This document shows, in pieces, positions 1-64,000 of a DNA stretch of 64,000 bases. Source of the DNA: Hydnum rufescens UP504 (Eukaryota; Basidiomycota; Agaricomycetes; Cantharellales; Hydnaceae); the NCBI GenBank assembly GCA_014904985.1, contig MU129042.1, forward strand, positions 30,058-94,057, in the 5' to 3' direction. Numbering within the stretch: the first letter of the stretch is position 1; each line of letters opens with the position of its first letter. The position numbers and the translations under genes are program-made. A model generated the notes under the pieces. That model saw only the letters and a program-made list of their open reading frames with translations, had not been told where the DNA came from and ran no database searches.

Positions 1-139
1 CGTTGAAAGCATTCTTTTCATGTTGACCCTTCTCCTTGTCTACCACAGCATGATTGATGAGCTTGACCTCAGTGACCATAAGAAGCTTAAGCCGGGGATA
101 TCGGGTCTTCTCTGCTAGCACACCAAGATCCTCAAGAAA

Positions 140-1424
140 TCAATCCCTAAGCAACCGAGCTCTCAATATGACAGCTTCAGGGACTGGTCCATCGAAGAAG
201 GGAAGGGAAGATGAAATGGAAGGATTGTCAGGCCAGAAGTCAGGATCAAGACAATTGTTGACATCGTCAGGTGCTGCATTCGCAATATGAGTAGCAGTGT
301 TCGAGACGAGCCCGTGTTTTTTTGAATTAGCTACCATGGGCGGCTCTTCAACTTTGTGGACAGAGACACCAGACAAGGGCGACCGATTCTGCCTCAATAC
401 ACCATGTGAGCCAAATGTATCAGGAAGATGGTGGATAATTTCGTCACTATCTTCATCAGATAGGCTGAGAATGTTGGATGATGGGTGGGGCATGGAATTA
501 TCCCAGGCTGCAGCAAATTTCAGCGGTGACAGAGTACCGAATTGGGGACTTTGAGGCGACATATCAGGGATTGGAGATTTATTGCCATTGAGAGAATGAG
601 TGTGGTTCTGATTCCTTTTGGTCTGAGGCTGAGTGTCACCCAGTGAATGCGTCTTTCAATTGTAAGAGCATCAACACAAATTCAAAGAAAATACCCAAAT
701 GATTACTCACATCTGCACTGGGGTAATCCGGTTTTCCCTTCTGGGGCCGCTGGGAAGAAGTTGAAGGCTGAAACTCGTGGAATTGCACAGAATTGGGGGA
801 ATGACCTCCATCTTTGTCATCACTGCCCACCTCATCACTGTTGCCCTCATCACCATCACCCTTGTCACCGTCGCCCTTGTCACCGTCGCCCTTGTCACTG
901 TCGCCCTTGTCACTGTCGCCCTTGTCACCATCGCCCTTGTCACTGTCGCCCTCATCACCATTGCCCTCGTCACCATCACCATCGCTCCCATCTCCATTCG
1001 TCCTGATTGGGGCTGAGGGTACTGCAAGATTTGATCTGGTGTTTGTGTTCAGCATTGAAAGGGAGGCCAGAAGAGTATTGGCAGGGGTAGTATGAGTAGG
1101 AGGATTCATCTCAGGTGTGGAGAAATGACAAGAGGTCAGGCGGGCAGTGGTTGAGCTTTTTGGTCCGACACCAACAGTTGTAGTTGCAGCCACAGATGTC
1201 CTGGCTTTTTCAGTTGGCTTCCATTGACGTTTGCTAGTGCGGATTTCTGGCTCGTCAGCTGTCTTGGAGCATTCCTCACCAGCTGATGCAACAGTGGCTT
1301 TCTTGCACTTCAAACTCTTTTGTCCAGAGTTCACAGAAGAGGAATTCACCACTAGAGCAGGTTCAGCGACTGGAGGCAATTTTATGATCAACTTTTTTTT
1401 GGCTGGAGCCTTCAGGCGTGCCAT
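140..1424 (-). CDS. Unidentified two-exon protein with basic N-terminus and Asp/Gly/Lys repeat
   Basis: I do not recognise this protein. The start at 1424 gives an N-terminus rich in Lys and Pro (MARLKAPAKKK), followed by a Ser/Thr-rich stretch and, in the second half of exon 1 (roughly 860-990), a tandem 9-bp repeat encoding GD(S/G)DKG-type acidic repeats. A 58-bp intron (653-710) has a GTGAGT donor and an AG acceptor and joins the exons in phase 0; without it the frame ends in AT-rich sequence. Exon 2 continues as a low-complexity Ser/Pro/Asp protein to a TGA at 140. Charge pattern and composition suggest a nuclear or nucleic-acid-associated protein, but no domain is visible. It lies on the same strand as the next unidentified gene and may belong with it to a TE-associated cluster next to KDZ-1. 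The exon structure is my inference from splice signals and frame. Confidence 0.5.
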
Positions 1425-1651
1425 GCAGAGTAGAAGGTATGCAGCGAGCAAGAACTCGCCAACGACACCTTTTGCTACTCTGGGTTCGGTTCATGCAGAA
1501 AGGTGATCAAAAGCGGAGGTACATGGAGAACTCCGGTATTACATAATGACTATCCATGTAAATAACGAGGCCTGTCCAAATCAAGTTCCAGTACTATGCA
1601 CCAGCGGTCATTCCGGTAGCCGAAGGTTTCATCTGCTCGTAGTGTAGATGA

Positions 1652-2973
1652 TCATTCCACACTGACAGAAGGACCCCCATCCTCCATCACCCACTTTGCG
1701 ATGAGCTGAATGAGCTTGTCATACGGTCCATTCGTTGGCCACATATATACTGCATATTCCTTCACTTGAGACCGAGGAGGAGGCTCTAGATGACCATGCA
1801 TGACCATCTCCAAGTGGTGCAGATAAGGAGGGATGTCGGATATGGCAATTGACACCAGCTTGTCAAAAAGCCAGGCCTTATTGAAGGACACAATGTCCAT
1901 GGGATGGATTCGTTCCTTGGCAAGTGGAGGTAGCAATGTTTGATTGCCTCCTGAAAGGCATGGAGGAAATGTGAGGGTATCAAGGAATCGGTGCTTGAAA
2001 GACGATGACGGGTCAGAGTTGTGTTCTTGCCACCATGTGCGTTCAAATGAGTGAGATATGGGCATTTCCTGACAGGTTGGTGGGAGAGGAATCGTTGAAG
2101 TGATGAGAGGTGCATGTTTCATCATCTCACAGAGATCTGATTGTGAGCGATGATGAGCTATTGCTTGCTCAATGTATCGAGGCTCGAATAGCCAGATGTA
2201 CGACACCATTTCTGTGTAGATGTCCTTGACTTGGAACTCGTCCAGTCCTCGAACATCACCCTGGGATATAAGAGTGTTGTAAACCACACCAAGGTGTCGT
2301 TGAGACTTGAACATGAGACACATTGACTATGTTCAGGACCTGTAGTGTTTCTTCTGTTGGATTTTTCATCCACCGAGGCAACCATAAGGTGCAAATTCTT
2401 TTAGCCAATGTTCCCACTGAGCACCCTTGGCCAGAGGGCCAATGACAAGGGTATACCACTTATGTATGGGGGTTCGAGCCATCGGATAGGGAATGTCAGT
2501 GAAAAGGAGTGGCACCATACTATCACTGGCATCTGCAGCTGATTCTGATGATGGTGCTGGACTGCCAGGGTCATGAGGAGACAGTTGTTGAGGGTAGAGT
2601 ACAGGAGGAACAGCGAGCAGGTACACATTCTGGATCGTGTCAGGAGCTAGGTCAGGCAAACTGTGAAACAACATTGCCGTGAGTAGAACCCCATATTGGT
2701 AGTGTAATTTGGGTTGAACCATGACTCCACACCAGAAATTGGTGGCATTGAGATAAGGGTATTTCCAGGAGACAAGAACGTTATGGGTGTGCCAGTACAG
2801 CAGGCCAATTTGGCTATTTTCGGCTTAGGTAATAATAACCTCCCAAGGAAGGAAGACAAGATGAGAGAGAGGGAACGGAAAAGAAAATGATCATGAAATA
2901 TCGAGAATAGAGTCAGAGTACAGTGAATACCCTGGTTTTGCATGTCTCTGCTCGAACTCTCGGCTAATCCCAT
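1652..2973 (-). CDS. Unidentified multi-exon fungal protein
   Basis: I do not recognise the family. The last exon (about 2323 down to 1652) is a long open frame with many aromatic and charged residues (for example WLFEPRYIEQAIAHHRSQSD) and no low complexity, so it looks truly coding. An upstream exon (about 2800-2366) encodes a sequence containing GLLYWHTHNVLVSWKYPYL and HKWYTLVIGPLAKGAQWEHW. A first exon starting at 2973 (MGLAESSSRDMQNQ) is plausible, because a GTATTC donor follows it and an AG acceptor lies before the GLLYW segment. The junction between about 2366 and 2323 is not resolved; either a very short intron or a frameshift is needed. No transmembrane segment or catalytic motif is evident. 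Its position beside KDZ-1 suggests a TE-associated or accessory gene. Confidence 0.45.
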
Positions 2974-3681
2974 ATTAGTCCAGAGGGACTAACCCACAGG
3001 TATAAAATCATAGGTTCATCAATAAGGGAATATATTCATTAGAAACTCCCAATATGAACCCCAGTAAGGCTTGGAGTGTGTTTCCGGTGGTCAGAAAAAG
3101 TTGCTGTGATGCATGACTGAGCCTACAGTTGAAATAGGTCAACATACGGAATTCACCATGCAATGCTTGCGACCTCGCATGCACTAATCCTAGGTCTGGG
3201 AAAACTTAAAAATCAAGATTATAAGGGTTTATTATAGATAAAAATTCAAGCTGATTGGTGCATACCAATCTTAAATTGAATGAGCCAGTAAATCACTTTA
3301 CTATGTGGGGGCTACAGTCATCATTATTGAGCATGAATATCTGGTATTTTCAAAACATGTTCTTATATACTTAGAGTAAAATTTACTATGTAGTGCTGAT
3401 ATATCTTATCTGACCCAAAAAATTGTTATGTGAATAATGAAATATTGATTTATCATATGGGTGCCTATTGCACTCCTTTTGAGCTATAATTTCGAGGTTT
3501 TTCTAATATCAGGGCTGTTAACAAGAAGATTAAAAATTATTTGCAGATTTATAGCCTTATTGATTGAGATGAAAGCCATGTATCATGCTGGAACACAATA
3601 TTGAGAGCTATTATGGTAATAATTCGCATGGTGTTGAGTCTGCATGCCGGAACCAAATTTACATTTGTCCACAACCAACAC
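2974..3681. other. AT-rich intergenic stretch, no gene seen
   Basis: Short AT-rich sequence with no open frame worth calling on either strand. It separates the minus-strand genes on the left from the plus-strand GRF gene on the right, so it may hold divergent promoters, but I see no specific element. Confidence 0.4.
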
Positions 3682-4275
3682 ATGTCGAACGCAATGACCA
3701 TGACTCGCCTCTGTCACTGTTTGTTCCCCGGTATGTCAAATTGTGATTATGGACTTGTATCTACTGACCCACCCAGCCAAACTCAGGGTGTCAAACTCAG
3801 TTGAAAACCCCAACGAGGAATACTATACCTGCATGAACCGGGCAGTCCGCGCCCTTCTTGCAAGTTTTTCGGTGAGTTCAAGTCTAATTTCCTACCAGTA
3901 CTTCCTTTCTTCATACATTTTAATCTCTAGTTTGGGTCCAGGGAGGTTCCCTATCATCAGTACCTGTGGCGTCTGCACCATCAACACCAACATCTAGGCG
4001 TGAGTACAAATTTTGCAGTTCAATTAATTCTAACTTGAACCTCTCTAGGTCAACGACTCCCAACAACTCCAAGGACCCCTAGGAGCCCAAGGGCTCCCAC
4101 TGTGGCTGGATTGACTGCCCAAGTTGAGGAGTTGGAGTTGGACAAGGAGAGACTCAAGGACGAGTGTGTCCAGCTTAAATATGAACTTGTTGAAGCTCAC
4201 CGGAAGGTTGGTGAAGCTCTCAGTAAGTATTCTATTCTCAAGGATAAGATTGATATGATCTTGCTGGAATCTTAG
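3682..4275 (+). pseudogene. GRF-type zinc finger / coiled-coil protein (GRF-1)
   Basis: Four exons are supported: 3682-3730, 3777-3871, 3931-3999 and 4049-4275, separated by 45-59-bp introns with GTATGT or GTGAGT donors and CAG/TAG acceptors. The first two exons join as RLCHCLFP then AKLRVSNSVENPNEEYYTC, matching the GRF zinc-finger pattern (Cys-x-Cys, Pro-Ala-x-Leu-Arg, Asn-Pro-Asn, aromatic pair, Cys); the last part (SCKFFVWV) is reached only in another frame, so exon 2 seems to carry a one-base frameshift. Exon 4 encodes a Pro/Arg/Thr linker and then a heptad-rich coiled coil (about residues 85-130) ending at TAG 4275. GRF fingers bind single-stranded nucleic acid in other proteins. It sits directly upstream of KDZ-1 on the same strand, and a homologous gene lies beside KDZ-2, which suggests a transposon partner. 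Confidence 0.6.
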
Positions 4276-4497
4276 TTTTTTTACTTTGTCTTCATACTGC
4301 CCTGTACATTATTAGCCATCAGAAAATACCGAAGTTTTCTTTCGTCTCGACCTCATCTTGTCGGCCATCAGAATCATGGTGCCTATTGATGATCTATTGA
4401 GGGAGGGAGGGAGATCATAACGACCACCCTTGTCGTGCATATTACACAGCGTCACTGTAATGTACAGTGTCTCTGATGTGGCGTAGGTCTGCGGCAC

Positions 4498-5677
4498 ATG
4501 TTGTTCCTTGGCCAAAAAGCAAAAGGATTGATTAGGCGTAACAAGAAGAAATCTAAAGCCATTGCTGAGGCTGGTCCATCTAATGAGCCATCATCATCAA
4601 AATGGCGGAAGCATAACGAGGCCCCTCTCAATCTGCCCACTGTCCCCAACGATCCATACCAAGTTATCATCGGGACCCAGCTACCATCCGTCTGAAGTCT
4701 AGACCAGAGAAAACACAATGGTGTCATCTTTCTTGGAAAGGAAATGGACGGTCAAGCACTGTATCAGCAGGCTGGGCTGCCAAGTTGCCAGCATCGACAA
4801 CCATCCTTAGAGTCCATCAACACTGGCGACGATGACCCAGCTCACCCCGCCTTGGGCGATTTCTTTGACTTCGACTATGGGCTTAATGCCCTGGACTACC
4901 GCATCCCACAAGAAAACCATCCAGTCCTTCTCCAGCAAGACAATAGGCACGTCATCAAAGATAAGCAATCTTGCCACTCCCATCGACGATACGCCACTGC
5001 CCATAAATGGAATACAACTGTGCTTCCCAGTTTGCTTCATCCATACATGGCCTTCCATGTGCAAACCAACTCTGGGCGCAATGTGATGCGGACTCCCACT
5101 GAAGTAGCGGCATGTACATGTGGAACACACAGCGTCCAGCTGGAGGTTACATGTGTGCATTTAAAATGTGCATCTTTTGGTGTCTCACTGAAACCACATC
5201 CTCACATTTTTGCAGATCTAGACTCTATCGTGCTTTATTAGTGTAAATGTAGGCCAGTGCCTGAGCAACTGGTGGGACGTGGGCTCTTTCCATGTGCACC
5301 AGTCCTCCCAAAGCTTGCCATTGATCTCGATATGCTCGAGTTTGCTACTGGGCTCTTCGTTAATTCATCACCAAATGAAATGGCATGGGCGGCAACTCTC
5401 ACAGAGTTCCTTGATACTCGGGCTACATTTTTACTACTGAGGTTAGCATTCACATTCAAGCCCTTGATTGATCAAATCTAATATTTTATGGCATCAAGGA
5501 CTCATTTTGGCAACACTTTGGAATGCACTCGTGCAATATCAGGTGCTCATGCAAGTTGTTGAGGCGGAGGTCCAAAAATCTGTTGAGATCGCCGGACACT
5601 CGTTCTCACTACCGTGCTGCAACATTACCCCATCGTCTCAAGGCAGAACTTCCACCAGTTGATGGATCTACCACATT
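4498..5677 (+). pseudogene. KDZ-1 transposase, N-terminal part
   Basis: This is the 5' half of a KDZ (CxC2-like cysteine cluster) transposase. Recognisable blocks are a basic N-terminus, KWNTTVLPSLLHPYMAFHVQT followed by the CTCG/C cysteine cluster (about 5000-5150), an intron ending in a TTTTTGCAG acceptor near 5214, the block CKCRPVPEQLVGRGLFPCAP, LEFATGLFVNSSPNEMAWA, and the helical NALVQYQVLMQVVEAEVQKS block after a second intron. A TAG at 5239 lies immediately before CKCRP, and frame changes are needed near 5520 and 5610, so the gene is dead. The reading stops at 5677, where a transposon (E1) begins; the protein resumes at 21087. Removing E1 and one copy of the 8-bp duplication leaves the frame open (DGSTT then LFKHDY). 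Confidence 0.85.
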
Positions 5678-5900
5678 CAGGCTGGTCAGTCACATGGGGG
5701 ACCTAATTTAGGTACACTTTCAGGCAGAAAATGGTACCTAATAGGTCCCTCAAACCTTACAGCCGAAATCAGGCATTCCAATTCAGTTCTTTGGCCATCT
5801 ATCGGCCAATCCATGGCTGTGCTGGATTATATACTTATTTATTATTATGTATTTATTATTATTATTATTACTATTATATATACATATTATCCCCCCCCCT
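5678..5900 (+). repeat. E1 A end: TIR, terminal hairpin and TTA microsatellite
   Basis: After the 15-bp terminal repeat comes an internal inverted repeat (GGGACCTAATTTAGGTAC ... GGTACCTAATAGGTCCC) that can fold into a terminal hairpin, then sequence shared by all A ends (GGCCATCTATCGGCCAATCC), a (TTA)n tract and a C-run. The E2 (9036) and E3 (ending 17830) A ends match it closely. Confidence 0.9.
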
Positions 5901-7263
5901 GCCACCACAGGGGGACGGTTCATGCGGGTCACGCGCCCACATATACTCACCACACCGCTGTAGTGGCAGGATCCATATGCCCCAGTCAGGGACCAGTTCT
6001 GCTTGGCACCCCCTCAAGGGGGTTGCTTTTTGTTTGTGGGGGCTCGTTTGCGGTTTTCGTTTCCAGCGTGTCATTTGGCGGGTTTGTAGGGGGGTCGTGT
6101 GGGTTCTGGTCAAGGATCTAGAGAAATAAGGAATAAAATATTAGTACAACATTACTGCAGCACAAAAGAGCAGCTTATGCTGCTCTTTTTGTGCCACAAG
6201 ACCAAGAAATAAAACACTTAAAACATACCTTGTACCCCACACCTGCAGGTGTAGGGTACTGGGGCCATGCATGCTGGCTCATACATACGCCAGCTCGTAC
6301 GTACGCCGGCTCATATGCACAGCGGTTCACATGGGTCCCCCATCATTCGGGTGTCGATATGCAGGGTTACAGGGGGTTCTTTGTCAGTATTCGTTCGCGA
6401 GGGAAGTTGAAACCTACAAAATACTATGTTTAAATTAGTTAAGAAATAAGCACCATGCAAAAAGAGCAGCTTTCGCTGCTCTTTTTGCATGGCTGAAGCT
6501 ACTGGAGGGGGGGGGGAAGGGACTCACCTGATATAGAACCACACACCCACCATGGCAGGTGTGTGATTCCTGGGGCGTTATTTGATGCGGTCACACCCTC
6601 GTTTGGCATGTTGCCATGTCGCACTGTCATGTGTCGCGTTGCGGTGGTGCGCTGCTGTGTGTCACGTTGCGGTGGTGCGCTGCTGTGTGTCACGTTGCTG
6701 TGTGGCGTTGCCATATGTGGCACTGCCGTGTCGCGTTTCCATGCCTCACATTGCCGTTTGGCTCTCGTCATGCATTGGACAAGGCCTCATCTAAAATAAA
6801 TAAACACACATTAGTAAAATATTCCAAAGCAGCGCAAAAAGAGCAGCTTTTGCTGCTCTTTTTGCGCAGCTGTAGCTACTGGGGGGGTACTCACCTTACA
6901 TAGTACACACCTGCCATGGTGGGTGTGTGGCTCATTTGGCGCAGTTGTGTCCTTGTTTGGTGGGGTGCCGTATATCACGTTGCCGTGTGTCACGTCCTCG
7001 TTTGGCATGTTGCTGTTTGGTGTGTTGCTGTGTGTTGCATTGCCGTTTGGTGCGTTTCTGCATGTCGCATTGCGGTTTGGGCCCTTTTCATTTCATGGGT
7101 TCTCAAGGGCCTTGGAGCAGGCCTCAATCTAGTATAATAAATGATGTGTTAGTAAAAAAATTCAAAGCAGCGCAAAAAGAGCAGCTTTCGCTGCTCTTTT
7201 TGCACTGTTGTATCTATTGATAAAAACACTCACCTTGTGACCACACACCCGCAGCGGCGGGCG
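5901..7263 (-). repeat. E1 left array: four exon/intron-like hairpin modules, minus sense
   Basis: Intron-type stem-loops lie at about 6160-6194, 6457-6489, 6833-6868 and 7168-7202. Read on the minus strand each follows a GTGAGT/GTATGT-type donor and precedes CTAAY and a TAG acceptor. Exon-type stem-loops (ACCACACACCCGC-like) lie between them, for example at about 6238, 6540, 6903 and 7240, just upstream of the minus-strand donors. The predicted transcript runs from the centre of E1 toward its A end. Confidence 0.8.
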
Positions 7264-7324
7264 TGTGGTCATGTGGTTGCCTTTCCAGGTGGTTGCCTGT
7301 TGTGTAATGGAGATGCGGATGAAG

Positions 7325-7900
7325 ATGCAAACTCAACGCTGGCAATTGCCGGTACTTAAAAAGTGCCCAAGTGCTGGTGCTACAAACATAATACATATGA
7401 GTAGCAAGTATCTAGACATGGAATACATGCTATATAATAAATATTTGTCCAAAAATGCGAAGAAGAAGATGATAATAAGTCAGAGCTCACTAGGACATGA
7501 CATGCCTGATTGCAGGGTGGGTTGGGCCACTTCTATAGGTCAGAATTAGCCCAAATTTAAATATATTAATGGTATATATGCACCCTACATGGGTGACTGA
7601 TTATATTGGACAATCCGTCCAATATAATCAGTCGTCCATGTAGGGTGCATATATACCATTAATATATTTAAATTTGGGCTAATTCTGACCTATAGAAGTG
7701 GCCCAACCCACCCTGCAATCAGGCATGTCATGTCCTAGTGAGCTCTGACTTATTATCATCTTCTTCTTCACATTTTTGGACAAATATTTATTATATAGCA
7801 TGTATTCCATGTCTAGATACTTGCTACTAATATGTATTATGTTTGTAGCACCAGCACTTGGGTGCTTTTTGAGTACCGGCAATTGCCGGCATTGAATTGC
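7325..7900. promoter_or_regulatory. E1 central palindrome, candidate bidirectional promoter
   Basis: Nearly perfect inverted repeat centred at about 7605 (TTGGACAATCCGTCCAA). Arms of about 270 bp include GGCAATTGCC, a conserved segment starting near CACCAGCACTTGGG, and a TATA-like ATTATATAGC. Both module arrays diverge from here, so I infer a bidirectional promoter. The arms appear as identical short open frames on opposite strands, which I take as a by-product of the inverted repeat. Confidence 0.55.
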
Positions 7901-9035
7901 ACAACTACTCACACCAGCAATGGCCCCGAAAGGCGAACACACAACCACACACCCGCTGCTGTGGGTGTGTGGTCATAAGGTGAGTTTTGTCTCAGTAGGT
8001 ACAAAAAGAGTAGTGCAAGCTACTCTTTTTGTGCCACTTCGAATTCTTTTACTGACGTAGCTTTTATTATTTTAGATTATGGTGGCCTGAGACGAAAACC
8101 CACCACACAATGAGGGCCCAAATGGCAAGAGCCAAACCAAAACAAACAATGGACCACCCAATGGGTAGCCCAGGAACCACACACCCACTGTGGCGGGTGT
8201 GTGGTACTCTTTAAGGTGAGTTCCCCCCCGCCAATATATACTGTGGTGCAAAAAGAGCAGCGAAAGCTGCTCTTTTTGCGTTGCATTGGATTTTTTTACT
8301 AATACCTTTTATTATTCTAGGTCTTTGCCTGGTCCCGGTTGCCAAACGATGAGACCCCACCGGCCAGGGCCCCCACAGCAACACGCCAAACGAAGGTGTG
8401 AGAAGTGGTGATGTGAACCACACACCTGCGCAGCGGGTGTTCTATACAAGGTAAGTATGCTTATACACCCCCAACAGCACAAAAAGAGCAGCAAGTGCTG
8501 CTCTTTTTGTGCTGGTTTTAATTTTTAACTAACAATCTATTATTCTAAACTATCGCCAGACATGAAAGCCCGTGGAGCAAGCCCCCCCCCCCCAAACAAT
8601 ACCCTGTCCGCACAGCAAGGCCTGCATGCAGACAACGACGCGCCAAGCAGACAACGACAAGCCAAACGAAGACATGAAGCACACCTGCTACCGCAGGTGT
8701 GGTTCTATATGAGGTAAGCACTGTGGTGCACCCCCAACAGCGCAAAAAGGGCTGCGCTCGCTGCCCTTTTTGTGCCAATTTTAATTTTTTAATTTTTTAC
8801 TAACATCACTTATTATTCTAGGTTCTCGCCTGATCACAAACAGCAAAATGAAGACTCGCCAAATGAACCCCCCATGGAAATGAGAATGCCCTTGCCAAAT
8901 GAAAACCACAAATGCAACCCACCAAAATGAGTGCCAAATGAAACCCGCTGACGACAATGGGCCAAGGAACACCCACCAGGCAAACCGCGGGAATGGGAAC
9001 ACCACAAGACAACAGAACCCCCAGACGAACCACAC
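7901..9035 (+). repeat. E1 right array (first part): four modules, plus sense
   Basis: Intron-type stem-loops at about 8008, 8250, 8477 and 8740, with exon-type stem-loops at about 7942, 8187, 8417 and 8690. A clear unit is GGTGAGT at 8215, stem-loop, TTTACTAAT near 8298 and TTATTCTAG at 8311-8319. The array is cut at 9035 inside an exon-type stem-loop by E2 and continues at 19555. Confidence 0.8.
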
Positions 9036-9250
9036 CAGGCTGGTCAGTCACGGGGGGGACCTAATTTAGGTACCACTTTTGGGCAGAAAATGGTACCTAA
9101 GAGGTCCCCCAAACCTTATGGCTGAAATCAGCCATTTCAATTCAGTTTTTGGGCCATCTGTCAGCCAATCCATGGCTGTGCTAGATTATTTATTATTATT
9201 ATTATTATTATTACTACTATTATTATATACATATTATCCCCCCCGGGGTC
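9036..9250 (+). repeat. E2 A end: TIR, terminal hairpin and TTA microsatellite
   Basis: Matches the E1 A end closely. The terminal inverted pair GGGACCTAATTTAGGTACC / GGTACCTAAGAGGTCCC forms a hairpin of about 17-19 bp. A (TTA)n tract lies at 9187-9235. Confidence 0.9.
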
Positions 9251-10640
9251 TGCCACCACAGGGGGGGGGGCGTGGTTCCTGCGGGTCACACACCTGCATA
9301 TACCCACCACACCCGCCGCAGCAGGTGGGGTTCATATGCCCCGGTCGGGGCTGGTTCCATTTGGGTGCTCCCTTGAGGGAGCAGGTTTTCGTTTGCGGGG
9401 GCTCATTCACGGTTTGTGTTCCCAGGGTGTCATTTGGCGGGTTCAGGGGGGGTTTGTGCGGGTTCTGGTCAAGGGTCTATAGAAATAAGGGATTCAATGT
9501 TAGTACAACATTAATGCAACACAAAAAGAGCAGCTTATGCTGCTCTTTTTGCACCACAAGACTAAGAAATAAAAAAAAAACATAACACATACCTTGTACC
9601 CCACACCTGCAGGTGTAGGGTACTGGGACCGTGCACACCGGCTCATCCATATGCCGGTGTGTACATATGCCGGCTCGTACGCATGGCGGTTTGTATGGGT
9701 CCTCCGTCGTTTGGGGGTCGATAGGCAGGGTTATGTGGGGTTCTTTGTCAGTATTCGTTCGCGAGGGCAGTTGAAACCTACAAAATATTATTTTTAAATT
9801 AGTTAGAAAATAAGGGCCATGCAAAAAGAGCAGCTTTCACTGCTCTTTTTGCGTGGCTGTAGCTACTGAGGGGGGCAGGGACTTACCTGATATAGAACCA
9901 CACACCCACTGGGGCAGGTGTGTGATTCCGTGCCCTTGTTTGGCGCACTGCTGTGGGCTTTGGTGCAGTCGTGTCATTGGCCCATTGCTGTGTCGCATTG
10001 GTGTATCGCATTGCTGTGTCGCGTTGCCATGTGGCACGTCGCTGTTTGGGCTTTCGTCATTTCATGGGTTATTGTCCTGCGTTGGATGGGCCCTAATCTG
10101 GAATAATGCATGTCAGTAAAGAAAAAATTCCAAAGCAGCACAAAAAGAGCAGCTTTCACTGCTCTTTTTGCGTGCCTGTAGCTACTGGGGGGGGGACTCA
10201 CATTATATAGTACCACACACCCGCCGTGGCGGGTGTGTGGTTCCTGGGGGCCTCATTTGGCGCGTTGCCGTAGGTTGCGTTGCCATGTGTCGCATTACCG
10301 TGTATCGCGTCTTCGTTTGGCGCATCTTCATTTGGTGTGTTGCCGTGTTGCGCCGTCGTGCGTCATGTTTCTGTGTCATGTTGCCGGATGTCGCGTTGCT
10401 GCGTCGTGTTTCCATATGTCACATGGCTGTTTGGGCTCTCATTGTGCGTTGGATGAGGCCTCAATCTAAAATAAATAAAGAGACATTAGTAAGATGTTCC
10501 AAAGCAGTGCAAAAAGAGCAGCTTTGCTGCTCTTTTTGCGCCGTTGTATCTACTAGAAAAAATACTCACCTTGTGACCACACACCTGCAGTGGCAGGTGC
10601 GTGGTCATGTGGTTGCCTTTTCAGGCAGTTGCTTGTTGTG
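9251..10640 (-). repeat. E2 left array: four modules, minus sense
   Basis: Intron-type stem-loops at about 9520, 9820, 10138 and 10507; exon-type at about 9310, 9600, 9900, 10205 and 10580. Two of the four intron loops are GAAA on the minus strand with a U-G wobble at the loop-closing region (plus strand reads CAGCTTTCACTG). Confidence 0.8.
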
Positions 10641-10659
10641 GTTGCAGAGATAGGAAGCA

Positions 10660-11320
10660 AGATGCAGATTCAATGCCGGCAATTGCCGATACTCAAGAAG
10701 CACCCAAACGCTGGTGCTGCAAGCACAGTACACAATAGTACCAAGCATATATATTATAGATGAATACTATATAATAAAATTTTGTCCAGGAAAACCCGAA
10801 GAAGAGGATGGTAATGAGTCAGAGCTCAATAAGGCATGAGATGGCTAATTACAGAGTGGATTGGGCCACTTCTACACATCAGAATTGGCCCAAATTTGAG
10901 TATAGTAGTGTTATATATACACTCTACATGGGCGATTAATTATCTCGGACAATTTTCACATTTTTCAATTTTTCACACCTTCAATTCCCTATTTAGGGAA
11001 TTGAAGGCGTGAAAAATTGAAAAATGCAAGGATCGTCCGAGATAATCAATTGCCCATGTAGAGTGTATATATAAACTACTATATTTAAATTTGGGCCAAT
11101 TCAGATGCATAGAAGTGGCCCAATCCACTCTGCAATTTGCCGTCTCATGCCTTATTGGGCTCTGACTCATTATCATTGCCTTCTTTGGGTTTTCCTGGAC
11201 AAATATTCATTATATAGTATTTATTTTAAATATACATGTTTGGTACTATTGTGTGCTGTGCTTGCAGCACCAGCGCTTGGGCGCTTCTTGAGTATCGGCA
11301 ATTGCCAGCATTGAATTCGC
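10660..11320. promoter_or_regulatory. E2 central palindrome, candidate bidirectional promoter
   Basis: Inverted repeat centred near 10993, with a core hairpin around TTCAATTCCCTATTTAGGGAATTGAA. The arms contain GGCAATTGCC (about 10678 and 11298) and a TATATAGTATTTATT motif about 30-40 bp upstream of the conserved first-exon start on each side. Confidence 0.55.
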
Positions 11321-11363
11321 AACTATGCAGCCACACCCAGCAACAGAAATGCAACTGCGCGAC

Positions 11364-11379
11364 CACGACACAACAGCAA

Positions 11380-11414
<35 letters not shown>

Positions 11415-11439
11415 ACAGCAGCAGCAGCAACAGCAACAG

Positions 11440-11519
<80 letters not shown>

Positions 11520-11600
11520 GCAGCAACAGCACACGACCACAACCGCATGACCACAACCGCATGACCACAACCGCATGACCACAACCACACGACCACAACC
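11364..11600 (+). repeat. (CAR)n microsatellite plus 14-bp tandem repeat in the E2 first exon
   Basis: About 155 bp of CAG/CAA triplets (11373-11530), followed by about five copies of a 14-bp unit (AACCGCATGACCAC). It lies between the conserved first-exon start and the first exon-type stem-loop of the right array, so it would be in the first exon of the predicted rightward transcript. It is open as poly-Gln in one frame, but no coding evidence exists beyond that. Confidence 0.85.
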
Positions 11601-11641
11601 ACATGACCACACACCCGCTGATGCGGGTGTGTGGTCATAAG

Positions 11642-11743
11642 GTACGTTTTGTCTCAGTAGATACAATAGTGCAAAAGAGTAGCGCAAGCTACTCTTTTTG
11701 TGCTGCTATGAATTTTATACTAACATAGCCTTTATTATTCCAG
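11642..11743 (+). other. Example predicted intron with internal stem-loop (102 bp)
   Basis: Donor GTACGT, stem-loop with GCAA loop (GAGTAGCGCAAGCTACTC), branch-like ATACTAACAT and TTATTATTCCAG acceptor. The following exon-like segment (11744-11823, 80 bp) ends in an ACCACACCCGC stem-loop and then AAG|GTGAGT. Confidence 0.65.
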
Positions 11744-11823
11744 GTCAAAACCAAAACAAATGACAGGCCACCCAATGAGTGGGCTCAGGAACCACACCCG
11801 CTGCTGCAGGTGTGGTACTGTAA

Positions 11824-11928
11824 GGTGAGTCTCCTCCCCCCCAATAGATGCAGCCGCACAAAAAGAGCAGCGAAAGCTGCTCTTTTTGCGTCACTTTACA
11901 TTTTTTAACTAATATTATTTGATTATAG
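11824..11928 (+). other. Example predicted intron with internal stem-loop (105 bp)
   Basis: Donor GTGAGT, stem-loop with GAAA tetraloop (GAGCAGCGAAAGCTGCTC), branch-like TTTAACTAAT and GATTATAG acceptor. Spacing is the same as in the preceding unit. Confidence 0.65.
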
Positions 11929-12592
11929 GTATTGCCACAAATGAAGACCCATGAAGCAACCCCCAGAATGATAACATGCCCACAAACGGGATCCACAAAT
12001 GACGACACGCCACACAAAGAGACAAACTACACACCCGCAGTAGCGGGTGTGTGGTTCTATACTTGATATGTACCCCTGACAATGCAAAAAGAGCAGCGAA
12101 AGCTGCTCTTTTTGCATCACTTTTAATTATTTTTAACTAATGATTTTTTATTCTAGATATTGTCACAAAGGCAGAGCCCCAAAACAACCCCTCGACAGAA
12201 CAAAAATACCCCCGCAAACGATGATGCAGCATGAAGAGAACCACCCACCCGCAGTAGCAGGTGTGTGGTTCTATGCCGGTATGTAATGTTCCCCTGACGA
12301 CACAAAAAGAGCGGCAAAAGCTGCTCTTTTTGTGTCACTTTTAATTTTTTAACTAATGATTTTTTATTCTAGGTACAGTATTGTCACAAATGAAGACTGA
12401 AGACCCGCAAAGCAAGCCCCCCCACAATGATAACACGCCCGCAAAGGGGACCCCCGAACGACGACGTGCCAGAACCACACCCGCCGAAGTGGGTGTGGGG
12501 TAATTTTAAGGTGAGCATATAACCACGCAAGAGGAGCAGCGTACGCTGCTCCTTTTGCATGGCTTTTCTTTTTTCCTTTTTACTAATGTATT

Positions 12593-12900
12593 CACCTTGG
12601 TCAGTCATCTAAGCCTACCTAGTTAGGTACCACTTCCAGGGCAGATAATGGTACCTAAGTAGGTCCCATCACTATTTCGGCCGAAATGGCCATTTTTATG
12701 ATTTCACCTCCTCGCCCAGAATTGGCCGAAATGGCTGAAAATTGGCTGAAAATTGGCCGAAACTGGGACTTAGAGAATCTCAGACTTGCAGCAGGCCATA
12801 CGGGCTTATTGGGGATAACATGTTCCATTTATAATTATTTATTTATTTATTATCACTGCTACCCCCAGTCAGTGGGGTTTAATTCGGCAGTTCTGTTTTA
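12593..12900 (+). repeat. E3 B end: TIR, terminal hairpin and TTGGCCGAAA subterminal repeats
   Basis: After the terminal repeat come the hairpin arms CTAGTTAGGTACC / GGTACCTAAGTAGG. Tandem variants of AATTGGCCGAAA (about 12720-12770) follow, then GACTTAGAGAATCTCAGACTTG and GGCCATACGGGCTTATTGG, all shared with the B ends of E1, E2 and (diverged) E4. The subterminal repeats may be transposase-binding sites; that is inference. Confidence 0.88.
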
Positions 12901-12944
12901 TTCTTACTGAGTTGTTTATTTTTTATTTATTTATTTATTTAAAA

Positions 12945-15300
12945 AGTCACCACACTCACTGAGGTGTGGTACCATCCGTAGAAATTTAAAATAAAATATA
13001 AAAAAAACTATCTAGTGGCACCACACCCGCTTAGGCGGGTGTGGTACCGTCCGTAGAAACTTATAAACAAAAAACTATGTAGTAGTACCACACCTGCTTG
13101 GGCAGGTGTGGTCGGGGGTGCGGCTTGGCACTTCACCGTTGGGTGCGGGTTGCCATTGGGGTAGGTCGTCATTTCGGGGGTTTCAATTTGGATCCTAGAA
13201 TCATACTGTATGTTAGTAAAAAAAAATTGAAGTGATGCAAAAGGAGCAGCTTGTGCTGCTCCTTTTGCATCATTGCACATATAGAAATTTGAAAAAAAAA
13301 CCTTTGTAGTACCACACACCCACCGAAGTGGGTATATGGTACTGTTTTGTACCAGCTGGGCATCATTTTGGGGGTTCGCAGGCGTCCGTTCTCACGGCTG
13401 TCTTTGGCGGGGTCGCGGGTCTTTGATTTGGGGGTTAGTGCAGGTGGTAGGCTCAGGTGAAAATCTAGGAATAAATAACGTGTTAGTAAAGAAAAAATAA
13501 AAAAAGAAAGCCACGCAAAAGGAGCAGCATACGCTGCTCCTCTTGCGCGATTGTACTTATCTTGAAATTACCACACACCCGCTTCAGCGGGTGTGTGGTT
13601 CGTCCGGGGTCCCTGGACCTTGCGTCGTGCGTCCCCGTTTCTGGGTTTCGATTTGGCGGGTCGTGTTTGGGACTCTCCGTTGGCGGGTGCGTTGTCATTT
13701 CCAAAGGGGGGGGGGGTTTCATTTGGCGGTAGTTCAGGCGAGAACCTAGAACCTAGAATAATGAATTTGTTAGTTAAAAATAAAAATGGATGCAAAAAGA
13801 GCAGCAAGGCTGCTCTTTTTGCGCCCTTGGGGATGCATTACTTACCTTGTATAGAACCACACACCCGCGATGGCAGGTGTGTGGTTCGTACCAGTTTTGG
13901 CATCGTCCCGTGTCTTCGTTTGGCGCGTCGTCGTTCGCGGGCATGTTATCGTTTGGGTGGGGGTCGCACCGCGGGTCTTCATTTGTATTTGTGGTGATAC
14001 CTAGAGTAAAGATTTATTAATTAAAAAATTAAAAGCGACGCAAAAAGAGCAGCTTTCGCTGCTCTTTTTGCGCCACAGTATCTATTGAAGGGGGGGAACT
14101 CACCTGAACTAGTACCACACCCCCGCCGAAGCGGGTGTGTGGTACTCCCTTTGCACCCTGGTCACGTACTTGGTTCTGTACGGGGGGGCTGGTCGTCACT
14201 TGGGCAGGTGTGTTGTTTCGCGGGTCTCGGTTCAGATCCTAGAGTGAGAATGTCAATTAGTAAAAAAAATTCAAAGTGACGCAAAGGGAGCAGCTTACGC
14301 TGCTCCTTTTGCATCGTTGTACATATAGAAATCAAAAAAAATAAAATAAAAACCTTGTAGGACCACACCCACTGAAGTGGGTGTGGTCCTTGGTTTGTAC
14401 CGCGGTCGTGCGGTTCGTACTCGGTACGGGGCTTGGTCGTCATGTTGGGGGTTTGAACTCTCACGGGTTTCGTTTGGCGGGTCCGTTGCCGTTCTCGTGT
14501 GTTTGCTTGGTGGGGTTGTGGGTTCAGACAACCTAAAATAATGTATAATACGTTAGTAAAAAGGAAAAAAGAAAAGCCACGCAAAAGGAGCAGCGTACGC
14601 TGCTCCTTTTGCGTGGTTATATGCTCACCTTAAAATTACCACACACCCGCTCGAGCGGGTGTGTGGTTCGTCTCTTCGTGTGGCACGTCGTCGTTCAGGG
14701 GTCCCCTCTGCGGGCGTGTTATCGTTGTGGGGGGCTTGCTTTGTGGGTCTTCAGTCTTCATTTGTGACAATACTGTACCTAGAATAAAAAATCATTAGTT
14801 AAAAAGAATTAAAAGCGACACAAAAAGAGCAGCTTTCGCTGCTCTTTTTGCGTCATCGGGGGTGCATTACATGCCTTGTATAGATAGAACCACACACCCA
14901 CAGTAGCAGGTGTGTGGTTCATCTCTTCATTCGCGGGTCTCCTTTGTGGGCGGGCTTGCTGCTTGGGTCTTCATTTATGGCAATACCTAGAATAAAATAT
15001 AATTAGTTACAAAATTAAAAGCAATGCAAAAGAGAGGCTTTCCCGCTCTTTTGTGCGGCTGCATCTATTAGGGGGGGGGAGACTCACCTTAAATAGAACC
15101 ACACCCGCCGCAGCGGGTGTGGTTCCTGGGCTCACTCAACTGGGCGGCCTGTTTGTTTTGTTTGTTTTGATCTGGAGGAATAGAGGCTACGATATAAAAA
15201 TTCATGGCAGCGCAAAAAGAGTAGCTTGCGCTACTCTTTTGCGGTATTGTATTTACTGAGACAAAACTTACCTCATAACCAACACACCCGCATCAGCGGG
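12945..15300 (-). repeat. E3 left array: nine modules, minus sense
   Basis: Intron-type stem-loops at about 13235, 13515, 13790, 14040, 14280, 14580, 14818, 15025 (decayed, with an AGAGAGGC core) and 15210. Exon-type stem-loops at about 12948, 13019, 13087, 13310, 13572, 13855, 14113, 14363, 14640, 14890, 15098 and 15283. The three nearest the B end are packed about 70 bp apart without intron-type partners, as at the B ends of E1 and E2. Confidence 0.8.
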
Positions 15301-15327
15301 TGTGTGGTCATGCGGTCGGCGGTCGTG

Positions 15328-15455
15328 CACTGTTGCTGCTGCTGTTGCAGCAGCTGCAGCAGCTGCAGCTGCTGCAGCAGCTGCAGCAGCTGTTGCTGCT
15401 GTTGCTGCTGTTGTTGCTGTTGTTGCTGTTGTTGCTGTTGTTGCTGTTGCTGTTG
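15328..15455 (-). repeat. (CTG/TTG)n microsatellite in the E3 first exon
   Basis: About 125 bp of CTG, CAG-CTG and TTG triplets. On the minus strand it is a CAR-rich tract in the same position as the CAR tract of E2, between the conserved first-exon start and the first exon-type stem-loop. In E2 it lies in the right arm, in E3 in the left arm. Confidence 0.85.
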
Positions 15456-15499
15456 TGTCGTGGTTGTGCGGTCGCTTGCTGGGTGTGGCTGTGTAGAGT

Positions 15500-15920
15500 T
15501 CGAAATTCAACACCGGCAATTGCTGATACTCAAGAAGCGCCCAAGCGCTGGTGCTGCAAGCACAGTACACAATAGTACCAAGCATGTATATTATAAATAA
15601 ATACTATATAATAAAAAATTGTCCAGGAAAACCTGAAGAAGAGGATGGTAATGAGTCAGAGGTCAATAAGGCATGAGATGGCTAATTACAGAGTGGATTG
15701 GGCCAATTCTGATGCGTAGAAGTGGCCCAATCCACTCTGTAATTAGCCATCTCATGCCTTATTGACCTCTGACTCATTACCATCCTCTTCTTCAGGTTTT
15801 CCTGGACAATTTTTTATTATATAGTATTTATTTATAATATACATGCTTGGTACTATTGTGTACTGTGCTTGCAGCGCCAGCGCTTGGGCACTTCTTGAGT
15901 ATCGGCAATTGCCAGTGTTG
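15500..15920. promoter_or_regulatory. E3 central palindrome, candidate bidirectional promoter
   Basis: Inverted repeat centred near 15715; the arms are almost identical from GGCAATTGC (15512 and 15905) inward, including ATTATATAGTATTTATT and CATGCTTGGTACTATTGTG. It has the same architecture as the centres of E1, E2 and E4, but without the extra core hairpin of E2 and E4. Confidence 0.55.
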
Positions 15921-15939
15921 AATCTGCATCTTGCTTCCT

Positions 15940-17560
15940 ATCTCCGCAACCACAACAAGCAACCGCCCAAAAAGGCAACCGCATGACCATGCACCCGCCA
16001 CTGTGGGTGTGTGGTCACAAGGTGAGTATTTTTTCTAGTAGATACAACGGCACAAAAAGAGCAGCGAAAGCTGCTCTTTTTGCGCTGCTTTGGAACATCT
16101 TACTAACGTCTCTTTATTTATTTTAGGTTGAGGCCTCGTCCAACGCATGATGAGAGCCCAAACAGCCATGGGACATACGGAAACACGACGCAGCAACATG
16201 ACATCCGGCAACACGACACAGAAATGCGATGCACGACAGTGCAACACGGCAACGCGCCAAACGGCAACGCGCCAAATGAAGATGCGACACATGGTAATGC
16301 GACACACAGCAACCCAACCTACGGCAACGCGCCAAACAAGCACACAACCGCGCCAAATGAGGCCCCCAGGAACCACACACCCGCCACGGCAGGTGTGTGG
16401 TACTATATAATGTGAGTCCCCCCCCCCAGTAACTACAGGCACGCAAAAAGAGCAGCGAAAGCTGCTCTTTTTGCATGGTCTTTAACTCTTAACTAACATA
16501 TAATCTTATATTCCAGGTCACCACTTCCCGCACGAACGAATACCTATGCAAGAACCCCCATAACCCCGCCCGTCGACACCCGAACGAGGGGACCCGTACA
16601 AACCGCTGCACATGTGAGCTGGAGTATGGCTCCAGTACCCCACACCCGCTGGAGCGGGTGTGGGGTACTACAAAGTAAGATTTCTTTTCGTTTTTTTATT
16701 CTTGTGGTGCAAAAAGAGCAACGTAAGCTGCTCTTTTTGCGCTGCTTTGGAATTTTTTTTTTACTGATGTGCATTATTCTATATTGCGGCCCCTCCAACG
16801 CAGGACGATAACCCACGAAACGACAAGAGCCCAAACAGCGATGTGCCACACAGCAACGCGACATGGCAATGCGATACACGGCAACACAATACACCAACGT
16901 GACACAGCAATGGGCCAACGACGCGACTGCACCAAAGCCCACGGCAACGCACCAAACGAGGGCACGGAATCACACACCCACCCCGGCGGGTGTGTGGTTC
17001 TATATCAGGTAAGTCCCCACCCTCCTCAGTACCTACAGCCATGCAAAAAGAGCAGCGAAAGCTGCTCTTTTTGCGTGGTTTTTGATTCTAACTAATTTAA
17101 AAACTTTATCTCACAGGTCTCAATGCCCCCGCAAATGAATACCAACACAAAACCCCTGTGCCCCCCGTATTGACGCCCAAATGACGGACATCCGTAGGAA
17201 CCGCCGTATGTACACGGGCTCAGTACCCCACACCGCTGCAGCAGGTGTGGGGTACTAGGAGGTATGTTTTATTTTTATAAATTTCTTCTTGTGGCACAAA
17301 AAGAGCAGCATAAGCTGCTCTTTTTGCGCTGCATTAATATTCAACTAATGTTTCCTTAATTATTTCTTTAGATCCTAGGCCAGAACCCGGGCGAACTCCC
17401 GAATACAAATCCGCCGAACGACATCGCCGACGATAACCACGAACGAGCCTGTGAATGAAAACCGGCCCCCTTGAGGGAGCACCCAAATGGAGCCGGCCCC
17501 CAATCGGGGTGTGTGAACCCCACCCACTGCAGCGGGTGTGGTGGGTATATGCAGGTGCAT
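15940..17560 (+). repeat. E3 right array: five modules, plus sense
   Basis: Intron-type stem-loops at about 16050, 16440, 16708, 17042 and 17295; four of the five loops are GNRA (GAAA three times, GTAA once). The exon-like segment about 16127-16408 is unusually long (about 280 bp) and consists of repeated CAACGCGCCAAAYGR motifs. Exon-type stem-loops at about 15990, 16374, 16638, 16972, 17227 and 17516. Confidence 0.82.
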
Positions 17561-17830
17561 GACCCGCATCAACCATCCCCCCCTGTGGTGGCAGACCCCG
17601 GGGGGATAATATGTATATAGTGTAATATGTATATAATAATAGTAGTAATAATAATAATAATAATAAATAAGTATATAATCTAGCACAGCCATGGATTGGC
17701 CGACAGATGGCCCAAAAACTGAATTGGAATAGCCTGATTTCGGCCGTAAGGTTTGGGGGACCTATTAGGTACCATTTTCTGCCCCGAAAGTGGTACCTAA
17801 ATTAGGTCCCCTATGTGACTGACCAGCCTG
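17561..17830 (-). repeat. E3 A end
   Basis: Reverse complement of the E1/E2 A ends: C-run boundary, (TTA)n tract (about 17625-17680), CATGGATTGGCCGACAGATG, terminal hairpin with GGTACC arms, and CTGACCAGCCTG at 17819-17830. Confidence 0.9.
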
Positions 17831-19340
17831 AACGTATTGTATGTTATTTTAGGTTGTCTGAACCCATGACCCCACCAAGCAAACACACAAGAACAGCAAC
17901 GGACCCACCAAATGAAACCCGCAAGGGTTCAAACCCCCAACATGACGACCAAGCCCCGTACCGAGTACGAACCGCATGACCACAGTACAAACCAAGGACC
18001 ACACCCACTTCAGTGGGTGTGGTCCTACAAGGCTTTCATTTTTTTTATTTGATTTCTATATGTACAATAACGCAAAAGGAGCAGCGCAAGCTGCTCCCTT
18101 TGCATCACTCTGAATTTTTTTACTAATCGAGAGTCCAACTGAAGCCATGCCAAAAGAAAACCCGATGAACGCACCACCAAACCCCGCCGAACGAAAAACC
18201 AATGCAAACCAGACACCTGCCATGGCGGGCGTCTGGTACTATTTAAGGGAGGCGATTTTCCCATATCCAACAGTGCAAAAAGAGCAGCGAAAGCTGCTCT
18301 TTTTGTGTCGCTTTTAATTTTTTAACTAATAATTGTTCATTCTAGGTATCGCTGCAAATGAAGACCCGTGAAGCCCCGCCAGAATGACAACATCCCCGTG
18401 AACAATGATGCGCCAAACACAGAGACGAACCACACACCCGCAGTAGCAGGTGTGTGGTTCTATACAAGGTATGTAATGTAACACACCCCCAATGGCGCAA
18501 AAAGAGCTGCGAAGGCAGCTCTTTTTGTGTCATGTTAACTTGTACTGATCTAAATTTTTGTATTCTAGATCTTCCTTCCCCCCAAACGAGTATGTGCCCG
18601 AAACCCCCCCAACCCACCTGAGAACTGTACGGAAAACTGGCAGTCGAAGGTATGCAACCCGGACAACAATGAGTACCACACCCCCACCAATGCGGGTATG
18701 TGGTACTACAAGGTATTTTTTTTAAACTTTCTACATCTACAGTGACGCCAAAGGAGCAGCGCAAGCTGCCCCTTTGGCATCACTTTGAATTTTTTTTTAC
18801 TAATGTTCATTATCATTCAATTCTAGGATTGAATTTGAAGCTCCCGAAATGAAGACAACAGACAGCCGCAACCCCCAAATGACCTGCACAACAGTGAACC
18901 GCCAAGCCAAGCCCGCCCAAATGGCCACCGACGAGCTGGGTGAGCCCCCATCCAAGCCCCAAGGCAGCAATGCCCAGTACCACATGCCCCCCTCAGCGGG
19001 GGTGTGGTACAAAAGGTCTGTTTTTTAACTTAATATTTTGCTGCCCGACACCCCAGCAACATGCCCCCTGAACCTGCATCTGAACACTGGATGACCCCCC
19101 GTCCAAAGTCTCAAGGAAGCAACAGATGGTACCACACCTGCCCTAGCGGGTGTGGTATGTTTTTTTAATTGAATTTTTAAATAAATAAATACATAAGTTG
19201 ATAAAAAAACATGAGACTGCCAAATGAAAACAGCCCCCACCTGGGGTGAGTGATAATGATAATAAATAAATAACTATAAATGAAACACCAGAGGGGGGAA
19301 TATAATAATAAATACAGGTGATTATCCCCAATAAGCCCGC
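17831..19340 (+). repeat. E2 right array (second part): four more modules
   Basis: This continues the intron interrupted at 12592. Intron-type stem-loops at about 18070, 18270, 18495 and 18745 (loops GCAA, GAAA, GAAG, GCAA). The last exon-type stem-loops (about 18982 and 19130) lack intron-type partners, and an AAATAAAT tract follows. Confidence 0.8.
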
Positions 19341-19554
19341 ATGGCCCGCTGTCCTGCAAGTCTGAGATGCTCTCTAAGTCCCAGTTTCGGCCAATTTTCG
19401 GCCAATTTTCGGCCATTTTGGCCAATTCTGAGCCAGAAGGTGCAGACCATAAAATGGCCATTTTGGCCGGAATAGTGATGGGACCTACTTAGGTACCATT
19501 ATCTGCCCCAAAAGTGGTACCTAACTAGGTAGGCTTAGATGACTGACCAAGGTG
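19341..19554 (-). repeat. E2 B end
   Basis: Reverse complement of the E3 B end: CTAAGTCCCAGTTTCGGCC, tandem TTTTCGGCCAA units, GGTACC hairpin arms and GACTGACCAAGGTG at 19541-19554. Confidence 0.9.
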
Positions 19555-20770
19555 ACCACACACCTGCTTCGGTGGGTGTGTGGTAATTTTAAGTTAAGTA
19601 TTTCTTATGTATAAATACAATTGCGCCAAAGGAGCAGCATATGCTGCTCCTTTGGCAAAGCTCTTTCTCTTTTTTTTTTTTTCTTTTCGCTAACATATTA
19701 TTTATTTATTATCCAGTTCCAGGTTCCAATCTAAACCCACGACCCCGCCAAAAAAGACCTGTGAACAGCAACCGCGATGCAACTCACCACACCCAACCAG
19801 CAAACCGAGGGAAAATGGGCCAGACCACACACCCACTGTGTGGTCATCCAAGGTGAGTTTCATTCCCATAGATACAGTGGCGCAAAAAGAGCAGTGAAAG
19901 CTGCTCTTTTTGTGTCGCTTTAACTGTTTACTGATCTAAAATTTTTTATTCTAGATCTTGCTTCCCCCCTGAACGAGTATGTGCCCAAAAACCACCAACC
20001 TACCTGAGCACTGTACAGAAATCCAACAGTCGAAGGTGTGTGACCCCAGGCAATAACGAGTACCACACCTGCTTTGGCGGGTGTGTGGGAAAAAAAAAAC
20101 TTCAGTGACGCAAAAGGAGCAGCGCAAGCTGCTCCTTTTGCGTCATTTCAAACTTTTTTACTAACATAAGTTATTATTCTAGGATGGAATTTGAAGATCC
20201 CAAAATGACAACACCCCAACGGACACCTGCGATCCGTCCAAATGACCCACCTAACAGTGAACCACCAAGGCACACCCCCCCAAAACAGCGGCTGGTGAGC
20301 TGGCTGAATCCCGGTCCAAGTCCCCCAAGGCAGCAATGCCCAGTACCACACCCGCTGAGGGGGGTGTGGTACAAAGGTGTGTCTTTTTTTTTGTTTCAGT
20401 TTAGCAAGTGGCACAGAAAGAGCAGCATGAGCTGCCCTTTCCGCGCCAAGCTAAGCTTTTTTTTTTTAATTCTAGGTTATCGTACAATAGATACTGCCCA
20501 TGACATCTCCCCCCTTCGAAAACTGGCCGAACCCCTGATGAAGCAAGGGAAGGTACCACACACCTGCTTGGCAGGTGTGGTGCTACTAGATATATATATA
20601 TGTATTTAAATTTCTATGGATGGTAACCACACCTGCCCAAGTGGCTGTGGTGTTTTTTTTTGTTTTTTTTTTTTTGATTTCTATGGACAGTACCACACAC
20701 CCGCTAGAGCGGGTGTGTGGTGCTACCATTTTTAAATAAATAAATAAATAAATAAATAAACAAGTAATGA
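19555..20770 (+). repeat. E1 right array (second part): four more modules and terminal exon-type stem-loops
   Basis: The exon-type stem-loop split by E2 is completed here. Intron-type stem-loops at about 19624, 19880, 20108 and 20411. Three exon-type stem-loops at about 20557, 20625 and 20693 follow without intron partners, then an (AAAT)n tract at 20728-20762. The first donor here is TTAAGT, probably a decayed GTAAGT. Confidence 0.8.
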
Positions 20771-20859
20771 ACCATGGGACTGCTGAATGAAACCCTGTTG
20801 ACCCCAGGTAGCCTATGCATAATATAGTGATAATAAATAAATAATTATAAATGGATCAC

Positions 20860-21086
20860 ATTATCCCCGATAAGCCCATATGGCCCACTGCAAGTCTGAG
20901 ATTCTCTAAGTCCCAGTTTCAGCCAATTTTCAGCCAATTTTCAGCCATTTCAGCCAATTCTGGGCCAGGAGGTGAAATCATAAAAATGGCCATTTCGGCC
21001 GAAATAGTCATGGGACCTACTTAGGTACCATTATCTGCCCCGGAAGTGGTACCTAACTAGGTAGGCTTAGATGACTGACCAAGGTG
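20860..21086 (-). repeat. E1 B end
   Basis: Same organisation as the E2 and E3 B ends: CTAAGTCCCAGTTTCAGCC, tandem TTTTCAGCCAA units, GGTACC hairpin arms, and a final GACTGACCAAGGTG followed by the TSD ACCACATT. Confidence 0.9.
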
Positions 21087-22668
21087 ACCACATTATTCAA
21101 GCACGATTATCTCAACAGCCAGAGTAATGATGGACACATTCCACAATCCAAATCTGGTGAGCCACAACAGCACCCCAGCGCCTATCTTCATTCCCGGTGC
21201 CCTCTCTGCTTTGGAGGATGACCTCCAGTTCCTCAAGAGAACACATCAGTCTATTCCTAATTTGTGGTGTGATGTTGTCCTAATATTCATCGTTGCAGTC
21301 CACACGTCGTTGTTTGCATAGATGCCAATTTCCAACAGAAGCAGAACCATGATAAAGACCATCAAAAAGGGCACGAGAAGGATGAGGGGATGAGAGATCC
21401 GCCCCTATTCAGTCCCTGCTCTGTCCAAGTCTCCAAAGCTTATCTGAAGGATTGGGAGGCGAAGGTCAATGGTATTCGAAACTATCCACTTACTACCAAG
21501 GCTGGTTCGAAGCATAAGGCTGGCAAGATGGTTGAGTCTGACTCAAACGCAACAGATGCTGAGGACCGATGCAAGCCTGGGATGCCTATTCCCAATTCAT
21601 GCACTGACTTGTGTGGTGAGTCATTTATTGCAGCTGACAGCAATCATGTCAAGGCTTCGACTATGTACTTTTCTGACACCAGCATGATGGCCATGCTGTG
21701 TCGCCACAATATAGTTCTTTACTGGGCCAACATGTGGACAGCCGGTGAAAAACAGTTCTTTGCTTTGGCATTGCTGGCCGCTCTCATGGCCGAGCTCCTG
21801 GTGGATTGGACAGTTGGGTTCTTATATGACATAGCGTGCCAGATGCACCGAAGTCTAATCAAGTGGGACTTCTTGCCCCAGTTTCTCCTGTGACTCCTGT
21901 TCGCCATATCAGTTTTTCATGCTTATGGCCACCAATGGGTGTGCCAATTGTGGTATCACCCATGTAAGGCTGGAATCTGGGGTCTCTCAGATGGAGAGGG
22001 CTGTGAGCAGTTTTGGAGTATGCTTCGCGACTCATTCCAGGCATGCATGTCACTGGAGTGAGTTTTCACCATTTAGTGTACACTATCTATACTAACGGTC
22101 CTCCAATCCTAGTATCATTGCCGCCTATTCGTCCTGAACCTCCAGATCACCCACATTCACCAAACACAGTTGTTCGGTCTGGGCGAATGGCTTCAGCGAC
22201 ACATCACGAAAACAACAAAACATCTAATGGATGTTTCTCCGAAGCTCGAGGCTTGTGGCCACTCTTCTGACTTTCTGCATCAGCAGTTCACCCAGCAATG
22301 AAAATATCAGAGTAGGCCTCTTACCCGTAAGTGCTCCTTAAACCTTCAGCATGAGTGCCCACTGTAATGTACCTTGGATAGGCCAATCAAAAATAGCAGT
22401 ATCAAGGCCATCGAGAAGATTGTTGCATTATGGGAATCTGTGTCAACAATCAAGACGGCGATTGCCAAGCTTGAGAGCAAGCTGATGAAATATGTCCTGA
22501 TGGATTCTATCACTGTTAGCAGCACTTGCTTCAACATATTGACAAGTATTGAAGCAAAGGCTCATGTTCTCATTTGTCTTCAGAAAGACATTGATGCTGT
22601 GACGAACTACCTCAATCTTCATGACAAGACTTCTGCAGCCAGGCTGAACAAGATCAAAGGGGAACTGT
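21087..22668 (+). pseudogene. KDZ-1 transposase, C-terminal part
   Basis: This continues the protein broken at 5677. Blocks in order: SAYLHSRCPLCFGG (CxxC), then after a frame change LWCDVV and an intron VCIDANFQQK; RDPPLFSPCSV; GMPIPNSCTDLCGESFIAADS; STMYFSDTSMMAMLCRHN; MWTAGEKQFFALALL; DWTVGFLYDIACQMHRSLIKW; FAISVFHAYGHQWVCQLWYHP; LSDGEGCEQFWSMLRD; an intron with GTGAGT donor at about 22059; YHCRLFVLNLQI; and a C-terminal coiled coil (22374-22668). These are the conserved KDZ motifs around the catalytic acidic residues. Stops and frame changes near 21225, 21893 and 22300 inactivate it. The tail is cut at 22668 by an LTR fragment. Confidence 0.87.
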
Positions 22669-23287
22669 CAGGCCACGCTGCGACGAGAGCACCAAACAAA
22701 TATAAACACAGATATTCCGGCTAAGTCCGGTGTAAGTCCAGCTAAGTCCGAGAGAATCCAGGCAGGAATGAGATAATGAAGATAGGAGGGGACGGAGAGG
22801 CAATCCAGCAGCCCGGAAGGGACTAGGCGGAAACGAGTTAGCCGAGCCCAGGAAAGCAATGAAAAGCGCCCAACTGCTAGTGACAAACCCATGACACAGA
22901 AAGATATATGAGAAAATAACAAGATATATCATTTTGTATGTGGCTAATAATAGATATATTTGAGAAAAAATCAATGAATAAAGAAGAGATGAGCCCAATA
23001 TGAAGCATTTGCATCCCCCGCAAGGACTTACGGGCACATCTGACATCTCTCAGAGGCTTTCTCTCTAGCTATTAATTTTTATATGATACACCTCACTCCT
23101 TTGAGTCACTCTGCCACCCTGAGAAGGTCACTAGGACTACTTAAGACCAAAATTTCCTTATTTAGTTAAGTATATTTGCCATCCTGTGGGTTTGGATCAC
23201 TATGAGTACCAAGGCATTCTGTTCTGATATATTAATATACCATGCCTACAGTTTTATAATTTTCCATAATTTTCCGAGCAAAAAAGA
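22669..23287 (-). mobile_element. Solo or partial gypsy LTR, minus orientation
   Basis: The reverse complement matches the end of the G1 5' LTR: both contain CTAGTCCCTTC, GGACTTAGCTGGACTTACACC and TTTATATTTGTTTGGTGC, and end in CCTGACA. It cuts the KDZ-1 coiled coil directly after GGGGAACTG. Its left part (about 22880-23250) is also present inverted at 23430-23829. Confidence 0.65.
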
Positions 23288-23829
23288 TGTCACATTTGAG
23301 ACTTGAGGCAACCAAACATCACTTGTATTCAAACTCACTCTGGCTGAATATCTCAGATATTTTAAGAAAATTATGAAAAAATAATAAAATGTACACATGG
23401 TATCCATATATAGCACACAGATACTAGATACCATGGTGATCCACCACCAGGATGCAAATAAATACCAGAACTGAGGAATTTTGGTCTTAACTGGTCCTGG
23501 TGACCTTCTTAGGGTGCAGAACAGTTCAAAAGAGTGAGGTGTATCATATAAAAACTAATCGCGAGAAAAAAGCCTCTGGGCAACGTCAGATGTGCCCCAA
23601 AGCCCTTGATGGGGATGTAAATGCTTCATATCGGACTCATCTCCTCTTTATTCATTGATATTTTCTCGTGGATATCCATTGTTAACCACATAATGATGAT
23701 TTATCTTGTTATTTTCTCATATATCTTTCTGTGTTGTGGGTTTGTCCACCGCAGTTGGGCGCTTTCTGGGCTCGGCCACTCCCCGTTGAGTGATTATATT
23801 CATTTGGCGGTCATTGGATTGATTCAAAT
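23288..23829 (+). mobile_element. Partial LTR, plus orientation, running into the assembly gap
   Basis: Inverted relative to the preceding copy. Shared segments include GGTCTTAA...GGTGACCTTCT, GAGGTGTATCATATAAAAA, GTCAGATGTGCCC and CTTGTTATTTTCTCATATAT. It ends in Ns at 23830. Confidence 0.6.
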
Positions 23830-23854
23830 NNNNNNNNNNNNNNNNNNNNNNNNN
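23830..23854. other. Assembly gap (25 Ns)
   Basis: Run of N. The true length and content are unknown, and it falls between LTR-like sequences where assemblers commonly fail. Confidence 0.99.
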
Positions 23855-24400
23855 ACGATCGCCCTGAGAGGGGGGTGATGTCAGGGTTCGCCCCCAACCG
23901 GTCTACTCCGGTCAACTCCCGGTCCTCATCCACCCACCTCAGTCCAGTTCTCCATTATTCCCTCACCCAAGTCCACTTTGCTTCCGGCTTGATTCCGGTT
24001 TGACTCCGGTCCAACCCTATCTTTGGTTTCATTTCTTTTCATTTCCCTTTCATTCCCATTGCTTCCGGTCACCCCCTGGCCGAGTTCCTGTTCCTGTTTC
24101 CTGTTCTGTTCCTGTTCCTGTCCCCCTTGTAACCACCTCCAGTTTAGCAATCACTCCCCGTAGTATAGTCATCATGTATAAGTAGTCCGAGAGCGAAGTC
24201 CAGAGACCCCAGCTTTGGTCTCTCAGGATTTCCACTGTTACTCCGGACTACAGGTCAGGCCTTCATGTATTCCGTATTCGTATTACATAATCTCAGGATT
24301 TCCGCTGTTTACTCCGGACTACAGGTCCGAGTATTTTCCAGTTACTCCACGAGCTTAAGGACTGCTGTGCTTTGGTGTTGAGTCATTACATCTCGTAGGA
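23855..24400 (+). mobile_element. Gypsy 3' end (PPT) and LTR of the G1 family
   Basis: The purine tract GAGAGGGGGG is followed by TGATGTC at 23876, the same PPT/LTR junction as G1 at 58487-58504. The segment from GTAATCTCAGG-like sequence at about 24285 through CTTAAGGACTGCTGTGCT matches 45210-45295 in the G1 5' LTR. The remainder of the element lies in or beyond the gap. Confidence 0.7.
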
Positions 24401-24902
24401 ACGTTTCGTCCCCCAGCCCTTTTCGCATTGATATAATGCCATGCCCTCATAGTTACCAGCATTATCTGCCTTAGTGTCCCAGTGGGACTGCCTTTGGCCA
24501 AGTCCGCCTACATGGTAAATCCATATTTCCCTCTCTCTCTCTCTCACTCACGCAGTAGTTCCTTGTCTAGATAAAAGGAGGAAGGCTCTAGTCGGCCCAT
24601 GATGTCTTAAGGTGAGTATTTGATAGCATCCCTACGTCTGTGGTTTTTCATTCATGTTATCTCTCCCCTCCCCCTACATTTTTTTCATGCACTGTGCATG
24701 CTGCAGACAACTCAAGGGGCCGTGCAGCCATGACTGTCGTGCATGCTGAGCTGCCTAAATAGGTGAGAGCAGTGCCAGTCATTTTTTCTTTGGTCTTGCA
24801 GTGTATATCCTCACTCCCACTCATACCACAGGACCATTATTCGAGTTCAAAGGCACCGTTCAAGGTGCAAACCACTATGTTACTAACAAGGTGGTATCCG
24901 TG
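24401..24902. other. No gene seen; short CT microsatellite
   Basis: Contains a (CT)n tract at about 24531-24546 and pyrimidine-rich sequence; otherwise I see nothing. It lies 3' of GRF-2, so it may hold that gene's terminator. Confidence 0.4.
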
Positions 24903-25583
24903 TTAATCTTTGTATACAATAGCTTCAACAATGTCCTCCAGGGCACAAAGACGATCATCCATCTCGGCCATCTTGCTCTCGGTCTCAGTCTGCTGTTGCT
25001 TGATGACACGCACATCATTTTCGAGACGGCCTCTCACCTCTGTAACACCAGCAAGGACGTTGTTCAGGATTTCCGTCAAATCCTCAATGCCAGCAGCCGA
25101 TTTCGAGCGCTTAGTGGGGGAATTGGGCACGGTCTATACGTCCGACATCAGTTTTTGGTGTGAGAATTTTTGCTTCGTGCGTACCGAGTCTCCTTCACGA
25201 CGTTCGTAATGTTGAGACCCACGTGCTGTAGATCTTGGACGACCCAGTGTAGAACGCAAGACACGAGAAGACGTTGGGGTATTCGGGGGTGTCAAAGACT
25301 GGGTGGGATTGTTTACGGGCAGATCGGCCCACTCTAATGGGCACATGAGTGTTATGGCATTCGACGAAGCAATTATTGTTGACTCACTGAAGTAACCACA
25401 AGAGGTCGTGTGTTTGCTGTGAACCCTACAGGCAAAGAACTTACGTCCTTGGTTGGGTGAGTCCTTTCGTACAGTCCGCAACACGGCTAAATGGAATAGT
25501 GATCAATTCAAGCATTTACCCAGGCTGCAATCTGCTCCAGCCTCACCAGGATGCTCACACCAACAATTTGGAGGTGTCGACAT
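24903..25583 (-). CDS. GRF-type zinc finger / coiled-coil protein, intact (GRF-2)
   Basis: Three exons join cleanly: 25583-25559, 25486-25185 and 25133-24903, with introns of 72 and 51 bp (GTGAGC...TTTAG and GTACGC...TATAG). The total of 558 nt gives 185 residues without a stop. The protein starts MSTPPNCW and runs into SVLRTVRKDSPNQGRKFFAC and then CGYF, the GRF zinc-finger pattern (Cys, Arg-Thr-Val, Asn-x-Gly-Arg, aromatic pair, Cys, Cys-Gly-aromatic). A Ser/Thr/Arg-rich linker follows, then a coiled coil from about residue 120 (DLTEILNNVLAGVTEVRG) to the end. GRF fingers elsewhere bind single-stranded nucleic acid. The gene is divergent from KDZ-2 about 600 bp away. Since KDZ-1 has the same partner, I infer a component of KDZ elements rather than a host gene. 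Confidence 0.72.
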
Positions 25584-25867
25584 GATCCCACTGGGGGGGG
25601 GGATAAGCGGTAAGTTTGGGGGAGGACGGAGTGGACAGAGTTGGACTTTTTAACTGATGCAGGATCCCTAGAGGGCAATCACCATGGTTTTGCTTCCGTC
25701 TGTGGGATTCGGACACCACTGGCCTTCGTTCCGCTCTTGTTTACCTTCCATTTCTTCTCCATCTCTATTCTGTGGCCAGGGCCATGCTATAGCATCATAT
25801 CATGTAGCAGACTATGTTCATCTGGCACCAATTTGGGATAGGGAGCGTGGTCAGTGCTCTTATGAGT

Positions 25868-25915
25868 TTTAGTGTAGCTACACTAATTTGAAATAGTGTT
25901 GCTACACTAGTTCTT
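25868..25915. repeat. Subterminal TGTAGCTACACT-type repeats left of KDZ-2
   Basis: GTGTAGCTACACTAAT and GTGTTGCTACACTAG within 45 bp. The same motif recurs several times at 30270-30500 on the other side of KDZ-2, as expected of subterminal repeats of one element. Confidence 0.6.
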
Positions 25916-26179
25916 CCTAACTGGGAAGGTCCCATTGCATCGGTTCGTTGAGCCGATGCCATCCCTGCTCCTGTTGCATGTGTGTTACACCTTAATATCT
26001 GCTTCAGGCGGAAAATAACCAAACACTCTGTGAGAGATACGCATTTATATCCACGATCACGCTGCCTGCACAACGTTTTACTTAGCGTGGTCAGTCATAC
26101 CCATCGCTGCGTCACATAAAAATGCATCGTTCATTACCATTGCTGACCCACTGATTAGTTCAGTATCCCACCTAGACAC

Positions 26180-29100
26180 ATGCCCAGCAACGCTCCAATA
26201 CGTGGGCTTGTTCGAGTTGGATTTTCGAACCAACTAGAGGCAAACCCCAGTCCACTACATCAATCTCCACGTCGTAATGCTCCAACTCAACGTCGTAATG
26301 CCATCGTGGATAGGACCGCTCTCACTGGCAACCCAATCATTCATATTAGCGAGCCGCCGGCGTCACACATTCGCAATACCGTTCCTGCTATTGTTGGGGC
26401 ATCTGATCCACATAGATCAAATCCACGCATACGGAATGTAGTATTCCAGGGTTTCAATCGCCAGTGTATGACTATCCAGAGTGTAAGGATCCTATCTGTT
26501 GTACAGGAACCTATCATTAACAAACCAACAGGGCGTTGTTGAATCTGAGGGAACTCCAAGGCCCAGGAGCCACCATGCATCTCGTACGTCACATCGCAAG
26601 AAACCAAGGCGACCCGCAACATCAAAGGCATTAAATTCCGAGTCATGCAGTATGCAGCCACCAACTGCCGCCCACCATGGCGATTCAAATAATTGATTCA
26701 CCCCCCGCCTCATACAGTCTCATGACAATCATCCTGTAACTCCCGCACGCAGGCCTTTTGAACTCTTCGACAGAAGTACCGCACGTCCACCACCAATCGT
26801 CCCTCAAAAACAAAAAGTCGATGCTTTCATTCCCGTGATTCATGCTGGGGGCCGGACTCTGTATCAGAGAAATACTCAGCTACTTCATGCGAAGTGTAGT
26901 CATGCAGAAACTAGGACAGGTGAAAATGATGACAGTGGTGCACCAGTGGCTCCCGGTTCGATATCTCTGGACGATCTCGGTGCGAATGATGTATTTACTG
27001 AGTCTCCTGCTGTCCGTTCTCCAACAAAACAAACATATCGCACAACGTCAGAGAAACGAACGGCATCTGCTAGGCGATGGAACATGATTCTCCCTCAGTT
27101 GGTGACACCATACACAAAGCTCATGAGCACAACTTCCAACGGGCGGCACCCTGTGCCAACTTTCCGCAGTTCGTGCACGAAAACTAACTGTAATGGACCC
27201 TCCAGGCGGAAACTTAAGGTTACATGTGTCTATACAAAGTGTTTGTCGATTTTCTTTCTATTTCTCATGGGTACTAACATCCTAAATAATGTAGACCTCG
27301 AAGAGATTTACCTCGATGTTTGCAAATGTTGCCCCACAAGCCTTCAGCTCCTTGAGCGGGGCCTCTTTCCATCTGCCCCAGTGCGACCTACGCTCACAGT
27401 CGATCTTGATCAGCTTGATCTTGTATCAACACTGTTCATGGTCGGTGCCCCAAATGTCATGAACTGGGCCGAGACTCTCACATCGTGCCTGGCAAGGAAG
27501 GGGTATGTGCTCGGGGGTCAGGTTAGTAGTCTACATTTGAAGCTTCATGTTTCCCTCATCTTTTGAATCAACAGGACGTTCTTCGTCGTCATTATGGCCA
27601 GGCGCTACAGTATTACCGAGTCATGATTGACATGGTGTCTCAGACTGTCAATAATGCGATTGAATCCTCTCGGAAGCGCCAGGCTCAAGGGGAACATGCT
27701 GTGATCCCACAGACGTTCAAATCGCTGGCCGGGAACCCCATCACACGTTCCTACTTCACCCAGGACGAGGACCACAAACCATCACATGATGGGAAGCGCC
27801 CGAGCCCTTATCTTCGCTCACAATGCCCAATCTGTTGTGGCGGCGATACTTATTTAACCACAGATGGGTTGTACGTTATCAATTTAGAATACACTGGGAC
27901 CAAAGCTAACTTTATATTGATTCTAGGCCCGATATACAGTTTTCTGGCGATGCGTGTTTCATGCAATCGCGTGAGTATGATGAACATGGGGTTCATGACC
28001 CTGCTCTCAGTGACTGTCCCCCACGCACTCTATTCATTTCACCAGAGGAGTGCGAGGCTATGAAACGCTACATAGAAGGGAAATGAAACAGCAAAGTCCC
28101 AAATGTAGATCGTGAGAATGGCGAATCATTTAATGCGGCGAATGAGGCTCGATCGAAGAGTAAGAAATTGAAATTCGACGATACAGGGCTTGTTGCAGCT
28201 GTTTGTCGCCACGACCGCATCTGGTACCTTGTCAACATGACAGAGGCTGGCGAAAAGCAATATTATATGTTCGCCATACTGGACAAAATTTTTCAAGAGA
28301 TTCCAGGGAACTTTACAGTGGGATTTCTCCATGATCTCGCATGTCAATATCACAGAAGCATGATGAAGGTACGTTGTCTTGTCATGTATTTCTACCTTGG
28401 GTAAATTCGGCTTAACAAACCATCCGCAGTGGAAGATCCTGCCCAAATGGGCAAACCGTATTCTTTTCAGTCTACCAGCATTGCATGCATACGGGCACCA
28501 GTTTGTGTGCCAGATCACGTATCATCCCCACAAAATCGAAGCCTTCAGACGCACAGATGGCAAGGGGACTGAACGGTTTTGGAACTCTATCAGCCCTTTG
28601 ATTCATGTTTGTCGAGTATCGGGGGTTCGTTTGCCATCATCTCAAGTGCCATTAAATGCATACTCATGACTCTGCAGTTTCACCAGTGTCTCTATACAAT
28701 CGATACAAAACTCGCATATCTTGATCAACAAAACCTCAAGCGACTAGGCGGATGGCTTAGCCGACGATATCAGGACACCACGAAAAAGATATCCGAAGTG
28801 GGAGTCCAGTTGGTCAAATTAGGAATACAGCCATCCCAGTTGGACAACTTGGCACGGGACTGGAACGAGGCGAAACTCTACTACCAGGCCCAAATTCCAA
28901 GTGTGTCAATCTTCTCTATTCTTTAAAGTTCCCTGCCGACATTGCTCCACAGGCCGTGGGAGGCAAGGGATGGAAAAAGAGATCGAAGGTCTCCTCCATC
29001 TCCGAGACAGTCTTGAACTCGTTTGAGGCCATATTACCAAGGTCGGACGACAAATCGATGTTCTCGTTAGTGCTGGATGCATCGGCACTCCTCTCGGACT

Positions 29101-30225
29101 TCAGAATGATGAACTTAGTGAATTGATGGAGCAGGAATGCATGATCGCGCACCAACTTTCTGCCAAAGAAGACAAACTGCTCAGCAAGTCATTGGACCAG
29201 AATCAATTGGAGATGATGCTGCAGTCCAAATTGTACACCCAACTAATTCAGCTGCGTGCGACGCAGACTCAGCTTCAGGACGCCCTTCATGCCCGGAAAC
29301 ACTCGTACATGCAGAATATAGGCCATATTCATCTTCACCTAGGTAAGTCTAGTGCCCTCGAATAGGACGTGTTCATTTATACCTTCTGGAAGATCACCAG
29401 GTGCAACGCACCGCACAAACCGACAAGAAGCTCAAACCCCGGATATATTGACTTCGCCGGAAATTCAATGAGCGTGTTGAACGAGTTCTCCGCAGCTGGG
29501 ACGAAGCTCCCGTGCATTGGAAAAAGCCTATTCCTGTGCCTAGTGATGGGATGTTTAACTTAGAATCTGACCACCCGATCCACCAACATTTTGGACCTCT
29601 TGACGGTCTCGATGGCTCTGTTGGCACTCCTCTGCGTTGGCAAACGGACGAGGCATTCTTTGTGGCAGCCAGTGCCATGCACACACTCAAAGGTGCGCAG
29701 CAGGAACTTAAGGTAATCACTCGAGAGAGGCAGGCACTTCAAGTATGGGCCCATGAGGAAAATGAGGCTATTCTCCATGCGTTACGGGAAGCTGGTGTGT
29801 GAAGTCACGCTATGTTCGACGGTGCCATCAATCATGAGGCTCTTTTTTCCCCACTACTAGAACATGATGATGTACTCGTATACCACCTTAAACAGAGGAA
29901 GGCTGAACACAACTATCTCATAGAACGATGGCGCGGAGCTACAAAACACATCCCATGTCTTGGTAATCCACCCAACTGGCCGGATTCGCGCAAACATACG
30001 ACGATAATGACTTGGGTGGGTACGGAGGCGAGTTTCCCAGCGGAACATGAGGCGGGACGTGATCTCGATGGCAATGACGTCAATGACTCCGATCTGGAGG
30101 ATCTTATTAAGCTGGAACCGCCAGCCCTCCTCATCAGTGAGTTTTCAAGATTGATTGATGGGGAGGATAAGAGATTTGATGATGTAGACTCAGATACGGA
30201 TGATGTTGACATCAATCTTGAATGA
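26180..30225 (+). pseudogene. KDZ-2 transposase, nearly full length, one in-frame stop
   Basis: Multi-exon KDZ transposase. Blocks in order: a variable Ser/Pro/Arg-rich N-terminus (26180-26820); RWNMILPQLVTPYTKLMSTT (27080); intron about 27231-27295; VCKCCPTSLQLLERGLFPSAP (27320); intron about 27521-27573; HYGQALQYYRVMIDMVSQTV; SPYLRSQCPICCGG (CxxC); intron about 27873-27926; SGDACFMQS; DDTGLVAAVCRHDRIW; AGEKQYYMFAILD; NFTVGFLHDLACQYHRSMMK; intron about 28370-28430; LPALHAYGHQFVCQITYHP; TDGKGTERFWNSISPL; intron about 28610-28678; HQCLYTIDTKLAYLD; and a long helical C-terminus (29120-29800) ending in an acidic tail (TAG/TGA near 30223). An in-frame TGA at about 28084 replaces an expected Arg (IEGK*NSKVP), again compatible with CGA to TGA. 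Intron positions near 28900 and 29350 are approximate. The transposase cuts and inserts KDZ DNA elements. Confidence 0.85.
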
Positions 30226-30530
30226 AAAAATTCTTTGTGCTTGCACATTTTTGAAGGCAAATACTGCTATGTGTAGCTACACTGCTTCATTCAATACTCG
30301 CCCATAGATGTAGCTACACTAAATAAATCAGGTAGAAACCATGTAGCTACATGACTACCCTGAGGCACACAACTGTAGCTCCACTAATAGTCTAATTCAA
30401 AAATGTAGCAACACTACCCCTGAGCTCCCGGGGGCTCCGCCCCCAGACCCCCAGTGGTGCTACACTTATTTATATGGAACATTCTGACTGTAGCTCCACA
30501 AAGGTACACATTCAGTCCTACCTTGTTAGG
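30226..30530. repeat. Right subterminal repeats of the KDZ-2 element
   Basis: About seven variants of TGTAGCTACACT (also TGTAGCTCCACT and TGTAGCAACACT) in 240 bp, plus a GC-rich inverted repeat CTCCCGGGGGCTCCGCCCCCAG at about 30424. I could not fix the outer terminal repeat, so the element's right limit (about 30500) is an estimate. Confidence 0.6.
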
Positions 30531-30614
30531 TTGACATCTGCACAGGACGAAGTCAACCTAAGGAGGTTGCCGAAATGGGGGGCCTGAGGTGAATCAATTA
30601 TTTACAATTAAGGG

Positions 30615-31289
30615 TCACCTATAGCACCTACTACCTTGGCACTTCTTACAAGCTGACTGAATCTCCTGCCAATGCTTCTGTGACTCTGGTGCGACATCAT
30701 CAAAATACTCACCCATCCCCACCTTCATCCTCTCAGCTGCTGCCTTGTGAACATGAATAGGAATTATCAGCTGAGTATTCCACCAATAGAGATAGAAGGC
30801 ATCTGAGCTCCATCAGCCAAGCTTCTGCACCACTTGGGGACTAGTACCCCTACTAAGGAGATGTGTGGTACCTCCGATGTGGAAACTATGCCCTGATGGG
30901 AGAAAAAGACCCCTGGCTGACCAGATTTTGTGCAACCTGTGCATCAAAATGTGCTTGACCACCAGCTCCCACCCATCTGCTGTGCAGAATGCAAACAATG
31001 GTGCCTCATCAGGAAGGTCTTGGTTTGTGCTTAGATGCTGCTGCAAAGCATGAAATGGGCAAGAGAACTCATCCTTGTATGTAAGGATGAGGTCTGCACC
31101 CCTGTGTGACATCTTCGTCCATGGAAGCCAAATGGTGACAGATTGGACTCCACTGTCATTCCTCCAATTCATCAGTGCTTTCTGTAGAACATTCCGAGTT
31201 GGGTCGATGGCCTTTGCTGAAGAGACTGTGACCTCGCTGAGCCAAGCCACCCCCCAGAAGGCTGTGCAAACCACTGCCCAGCATGCCGC
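30615..31289 (-). pseudogene. DIRS tyrosine recombinase, catalytic domain
   Basis: Reads AACWAVVCTAFWGVAWLSEV, then FAFCTADGWEL, HSFHIGGTTHLLSRGTSPQV and, after a TGA at 30813-30815, WSSDAFYLYW. In the YR family the expected box is HSFRxGG followed by the catalytic Tyr about 25 residues later; the Arg of the His-x-x-Arg box seems to be a His (CGC to CAC) and the Arg before WSSDAFY is a stop (CGA to TGA). Both are CpG transitions, so the enzyme is inactive. The protein ends at TGA 30615-30617. Confidence 0.78.
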
Positions 31290-32852
31290 TGTGGAAGATA
31301 AAAACATCCAGTATCAGAAAATGTGAATATCCATTGATCCCAGCCATTGGAATGATCATGTGGCCTATTACGAAATCAATTATGGCTACGTGCAGAAATC
31401 GAATTCGTTCTATAACTCCGTCAGTTTTGATCGGAGAAATACGCCCATATAACTCTCGGAAGGCCACGATTCATACCTTTCGAATGGTACCAAACACAAG
31501 TCGAACGGACCGGAAATGCACTCTCCAGACCAATATTACTGTCAAAATCCGGGATTTTTAGTAAAAAAACGAATTTATCCGTCAGTTCGCATCCAATCCT
31601 CTCGGAACAACCGCGCCTGGAAAGATATAAAAAATCCGCATCCAACGGTACTGAGTACGCGAAGAACAGATCAAAACTGAACTCTACAGAACAATATTAC
31701 TATCAGAATCAACACCCATCAGTAAAAAACGAATTTCTCTGTCAGTTTACACCGGATCTGCTCGGAACCACCGCTCCCAGAAAGCTGTTAAAAATCCGCA
31801 TTGAATGATACCAAGAACGTCTATTACGGATGTAAACTGTTGTTTCTGCATCAAATACCATCCCATGCACTTGTCCCCATTATCAACCAGCAACAAAAAC
31901 ATCTTAACCACTGGACTACAAACAAATTAATCTCCAAGAACTTGGAAATATCCTTTGATTTCATCTCCCATTGCCACAAATAACTTCTAGAACCTCACAG
32001 ATAAGAAAGATAACACTCCCTTGACTACCCTTTTGTTCTGTTTATGAATGACTCACCCTCCTTGCAACCACTTTATGAAAGATAACACCTTCTTAGCAAC
32101 CCTTTTGTTCTGTTCATGAATGACTCACCTATCATGCAACCACTTTATGAATGACTCACCCTCCTTGACAACCCTATTGTTCTCACATATGACTCACCTA
32201 GGAGTGAGTCATATTCTTTAAACACAGCCACCTTCAGAAAGGTATAAAAGCTGGTAGATTTTCCTGTATCCCCCCATCATCTTCTCACTACTGGAATATA
32301 CTACTGTCTACAAATCTGCTTGCATCTTAAGAGAGTACTGATCTAAAGCCATCTGGAGCTAAGTCATATATAAGGTTGTTAAGACTAAGTCACTGGAAGC
32401 CCTCTACGCGAAATACTGAGCCAAGGATAGTTGCAGGACCTAAGGTTAGAGTTGCTGGACATCCAAGGAAAGGTGAGTAATAATAAAGTCAAGTCAGAAG
32501 AAGAAAGAAATACATTGACACACTGAATCAAGCTTAAACTAGTCCAGAACCCTCTTTAGAATCTGCATTTTGACCAGGAGGACACAAACAGGTACCCACA
32601 GATAGCAGTAAACAGTTCAACACAACGCGTATAAGCCTTTCACAAGCATCCCACGATATATCATTGGCTATAGCTAGTCCACACCACAATCTTATCCTCC
32701 ACTGAATACCATACCTAACTTGTTAGAGAGTGATCAACCATCAGAGCGAACCAGCCCATTGAATAAAAACAGAAATACAGTCTCCCATCTACACACTGGC
32801 TGAACCAGAGTTTGATTTGACAGTCATCGGAGCTCCCAATCCTTCTTCTATA
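31290..32852. mobile_element. 1.56-kb non-coding repeat (solo-LTR-like), copy 1
   Basis: Starts TGTGGAAGATAAAAACATCC and ends CTTCTTCTATA. CCGC occurs on both sides (31286-31289 and 32853-32856), a 4-bp duplication, and removing the insert with one CCGC restores the YR frame (YDA then ACWAVV). A near-identical copy is at 37446-39007. No coding sequence. A TATA-like GGTATAAAAGC at about 32241 fits an LTR promoter. It could be a solo LTR or another short element. Confidence 0.75.
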
Positions 32853-32914
32853 CCGCATCATACGAGTTCAGAAAATCCAGGACATCATAGATAGCCTTGA
32901 GATGTGCCAACCAG
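32853..32914 (-). pseudogene. DIRS tyrosine recombinase, small internal fragment
   Basis: Encodes WLAHLKAIYDVLDFLNSYDA on the minus strand, the segment that joins the core-binding part (34298-34488) to the catalytic part (31289 downward). It is isolated between two insertions. Confidence 0.7.
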
Positions 32915-34294
32915 TGTTGGAGGGATAAATCCCTACACCATAGAATCCTCATCCTCGGCCCATTTTCCCTACGAACAAATCAATTATATGTCACCGCACT
33001 CATTTAATTATATCGCCATTCATTTATTCATGAAATCAATTGGATTCCTACCCTTTCCAACCCATAATATCGCCTCATTCCTTTACCATGTCCGCCAGTC
33101 AATTTATTGACTATCTGTTGGACTTCAACAGTCCTCATCAAAAAGGGGCAGTTTATGCCCTACTTCAAATCCATTTTCTTTGGACAAGGCAATTCAACTT
33201 GCCATCTTTCTTCAAGACTGGGTGACTTGCCTGCTCTTCCAGGTCATCCTACTGCCTTAAGGGCGACAGATTATGATTATGTAATGACGCGGACCACGCC
33301 TAGTTCCAATTCTGGACTCGTGGATTCGTCACATGATCCAGATAGGGGCTGCACTACTCTAAAGGAGTATTTTTCGAATTTCTCCGTCATTTGTGATCAG
33401 ATCGACTCGAAACGACCGCGCCCAGAAAGATACGAATTGTACCTATCGAACGGTACCAAACACGAAACGAACGGATCAAAAATGCGGTCCCTGTAACAAT
33501 ATCTTGCCATGATTCATACTCTGAAGGAGTATTTCTTGCTTTTCGAAGCCAATTCTTATCGGATTCGTTCGCGAGTACCACGCCCTGAAAGCTGTTGAAA
33601 ATGCGCATCGAACGGTACCAAGGGAAAAACGAGCGGACGCGAACTCCATTTTTCACAAGACAACTCCCTCCCCATGACTCCCCTTTGCTCCACCATTCAA
33701 AATAGCGAATTACTTCCGGCCCTCTTATGTCCGATGGAGAAGACCCTCAGGGCGACCTATTCCACTTTTCCTTAAGGGAACTTGTCCAGGTTTGAAGGAG
33801 GAATAGCATGTAATGTGTCAATCTCCCCTTTTATCTTGAAATTGGAATATCTCCATCAGTTTTGAAGATTTTAACTTGATTTCTTTTTCTCTGTGTGTCC
33901 CTTAAGTCCGACTTTTTCACTTTTCATTGAGTTGAAGTCTGGATTGTATATTAGGTGCAGCTAGCACACAAATTCATTAGTTCTCCCCCTCCCTCCAGTT
34001 TGAAGCTCCTTGAACAGCTGCTGGTCCCTGGGTGATTTCTCACTACAAAAAGCGAATTCTAACTACACTTTGACTAAGGTCTCAAGAAGAGATTCTTAGG
34101 GTGTGGTAATTTGACTGAAAGACACATTCTCACTTAATTGCTTGGGCTTTGTTGGCTCACTGCAATTTCCCCTGTTCAAAAGACCTTCCCCCACTTGGAC
34201 CTGAACATCCGGATTAGATCTGTGATCCCTTCATTCCTCCCCGGCTCAACATCGTGGACAGTAGTTGGATTGGTTTATAACCATCCTGCTTACA
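32915..34294. mobile_element. 1.4-kb insertion with TG...CA ends (LTR-like)
   Basis: The YR frame is broken between PPVQ (34298) and WLAHLK (32914). The insert begins TGTTGGAGGGATAAATCC, typical of copia-type LTRs, and ends CTGCTTACA. A clean duplication is not visible at the flanks. A segment at 33335-33640 resembles motifs of the 1.56-kb repeat (CGACCGCGCCCAGAAAG). A short frame at 33090-33225 is not convincing. Confidence 0.55.
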
Positions 34295-34297
34295 CTG

Positions 34298-34488
34298 GAC
34301 AGGAGGGCTAGGATCACGGGTGGAGGAGCTAGGTGCGAGCTTCCTTACACCACTCAAAATCAATTGGATGTATTCATCACCACCATTCCACTGCATGTTA
34401 TGATATATGTGCCATGCCCACAGACTGCTGAACCAATTGTCAAAACCTGATATGCCAATGGAACCTGTGGCATCAGCAGCAAAACAAG
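34298..34488 (-). pseudogene. DIRS tyrosine recombinase, core-binding fragment
   Basis: Reads CFAADATGSIGISGFDNWFS, WAWHIYHNMQWNGGDEYIQL and APSSSTRDPSPPVQ on the minus strand, matching the SAM-like core-binding region of DIRS recombinases. It continues directly from the N-terminal fragment at 41002 once E4 is removed. Confidence 0.75.
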
Positions 34489-34496
34489 CAAGGAGC

Positions 34497-34770
34497 CAAC
34501 CTGGTCAGCCACAAATATACATCTAGTTAGATACAATGAGCCTTGCGTTTAAATAGTCTAACTAGATGTTTTTAGGTGGGGGCCCTGGGGCCTCCAGGGG
34601 TGATTTCGGACCCTTAGACAAGGGGCCCCAGGGGCCTCTGGCTCTGAACTTAAAAAAATTCACCAAAATTGAGACTTAGAGAATCAAGACTTAGACAGCT
34701 GCCCCCAAGCAGGTCAACAGGCCATATGGGCTTATTGGCAACTATGATTATTTACTTATTATTGTTGATT
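34497..34770 (+). repeat. E4 B end with diverged terminal hairpin
   Basis: The terminal hairpin is a perfect 13-bp pair ACATCTAGTTAGA (34519) / TCTAACTAGATGT (34557), different in sequence from the GGTACC hairpin of E1-E3. A GGGGCCY-rich palindromic stretch follows, then GACTTAGAGAATC and GGCCATATGGGCTTATTGG shared with the other B ends. Confidence 0.85.
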
Positions 34771-34984
34771 CTCATACATATTATTATTATACAAGTATTA
34801 TACACATCTATCTACCCTCAGCCTCACCTCAATCGTGTGTTTTCGTTCAGGGCTTTGCTTGGCAGGTCTTTAGTCATGGGTTTTGGTAAGACAGGTGTTC
34901 ATTCAGCAGGTTTCCATGTAGGGGGTTTCGGCTGGGCTCATGCAGGTGTTGGTTCATCAGATTGTGGCCTAAAATAATAAGATA

Positions 34985-36860
34985 CAAGTTAGTTAGAAAT
35001 TTGAACCAGCACAAAAAGAGCAGCTTAAGCTGCTCTTTTGCGTGGCTGTATCTACTGTGGGTGACTTACCTTAAATAGGACCACACACCCACCGCAGCGG
35101 GTGTGTGGTTCGTGTGGGTCCTTCATTTGGTGGGTTTTGATTGGGTGGGTCTTTGTTTGGCGGTTGTTCGTTTGGTGGATTGCCATTTGGGAGGAGGGGG
35201 GGGCTTGTTCAGGCGATGTCCTAGAAAAATCGATAGAATGTTAGTTAAAATTTATAACCAGTGCAAAAAGAGCAGCAAATGCTGCTCTTTTTGCGCTGTT
35301 GCATACACTAGATCTATTTGCCTTATATATCACCACACACCCACCGCAGCGGGTGTGTGGTTGGCGTGTCTTTGTTCGGCGGGTTTTCATTGGGCGGGGG
35401 TTCGTTCGGCAGATTGTCATTTGGGAGGGGGGGCTCATTTGGCGTGTGTTCATCCGGTGGTTTCTGGTTCAGGTGATGTCCTAGAAAAAATTGATAAGAT
35501 GTCAGTGAAAATCTATAACCAGTGCAAAAAGAGCAGCATTTGCTGCTCTTTTTGCGCAGTTGCATGCACTACTTACCTTATATATTACCACACTCCCACT
35601 TTGGCGGGTGTGTGGTGTGGGCGGTTTTGTTTGGCGGGTGGCCATTTGGCCCGTGCTCGTTTGGTGGGTGGGCATTGGGTGGGCATTTGTATGTTGGGTT
35701 TTGGTCAGGCGGGCATTCGTTCGTTCGGCAGGTTTGCTTGTTTTGTACCGCGGTCATGCAGTTTGTACTTGGTACGGTGGCTGGTCATCATTTATGGGGT
35801 TCACAGGTTTCCCTTCTCGCGGGTTTCGTTCGGCAGGGTTGTGGGTCTTGATTGGGTGTTGTGACAACCTAGAATAATAAATACGATGTTAGTAAACCAA
35901 AAAAAAAAAGAAAAGCCACGCAAAAGGAGCAGCATACACTGCTCCTTTTGTGTCGTTGTACTTACCTTTAAATTACCACACACCTGCCGAAGCGGGTGTG
36001 TGGTTCCATCCACATTTTCTGGTCTCGCGTTGTGGGTTTTGTCTGGTGGGCCGATCGTGGGCAGCTGTCATTTCGTTGGGGTTTTGGCGGGTTGCGTTCA
36101 TACGTTTCGTTAGGCGGGGGGTTTCATTGTGACCTCAGATGATGATCTAGACTAATAAGCAATACATTAGTGAAAAAAAATCAAAAAAGAAAGAAAAGCC
36201 ACACAAAAGGAGCAGCATATGCTGCTCCTTTTGCGTGGTTGTACAGATGCTTACCTTAAAATTACCACACACCTGCTTTGGCAAGTGTGTGGTTCCGTCT
36301 GGGGTTTTGTCTGGCCTGCCGTCGTTGGCGGGTCGCATCATCATTTGTGGGGGGGTGGTTCGTTCGGTGCGTCATTATTTTGCTGCTTCTGGTCAATAAC
36401 CTACAATAATAAATAATGTATTAGTTAAGAATTAAAATCAGCGCAAAAGAGCAGCATCTGCTGCTCTTTCGTGCCATTGGAGGTGTACAAGCGGACTTAC
36501 CTTACATAGAACCACACACCTGCTGCGGCGGGTGTGTGGTTCGCATTGCCACCTCTCATGCCTTCGTTTGGTGTCTCCGGGTTTGGTGTGCCTTCGTTTG
36601 GCATGTTGCCATGGGGGGCCCTGGCTGGTTGGGTGTTGTCATTTGGCACCAGGGACTAGGTCAGGACCTAGAATAATAATGAAGGATGTTAGTAAAGAAA
36701 TTCAATGCAGCGCAAAAGAGCAGCTTTCGCTGCTCTTTTGCACCACAGTATCTATTGGGGCAGGGGGGGAACTCACCTTAAATAGTACCACACACCCACC
36801 GCAGCGGGTGTGTGGTCGTGTGGTCGCCTTTCTGGCGTTGCTGGGTGTGGCTGCATAGTT
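34985..36860 (-). repeat. E4 left array: seven modules, minus sense
   Basis: Intron-type stem-loops at about 35009, 35262, 35523, 35918, 36201, 36440 and 36710; exon-type at about 35082, 35333, 35588, 35978, 36263, 36510 and 36788. Only one of these seven intron loops is GNRA, so this array is more decayed or diverged than those of E1-E3. Confidence 0.8.
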
Positions 36861-36864
36861 GTGC

Positions 36865-37445
36865 AATTCAACACTGGCAATTGCCGGTAATCAAAAGCGC
36901 CCAAGTTGCTACAAGCAGAATACATGTTAGTAACAAATATCTAGACATGGACTGAATACTATATAATAAATATTTATCCAAAAATGTGAAGAATATGATG
37001 AAAATAAGTCAGAGCTCAATAAGGCATGCCTAATTGTTAAGTGGATTGGGCGACTTCCATGGTTCAGAATTGGCCCAAATTTAAATATATTGGTGGTATA
37101 GATAAACCCTACATGAGCGATTGATTATTCCAGACGATCCTTCCATTTTTTAAAAATTTTTTGCACCTTCAATTCCCTATTTAAGGAATTGAAGGCGCAA
37201 AAAATTAAAAAGTGAAAGGATCGTCCAAGATAATCAATCACTCATGTAGGGTTTATCTATACCACCAATATATTTAAATTTGGGCTAATTCTGAACCATA
37301 GAAGTCGCCCAATCCACTTTGCAATTAGGCATCTCGTGCCTTACTGAGCTCTGACTTACTATCGTCGTCTTCTTCACATTTTTGGACTAATATTATTATA
37401 TATTATTTATTTCATGTCTAGTTACTTGCTATTAATTTGTGGCAC
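36865..37445. promoter_or_regulatory. E4 central palindrome (right arm split by the 1.56-kb repeat)
   Basis: Centre at about 37175 with a core hairpin TTCAATTCCCTATTTAAGGAATTGAA, very like the E2 core. The arms hold GGCAATTGCC (36874; the partner at about 39045 lies beyond the insertion) and ATTATATA motifs. Confidence 0.55.
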
Positions 37446-39007
37446 TGTGGAAGATAAAAACATCCAGTATCAGACAATGCGAATATCCATTGATCCCAGC
37501 CATTGGAATGATCATGTGACCTATTACGAAATCAATTACGGCTATGCACAGAAATCGAATTCATTCTATAACTCCGTCAGTTTTGATCGGAGAGGTACGC
37601 CCATATAACTCTCGGAAATCCACGATTCATACCTTTCGAATGGTACCAAACACAAGTTGAACAGACCAGAAATGCACTCTCCAGACCAATATTACTGTCA
37701 AAATCCGGGATTTTCAGTAAAAAACGAATTTCTCCGTCAGTTCGCATCTAATCCTCTCGGAACAACCGCGCCTGGAAAGATATAAAAAATTCGCATCCAA
37801 CGGTACTGAGTACGCGAAGAACAGATCAAAACTGAACTCTACAGAACAATATTACTATCAGAATCAACACCCATCAGTAAAAAACGAATTTCTCTGTCAG
37901 TTTACACCGGATCTGCTCGGAACCACCGCGCCCAGAAAGCTGTTAAAAATCCGCATCGAATGATATTAAGAACGTCTATTACGGATGTAAACTGTTGTTT
38001 CTGCATCAAATACCATCCCATGCACTTGTCCCCATTATCAACCAGCAACAAAAACATCTTAACCACTGGACTACAAACAAATTAATCTCCAAGAACTCGG
38101 AAATATCCTTTGATTTCATCTCCCATTGCCACAAATAACTTCTAGAACCTCACAGATAAGAAAGATAACACTCCCTTGACTACCCTTTTGTTCTGTTTAT
38201 GAATGACTCACCCTCCTTGCAACCACTTTATGAAAGATAACACCTTCTTAGCAACCCTTTTGTTCTGTTCATGAATGACTCACCTATCATGCAACCACTT
38301 TATGAATGACTCACCCTCCTTGACAACCCTATTGTTCTCACATATGACTCACCTAGGAGTGAGTCATATTCTTTAAACACAGCCACCTTCAGAAAGGTAT
38401 AAAAGCTGGTAGATTTTCCTGTATCCCCCCATCATCTTCTCACTACTGGAATATACTACTGTCTACAAATCTGCTTGCATCTTAAGAGAGTACTGATCTA
38501 AAGCCATCTGGAGCTAAGTCATATATCAAGGTTGTTAAGACTAAGTCACTGGAAACCCTCTACGCGAAATACTGAGCCAAGGATAGTTGCAGGACCTAAG
38601 GTTAGAGTTGCTGGTCATCCAAGGAAAGGTGAGTAAAAACAAAGTTAGTCAGAAGAAGAAAGAAACACATTGACATACTAAATCAAGCTTAAACTAGTCT
38701 AGAGTCCTCTTTAGAATCCGCATTTTGACCAGGAGGACACAAATAGGTACCCACAAATAGCAGTAAACAGTTCAATACAACACGTATAAGCCTTTCACAA
38801 GCATCCCACGATATATCATTGACTATAGCTAGTCCATACCACAATCTTATCCTCCACTGAATACCATACCTAACTTGTTAGAGAGTGATCAACCATCAGA
38901 GCGAACCAGCCCATTGAATAAAAACAGAAATACAGTCTCCCATCTACACACTGGCTGAACCAGAGTTTGATTTGACAGTCATCGGAGCTCCCAATCCTTC
39001 TTCTATA
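37446..39007. mobile_element. 1.56-kb non-coding repeat, copy 2 (inside E4)
   Basis: Same sequence and orientation as 31290-32852 with few differences. Flanks GCAC (37442-37445) and GCGC (39008-39011) fit a 4-bp duplication with one transition. It interrupts the right arm of the E4 centre. Confidence 0.75.
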
Positions 39008-39011
39008 GCGC

Positions 39012-40800
39012 TAGGACTTGGGCGCTTTTTGGGTGCCGGGAATTGCCGGTGTTGAGTCGCGTTCTTTCTTCACAACTAACAACCCAAATACAACCCAAAT
39101 ACAACTGCCCAGAAAGGGAAGCAGGGCAAATGCCCAGGAATTGCAGCAGACGACCACACACCTGCCGCTGCGGGTGTGTGGTCATCTAAGGTGAGTGTTT
39201 TTTTTAATCGTAGTAGCTACAACAGCACAAAAAGAGCAGCTTTCGCTGCTCTTTTTGTGCTGCTTTGAACTTGTTTACTAACACACATTTCATGCCTTTA
39301 GATCGTGACCTGGTCCTAGGCACCAGTCAAAAACTCGCCAAATGACGAGGGTCCAAACAGCACCATGCCAACAACAACACGAGAATGAAAACCACGACAG
39401 CGCAATGGGCATGACAACGACAGATGACAACGCCCCGACTGAGTGGCCGCACGAACCACACACCCGCTATGGTGTGTGGTTCTCTACATAAGATGAGTCC
39501 CCCCCCCCCCCCAAATATATTCAACCACGCAAAAAGAGCAGCGACAGCTGCTCTTTTTGCGCGGGTTTTAATTTTTAACTAATGTAATTTGTTATTCTAT
39601 GTCCCGAAGGTGAAAATCCGCCGAAACGAGAGCCCGGGGATATGCCAAACGACCCACCCCCCCTTTCCATACAACACGACCAAAAAAAACGCAACCAACG
39701 ACCAACGACCAATGCAACCAGGACAAATGACAACGCGCGCAGCGAACGGCCGCATGAACCACACATCTGCTACAGCGGGGTGTGGTTCTATATAAGATGA
39801 GCCTCCCCCCCAATCTATACAGCCGCACAAAAAGAGCAGCGAAAGCTGCTCTTTTTGCACTGCTTTGGAATTTTTTCACTGACACAGTTGATTCTAGATT
39901 GGGGTCCATCCAACGCATGACGATAACCCACGAAACAATGAGAGCAACGCGACACGGCAACGCAACGCAGCAACGCAATACACGGCAACACGACATGGTA
40001 ATGCAACACAGCAATGCAACATGGTAATGCGACACAGCAACACGACACGCCAATGTGCCAACGACACGACATACGGCACTGCGCCAAATGAGGATGCAGC
40101 CCACGGCAACGCGCCAAATAAGGCCCGGAATCACACACCCGCCACGGCGGGTGTGTGGTTCTATATAAGGTGAGTCCCCACTCCCCTCAGTAGCTACAGC
40201 CCTGCAAAAAGAGCAGCGAAAGCTGCTCTTTTTGCGTGGTTTTTAATTTCTAACTAACTTAAAAAGTTCTGTCATGTACAGTAGTGAGGCAAAACCCCCG
40301 TCCCCCCCTTATTGATGCCCGAACAACAGGCACCCATATGAACCCTCATACGTATGAGTGAGAGTACACAGCCCCAGTACCCCACACCACTGCAGCGGGT
40401 ACTACAAGGTTTTTTTTATTTTATTTTAATTTTTATTCCTTATTCTTGTGGCGCAAAAAGAGCAGCATAAGCTGCTCTTTTTGCGCTGCATTCATGTTTA
40501 ATTAATTCATTGATTACTTCTCTAGATATTGGACCAGAACCGACATGAACCCCCGACCACGGACCTGCCAAACGACATGCCGTGAATGAAAACCGGGAAC
40601 GAAACCGCGCACGACTGCACAAACGAAAACGAAACCGTGCAGGCCTGCACGAACGAAAACCGTGAGACACCCCCTTGAGGGATCACCCAATTGGAACCCA
40701 GGCCCCAACTGGGGTGAATTCCAGGTAAGTGTTTTTTCTTTAGCTATAATTGCGCAAGAAGAGCAGCCTCTGGCTGCTCTTCTTGGGCACAGGGTGAGCC
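39012..40800 (+). repeat. E4 right array: six modules, plus sense
   Basis: Intron-type stem-loops at about 39224, 39526, 39825, 40202, 40452 and 40752. The one at 39224 has a TTTC loop in the sense direction, the only clear exception to the orientation rule. Donors and acceptors are recognisable in the first four units (for example GTGAGT at about 39191 and CCTTTAG at about 39300). Confidence 0.8.
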
Positions 40801-40854
40801 CCACTGGGCGAGCCTATGGATGTATATACTAATATAATAATAATAAATTAATTA

Positions 40855-40993
40855 ATAATGCATAATCTGGCAGGGGCCCCTAGATTGTATTGCAGGGGCC
40901 CCCAGGGGCCCCTCCTGTAAACATCTAGTTAGATATAATAAATGCAATGCTCATTATATCTAATATGATGCGGAAAAGTGGCTGACCAGCCTG
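40855..40993 (-). repeat. E4 A end
   Basis: GGGGCCC-rich stretch, an imperfect terminal hairpin (CATCTAGTTAGATATAAT / ATTATATCTAATATGATG) and GTGGCTGACCAGCCTG at 40978-40993. Confidence 0.85.
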
Positions 40994-41001
40994 CAAGGAG
41001 C

Positions 41002-41309
41002 ACACTGTCTATCAGCATCCACTCATCCTCGGGAATGCCATTAATGTCACACCATTCAGCCCAATGACTGAGACCGGTGCCATAACTGCACTTTGTTGAA
41101 TCCTCCCAGGCATGAGCTGCCACTTTCTGTGCCCTAGCTAGCTGTATGGCCAAACCTGGGAAACGGTCAATGAGGCAAGTGCAGGCCAAGGCCACAGCTG
41201 GCGATGTCCAACAAAGAATCCGATGGACAGCTAAGATGTTAGGGCGATAAATATTGATAGAGAACTGCAGCCCACTGGCTGAGGACTTTTGGCCCTGCAA
41301 TAATGGCAA
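41002..41309 (-). pseudogene. DIRS tyrosine recombinase, N-terminal fragment
   Basis: Reads ARAQKVAAHAWEDSTKCSYG then GLSHWAEWCDINGIPEDEWM and DSVLLA, the SAM-like N-terminal region typical of DIRS recombinases. It stops at the E4 insertion (TSD 40994-41001) and resumes at 34488. Confidence 0.78.
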
Positions 41310-41410
41310 TGGAAAAATTGTGAAAGCTTCAACGCTTGAGAAAACATATGGATTTCCAAGGACGATGGAATGGAAGTCAGGACAGGAGTTGTCTAAGTGT
41401 GAAAACAGAT

Positions 41411-43294
41411 TTAAACTTCATAAATAAACTCGCAGAGCTCTGCAGGGACCACAAATTTGGAGGTAATGCATGATAACCCACCAAAAAGACCTCTAGAAAC
41501 AGCATCTGCTGGATTCTCCACTGACTGGACATAAACTGGCACCACCTCAAAATTCCCCTGCTGGGTAATGGGAAAAGACCTCTGAATTGATGCATTGGAC
41601 CATCTCCCCTTCCCTTTAATGTATGCCCCAATAGAGCCATGGTTATCTGCCAAGACCTGGACATTCATGTCACATGTGCTGCAAGCCTCCAGATAACGAA
41701 TAGCAAACTCAATTGCTAAACTCTCCAGCCATCCAATATCCTGGCTGGAGATGCCAATCACCCCAGGCCACAGGCGCCATGCCTTGTAACCATTGTAAAC
41801 ATGAAGACCAATGCCAAAATCCATAGATGCATCAACTGAAATTCCAAGGTCCACTGGAGGGCCATGATCAACCAGGGCCCTGAAAGTACCAGGAGCCTGC
41901 AGCTGTGAAGCCCACCATTGAAGGTCTGTGATCACAGCCACTGGGGGGTACCGACATGCATGCCATGAGGAATATGAGGCCACAAAGCACTGTAGAGCAG
42001 GCAAATGGGATCGGCCATCTTGATGGACATAGCAAATGTGGACCAAGGAGCCGTGAACCTTCTGTGTGACAGCCAATGTGATTCTGGGAGTGGTGGACTC
42101 TGAAAGGGCGATGAAATCAATGACCCTCTTATAATATTTTAGGTGCTTATCGTCGGGAAGGGATACCCGGTGGTTCCAATAGTCCCAGAGGAAACCCAGG
42201 TACACTGTGCAGAAATCAAACTCAATCCACTTAGTGTGTGCCCAGGGCACCTGGAGGGGAGAGGTTGCCCTCTGGACATCCTCAAGATTGTAGGCATAGG
42301 ACCAGGAAACAATCTGAAAACCAGCTGGCACAGAGAAACCCTCAGGAACAATAATTTGGACTGGGAGAGTGCAAGGATTCACATCCAGAGAGGGGGATGA
42401 GGAAATGATGGGGATAGGAACAAGGAATTGATATGTATGGAGAGGGAGGGAGGGATCGTGGGTAAGAAGTGACTTGGCTGATAGAGGCTCCACCATAAAA
42501 TCGAAGTTGTCAACCCACTTAAAAATCAGGCCAATGCCTTGAGCCTCGAGGATTGCCAGAATGGGATCAAGCACTTGGCCACAAATTCCAGTGCCCAAAG
42601 TAATGCCAAACATAACACAATGGTTCAACCAGAACCTGCCCTGAAAATCCATCCAGGTCATGAAAGCCTTAGATTCTTGGTCAAGGGGGCAACAGCAATA
42701 GGCTGCTTCAACATCACCCCCAGCTGCACGAGTACCCTGAGGACACCTGGCCACCTACAAAGGTAGCCAATCACAACCATGAGCACCCAGACCAAGCAAT
42801 AATGCATGTAACACCAAAAAAAATTAAGAATATAACTAAACATGGTCTGCTACCCATGCACAATAGCCACAAAACTCTCCACGACTCAAATACAGCCTCT
42901 TGGCTTGTATGCAGCTGGCAAAACCTTGGTAAAAGCCCAAACACACACCCTAGTGTGTGCAGCACAGAGGTACTTGAGGGCCACCTGGCCCCAGGGCCTA
43001 GACGCAGGAAAGAAACCAGCCCAAACACCAACCACCAGTGCGTGGCACACCCACAGAGTGAGAATGAGAAGTGAGACTTACATAATCACCCTTGACTTGT
43101 GCACCATCCCAACAAGCAAGGAAATCATCCACATCAATGAGACCATTGACAGAGACGCCATGAGAATCGCATGCCAACAAATCAATGACCATGCGCCATG
43201 AATCCTCCAGCTGGCCCAGCTTGCGAGGTTTGGGAACAACACCAATAGGGGCAGAGTGGAAGAAACCCCCATTGTCCTTAAATATGTCCTGCAT
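41411..43294 (-). pseudogene. DIRS reverse transcriptase and RNase H
   Basis: Two exons, 43294-43082 and 42754-41411, separated by a 327-bp intron (43081-42755) with GTAAGT donor and TTTGTAG acceptor. Exon 1 holds FHSAPIGVVPKPRKLGQLED and RMVIDLLACDSHGVSVNGLI, the fingers/palm entry of DIRS RT. Exon 2 starts VARCPQGTRAAGGDVEAAYC; the active-site box reads KWVDNFDF where DIRS elements have VDD, so an Asp to Asn change (GAC/GAT to AAC/AAT) has probably killed it. The second half (DLGISVDASMDFGIGLHVYN ... VQVLADNHGSIGAYIKG ... SVENPADAVSRG) is RNase H-like. A frame change separates this from the gag-like part near 43300. Confidence 0.8.
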
Positions 43295-44997
43295 CTGGTG
43301 ATGAGTATATGGTCCTGAGATGCGACCTCTCCAGCAGAGGCAAAGTATTGATTTACAAAATCGGCATGCTCGATAGCTGACTTTCGATGGGTAGGTGTGA
43401 ACACATCAGAGATAGAGGGAGAGGAATTAAAAACTGAGAAACCAGTAGTAAGGTTCTGTATGATATTAGGGAATTTGTCAAGGATATTGTACTGTGAAAG
43501 GAGGTGCCCAAAGGCTTTGGCACTGAAAGGAGTGACCACCCGCTGAAGCTCATTGACAAGAGGGAGCTGCATTACCATGGGATTTAGAACCACAGATAGA
43601 GCACTCATGCAAGTCATTACAGGCTGCCCAGTAGCATGGGTGACCTCCAGAGAAGTCATAGCAGAAATGTAAGCCATCACTGCGACAGGTGACACGGTGA
43701 TCTGCCCAGGAAGAGTGGAGACTGCCACCTCCTTCACGCATGGTTGCTGAACAAGCAGCTGCCCTATGCTCCTCAGCCCCACAGCAGAAACAGTGACCAG
43801 AGGGGCTCCAGCCACTGTCCAATCGAAAGGAACCCCAAGCCCCCCCATGATAGACACTTGAGGGTACACCCTGGCCCAACTCGGCCTGTGTGTGGTGCTG
43901 TGGCAAGGCATTACGACAGTGGTCACTCGCAAATGGACTGAAGCAATTTCCAGCATAAGATGGGGATGAACTGGTGCACAACTGGGACTGGACCGTATGC
44001 TGAATGAGCCTGGCATTGTTGTGCTTCATCTGCTGGTCCTTTGCTACATCCACTGCATAAGCCAGATTGTAGCACCGAAAATCCACTGGGGAGCTGAAGA
44101 ACTTCTTTTGACAGGTGAGATCACAGCATGCAATAATTGGGAACTCGAGGTCATAGTAACGATGCCCTTTGAAGAAGTCGCGAAGGAATGTCAGGGATGC
44201 GAGTGTATCCTCATCTGAGTACTTGGCCATAACCCGCAGAAAACGGTGATAGCCTTGCACCCATTCCACCTTGTCCATCGTGAGGTCGTTCAGCATGAGT
44301 TTGTCTGCATCCATGACCTCCGTAGCCTTGTCATCCTGGCCCAAGAGTTTCTTGATCGACAGAATTGTGCTGCTGTCCAAGGTGTATCTCATGGTGACAT
44401 CCACTGTGCATGCCGAAAGGGGGCAGAACTGCTGATGCTCAATAGTACAATCAACAATGGCAGGGATTATGTCATTCCACTCGAGCTCCTCAGGATTGAC
44501 AAAATTCAATGATGAATAAACAGGCTCTTTGGCCTTCTTTGGAGTAACAGGAGCCCCAGCCACCGACGGCAAAGCAAGAGCTGCTGCAATGATGCATGCA
44601 AGGACTGCCTCATCCACTGGGCCAGGGCACTTGTAAGGACAGAGGGTCACAAGGCTGCACTAGAATCTGGATGATGAGTAGAGAGAGCCTCCAGCTGCTG
44701 CTGCAGCAGCAGTACCTTCCCATTAGTCACCTCCAAAACCTGCCAATGCTCCTCTCGCTCCTGCAAAATGGTGCCCTCCAGCACAGAAACTTTCTGAGCA
44801 TCTGTCAAGGATGTGAACAGCAGCCTAGGGGGTGCCTCTCCTACCAGCGGTGCCAAGCCCTGAGGCCTTGATGGGTTGCTAGGCTTCAGCAGAACGAGCT
44901 GCTCAGTGCCAGATTTGACCCCCACAGGGCCAGAGCAGGAAGATTTCTCCTTGCCCTTTGAAGAGCTGCCAAGACTAAGATCAGCTCCATCTGTCAT
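43295..44997 (-). pseudogene. DIRS gag-like region with CCHC knuckles
   Basis: Starts MTDGADLSLGSSSKGKEKSS at 44997 with a short coiled coil (EEHWQVLEVTNGKVLLLQQQ), then a long frame (to 43550) containing NFVNPEELEWNDIIPAIVD, GYHRFLRVMAKYSDEDTLAS and two zinc knuckles, CFCCGAEEHRAAAC and CSICGSKSHGNAAPSC (CX2CX4HX4-5C). The next frame (about 43560-43300) contains PFSAKAFGHLLSQYNILDKF and leads into the RT. In DIRS elements this protein packages the RNA. At least two frame changes are needed, so it is degenerate. Confidence 0.7.
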
Positions 44998-45189
44998 AGT
45001 GAAGAAACAAGGAGTGTGTGCTACTTAAAACCGAATGGAAAAGAGAAAAGCGTGAAGGAATGTTTGCTGATATTCCTGCAAGCCAACAGAGGCAGCATGA
45101 ATCGACCTTGGCAATTTCTGTTCCTTCATTGCACTAGCCTATGTACATGGCACTCGTGCCTCGCACCATAACCTTGAGTTAGCCTTCTT

Positions 45190-45464
45190 GTATTCCTTGT
45201 CTGTATTATGTAATCTCAGGATTTCCGCTGTTACTCTGGACTACAGCTCCAAGTATTTTCCAGTTGACTCCACAAGCTTAAGGACTGCTGTGCTCATTTC
45301 TGCCTAGTCCCTTCTGGGCTGCTGGACTGTTCCTCCAACCCTCCAACCTTCTTATCTCATTCTTGCCTGGATTCTTGTGGACTTAGCTGGACTTACACCA
45401 GACTTAGCTGGAATTATCTGTGTTTATATTTGTTTGGTGCCCTTGTCACAGTATGGCCCTGACA
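45190..45464 (+). repeat. G1 5' LTR, partial
   Basis: Shares GTAATCTCAGGATTTCCGCTG...CTTAAGGACTGCTGTGCT with 24285-24375, and GGACTTAGCTGGACTTACACC...TTTGTTTGGTGC with the inverted copy at 22690-22760. It ends CCCTGACA at 45464. Confidence 0.7.
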
Positions 45465-45533
45465 GAAGACCAAAGCTCTCTACCATCTAGATTGCTTAGT
45501 ATCACTGACTTCCCTCCTACTCCTCATTCTGAA

Positions 45534-46620
45534 ATGTCTGACAGTGCTCCAGTAGCCATTACTGCCAACCACCTCCAACACCTCCTCACTCAACTCCAAC
45601 AACAAAATGCTGCCCTCGGTGAGGAACTAGATGACATGTGGAACCAAGGGACGCATGTGGCTGGTTTCATATCTGCTGCAGTCCAACAAACCCTCCAGCA
45701 GCACCCTCCACCCACCAAGTCTACTCATGAGGCCAAGGGGGCTGACCCTGAGCCATTCTCTGGTGATCAGAAGAAGACAGAGAGCTTCTTATGCTCTGTC
45801 TGACTGAACATTGCTCTCCAACCCAGAGTCTATCCGATGGAGTTGCACAAAATCCTGTACACACTCTCCTGGATGAAGGATGGAACTACTGGAGCATGGG
45901 CAGAAAGTCTCTCCACCTCCTTCCTAGACCCCGAAACCCACAATCTGCATGAGACCTTTGAAGGGTTCCTGGTTGCCTTCGAAAGCACTTTTGGAGAACT
46001 GGACTGGGAGTTCACTGCTCAATCCCAACTCCAGAATCTGAAACAAGGGAAGATGTCTGCAGAGGAGTACACTGCACACTTTGATGCCTTAGCAGGATGG
46101 ACCGGATTTGGAGAGGAAGTGCTGATTGATGCATATCAGTGGGGCCTCAATGAAAGACTGTTGGAAAAAATGCACCTCAGTGATCTGCCAGCAACCCTCA
46201 GAGGATGGCAGGACACAGCATGTTGTCTGGACAATCTGTACCTCCACTTCTGACAAGCCACATCCGGCACAACTCCATATACTCTGAGGAACCCTCCAAC
46301 ATCTGCAGAAAAGCCTCAGACAGCAGCACCCATCACCCCCAGACCAACCACACCTCTGCCTGCACCGACACCCTCCTTGTCAACTTCATTCACTCCCATG
46401 GATGTAGACTCAACTTGGAAACAAGAGGCCCAATGATGTTATAACTGCCAAGAGTTGGGGCACATCTCTCATGACTGTCCCCATCCATGGAGGCCACAAC
46501 AAGTCATCCATGCCACAGAGGACATTGGGGGAATCATCTGCAAGGAGCTACGGAAACTGTTCCCAGCTCTGAAGGACACCTCAGAAGCTCAGGGATCACC
46601 TCCACAGGATTTTCCCAATG
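45534..46620 (+). pseudogene. G1 gag (capsid and zinc knuckle)
   Basis: Starts MSDSAPVAITANHLQHLLTQ. A coiled coil comes first, then the capsid-like block PEPFSGDQKKTESFL ... FGELDWEFTAQSQLQNLKQG ... EEYTAHFDALAG, then a Pro/Thr-rich linker and the knuckle CYNCQELGHISHDC (CX2CX4HX4C) at about 46437-46478. In-frame TGA stops at 45801, 46251 and 46434 fall where Arg (CGA) would fit. The RT frame follows after protease. Confidence 0.8.
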
Positions 46621-48086
46621 GTCAGCAGTGAAGGATACATCCTGCCTGACCAACAGATTCTCTCCTCTCAAAAACTGTACATATGGAATCAGAAATGACA
46701 TGTTCTTCTCCGATGATGAGAGTGATGAATCTGAAAGCGTATCAACTGAGGTTGACCCTGTCTATAACCCTCCCCCTTCTATCTGCCTCCTTTCTGAAGA
46801 CCCCAGACAAGCCACAGAGGTCAAGGTGAAAATCCAATCACTGTGGACTGGAGCAATCTGTGCTGGAAAGGCCCTACTGGACTCCAGAGCAACTGGAATG
46901 TTCATGGACCCAACCTTTGCAAAGGGAAATGGCCTAGACATACAACCCCTTGCATGCCCAATCCTGGTCTACAATGTTGATGGAACACTAAATGAAATGG
47001 GGTCAGTCCATGAAGAGGTCGAGGTCATCCTCTGAATCAATGATCACTCTGAGCAGGTAGTGTTCTCCATGATCGGACTGGGGAAAACCAAGCTGATCAT
47101 AGGGCACACATGGCTTCACCATCACAACCTGGAGATTGACTGGACAACTGGGGAAGTCACACTGACCTGGTGCCCATCTGACTGTTGCATAGTGATCCAT
47201 AAGATGTGGAACATGGAGTGTCAACAAGGGAGAACCTCCCAGAAGACACTGAAAGAACCCCAGACACCTCCCACTCCTATGAAGGATGATGCTGATGACA
47301 TTGACAAATCCCTGACACTGGAAAAAGGAGATGCCATCTTCGCAGCTTACTTTCCCAGTGACACTGAGCACTCTGAGATTGTCTGAGCAATGAGCACCCC
47401 TTCTCAGAGACTGGCAGAGGCTGCAAAAGCCAAAGCAAATGAGCCAGTGAAGACATTTGAGGAGCTTGTCCTGGAGGAATTCCATGACTTCTGAGATGTG
47501 TTTTCCAAGGACTCCTTCGATCAGCTCCCTGGCTGGAAATCATGGGATCACCACATCAAGTTTAACAAGGGAGCCCAGCTACCTCCCCCAGCCAAACTCT
47601 TCCCACTCTCCCCAGCTGAGCAAAAAGAACTCAATGACTTCCTGAAGGAAAACCTGGCCTCTGGTCAGATCCGCCCTTCCAAATCCCCTATGGCTGCCCC
47701 AGTGTTCTTCATGAAGAAAAAAGATGGAGGTTTTCAGCTGGTCCAGGACTACCAGAAACTCAATGACATCACTGTTAAGAATGCATACCCCTTACCTCTG
47801 ATCTCTGATGTCATTGACTGACTCTGGGGAGCCAAAGTGTTTGGGAAACTGGACGTGTGGTGGGGCTTCCAGAATATCTGGATGGCAGATGGAGAAGAAT
47901 GGAAGGCAGCTTTCCAGACCAACTGAGGACTGTTCGAACCCTTGGTCATGTTCTTCAGACTTTGCAACTCTCCAGGCACCTTCCAAAACATGATCAATGA
48001 TGTCCTCTGAGAATGGATTGACAATGGAGTGTGTATCATATATCTGGATGACATCTTGAGCTTCACCAAGATGTGAGAGGAGTATG
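46621..48086 (+). pseudogene. G1 protease and N-terminal half of reverse transcriptase
   Basis: Protease: ALLDSRATGMFMD at about 46869, where DSGAT is expected (Gly to Arg, GGA to AGA). The RT starts near 47450 (FDQLPGWKSWDHHIKF) and contains GQIRPSKSPMAAPVFFMKKK, DGGFQLVQDYQKLN, GKLDVWWGFQNI and the active site IIYLDDILSF at about 48034. TGA stops at 47033, 47492, 47819, 47924, 48008 and 48074 each replace an expected Arg. It is interrupted at 48087-48091 (TSD CCTGT) by G2 and resumes at 56044 in the same frame (EEYA then CGVCG). Confidence 0.85.
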
Positions 48087-48091
48087 CCTGT

Positions 48092-48548
48092 TGCTACGAG
48101 TCATACTCGTAACCTCACTTATGTATGAATAACCAAGCCAATCGCGCCATCATGTGACCTTCACCCTTGACGCCATTGTGCCTTCCTCTTTCAGCAATTC
48201 CTATTATATACATCCTTCCTTTATTCAACACCCCTTTATCCATAAAACCCTTTTGATCTCTAATAGTATAAGTAGTTACTTGATGTACACTCGCTCTTTA
48301 GAAGATCGAGAATATATTGTCAACCGATTGAATTCCACTCTCGCGATCTCAGTTATCGCTCGTGACTCTCATCTTAAAAACCTTCGCCTATTAAGTCTCA
48401 AGAAGCCGGTCTTCCTCGTACGTACTCGTCTTTCGTGACTTATGTAATCCCCACTTCACGACTCCCTCGTCAATCACCTTAAGGGCATTTCCTTGTATTC
48501 GTCTCGATTACGTCATCGTATCTTTCGCCTCGAGTACAACCCTTAACA
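48092..48548 (+). repeat. G2 5' LTR
   Basis: Starts TGCTACGAGTCATACTCG and ends CCCTTAACA. It is 457 bp, the same length as the 3' LTR, with 19 differences, all transitions. The terminal ACGAGTCATACTCGT is itself a short palindrome. Confidence 0.95.
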
Positions 48549-48590
48549 GTATTCTCGATCTAAATAACTGACTTCCTTGAAAGACTCAAT

Positions 48591-50308
48591 ATGCCCTCCA
48601 CTCGACGAAACCCACACCCACAACCAGTCGCCGATGACAATCGCGACGACACAGCCACCGTCGAATCCACTTCCACCCTCTCCTCTCCAATCATCCTCGA
48701 GGTGCCAATCACCCCTCAGATGACGTATCCCACGATACAAACACCACCCAACTCGATGCAAGGTCCGCACATGGGAAACCCTCCCAGCGCCACCTCAACT
48801 TCGAGCACCGAGACAATGCTCCTGCGCATGCTGCAACAAATGCAGGCAGACCTAGCATGCAGCACGCAGATACAAGTGGAAATGGCGCGCACCAATGCCC
48901 AGATGAACGCTCGCCTCGAAGAACTTGCAAACGAAAACCGAGAGCTGCGCAATGAAGTCGCACACTGCAATTCGCGGTCGCCCATCCTCGACATGAATAC
49001 GCGACCGAGACAAGTAGTCTCGCCCGCAGCGCACAACTCACAATTTGCACCTCGCACCCTCACTCGAAGCCCCCACTTCGAGCCCCAAACCTACCCCGAG
49101 GAAAACAATGAGTTTTCACCTCAAAACCTCGACGACACACTGCGAGGCAATTCAGTCATGTATGCACCACCTAGCAACATCGCGCAACCAACTCCGCGAT
49201 GTGTGATGTTCGAGGATGCGCACTCCACCCCCCTGCGCCTGGGCTCTGCATTCAGGGCCCCAACTCCAGATGGGGACCATCAAGGAACCAAACTCGAACA
49301 CCTCCCCACCACTCCGCGATACTGCGAAACAGCGACAATCGCCCAACCCCCCGCGCCCTCAGGACACGCACTTCGTGAACCCAAAATCAAAGAGCCAGAG
49401 ATGTTCTCAGGGCACGACCCCTCTAAACTATACGGATTCCTTGTGCACTGCAAAATGGCGTTCCAATCGCAACCGTCGCGATTCACACTAGAGAGCGCAT
49501 GCATCATCTGGGCCGGATCGTATCTCATGGATACAGCAAGGCAATGGTTCCAACGCCTCATCATGGAGACGGAAGAATCCCCTACACTCTCCAGCTGGAT
49601 GCTCTTCAAGGAAGAGCTCCACACATACTTCGGAGACCCAGACGAGGTCACGACTCAAGAGTGAAAACTACACACGCTCAAGATGAACAACAACCACCAC
49701 GTCCTCCGCTACATCAACCAGTTCAAGGAAGTAGCGAGCCTCACCAGGTGGAATGACAATGCACTCCACTCGCAGTTCTACCAAGGCTTACCAAACCGTC
49801 TACAAGATGACATCTCGCGAGATGGCAAGCCCGTGAAACTTCAAGGCATGTACCAAGCCGCGCTAAGATTTGATGGCCAGTATTGGGAACGCCAAGAGGA
49901 ACTCAAACCCATGAGGACCTCAGATCGCGGCACACAACCCCGCACCGCGAACCCCTCATCCTCGACATCCCCTTCATCCTCGACAAACCCCCCGCGCAAC
50001 CCGAAAGTTCACAAGTCTAACGGCGCGCTCACCGAAGAGGAAAAGGAACGATGAAGACGCGAAAAGCTCTGCACATACTGTGGGAATAGCGACCATGCAG
50101 TAGATAGTTGCCCCAGTTGTCGCAACGTACCACGAACCACGATGACACCTGCCGCGACGTCCACCAGTACCAGCAGCACAACCATGACAGCAATGTCATG
50201 CACCCCAGTAGCTCGCGCTACGTTCACCTTCTCAGGAGGCCCAGCACAACAGAGGAACCTCGCATCACTGAGATCTCATCATCATCCCCCCATGGAACCG
50301 CTCATCTA
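48591..50308 (+). pseudogene. G2 gag (capsid and zinc knuckle)
   Basis: Starts MPSTRRNPHPQPVADDNRDD. A long coiled coil (ARTNAQMNARLEELANENRE) is followed by the retrotransposon capsid block (MFSGHDPSKLYGFLVHCKMA ... DTARQWFQRLIMETEES ... LKMNNNHHVLRYINQFKEVA ... QGLPNRLQDDIS) and the knuckle CTYCGNSDHAVDSC. TGA stops at 49662 and 50052 interrupt the single frame where Arg would fit. Pol follows in another frame, as usual for these elements. Confidence 0.85.
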
Positions 50309-53300
50309 AGAGCCACCATCTCTTCCCTCTCCCCATCGTCATTCATCGCGATGGTCTCAATCCCCCTCCTCTCGGACAGCCCCATCTCGGCACTCGTCAA
50401 TTGCGGCGCCTCCGAAAACTTCATTGACGCATCGCGAGTACAGAACTCACGTGCCGTGCCGCATCGTCATCGTCTGGAAACACCACACCCCCTGCGATTA
50501 TTCGACAGATCAATCGCGAACAACCTCGAGTGTATAGTCACACTCCCGGTCACCTTCACGAACTCGTTGCAACAAAATATTGAGTTCGTCGAATTGCAAC
50601 TCCACTCCTCAACTCCCATCATACTGGGACTCCCCTGGTTGCGACAAGTCAATCCACAAATCTCGTGGGCCGAAATGCAGATCGAGCACATGGCGCACCA
50701 CCCAAAACTTGTAACGACGCCATTAAGCATCGACGTCATCGCAATGACCGCCTCGACCCCGGAACCGACAACCACGAGCCCTCCAGCTCACAGCATCACA
50801 ATTGAAGTCTACGAAGCCGAAGACTTCATTCAAGCAGCCAGTGACAATGGTGCGACACTCTACGCATGCGTCATCACCAATCCAACCCACGCACGAACAG
50901 CATCAGTGGTTCGCGACACTCCCCCACCTCTGCGTTACCCGAATCAATCCCCATCAAAGAACGCCAAGACCTCACACAACAACTCCCCCTGGAATACCAC
51001 GAATTCCATGACGTCTTCACTGGTACAGTGGCCAGCTATCTACCGCCGCATCGCAAGTACGACCTTCAATTCGATATCGAAGAAGGATGTGAAGTACTGT
51101 GAGGCCCCATATACCCAATGTCGGAAAGCGAACTCACAGCACTATGCGAGTTCATTGATGAATTCCTTGCAAAAGGATTCATACGCCCTTCGACCTCCCC
51201 CGCAGGTGCACCAATACTCTTCATGAAAAAGAAAGGTGGTGGGCTTCGCCTTTGCGTTGATTATTGAGCACTCAATCGCATCATGAAAAAGAGTCGCTAC
51301 CCCATCCCCCTCATCAATGACCTCCTTGATCGCCTTCGCAGCACCACGATCTACATGAAAATCAATCTTCGCGATGGCTACTACAACATCAGAGTTGCCG
51401 AAGGACACAAGTGGCTCACATCATTTCATACACAGTACGGTGCCTATGAGTGGCTTGTAATGCCAATGGGAGCAGCCAACTCCCCAGTGCAGTTCCAGTA
51501 TTTCATGAACGACTCGTTCCAGGATATGGTGGATCTGTTCGTCATTGTATATCTCAATGACATCCTCATTTTCTCCAATTCACAAGAAGAACACCGTGAA
51601 CACATTCGCCATGTACTACAATGACTCCACGAAAGAAACCTTCATGCCAAGATCTCGAAGTGCACCTTCCACACAGACACTATCGAGTACCTCGGCTTCA
51701 TCATCACCCCCTCTGGCGTCCAGATGGACCCTACGAAATTTGACGCGATCCTAAGTTGGCCCACGCCCACCTCGGTAAAAGAAGTCCAGTCATTCTTAGG
51801 CTTCACGAACTTCTACCGCCGCTTCATCATGACCTACTCAGACCTCGCACACCCTTAATCCGTCTCACGAAAAAAGATGAAACCTTCGCATGGAACGACG
51901 AGACCCAACAAGCTTTCGAAAGCATCAAAAACGCCTTCGTATCAGCCCCTGTCCTCCACCACTTTGACCCCGAATTACACATCATTGTAGAAACTGATGC
52001 GTCCAACTACGCCATCGCCGCGATCTTGTCACAAATCAACGAGAACAATGAAGTTCGACCCATCACATTCTGCTCACGATCAATGCAAAGTGCAGAACTA
52101 AACTACGACATCCACGACAAGGAACTCCTCGTGATCTTCGACGCCTTTGGCGCCTGGCGAGCATATCTCGAAGAAGCCGTGCACACGGTGTCTGTCATCA
52201 CGGATCACAAAAACTTGGAGTACTTCACCTCCACAAAACTCCTCACTCGTCGACAGGCACGATGGTCAGAATACCTCTCCTCCTTCGACTACATCATCAT
52301 CTATCAACCAGGACAACTGGGAGGAAAACCAGACGCCCTCACAAGACACCCCAACATTTATCCACCCAAACGAAACGAGGTATATGCAACTGTGAACCTG
52401 AAAAACCTTCAAACAATCATTCGCGACACCAAACCTCTCGACTCGGACACAGCTCTTAGCGCATACTTAAGAGTGACCCTCAATGACCACCCTCTTGACT
52501 CCGAGATGACTCTCGCACTGATTCGCAAAGGCACTCACGATGACACCATCGCAATGCAAGTGCGTGAACGCATCGAGACCACCAAAGGCGACTCGACAGC
52601 CGCCCCCACCTTCTTCTCGCTCTCAGAGGATGCGACATTGCTACTACACAAAGGACGCGTCTACGTCCCGACTATTGCGACCTCCGCCTCGACATCCTTC
52701 GCGCTTCGCATGACCACCTCCTTGTGGGCCACCCAGGCATTCACAAAACCATCCGCCTTATTACGCAAAAATACTACTGGCCAGGACTAACGAAAACGGT
52801 CAAGGCATATGTACAATCTTGCGTCATATGCACTCATGCGAAATCCTTGCACCACGCCACATACGGCCCCCTCAAATTCCTCTCCATTGCTGATCGACCC
52901 TGGAACTCGATCACGATGGACTTCATCACCGGACTCCCACCCTCCTCCTCATTCGACTCCATCCTTGTTATCGTCAACCGATTCACAAAGATGGGTCTCT
53001 TCATCCCCACGGTCGCAACACTTCCCGCAGAAGGACTCGCTGACCTAGTCATCAATTGGGTCATATCCAAACACGGTACACCCACCGACATCATCTCAGA
53101 TCAAGGCTCACTTTTCATTTCCAACTTCTGGAAATCACTCGCAAAGAGACTTGGCATCAAACTCAACCTCTCAACCACGTATCACCCCAAGACCGATGGC
53201 CAAACCGAGCACCTGAACCAAATCCTCGAGCAGTACTTACGAATTTACATCGACTACCTGCAAGACGACTGGGCACTACTTCTCCCCCTTGCAGAGTTTG

Positions 53301-54004
53301 CATACAACAACGCAGAGCACTCCGCGATGAACGTAACACCCTTCTTTGCGAACAAAGGCTTTCACCCCAACCTCGAGATCAATATCGAGGCAGTGCCTTC
53401 GACCGAGGCCAACCAAGCTGCGCTCGACCTTCGCGACGTACACAAGTACATTTGTGACCAACTCGCAATCACATGACAACAAAACGAACAGCAAGTAGCT
53501 GGATTGCGACCTCCTTTCCCCACCCTCAACATCGGCGATCAAGTATGGCTTGACACGCGCAACATTAAAACAAAGTGACCATCAAAGAAACTGGACCACA
53601 AGAAACTCAGTCCCTTCCCAGTCACCGAGAAAGTTTCAACACACGCATATCGCCTTGGCCTCCCTCGCACCATGAATCAAATCCACAACATCTTCCATGT
53701 GTGACTACTTGAGCCTGCTCACCCCGATCCCTTCCCCAATCGCACCCAACCACCTCCCCCACCTGTCAAAATTGACAGCGAACTCGAATACGAAATCACA
53801 GAAATCGTCGACAGCAAGACCAATCGCCGCCATCGTGGTAACGGCTTAATATATCACGTACGATGGTCCAGCTATGAGCACACCAACGATGAGTTCAGCT
53901 GGCTCCCAGCAGCAGAACTCGCCAATGCTCATGAAGCAGTAATGGACTTCCATCGCGCACACCCCGAAAAACCAGGACGAGAAGTACTCAACCTGGCAGT
54001 ATAA
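50309..54004 (+). pseudogene. G2 pol: protease, RT, RNase H, integrase, chromodomain
   Basis: Protease: ALVNCGASENFID (about 50392), with Asn where the catalytic Asp is expected. [32 protein letters not shown] (Asp to Asn) and VYLNDILIF at about 51547, where YLDD is expected (Asp to Asn). RNase H: IIVETDASNYAIAAIL, FCSRSMQSAELNYDIHDKEL, VITDHKNLEYF. Integrase: KYYWPGLTKTVKAYVQSCVI (zinc-binding region), TMDFITGLP, TDIISDQGSLF and HPKTDGQTEHLNQ hold the Asp, Asp and Glu of the DDE triad. The chromodomain is at about 53790-53940 (YEITEIVDSKTNRRHRGNGL ... DEFSWLPAAELANAHEAV). TGA stops at 51100, 51265, 51622, 53474, 53576 and 53702; frameshifts near 50990, 51850 and 52690. The catalytic Asp to Asn changes are G to A transitions. 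Confidence 0.88.
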
Positions 54005-54319
54005 ATCACGACAATCGCAACACCACACTTTCGCGACCATACCTCTCTTCCTCTCTCCACATCCTCTATCTCTCTTCCGCTCTCCACATCTCTCTATCTC
54101 TCTTCCTCTCCCCACATCTCTCTATCTCTCTTCCTCTCACCATATCTCTCCCACACGTCTCGATTGCCCCGATGTTTCTTGACTTCCTCCTCTTATTTCT
54201 TACTCTCATCCTTTCTGCGCCCTTTTCCTTTTCCTTTTCCTTTTCCTTTTCTTCTTACCCATTAAAACTCCAGTTTACTCCCCTCAGATGGTCAGAAAAC
54301 AAATGAAAATTTTAATTTT

Positions 54320-55430
54320 TTACTTGTCGTTCCCCAACTCATGCTGCTCCCTCGCGATCTCCTGCCCCACCTTGGCATAAGCTGCGACATCCCCCCATCG
54401 CTGTCGCACACCGCGCGTGACACTCGCCCGTGACTTCACGACAGCCAACCCCCGCTCCAACTCCCGCACCCTCACCTCCTCCAGCTCCATGGCCGCGGAC
54501 GCCTCCACAGCGGCCCATCGCACGAGCACCACGCATTGCGCCAACTTGGGCGTCGGGTCATTGGCCCACGTCTCCTCGGTGTGCTTCAAGAGACTCTCAA
54601 CCCGCAGAAGCAAGTCGCCTGCAGAGAGCTCAGGCGCAGCCCCAGGCGCCCCCCCAGGCACTTCCTCCTCAACCCCCTCCGCAGGAGAAGGCAAACCCTT
54701 CGACTCAGGCAATGCAACGCGTCATCACCTGGAAGCCTGCAAAGGCTCCTCCCCACCCTCAGCAACCCGCTTCAGGTGCCAATGACCCACCGGCACCAGG
54801 GAACACTTCTTGTTCTGCTTCGCGCACGCCTGGCAGCGAAAACGAGGACCGGACACGCACAAAGGTTCCTCCCCCTTCTTACCACTGGCCACCCATCGAG
54901 CGTGCACAGATGAGCACCAATCGCACTAAAAAAACACCAAGTCAGTGACATCGTGACTTCAAAAATCGCACTCACCATCAATGATCCCTCATCCTCACCC
55001 AACACGATAGGCGCATCTTTTGACGCACCCCTCGGCACCTTCACCACAGCTGCACGCCGAGCAGCATCCTCAGCCTCGCGCCGCGCCTCAGCATCGAGAC
55101 GATGCACCTCCTCTAAAGTGTGCACCGCCGCCTCTTCCTGGGCACGATGAACGCCCACGTCATTCTTGATACACTCAACACGCAGACGCCAAGATGCAAG
55201 GGCCAAACCCATCTCCGGCATGAGAGGCGACACCTCGGGCATCTGACCTTGCAGATGCACCTGCCGCTTTACAAAAAATCAATGCAACTCACAGAAAACA
55301 GAAAAAGTTTCATCACTTACCTCCCACTTCACCAACTCAACCTTCGTGGCCACAACCGCCTCCTCATTCTGGAGGATTTCCATTGCCGCCTTCATCTTAA
55401 TCAAAGAGAGAATAGCTTCGTCAGCCATAT
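54320..55430 (-). CDS. Antisense spliced ORF between G2 pol and the 3' LTR
   Basis: On the minus strand an ATG at 55430 opens MADEAILSLIKMKAAMEILQ ... VELVKWE, followed by a GTAAGT donor and a GCAG acceptor (intron about 55319-55250). Exon 2 encodes a helical, Arg/Glu/Ala-rich segment (VHLQGQMPEVS ... RLDAEARREAEDAARRAA). A second intron of about 50 bp (GTGAGT...TTTTTTTAG, near 54970-54920) leads to CDWC, RWVASGKKGEEPLCV, RFRCQACAKQNKKCS, a Cys-rich zinc-finger-like cluster. The frame ends at TGATGA near 54725; a further open frame (54712-54320, LLLRVESLLKHTEETWANDP) may be a third part reached by splicing or a frameshift. Function unknown; the position and Cys cluster resemble the extra ORFs reported in some fungal gypsy elements. 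Confidence 0.5.
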
Positions 55431-55581
55431 CGATGATGATGGTATGGAATCAGAAGCGAATGTGACAAACCCGCCCTTTATAGTAACCACCACGGCAACC
55501 GCCAAAACCACCAAAAAAACACCCACCTCATAAAACTCGAGTTATGTGCTTCGAGGGCTTCACGCTCAAAGGGGGGGGTAC

Positions 55582-56038
55582 TGTTACGAGTCATACTCGT
55601 AACCTCGCTTACATACGAATAACCAAGCCAATCACGCCATCACATGACCTTCACCCTTGACGCCATTGTGCCTTCCTCTTTCAGCAATTCCTATTATATA
55701 CATCCTTCCTTTATTCAACACCCCTTTATCCATAAAACCCTTTTGATCTCTAATAGTATAAGTAGTTACTTGATGTACACTCGCTCTTTAGAAGATCAAG
55801 AATATATTGTCAACCGATTGAATTCCACTCTCGCGATCTCAGTTATCACTCGCGACTCTCATCTTAAAAACCTTCGCCTATTAAGTCTCAAGAAGCCGGT
55901 CTTCCTCGTATGTACTTGTCTTTTGTGACTTATGTAATCCCCACTTTGCGACTCCCTCGTCAATCGCCTTAAGGGCATTTCCTTGTATTCGTCTCGATTA
56001 CATCATCGTATCTTTTGCCTCGAGTACAACCCTTAACA
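55582..56038 (+). repeat. G2 3' LTR
   Basis: Starts TGTTACGAGTCATACTCG and ends CCCTTAACA. It is preceded by the polypurine tract CAAAGGGGGGGG (55567-55578). See the 5' LTR for comparison. Confidence 0.95.
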
Positions 56039-56043
56039 CCTGT

Positions 56044-58356
56044 GGAGTCTGTGGGATCTTACAGACACTCTGGGAGAACAAACTCTTCCTGAAGCCAGAG
56101 AAGTGTGAGTTCTTCCAGGACCAGATTGAGTATCTGGGGATGGTGTTCACCCTGGATCATGTGGAGATGGACCCTATCAAAGTAGCAGGTGTGATGGAGT
56201 GGCTGGAGCCCAAAAACTTGAAGGAGACACAATCATTCCTGGGGTTCATCAACTTCTACCACTGGTTCATTCAGGACTTTGCTAAAGTTCCCAGGCCTTT
56301 GAATGACCTCACCTGGAAAGACACTCCCTTCCAGTGGACTGATGCTGAATGTAATGCCTTCATCAAACTGAAAACCCTCATCACCTCTGCACCAATCCTG
56401 GTCTTTCCATTGGAATCTGGATGTTTCCAAGTGGAAGCTGATGCCTCTGGGTATGTGACTGGGGCAGTACTCTCACAACTTCAGGAGGATGGAAAGTGGC
56501 ACCCAGTAGGCTTCCTGTCAAAGAGCCTGTCAGAGGCTGAGAGGAACTATGACATCTATGACAAGGAGCTTATGGCTATCATCAGAGCTCTGGAGGCATG
56601 GAGACACTACTTGGAGGGCTCCCCACATTCAACTGAGATCTTGACAGACCACCAGAACCTCCAGTACTTCTGGACAGTGCAGAAGTTGAATCAAAGACAA
56701 GCCCGCTGGAATATCTTCCTCTCCCAGTTCAACTTCACCCTCCAACACTGCTCTGGATCACAGTCCAGAAAGCCTGATGCTCTCTCATGACATGCAGACC
56801 ATCCACAAGGAGACTCTGACAACTCTGATGTGGTCCTACTGAATCCTGCTGCCTTCCAGTCCCATGCCCTAGACACCACAGAGGTCATGGCAGTGGAAGG
56901 ACCTAGTCAGACCTTGATGGCTTGGATCAAAAGGGCCACAGAGATTGATGACAAAGTAGTCCAGATCATCAAGGAGTTAAATGGAGATGGACTGAAGACT
57001 CACCTGAATGATTGGGAACTCCAAGGGTCTCTGGTTCTTTTCTGCAGATGCGTCTATGTTCCACTGGACTCCAAACTCCATCATGACCTAGTCCATGAAC
57101 ACCACAACACTCTGACCACAGGCCACCCCAGATGATGGAAAACATACAAACTTGTGTCTCACCACTACTGGTGGCCAGGAATGTCACAGTATGTCACAAC
57201 CTATGTTTCCACCTGCAACACCTGCAATCAGACAAAAACCTTCCCATCCAAACCATCCAGAACCCTCCACCCTAACCCAGTCCCAGACTGCTGATGGCAA
57301 GTCATATCAGTGGACATGATCACGGAGCTCCCGGAGTCACATGGATTTGACAGTGTGATGATTGTTGTCGACTGACTCTCCAAATGGATTCATGTGATGC
57401 CCATGACGACCACTGTGGACTCCACTAGAGTTGCCCATCTTTTCCAAGACAATGTCTGGAGGCACCATGGCCTTCCAGAGACCATCATCAGTGATCAGGG
57501 CACCACATTCACCTCCAAGTTCATGAAGGAACTCAATTCACCCCTTGGAGTTAAGACCAACTTCTCCACAGCATTCCACCCTCAGACAGACAGGCAGACA
57601 GAGTAAGTCAACCAGGAGATCAAGCAGTACCTCCAGATCTTTGTCAACCACAGACAAAATGATTGGGCAGACTGGCTCCCTATGGCAGAGTTCACATACA
57701 ATAACTGGATTCACTCCTCCACCTGGGAAACCCCATTCCACCTTGACTCTGGCCAAGACCCTTGCCTGGGTACTGAACCAGTCCATCCTGGAGTCATTGA
57801 GGCAGCCACAGACTTTGTCACACAGATGCAGAGAACCTCCAAGGAAGCCCAGTCAGCCCTCCACCAAGCAGCCAAGGACATGGCTCATCACTATGATGCT
57901 CACCAGACAGAAGCTCCAGAGTATGCAGTTGGAGACTCAGTATGGCTGGATGCTCACAGCATCTCCATTGACCACCCAGCCCAGAAACTCTCAGACAAGT
58001 GGTTAGGCCCATACAAGGTAGACAAGGTGATCTCCCGCTCCACTATCCAGCTCAAACTCCCCTCCTCCATGTGAGTCCACCTGGTGTTCCATGTCTCCAA
58101 GCTCTGCCCTTTCTGACCTGACCCAATTATGGATCATGTTGCACATCCTCCACCCCCTCCTATTCTCCATGGTGGTGAGGAGGAGTATGAGGTAGAATGG
58201 ATTGAAAACTCCCACTACTTCCGAGGCCAACTCCAGTACTTGGTGAAATGGAAAGGTTACCCACCCTCAGAGAACCAATGGCTTCCAGAGACCAATCTAG
58301 GTAATGCCCCAGAAGTCATTATGGAGTTCCACCATGCTCATCTGGAAGCTCCATGA
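56044..58356 (+). pseudogene. G1 pol, second part: RT end, RNase H, integrase, chromodomain
   Basis: Continues RT with CEFFQDQIEYLGMVF and TQSFLGFINFYHWFIQDF; RNase H reads FQVEADASGYVTGAVLSQLQ, AERNYDIYDKELMAIIRALE and ILTDHQNLQYF. Integrase: HHYWWPGMSQYVTTYVSTCN, SVDMITELPESHGFDSVMIV, TIISDQGTTFTSKF and FHPQTDRQTE. The chromodomain is at about 58190-58340 (YEVEWIENSHYFRGQLQYLV ... KWKGYPPSENQWLPETNLG). Stops at 57133, 57292, 57373, 58072, 58113 and 58354 are TGA and the one at 57604 is TAA, most at Arg positions (for example VVD*LSKW and TE*VNQ). Chromodomains guide integration to heterochromatin in chromoviruses. Confidence 0.87.
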
Positions 58357-58497
58357 TGGATCAGCACCATTGAATTCTCCTCCATTGGGTTCTGGACATG
58401 TCCACTCCTAACAGAACCCTCACAGACCTCCTGGACTGGTCGGCCCACTGAACCCTGCTCTTCTGGCCAATCGGGATGATCAGCCCTAAGAGGGGGG

Positions 58498-58961
58498 TGA
58501 TGTCCACCTAATGCACCCTCAAAATAGTACCTCTTAGGTGGTTTGAGTTTGCATCTGCAAACCACCTAAGAGGTGTTCTGAGTATAGGCATGTCTAAGAC
58601 ACACCTAAGGGGTATTTTTGGGGAATTTTTTTCTAAGTTCACTATATAGACATGTCTAAAATAGCCCACCGCAGGTGCCGCCCAGGAGGGTTTGTTCACT
58701 GGCTGGAGAGTGTTACAGGTCTAATTTAGGCATGTCTAATAAGATATTTTCTGGAGCCTTAGAGGTGTCTATCATCCTTACTGCATGTCTACTGGTGTCT
58801 AAATCAACATTTTGAGCCCAAGACCTCTGGTGGCAGTACTAATAGGTGTCTAATGTTGTCTAGATCCAATAATAATCCAATAATAATGGTGCTATTGTGG
58901 ATGCATGTCTACTAGTGTCTAAATTAGAACAAAGGCATCTGCTCAGGGGGAGATCATTAGA
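58498..58961 (+). repeat. Start of the G1 3' LTR and/or outer part of the palindromic element; scattered CATGTCTA motifs
   Basis: TGATGTCC follows the purine tract as expected of a 3' LTR. Directly after it, CACCTAATGCACCC (58506) is the inverse of GGGTGCATTAGG in the palindrome arms, so the palindromic element may begin here. About eight CATGTCTA motifs lie in this stretch, and a short inverted repeat (ACCTCTTAGGTGGTTTG / CAAACCACCTAAGAGGT) is at 58530-58575. No gene. Confidence 0.5.
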
Positions 58962-59166
58962 CATGTCTAGACACATCTAGTCATGTCTATAGTCATGTCT
59001 AGACATGTCTAGTCATGTCTACAGTCATGTCTAGACACATCTAGTCATGTCTAGACACATCTAGACATGTCTAGTCATGTCTAGACACATCTAGACATGT
59101 CTAGACACATCTAGACATGTCTAGACACATCTAGTCATGTCTAGACATGTCTAGTCATGTCTAGAC
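58962..59166. repeat. TCTAGACATG/TCTAGTCATG satellite, left
   Basis: About 20 units of a self-complementary 10-mer and variants (TCTAGACACA, TCTAGTCATG). It flanks the large palindrome on its left. Confidence 0.9.
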
Positions 59167-62100
59167 AAGGAAAGGGTGCATTAGGTAATATCCCATAATA
59201 ACTTTGGATATCCAGTTACATAATAAAGTGTTTCTTATTTAAAAAAAGCCTAAATGCGGAAATTGGATGAAGTACATCCAAATAATATTTAGCCATCCAG
59301 CCCAATGGAGGCCCAGGACCAGGGGGAGGTACCTGGGTGGGTGGAGGGACCCCTAAGGACCCTGGCTGAGTGAAGAAACCAGGCCCAGAGCAAGTGGCTA
59401 GTGCCTGGAGAGATGGGGGCAGTAAAATGAATACCGGAAATTGCGGAACTTGCCGGATCTGAACCGCTGAACGGTTCGTTCTGAAATTTGGCACATGATT
59501 AGGGACTATTAGGGTGAAGAATATATTAAAATTTCAGCCAATTCCGATCAGTAGGTATTGAGATATGAGGAAAACAAGTTTGGACACTGAAAATTAATTT
59601 CCTCCCCTTACAGAATACCTGGGAACTTGAAAATTTGCACAGAGTATGATAATATAATGTACTAATTATGTGCCAAACATTATCCCAATACACCCACTTT
59701 AAGGTAGGGAACTGGACAATGGATACCAGAGGCAGTGAAAATTGCCAAAAAATACCCAATGAGCAGACTATTCTGAAACTTGGCATGTGATTAGACACTG
59801 CTCAGGTGAAGAACATATTCAATTTTCAGCCAAATCCATGCAGTAGGTACAGAGATATGAGGCAAATAGGTTTCAACCTTGAAAATTGATTTACTCCCCC
59901 TACAGACGAGATATGGACTTGAAATTTTACATGGAGTATGACCATGTAATCAGATAAATATGTGCCAAGAATCAGCTTATTTTGTTTACTTCTAGGCATT
60001 GAACTCCCTTTTCAGGCAAAAAGGGAATAAAAGCCTACCATAAATGTAGAACACTCCACATTAGGACCAAACTAAGTGGAATAGGCTTAGAATATTATAA
60101 CACTGACTATATCCAAAAATGAAATACATTGGATGTGTGGAAGTGGTTGAAATTCAGGGGGAGGGGGAGGAAGATCACAAGTCAATTATATAAGATGTAG
60201 AGCAGAGGTTGCTCTAATATAATTCCAATAGTTTAATACATATATGGGGAGTATACATACCAAATATCAGCCTTATTGGACTCCATCTAGGCACTATTCC
60301 ACAGCACTCCCCCCTAAATAATAATTTCCTCCCAGAGCCTTCCATCCATGCAATGGCCCTGAAAATTCACCCTTAGGTCAGCCAAATACATTCATAACAT
60401 TCCCCAAAATTTCAGATTCATGACTCCAGTGTGAGAGTTTCCATAATATTTTCAAGTTTCACTGACATACCCCCTCCAATTGGGGCACTTCCAGAGCTCC
60501 AATCACTCCCATTTTTTGTAGGCCACACACAGCCACCATTTGAGGCTCAGGCCCAAAATTTCAGCCCATTCTAAGCACATTTGACATTGGTCACATGATC
60601 AAGATCCCCCCCTCCCCCTGCTTCACTCAGTGATCCAATCTGTATGAAAACTGTTGCCATCTGTAGTAGTAGTATGTAACAGTGTATGATTCAAATTTCA
60701 GAACATTCCATGCAATATTGATTGAGTTATTCAAGAAATATTCTAGATCTATTCAATTTGGGGGTTAGAGGTACAGTATGTAGTGAAATTTCACTACATA
60801 CTGTACCTCTAACCCCCAAATTGAATAGATCTAGAATATTTCTTGAATAACTCAATCAATATTGCATGGAATGTTCTGAAATTTGAATCATACACTGTTA
60901 CATACTACTACTACAGATGGCAACAGTTTTCATACAGATTGGATCACTGAGTGAAGCAGGGGGAGGGGGGATCTTGATCATGTGACCAATGTCAAATGTG
61001 CTTAGAATGGGCTGAAATTTTGGGCCTGAGCCTCAAATGGTGGCTGTGTGTGGCCTACAAAAAATGGGAGTGATTGGAGCTCTGGAAGTGCCCCAATTGG
61101 AGGGGGTATGTCAGTGAAACTTGAAAATATTATGGAAACTCTCACACTGGAGTCATGAATCTGAAATTTTGGGGAATGTTATGAATGTATTTGGCTGACC
61201 TAAGGGTGAATTTTCAGGGCCATTGCATGGATGGAAGGCTCTGGGGAGGAAATTATTATTTAGGGGGGGAGTGCTGTGGAATAGTGCCTAGATGGAGTCC
61301 AATAAGGCTGATATTTGGTATGTATACTCCCCATATATGTATTAAACTATTGGAATTATATTAGAGCAACCTCTGCTCTACATCTTATATAATTGACTTG
61401 TGATCTTCCTCCCCCTCCCCCTGAATTTCAACCACTTCCACACATCCAATGTATTTCATTTTTGGATATAGTCAGTGTTATAATATTCTAAGCCTATTCC
61501 ACTTAGTTTGGTCCTAATGTGGAGTGTTCTACATTTATGGTAGGCTTTTATTCCCTTTTTGCCTGAAAAGGGAGTTCAATGCCTAGAAGTAAACAAAATA
61601 AGCTGATTCTTGGCACATATTTATCTGATTACATGGTCATACTCCATGTAAAATTTCAAGTCCATATCTCGTCTGTAGGGGGAGTAAATCAATTTTCAAG
61701 GTTGAAACCTATTTGCCTCATATCTCTGTACCTACTGCATGGATTTGGCTGAAAATTGAATATGTTCTTCACCTGAGCAGTGTCTAATCACATGCCAAGT
61801 TTCAGAATAGTCTGCTCATTGGGTATTTTTTGGCAATTTTCACTGCCTCTGGTATCCATTGTCCAGTTCCCTACCTTAAAGTGGGTGTATTGGGATAATG
61901 TTTGGCACATAATTAGTACATTATATTATCATACTCTGTGCAAATTTTCAAGTTCCCAGGTATTCTGTAAGGGGAGGAAATTAATTTTCAGTGTCCAAAC
62001 TTGTTTTCCTCATATCTTAATACCTACTGATCAGAATTGGCTGAAATTTTAATATATTCTTCACCCTAATAGTCCCTAATCATGTGCCAAATTTCAGAAC

Positions 62101-62417
62101 GAACCGCCCAGCAGTTCAGATCCGGCAAGTTTCGCAATTTCCGGTATTCATTTTACTGCCCCATCTCTCCAGGCACTAGCCACTTGCTCTGGGCCTGGTT
62201 TCTTCACTCAGCCAGGGTCCTTAGGGGTCCCTCCACCCACCCCAGGTACCTCCCCCTGGTCCTGGGCCTCCATTGGGCTGGATGGCTAAATATTATTTGG
62301 ATGTACTTCATCCAATTTCCGCATTTAGGCTTTTTTTAAATAAGAAACACTTTATTATGTAACTGGATATCCAAAGTTATTATGGGATATTACCTAATGC
62401 ACCCTTTCCTTGTCTAG
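59161..62417. repeat. Large near-perfect palindrome (about 1.63-kb arms, no spacer)
   Basis: 59161-60788 is inverted at 60789-62417; the centre reads AGTGAAATTTCACT. The arms differ by a few transitions and at least one single-base indel (for example ACCTGGGTGGG against ACCTGGGGTGGG near 59334), so they are not literally one sequence read twice. They are AT-rich with no coding blocks; repeated phrases such as ATTTCAGCCAATTC and CAGTAGGTA...GAGATATGAGG (59540 and 59840) indicate an internal duplication within each arm. Confidence 0.9.
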
Positions 62418-62643
62418 ACATGTCTAGACATGTCTAGACATGTCTAGACATGTCTAGACATGTCTAGACATGTCTAGACATGTCTAGACATGTCTAGACA
62501 TGTCTAGACATGTCTAGATGTGTCTAGACATGTCTAGATGTGTCTAGACATGACTAGATGTGTCTAGACATGACTGTAGACATGACTAGACATGACTAGA
62601 TGTGTCTAGACATGACTGTAGACATGACTAGACATGTCTAGAC
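62411..62643. repeat. TCTAGACATG satellite, right
   Basis: The first 11 or so units are nearly perfect TCTAGACATG, then variants with TCTAGATGTG and TGACTGTAGACA. It mirrors the left satellite and is interrupted at TAGAC by the miniature LTR element. Confidence 0.9.
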
Positions 62644-62759
62644 TGTTGAGACGGATATAGGCTTGATTACATAATGTACATACTTCGTGTTTCTCTTCTA
62701 CATGTGTGTTACGCTTCCGCCAAGCACCGTCGCTCATTAGGTTATGGGCCCATGTGGCA

Positions 62760-63110
62760 TTGTAGGAGGCGGCAGTAAAAACCGCAGCGGCAGGAAAAAC
62801 TGCCTAAAACCCTCACTCAAGACACGAGGTCTGCCAGTAAAAAGCAGCGCGGCAGTAAAACCGCACCTAGGTGCTTGTGCCAGTAAAAAGCCAAGGCCTG
62901 ACCCTGGGCCAGTAAAAAGCCCCAACCTTCTGCCAGTAAAAAGTGGCGTGGCAGTAAAAACCGCACCTAGACGCTTGCGCCAGTAAAAAGCCAAGGTCTG
63001 AACTCTGGGCCAGTAAAAAGCCCGGAATCCTATCTTCACCACCTCCCGTTGGCTTGGACCAGTAAAAAGTCACCCCAACGACCTCGGACTTGTGCCAGTA
63101 AAAAGCCAAG
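62760..63110 (+). repeat. CAGTAAAAAGC tandem-dispersed motif inside the miniature LTR element
   Basis: About ten copies of CCAGTAAAAAGC or GGCAGTAAAAACCGC spaced 15-45 bp apart, with alternating GCACCTAGRYGCTTG segments. The open frames this creates on the minus strand (FLLAQ and FYWPR repeats) are by-products of the repeat. Confidence 0.7.
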
Positions 63111-63407
63111 CCCGACTCTCCCTCCGGTTCAAGCTCGACCGCCTATCTTATTCACTTTCACATTCCCCATTTGTACTCACTCGGAGTCCCGCTGTTAACA
63201 TTCCACCCAACACAAAATCCGAATCCACAACCATCATCAGTCCCACTTTCCCACAGATTGGACTCCCATTACGACCTCTCGCACCATTTTCCTTTGCTTC
63301 ACCCCGGAAACCAAACTCTCGGCACATACAGCTATTTCAAGGAGGACAATTGTATATCCAAAGGCACCCCGCATGCTCTCTAGGGTCACTATGCAGGTTG
63401 AGGAGGG
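63111..63407. other. Internal region of the miniature LTR element, no gene seen
   Basis: Pyrimidine-rich, non-repetitive sequence. I see no motif beyond the purine-rich stretch next to the second repeat. Confidence 0.4.
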
Positions 63408-63503
63408 TGTTGAGATGGATATAGGCTTGATTACATAATGTACATACTTCATGTTTCTCTTCTACATGTGCGTTACGCTTCCGCCGAGCACCGTCGCTCA
63501 TTA

Positions 63504-63600
63504 TAGACATGACTATAGACATGACTAGACATGTCTAGTCATGACTATAGACATACTAGATGTGTCTAGAATGACTATGACATGACTAGACATGTCTAGA
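63504..63600. repeat. Satellite remnant (TCTAGACATG type) right of the miniature LTR element
   Basis: Continues the satellite interrupted at 62643, including the second copy of the TSD TAGAC. Confidence 0.85.
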
Positions 63601-64000
63601 ACCCACACCGCCACAGCGGTGGTGTGGTTTTGCATGGCACCATCTCGCGTTTTCCGCTTGGCATTGTTTCGTTGGGTGCGTGGTTTCGTTGGTTTTGGCA
63701 TGGGGGTTGGTGTCGTTTCATTTGCTTCGTTCTTTTCGTTTCGCGTGTTTTGCATATTTCCGCTGGGCCCTGGCCAATCAGGAGACTCACCTTAAATAGG
63801 ACCACACCCGCTGCAGTGGTGTGGTCCTGGGCCACTCATATGGCGGCGCTGTTCATTTGTTTTGGTTTGGTCTGAATAATAAAGCTAGTAGTATCAAAAT
63901 TCATCAGCAGGCAAAGAGAGGCTTGCACATACTCTTTGTTCGCTATTTGTATGTATTGAGACAGATACGTTACCTTATGACCACGCACCCTCCTCAGCGG
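63601..64000 (-). mobile_element. E5: partial hairpin-array element running off the window
   Basis: Exon-type stem-loops at about 63602, 63802 and 63980 and a decayed intron-type stem-loop at about 63911 (GGCAAAGAGAGGC). The sequence 63780-64000 matches 15065-15300 in E3 (ACTCACCTTAAATAGRACCACACCCGC; GAGACA...ACCTYATAACC). No A or B end is seen at 63600, so the element is truncated there or its end has decayed. Sense is minus, so its centre should lie just beyond the window. Confidence 0.75.

What the first reader, a model, noticed from the sequence alone, without database searches (positions are those of the whole stretch)
5678..21086. A family of ~5-kb transposons built of divergent exon/intron-like hairpin modules
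Four bounded copies (E1, E2, E3, E4) and one partial copy share GGTCAGYCA-type terminal repeats, 7-8-bp TSDs, asymmetric A and B ends, a terminal hairpin inside each end, a central palindrome and two diverging arrays of modules. Each module combines an ACCACACACCCGC/GCGGGTGTGTGGT stem-loop, a splice-donor motif, a GCAAAAAGAGCAGC/GCTGCTCTTTTTGC stem-loop, a CTAAY motif and a TAG acceptor. I know of no described superfamily with this build. After removing nested inserts the sizes are consistent (about 4.88, 5.27, 5.24 and 4.93 kb).
Basis: partly seen in the sequence, partly recalled or inferred. Interest (0 to 1): 0.92.

Follow-up and report, generated by a model that had tools for sequence, protein, structure and literature searches.

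The report
Mushroom transposons packed with hairpin-bearing introns
In a hedgehog mushroom's genome, a large family of jumping DNA pieces uses the ends of a known transposon group but carries, instead of a gene, two opposite rows of look-alike hairpins and intron-like units whose purpose is unknown.

Summary
E1 (5678-21086), E2 (9036-19554, inside E1), E3 (12593-17830, inside E2) and E4 (34497-40993) are bounded elements ending in CAGGCTGGTCAGYCA and CACCTTGGTCAGTCA (E4: CAACCTGGTCAGCCA). Of 16 end pairs examined, 6 have exact 7-bp and 2 exact 8-bp TSDs, E3 has 8 bp with one mismatch, and 7 have none.

The host is taken to be Hydnum rufescens UP504. The genome holds 207 exact A-end cores and 3193 hairpin-2 sites; the control patterns give 0.

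It is not a new superfamily. The A end is shared with KDZ-transposase elements of the same genome, with the KDZ domain at near-constant distances from it, while E4-type elements share only the outer ~100 bp. Kyakuja's reported 7-bp TSDs and CA..TG termini fit.

The interior is the novelty: two diverging arrays of consensus-type introns and exons, each with a covarying hairpin, apparently non-coding. Recent copies differ mainly by CpG decay. Transcription, splicing and function are inferred. I file it as a new variant of a known kind.

The parts
5678..21086 (-). Element E1 (A end left, B end right), 15409 bp with E2 inside
   Evidence: ends and 8-bp TSD ACCACATT
9036..19554 (-). Element E2, nested in a hairpin-1 arm of E1, with E3 inside
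   Evidence: ends and 7-bp TSD ACCACAC
12593..17830 (+). Element E3, nested in a predicted intron of E2, uninterrupted, 5238 bp
   Evidence: ends; TSD AATGTATT/AACGTATT, one mismatch
34497..40993 (+). Element E4, of a related family with different subterminal sequence
   Evidence: ends and 8-bp TSD CAAGGAGC; array similarity to E3
63781..64000 (+). Partial copy running off the window (79% to part of the E3 left array)
7330..7898 (.). Central palindrome of E1 (282-nt arms, 5-nt spacer, 96%)
   Evidence: I2
10660..11324 (.). Central inverted repeat of E2 (250-nt arms, 165-nt spacer, 88%)
   Evidence: I5
15505..15923 (.). Central palindrome of E3 (206-nt arms, 7-nt spacer, 98%)
   Evidence: I6
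13195..14897 (-). E3 left array: 7 predicted introns with hairpin 2, exons with hairpin 1
16022..17371 (+). E3 right array: 5 predicted introns with hairpin 2, exons with hairpin 1
34969..36776 (-). E4 left array: 7 predicted introns
39191..40525 (+). E4 right array: 4 predicted introns
4696..5238 (+). ORF left of E1, probably the other part of the KDZ gene that E1 interrupts; no Pfam match itself
   Evidence: inference from position
21273..21890 (+). KDZ transposase domain fragment right of E1: the insertion target, not part of E1
   Evidence: PF18758 E 1.2e-25

Best explanation
Non-autonomous KDZ-type DNA transposons. A KDZ transposase from other copies recognises the shared terminal region, excises the element and inserts it with a 7-8 bp duplication. 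SHOWN: bounded copies with TSDs; an A end shared with KDZ-encoding elements; ends far better conserved between subfamilies than the interior; no kept reading frame; decay dominated by CpG changes. INFERRED: mobilisation in trans; outward transcription from the central palindrome; splicing. On this reading each element makes two diverging non-coding RNAs: exons carry hairpin 1 just before a donor, and introns of about 109 nt carry hairpin 2, which when folded out (18 bp plus a 4-nt loop) leaves about 69 nt. What the RNA does is open; my weakly held guess is that well-spliced structured RNA helps the element escape silencing.
For: TSDs and ends. KDZ domains sit 1.56-2.70 kb inside copies of the L035 A end for 7 domains, five of them at 1749-1794 bp, and 1.88-2.48 kb inside a second end type for 11 domains, six at 1903-1909 bp (compared by hand). 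Side and orientation control: 6 pairs (5 domains) in the expected arrangement, 1, 0 and 0 in the other three. 23 of 41 matches to the KDZ A end stop at 73-102 nt, E4 and L032 among them. Terminal 230 nt differ 4.5% and 6.2% in two between-subfamily pairs against 21-22% in exons and 17-20% in introns. Covarying stems in both family groups. Gaps and frames. CpG decay. Kyakuja: 7-bp TSD and CA..TG termini (PMC12730594 section 3.2.1, read).
Against: The B end of no KDZ element was reached, so sharing is shown for one end only. For E1-E3 only the outer ~15 nt (CAGGCTGGTCAGYCA) and a similar subterminal motif link to KDZ ends; the longer match is for E4-type elements. 7 of 16 end pairs lack a TSD. 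Kyakuja is said to have no TIRs, while A and B ends here match at 79-80% over about 91 nt in inverted orientation. No RNA evidence. RNA-versus-DNA tests of the hairpins only lean one way.
Confidence: 0.78

Rival explanations
1. Same transposon, but the array has no present function: an intron-bearing segment that grew by unit duplication and rides along with the ends.
For: Recent copies vary almost neutrally once CpG is set aside: exons 45 of 3090 columns, introns 24 of 2466 (p = 0.11), centre 32 of 3425. Number and order of modules differ between copies.
Against: Between subfamilies hairpins differ 10-12% against 17-22% for exons and introns, though hairpins are CpG-rich; stems covary in both family groups; the same two-hairpin and splice-signal register is present in families with different ends.
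Confidence: 0.45
2. A coding element: the arrays encode a repetitive, intron-rich protein.
For: Six annotated Hydnum proteins match a joined two-exon translation and some of their joins fall at predicted intron borders (P0121, P0122, by eye). Open frames exceed shuffles: 43 in 45 exons of four copies against about 35 expected, right arms 16 against 10 (summed by hand). Exon gaps are multiples of three in 66 of 304, introns 17 of 151.
Against: 238 of 304 exon gaps under 60 nt are not multiples of three (12 overlapping pairs pooled); homologous exons differ in phase; exons are the fastest-changing part. No Pfam match for P0121-P0124. All six hits are Hydnum only.
Confidence: 0.05
3. Dispersed introner-like elements: each module is itself a mobile intron.
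For: Near-identical intron-like units with stems in very high number.
Against: Six sites were opened as seemingly isolated or thinly clustered: five hold array modules and the sixth (L033) is a lone hairpin beside an element end without splice signals. Six of 3193 sites is a small sample.
Confidence: 0.04
4. Mobilised by another superfamily with 7-8 bp TSDs, such as hAT.
For: TSD length and CA ends also fit hAT, and 7-bp hAT7 families exist in rusts (PMC12730594, passages).
Against: The A end is found on KDZ elements in the expected place. hAT transposases were not searched for.
Confidence: 0.1

Closest known systems
Kyakuja (KDZ) DNA transposons, e.g. Kyakuja-1_LB of Laccaria bicolor (PMC12730594)
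   Same: 7-bp TSDs in 6 of 8 exact cases, CA..TG termini, KDZ transposase on elements sharing the A end
   Different: No transposase inside; intron/hairpin arrays; ~91 nt of imperfect terminal inverted similarity where Kyakuja is said to have no TIRs
Zisupton and Dileera (KDZ)
   Same: 8-bp TSDs as in E1 and E4
   Different: Most exact TSDs here are 7 bp; which KDZ branch the partner belongs to was not tested
Non-autonomous DNA elements of mushrooms, e.g. MarorhAT-4/-11/-12 of Marasmius oreades (PMC9674265, passages)
   Same: Share ends with an autonomous relative and lack a transposase
   Different: Those are hAT and about 0.6 kb; these are ~5 kb with patterned arrays
Introner-like elements and repeated stwintrons of fungi (listing; details recalled)
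   Same: Many similar spliceosomal-type introns, often with stems
   Different: Here in arrays inside a transposon with exon hairpins; not found as single introns in the six sites opened

Membership tests
KDZ / Kyakuja transposon (as mobilised element) | 7-bp TSD (Kyakuja) or 8-bp (Zisupton, Dileera) | tested here: met
   6 exact at 7 bp, 2 at 8 bp, 1 with a mismatch, 7 without, of 16 pairs
KDZ / Kyakuja transposon (as mobilised element) | 5'-CA..TG-3' termini | tested here: met
KDZ / Kyakuja transposon (as mobilised element) | A end shared with KDZ-encoding elements | tested here: met
   100-nt match for E4 type, outer ~15 nt plus similar motif for E1-E3
KDZ / Kyakuja transposon (as mobilised element) | B end shared with KDZ-encoding elements | tested here: inconclusive
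KDZ / Kyakuja transposon (as mobilised element) | No TIRs (reported for Kyakuja) | tested here: not met
   A and B ends 79-80% alike over ~91 nt, inverted; descriptive feature of two published families rather than a definition
Autonomous KDZ transposon | Encodes a KDZ transposase | tested here: inconclusive
   No conserved frame in the arrays; interiors were not scanned with the KDZ model as a whole, but no KDZ match falls inside window E1-E4
Introner-like element | Single mobile introns inserted in unrelated genes | tested here: not met
   0 of 6 opened sites; small sample
Protein-coding gene | Reading frame kept between copies | tested here: not met
Known structured RNA family (Rfam 15) | Match above the curated score | tested here: not met
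   0 matches in window 5000-41200
hAT element | Ends shared with a hAT-encoding element | not tested
   no hAT search was made
Any Repbase/Dfam family | Database match | not testable with these tools
   libraries not held

The most novel reading that the evidence does not exclude
A DNA transposon whose selfish function is carried by RNA instead of protein: two diverging transcripts in which strings of hairpin-bearing introns are spliced out and structured exons remain, the splicing or the hairpin RNA shielding the element (or its KDZ partner) from methylation- or RNA-based silencing.
Probability: 0.2. Interest if true: 0.85.

Novelty: new variant of a known kind. Interest (0 to 1): 0.6.

Why it matters
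If the arrays are transcribed and spliced, a transposon has built its interior from introns and hairpins alone, in thousands of units, and whether introns shield or expose transposons to silencing becomes testable within one genome. Even if they are passengers, this is an abundant repeat that no search here found described, partly annotated as hypothetical proteins, and it shows that non-autonomous KDZ-type elements can be long and internally patterned.

Tried and rejected
Landing-pad idea: E2 and L027 sit in the same place of a hairpin 1 (L013b too, without TSD), but 0 of 40 further A-end flanks do; dropped as a general rule. Coding: see rivals. Selection on introns in recent copies: the raw contrast (exons about 3-6%, introns about 0.5-1% in close pairs of the main group) is largely a CpG effect; after a strict filter p = 0.11, though transversions alone give p = 0.008; not claimed. 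RNA versus DNA by wobble pairs: too small to decide. GNRA loops as proof of RNA: 110 of 266 against 3, but 104 of the 110 are in the E1-E3 family and 6 of 42 in others against 2 antisense; downgraded to shared ancestry in the main. Intron-free copies: 85 partial junction hits; 5 full-length ones, of which 3 come from a false intron running into the E3 end and 2 are 75-77% with gaps; none accepted. Relatives elsewhere: four viral contigs carry hairpin 2 once each, without hairpin 1, between phage genes; judged unrelated. A KDZ B end at L081:8241 was discarded because L082 runs on past that point.

Rows dropped: of 16 end pairs 12 were aligned (E1, E2, E4 and L010 left out), 10 copies used (L014, L028 left out) and 9. 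Pairs overlap, so one event can count more than once. One search used 71 KDZ entries copied by hand and the 100 A ends listed of 207. The intron scan is fuzzy and gives some false introns in the window outside arrays (21157, 22267, 23040) and at 12511-12604.
Full report
WHAT IS THERE. The four elements are real: E1 5678-21086, E2 9036-19554, E3 12593-17830, E4 34497-40993. E2 sits in a hairpin-1 arm of E1 and E3 in a predicted intron of E2. Over 16 end pairs (4 in the window, 12 in fetched loci; 8 other loci gave no pair) 6 have an exact 7-bp and 2 an exact 8-bp duplication, E3 has 8 bp with one mismatch and 7 have none. E1 itself interrupts a KDZ transposase gene (PF18758 at 21273-21890; the ORF at 4696-5238 has no Pfam match and is assigned by position).

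ABUNDANCE AND HOST. The A-end core GTGACTGACCAGCCTG has 207 exact sites (98 + 109) and hairpin 2 with up to one mismatch 3193 sites; the reversed controls give 0. A KDZ fragment (L036) finds proteins named Hydnum rufescens UP504 at up to 94% identity; one Hydnum protein is on a contig of 618593 bases, the length of this genome's C4. The host is therefore taken to be Hydnum rufescens UP504 (a hedgehog mushroom of the Cantharellales: recalled).

THE PARTNER. At least 154 KDZ domain matches are in the genome. KDZ element L035 begins CAGGCTGGTCAGTCACTTTTGCCCATCATATTAGATATAATG; E4's A end reads CAGGCTGGTCAGCCACTTTTCCGCATCATATTAGATATAA. With the first 300 nt of L035 as query, 41 matches were scored: 16 cover 275-300 nt, one 203 nt, one is internal, and 23 stop at 73-102 nt with 84-93% identity. 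Two of those 23 are known to be array elements (E4 and L032); 21 were not opened. Comparing listings by hand, 7 KDZ domains lie inside such ends at 1794, 1794, 1785, 1773, 1749, 1557 and 2699 bp. For a second end type (L035:4510) 11 domains lie 1882-2477 bp inside, six at 1903-1909 bp; two of these were opened and do begin CAGGCTGGTCAGCCA (L081, L082) and the KDZ domain was confirmed in L081. A control over 71 hand-copied KDZ entries and the 100 listed A ends gives 6 pairs (5 domains) within 6 kb in the expected side and orientation and 1, 0 and 0 in the other arrangements. This is the relation expected of autonomous and non-autonomous elements. Kyakuja in Laccaria has 7-bp TSDs and CA..TG termini (PMC12730594: section 3.2.1 read; other passages). 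Against: KDZ B ends were not reached, E1-E3 share only the outermost ~15 nt and a similar motif with KDZ ends, and hAT was not searched.

THE INTERIOR. From the central palindrome two arrays run outward. On the outward strand a module reads: A/C-rich stretch, hairpin 1 (ACCACACACCCGC-loop-GCGGGTGTGTGGT), donor, hairpin 2 (GCAAAAAGAGCAGC-loop-GCTGCTCTTTTTGC), CTAAY or TTAAY, acceptor. Orientation was set from splice signals alone. Hairpin 1 was found before 200 of 266 unique modules; GTRNGT lies 6-10 nt after its stem in 103 of the 200, and in 80 none was seen in the 45 nt scanned. 362 introns were predicted (not made unique), median 109 nt, 10-90% range 95-127, branch motif to AG median 19 nt. 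Hairpin 2 stems covary outside the search seed: E1-E3 family 1916 of 2464 cells Watson-Crick against 1612 (sd 18) with arms shuffled; other families 345 of 462 against 292 (sd 8). Modules are related, so these z-scores are not probabilities.

CODING OR NOT. 238 of 304 exon gaps under 60 nt are not multiples of three (12 overlapping pairs; introns 134 of 151), homologous exons differ in phase, and exons change fastest. Results the other way: exons have a somewhat higher share of three-fold gaps than introns (22% against 11%) and 43 open frames in 45 exons against about 35 in shuffles (hand sum), mostly in right arms. Six annotated Hydnum proteins match a two-exon translation, and some joins in P0121 and P0122 fall at predicted borders. 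Gene finders use the same signals, so this is weak support for splicing and none for a protein.

AGEING. Close copies differ at 19-30% of CpG positions and 0.4-1.0% elsewhere, depending on the part, as expected from cytosine methylation and deamination. Introns are poor in CpG, so their apparent conservation is mostly this effect: with a strict filter, exons 45 of 3090 columns, introns 24 of 2466 (p = 0.11), terminal 230 nt 5 of 1144 (p = 0.006 against exons); transversions alone give exon over intron p = 0.008. Between subfamilies (L011-L021 and L012-L021) terminal regions differ 4.5 and 6.2%, hairpins 10-12%, introns 17-20%, exons 21-22%. Ends, then hairpins, are what lasts.

RNA OR DNA HAIRPINS. 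G-U against A-C observed/expected: 0.73 and 0.63 (hairpin 2), 0.81 and 0.69 (hairpin 1). Hairpin 2 loops are GNRA in 110 of 266 sense and 3 antisense, but 104 are in the E1-E3 family (of 224) and 6 in others (of 42, against 2 antisense). Hairpin 1 loops are UNCG in 26 of 158 sense against 4 antisense in the E1-E3 family and 8 of 29 against 2 in others. Predicted RNA stability favours sense in 163 of 266 (antisense 102) and 114 of 187 (antisense 62). This leans towards RNA on the strand the splice signals predict and is not proof; d(GCGAAAGC) is also a stable DNA hairpin (recalled).

HOW IT PROBABLY WORKS. KDZ transposase in trans moves the element by its ends (inferred). The central palindrome would start transcription both ways (inferred, no promoter evidence). 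Folding out hairpin 2 (18 bp, 4-nt loop) leaves a median 69 nt of intron (arithmetic). The benefit is unknown: shielding from silencing is a guess, prompted by links between splicing and transposon silencing in Cryptococcus (search listing only); passenger arrays are about as likely.

NOVELTY. Seven searches of open-licence full texts found no description; one paper holds both 'Hydnum rufescens' and 'transposable elements' (listing only). Mushroom papers on non-autonomous hAT and on KDZ were seen as passages; the latter says KDZ end motifs are in a supplement that was not seen. I file it as a new variant of a known kind. On re-checking the calls I raised the passenger-array rival from 0.35 to 0.45, since the report itself calls the two about equally likely.

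Noticed in passing
genome-wide: At least 154 KDZ transposase matches, many with long open frames: a large KDZ expansion in this genome.
   Followed up: partly
loci L010, L011, L012, L013, L014, L017, L022: Seven of 16 end pairs have no TSD although most look intact; recombination between copies, assembly joins or unusual transposition could explain it.
   Followed up: partly
window 19555-19584 and L027 7075: E2 and L027 inserted at the same position of a hairpin 1 with the same 7-bp TSD; not seen in 40 other A-end flanks.
   Followed up: yes
P0121-P0126: Public annotation holds six hypothetical Hydnum proteins that derive from these arrays.
   Followed up: partly
window 11341-11573 and 15321-15475: CAG/CTG-type triplet tracts beside the centres of E2 and E3.
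   Followed up: no
L036 5481-6020: Minisatellite inside an array exon, reading THENATHED-like repeats.
   Followed up: no
L033 1290-1350: Lone hairpin 2 right beside a GGTCAGCCA-type element end, without splice signals.
   Followed up: no
L035 5669-6115: Ulp1-type (Peptidase_C48) protease fragment close to KDZ-type ends.
   Followed up: no
L077-L080: Phage contigs with the same GAGCAGC/GCTGCTC palindrome between genes, probably an independent terminator.
   Followed up: partly
window 48564-56790: Retrotransposon remains; RNase H-like domains of reverse transcriptase in the ORF 51744-52787.
   Followed up: no
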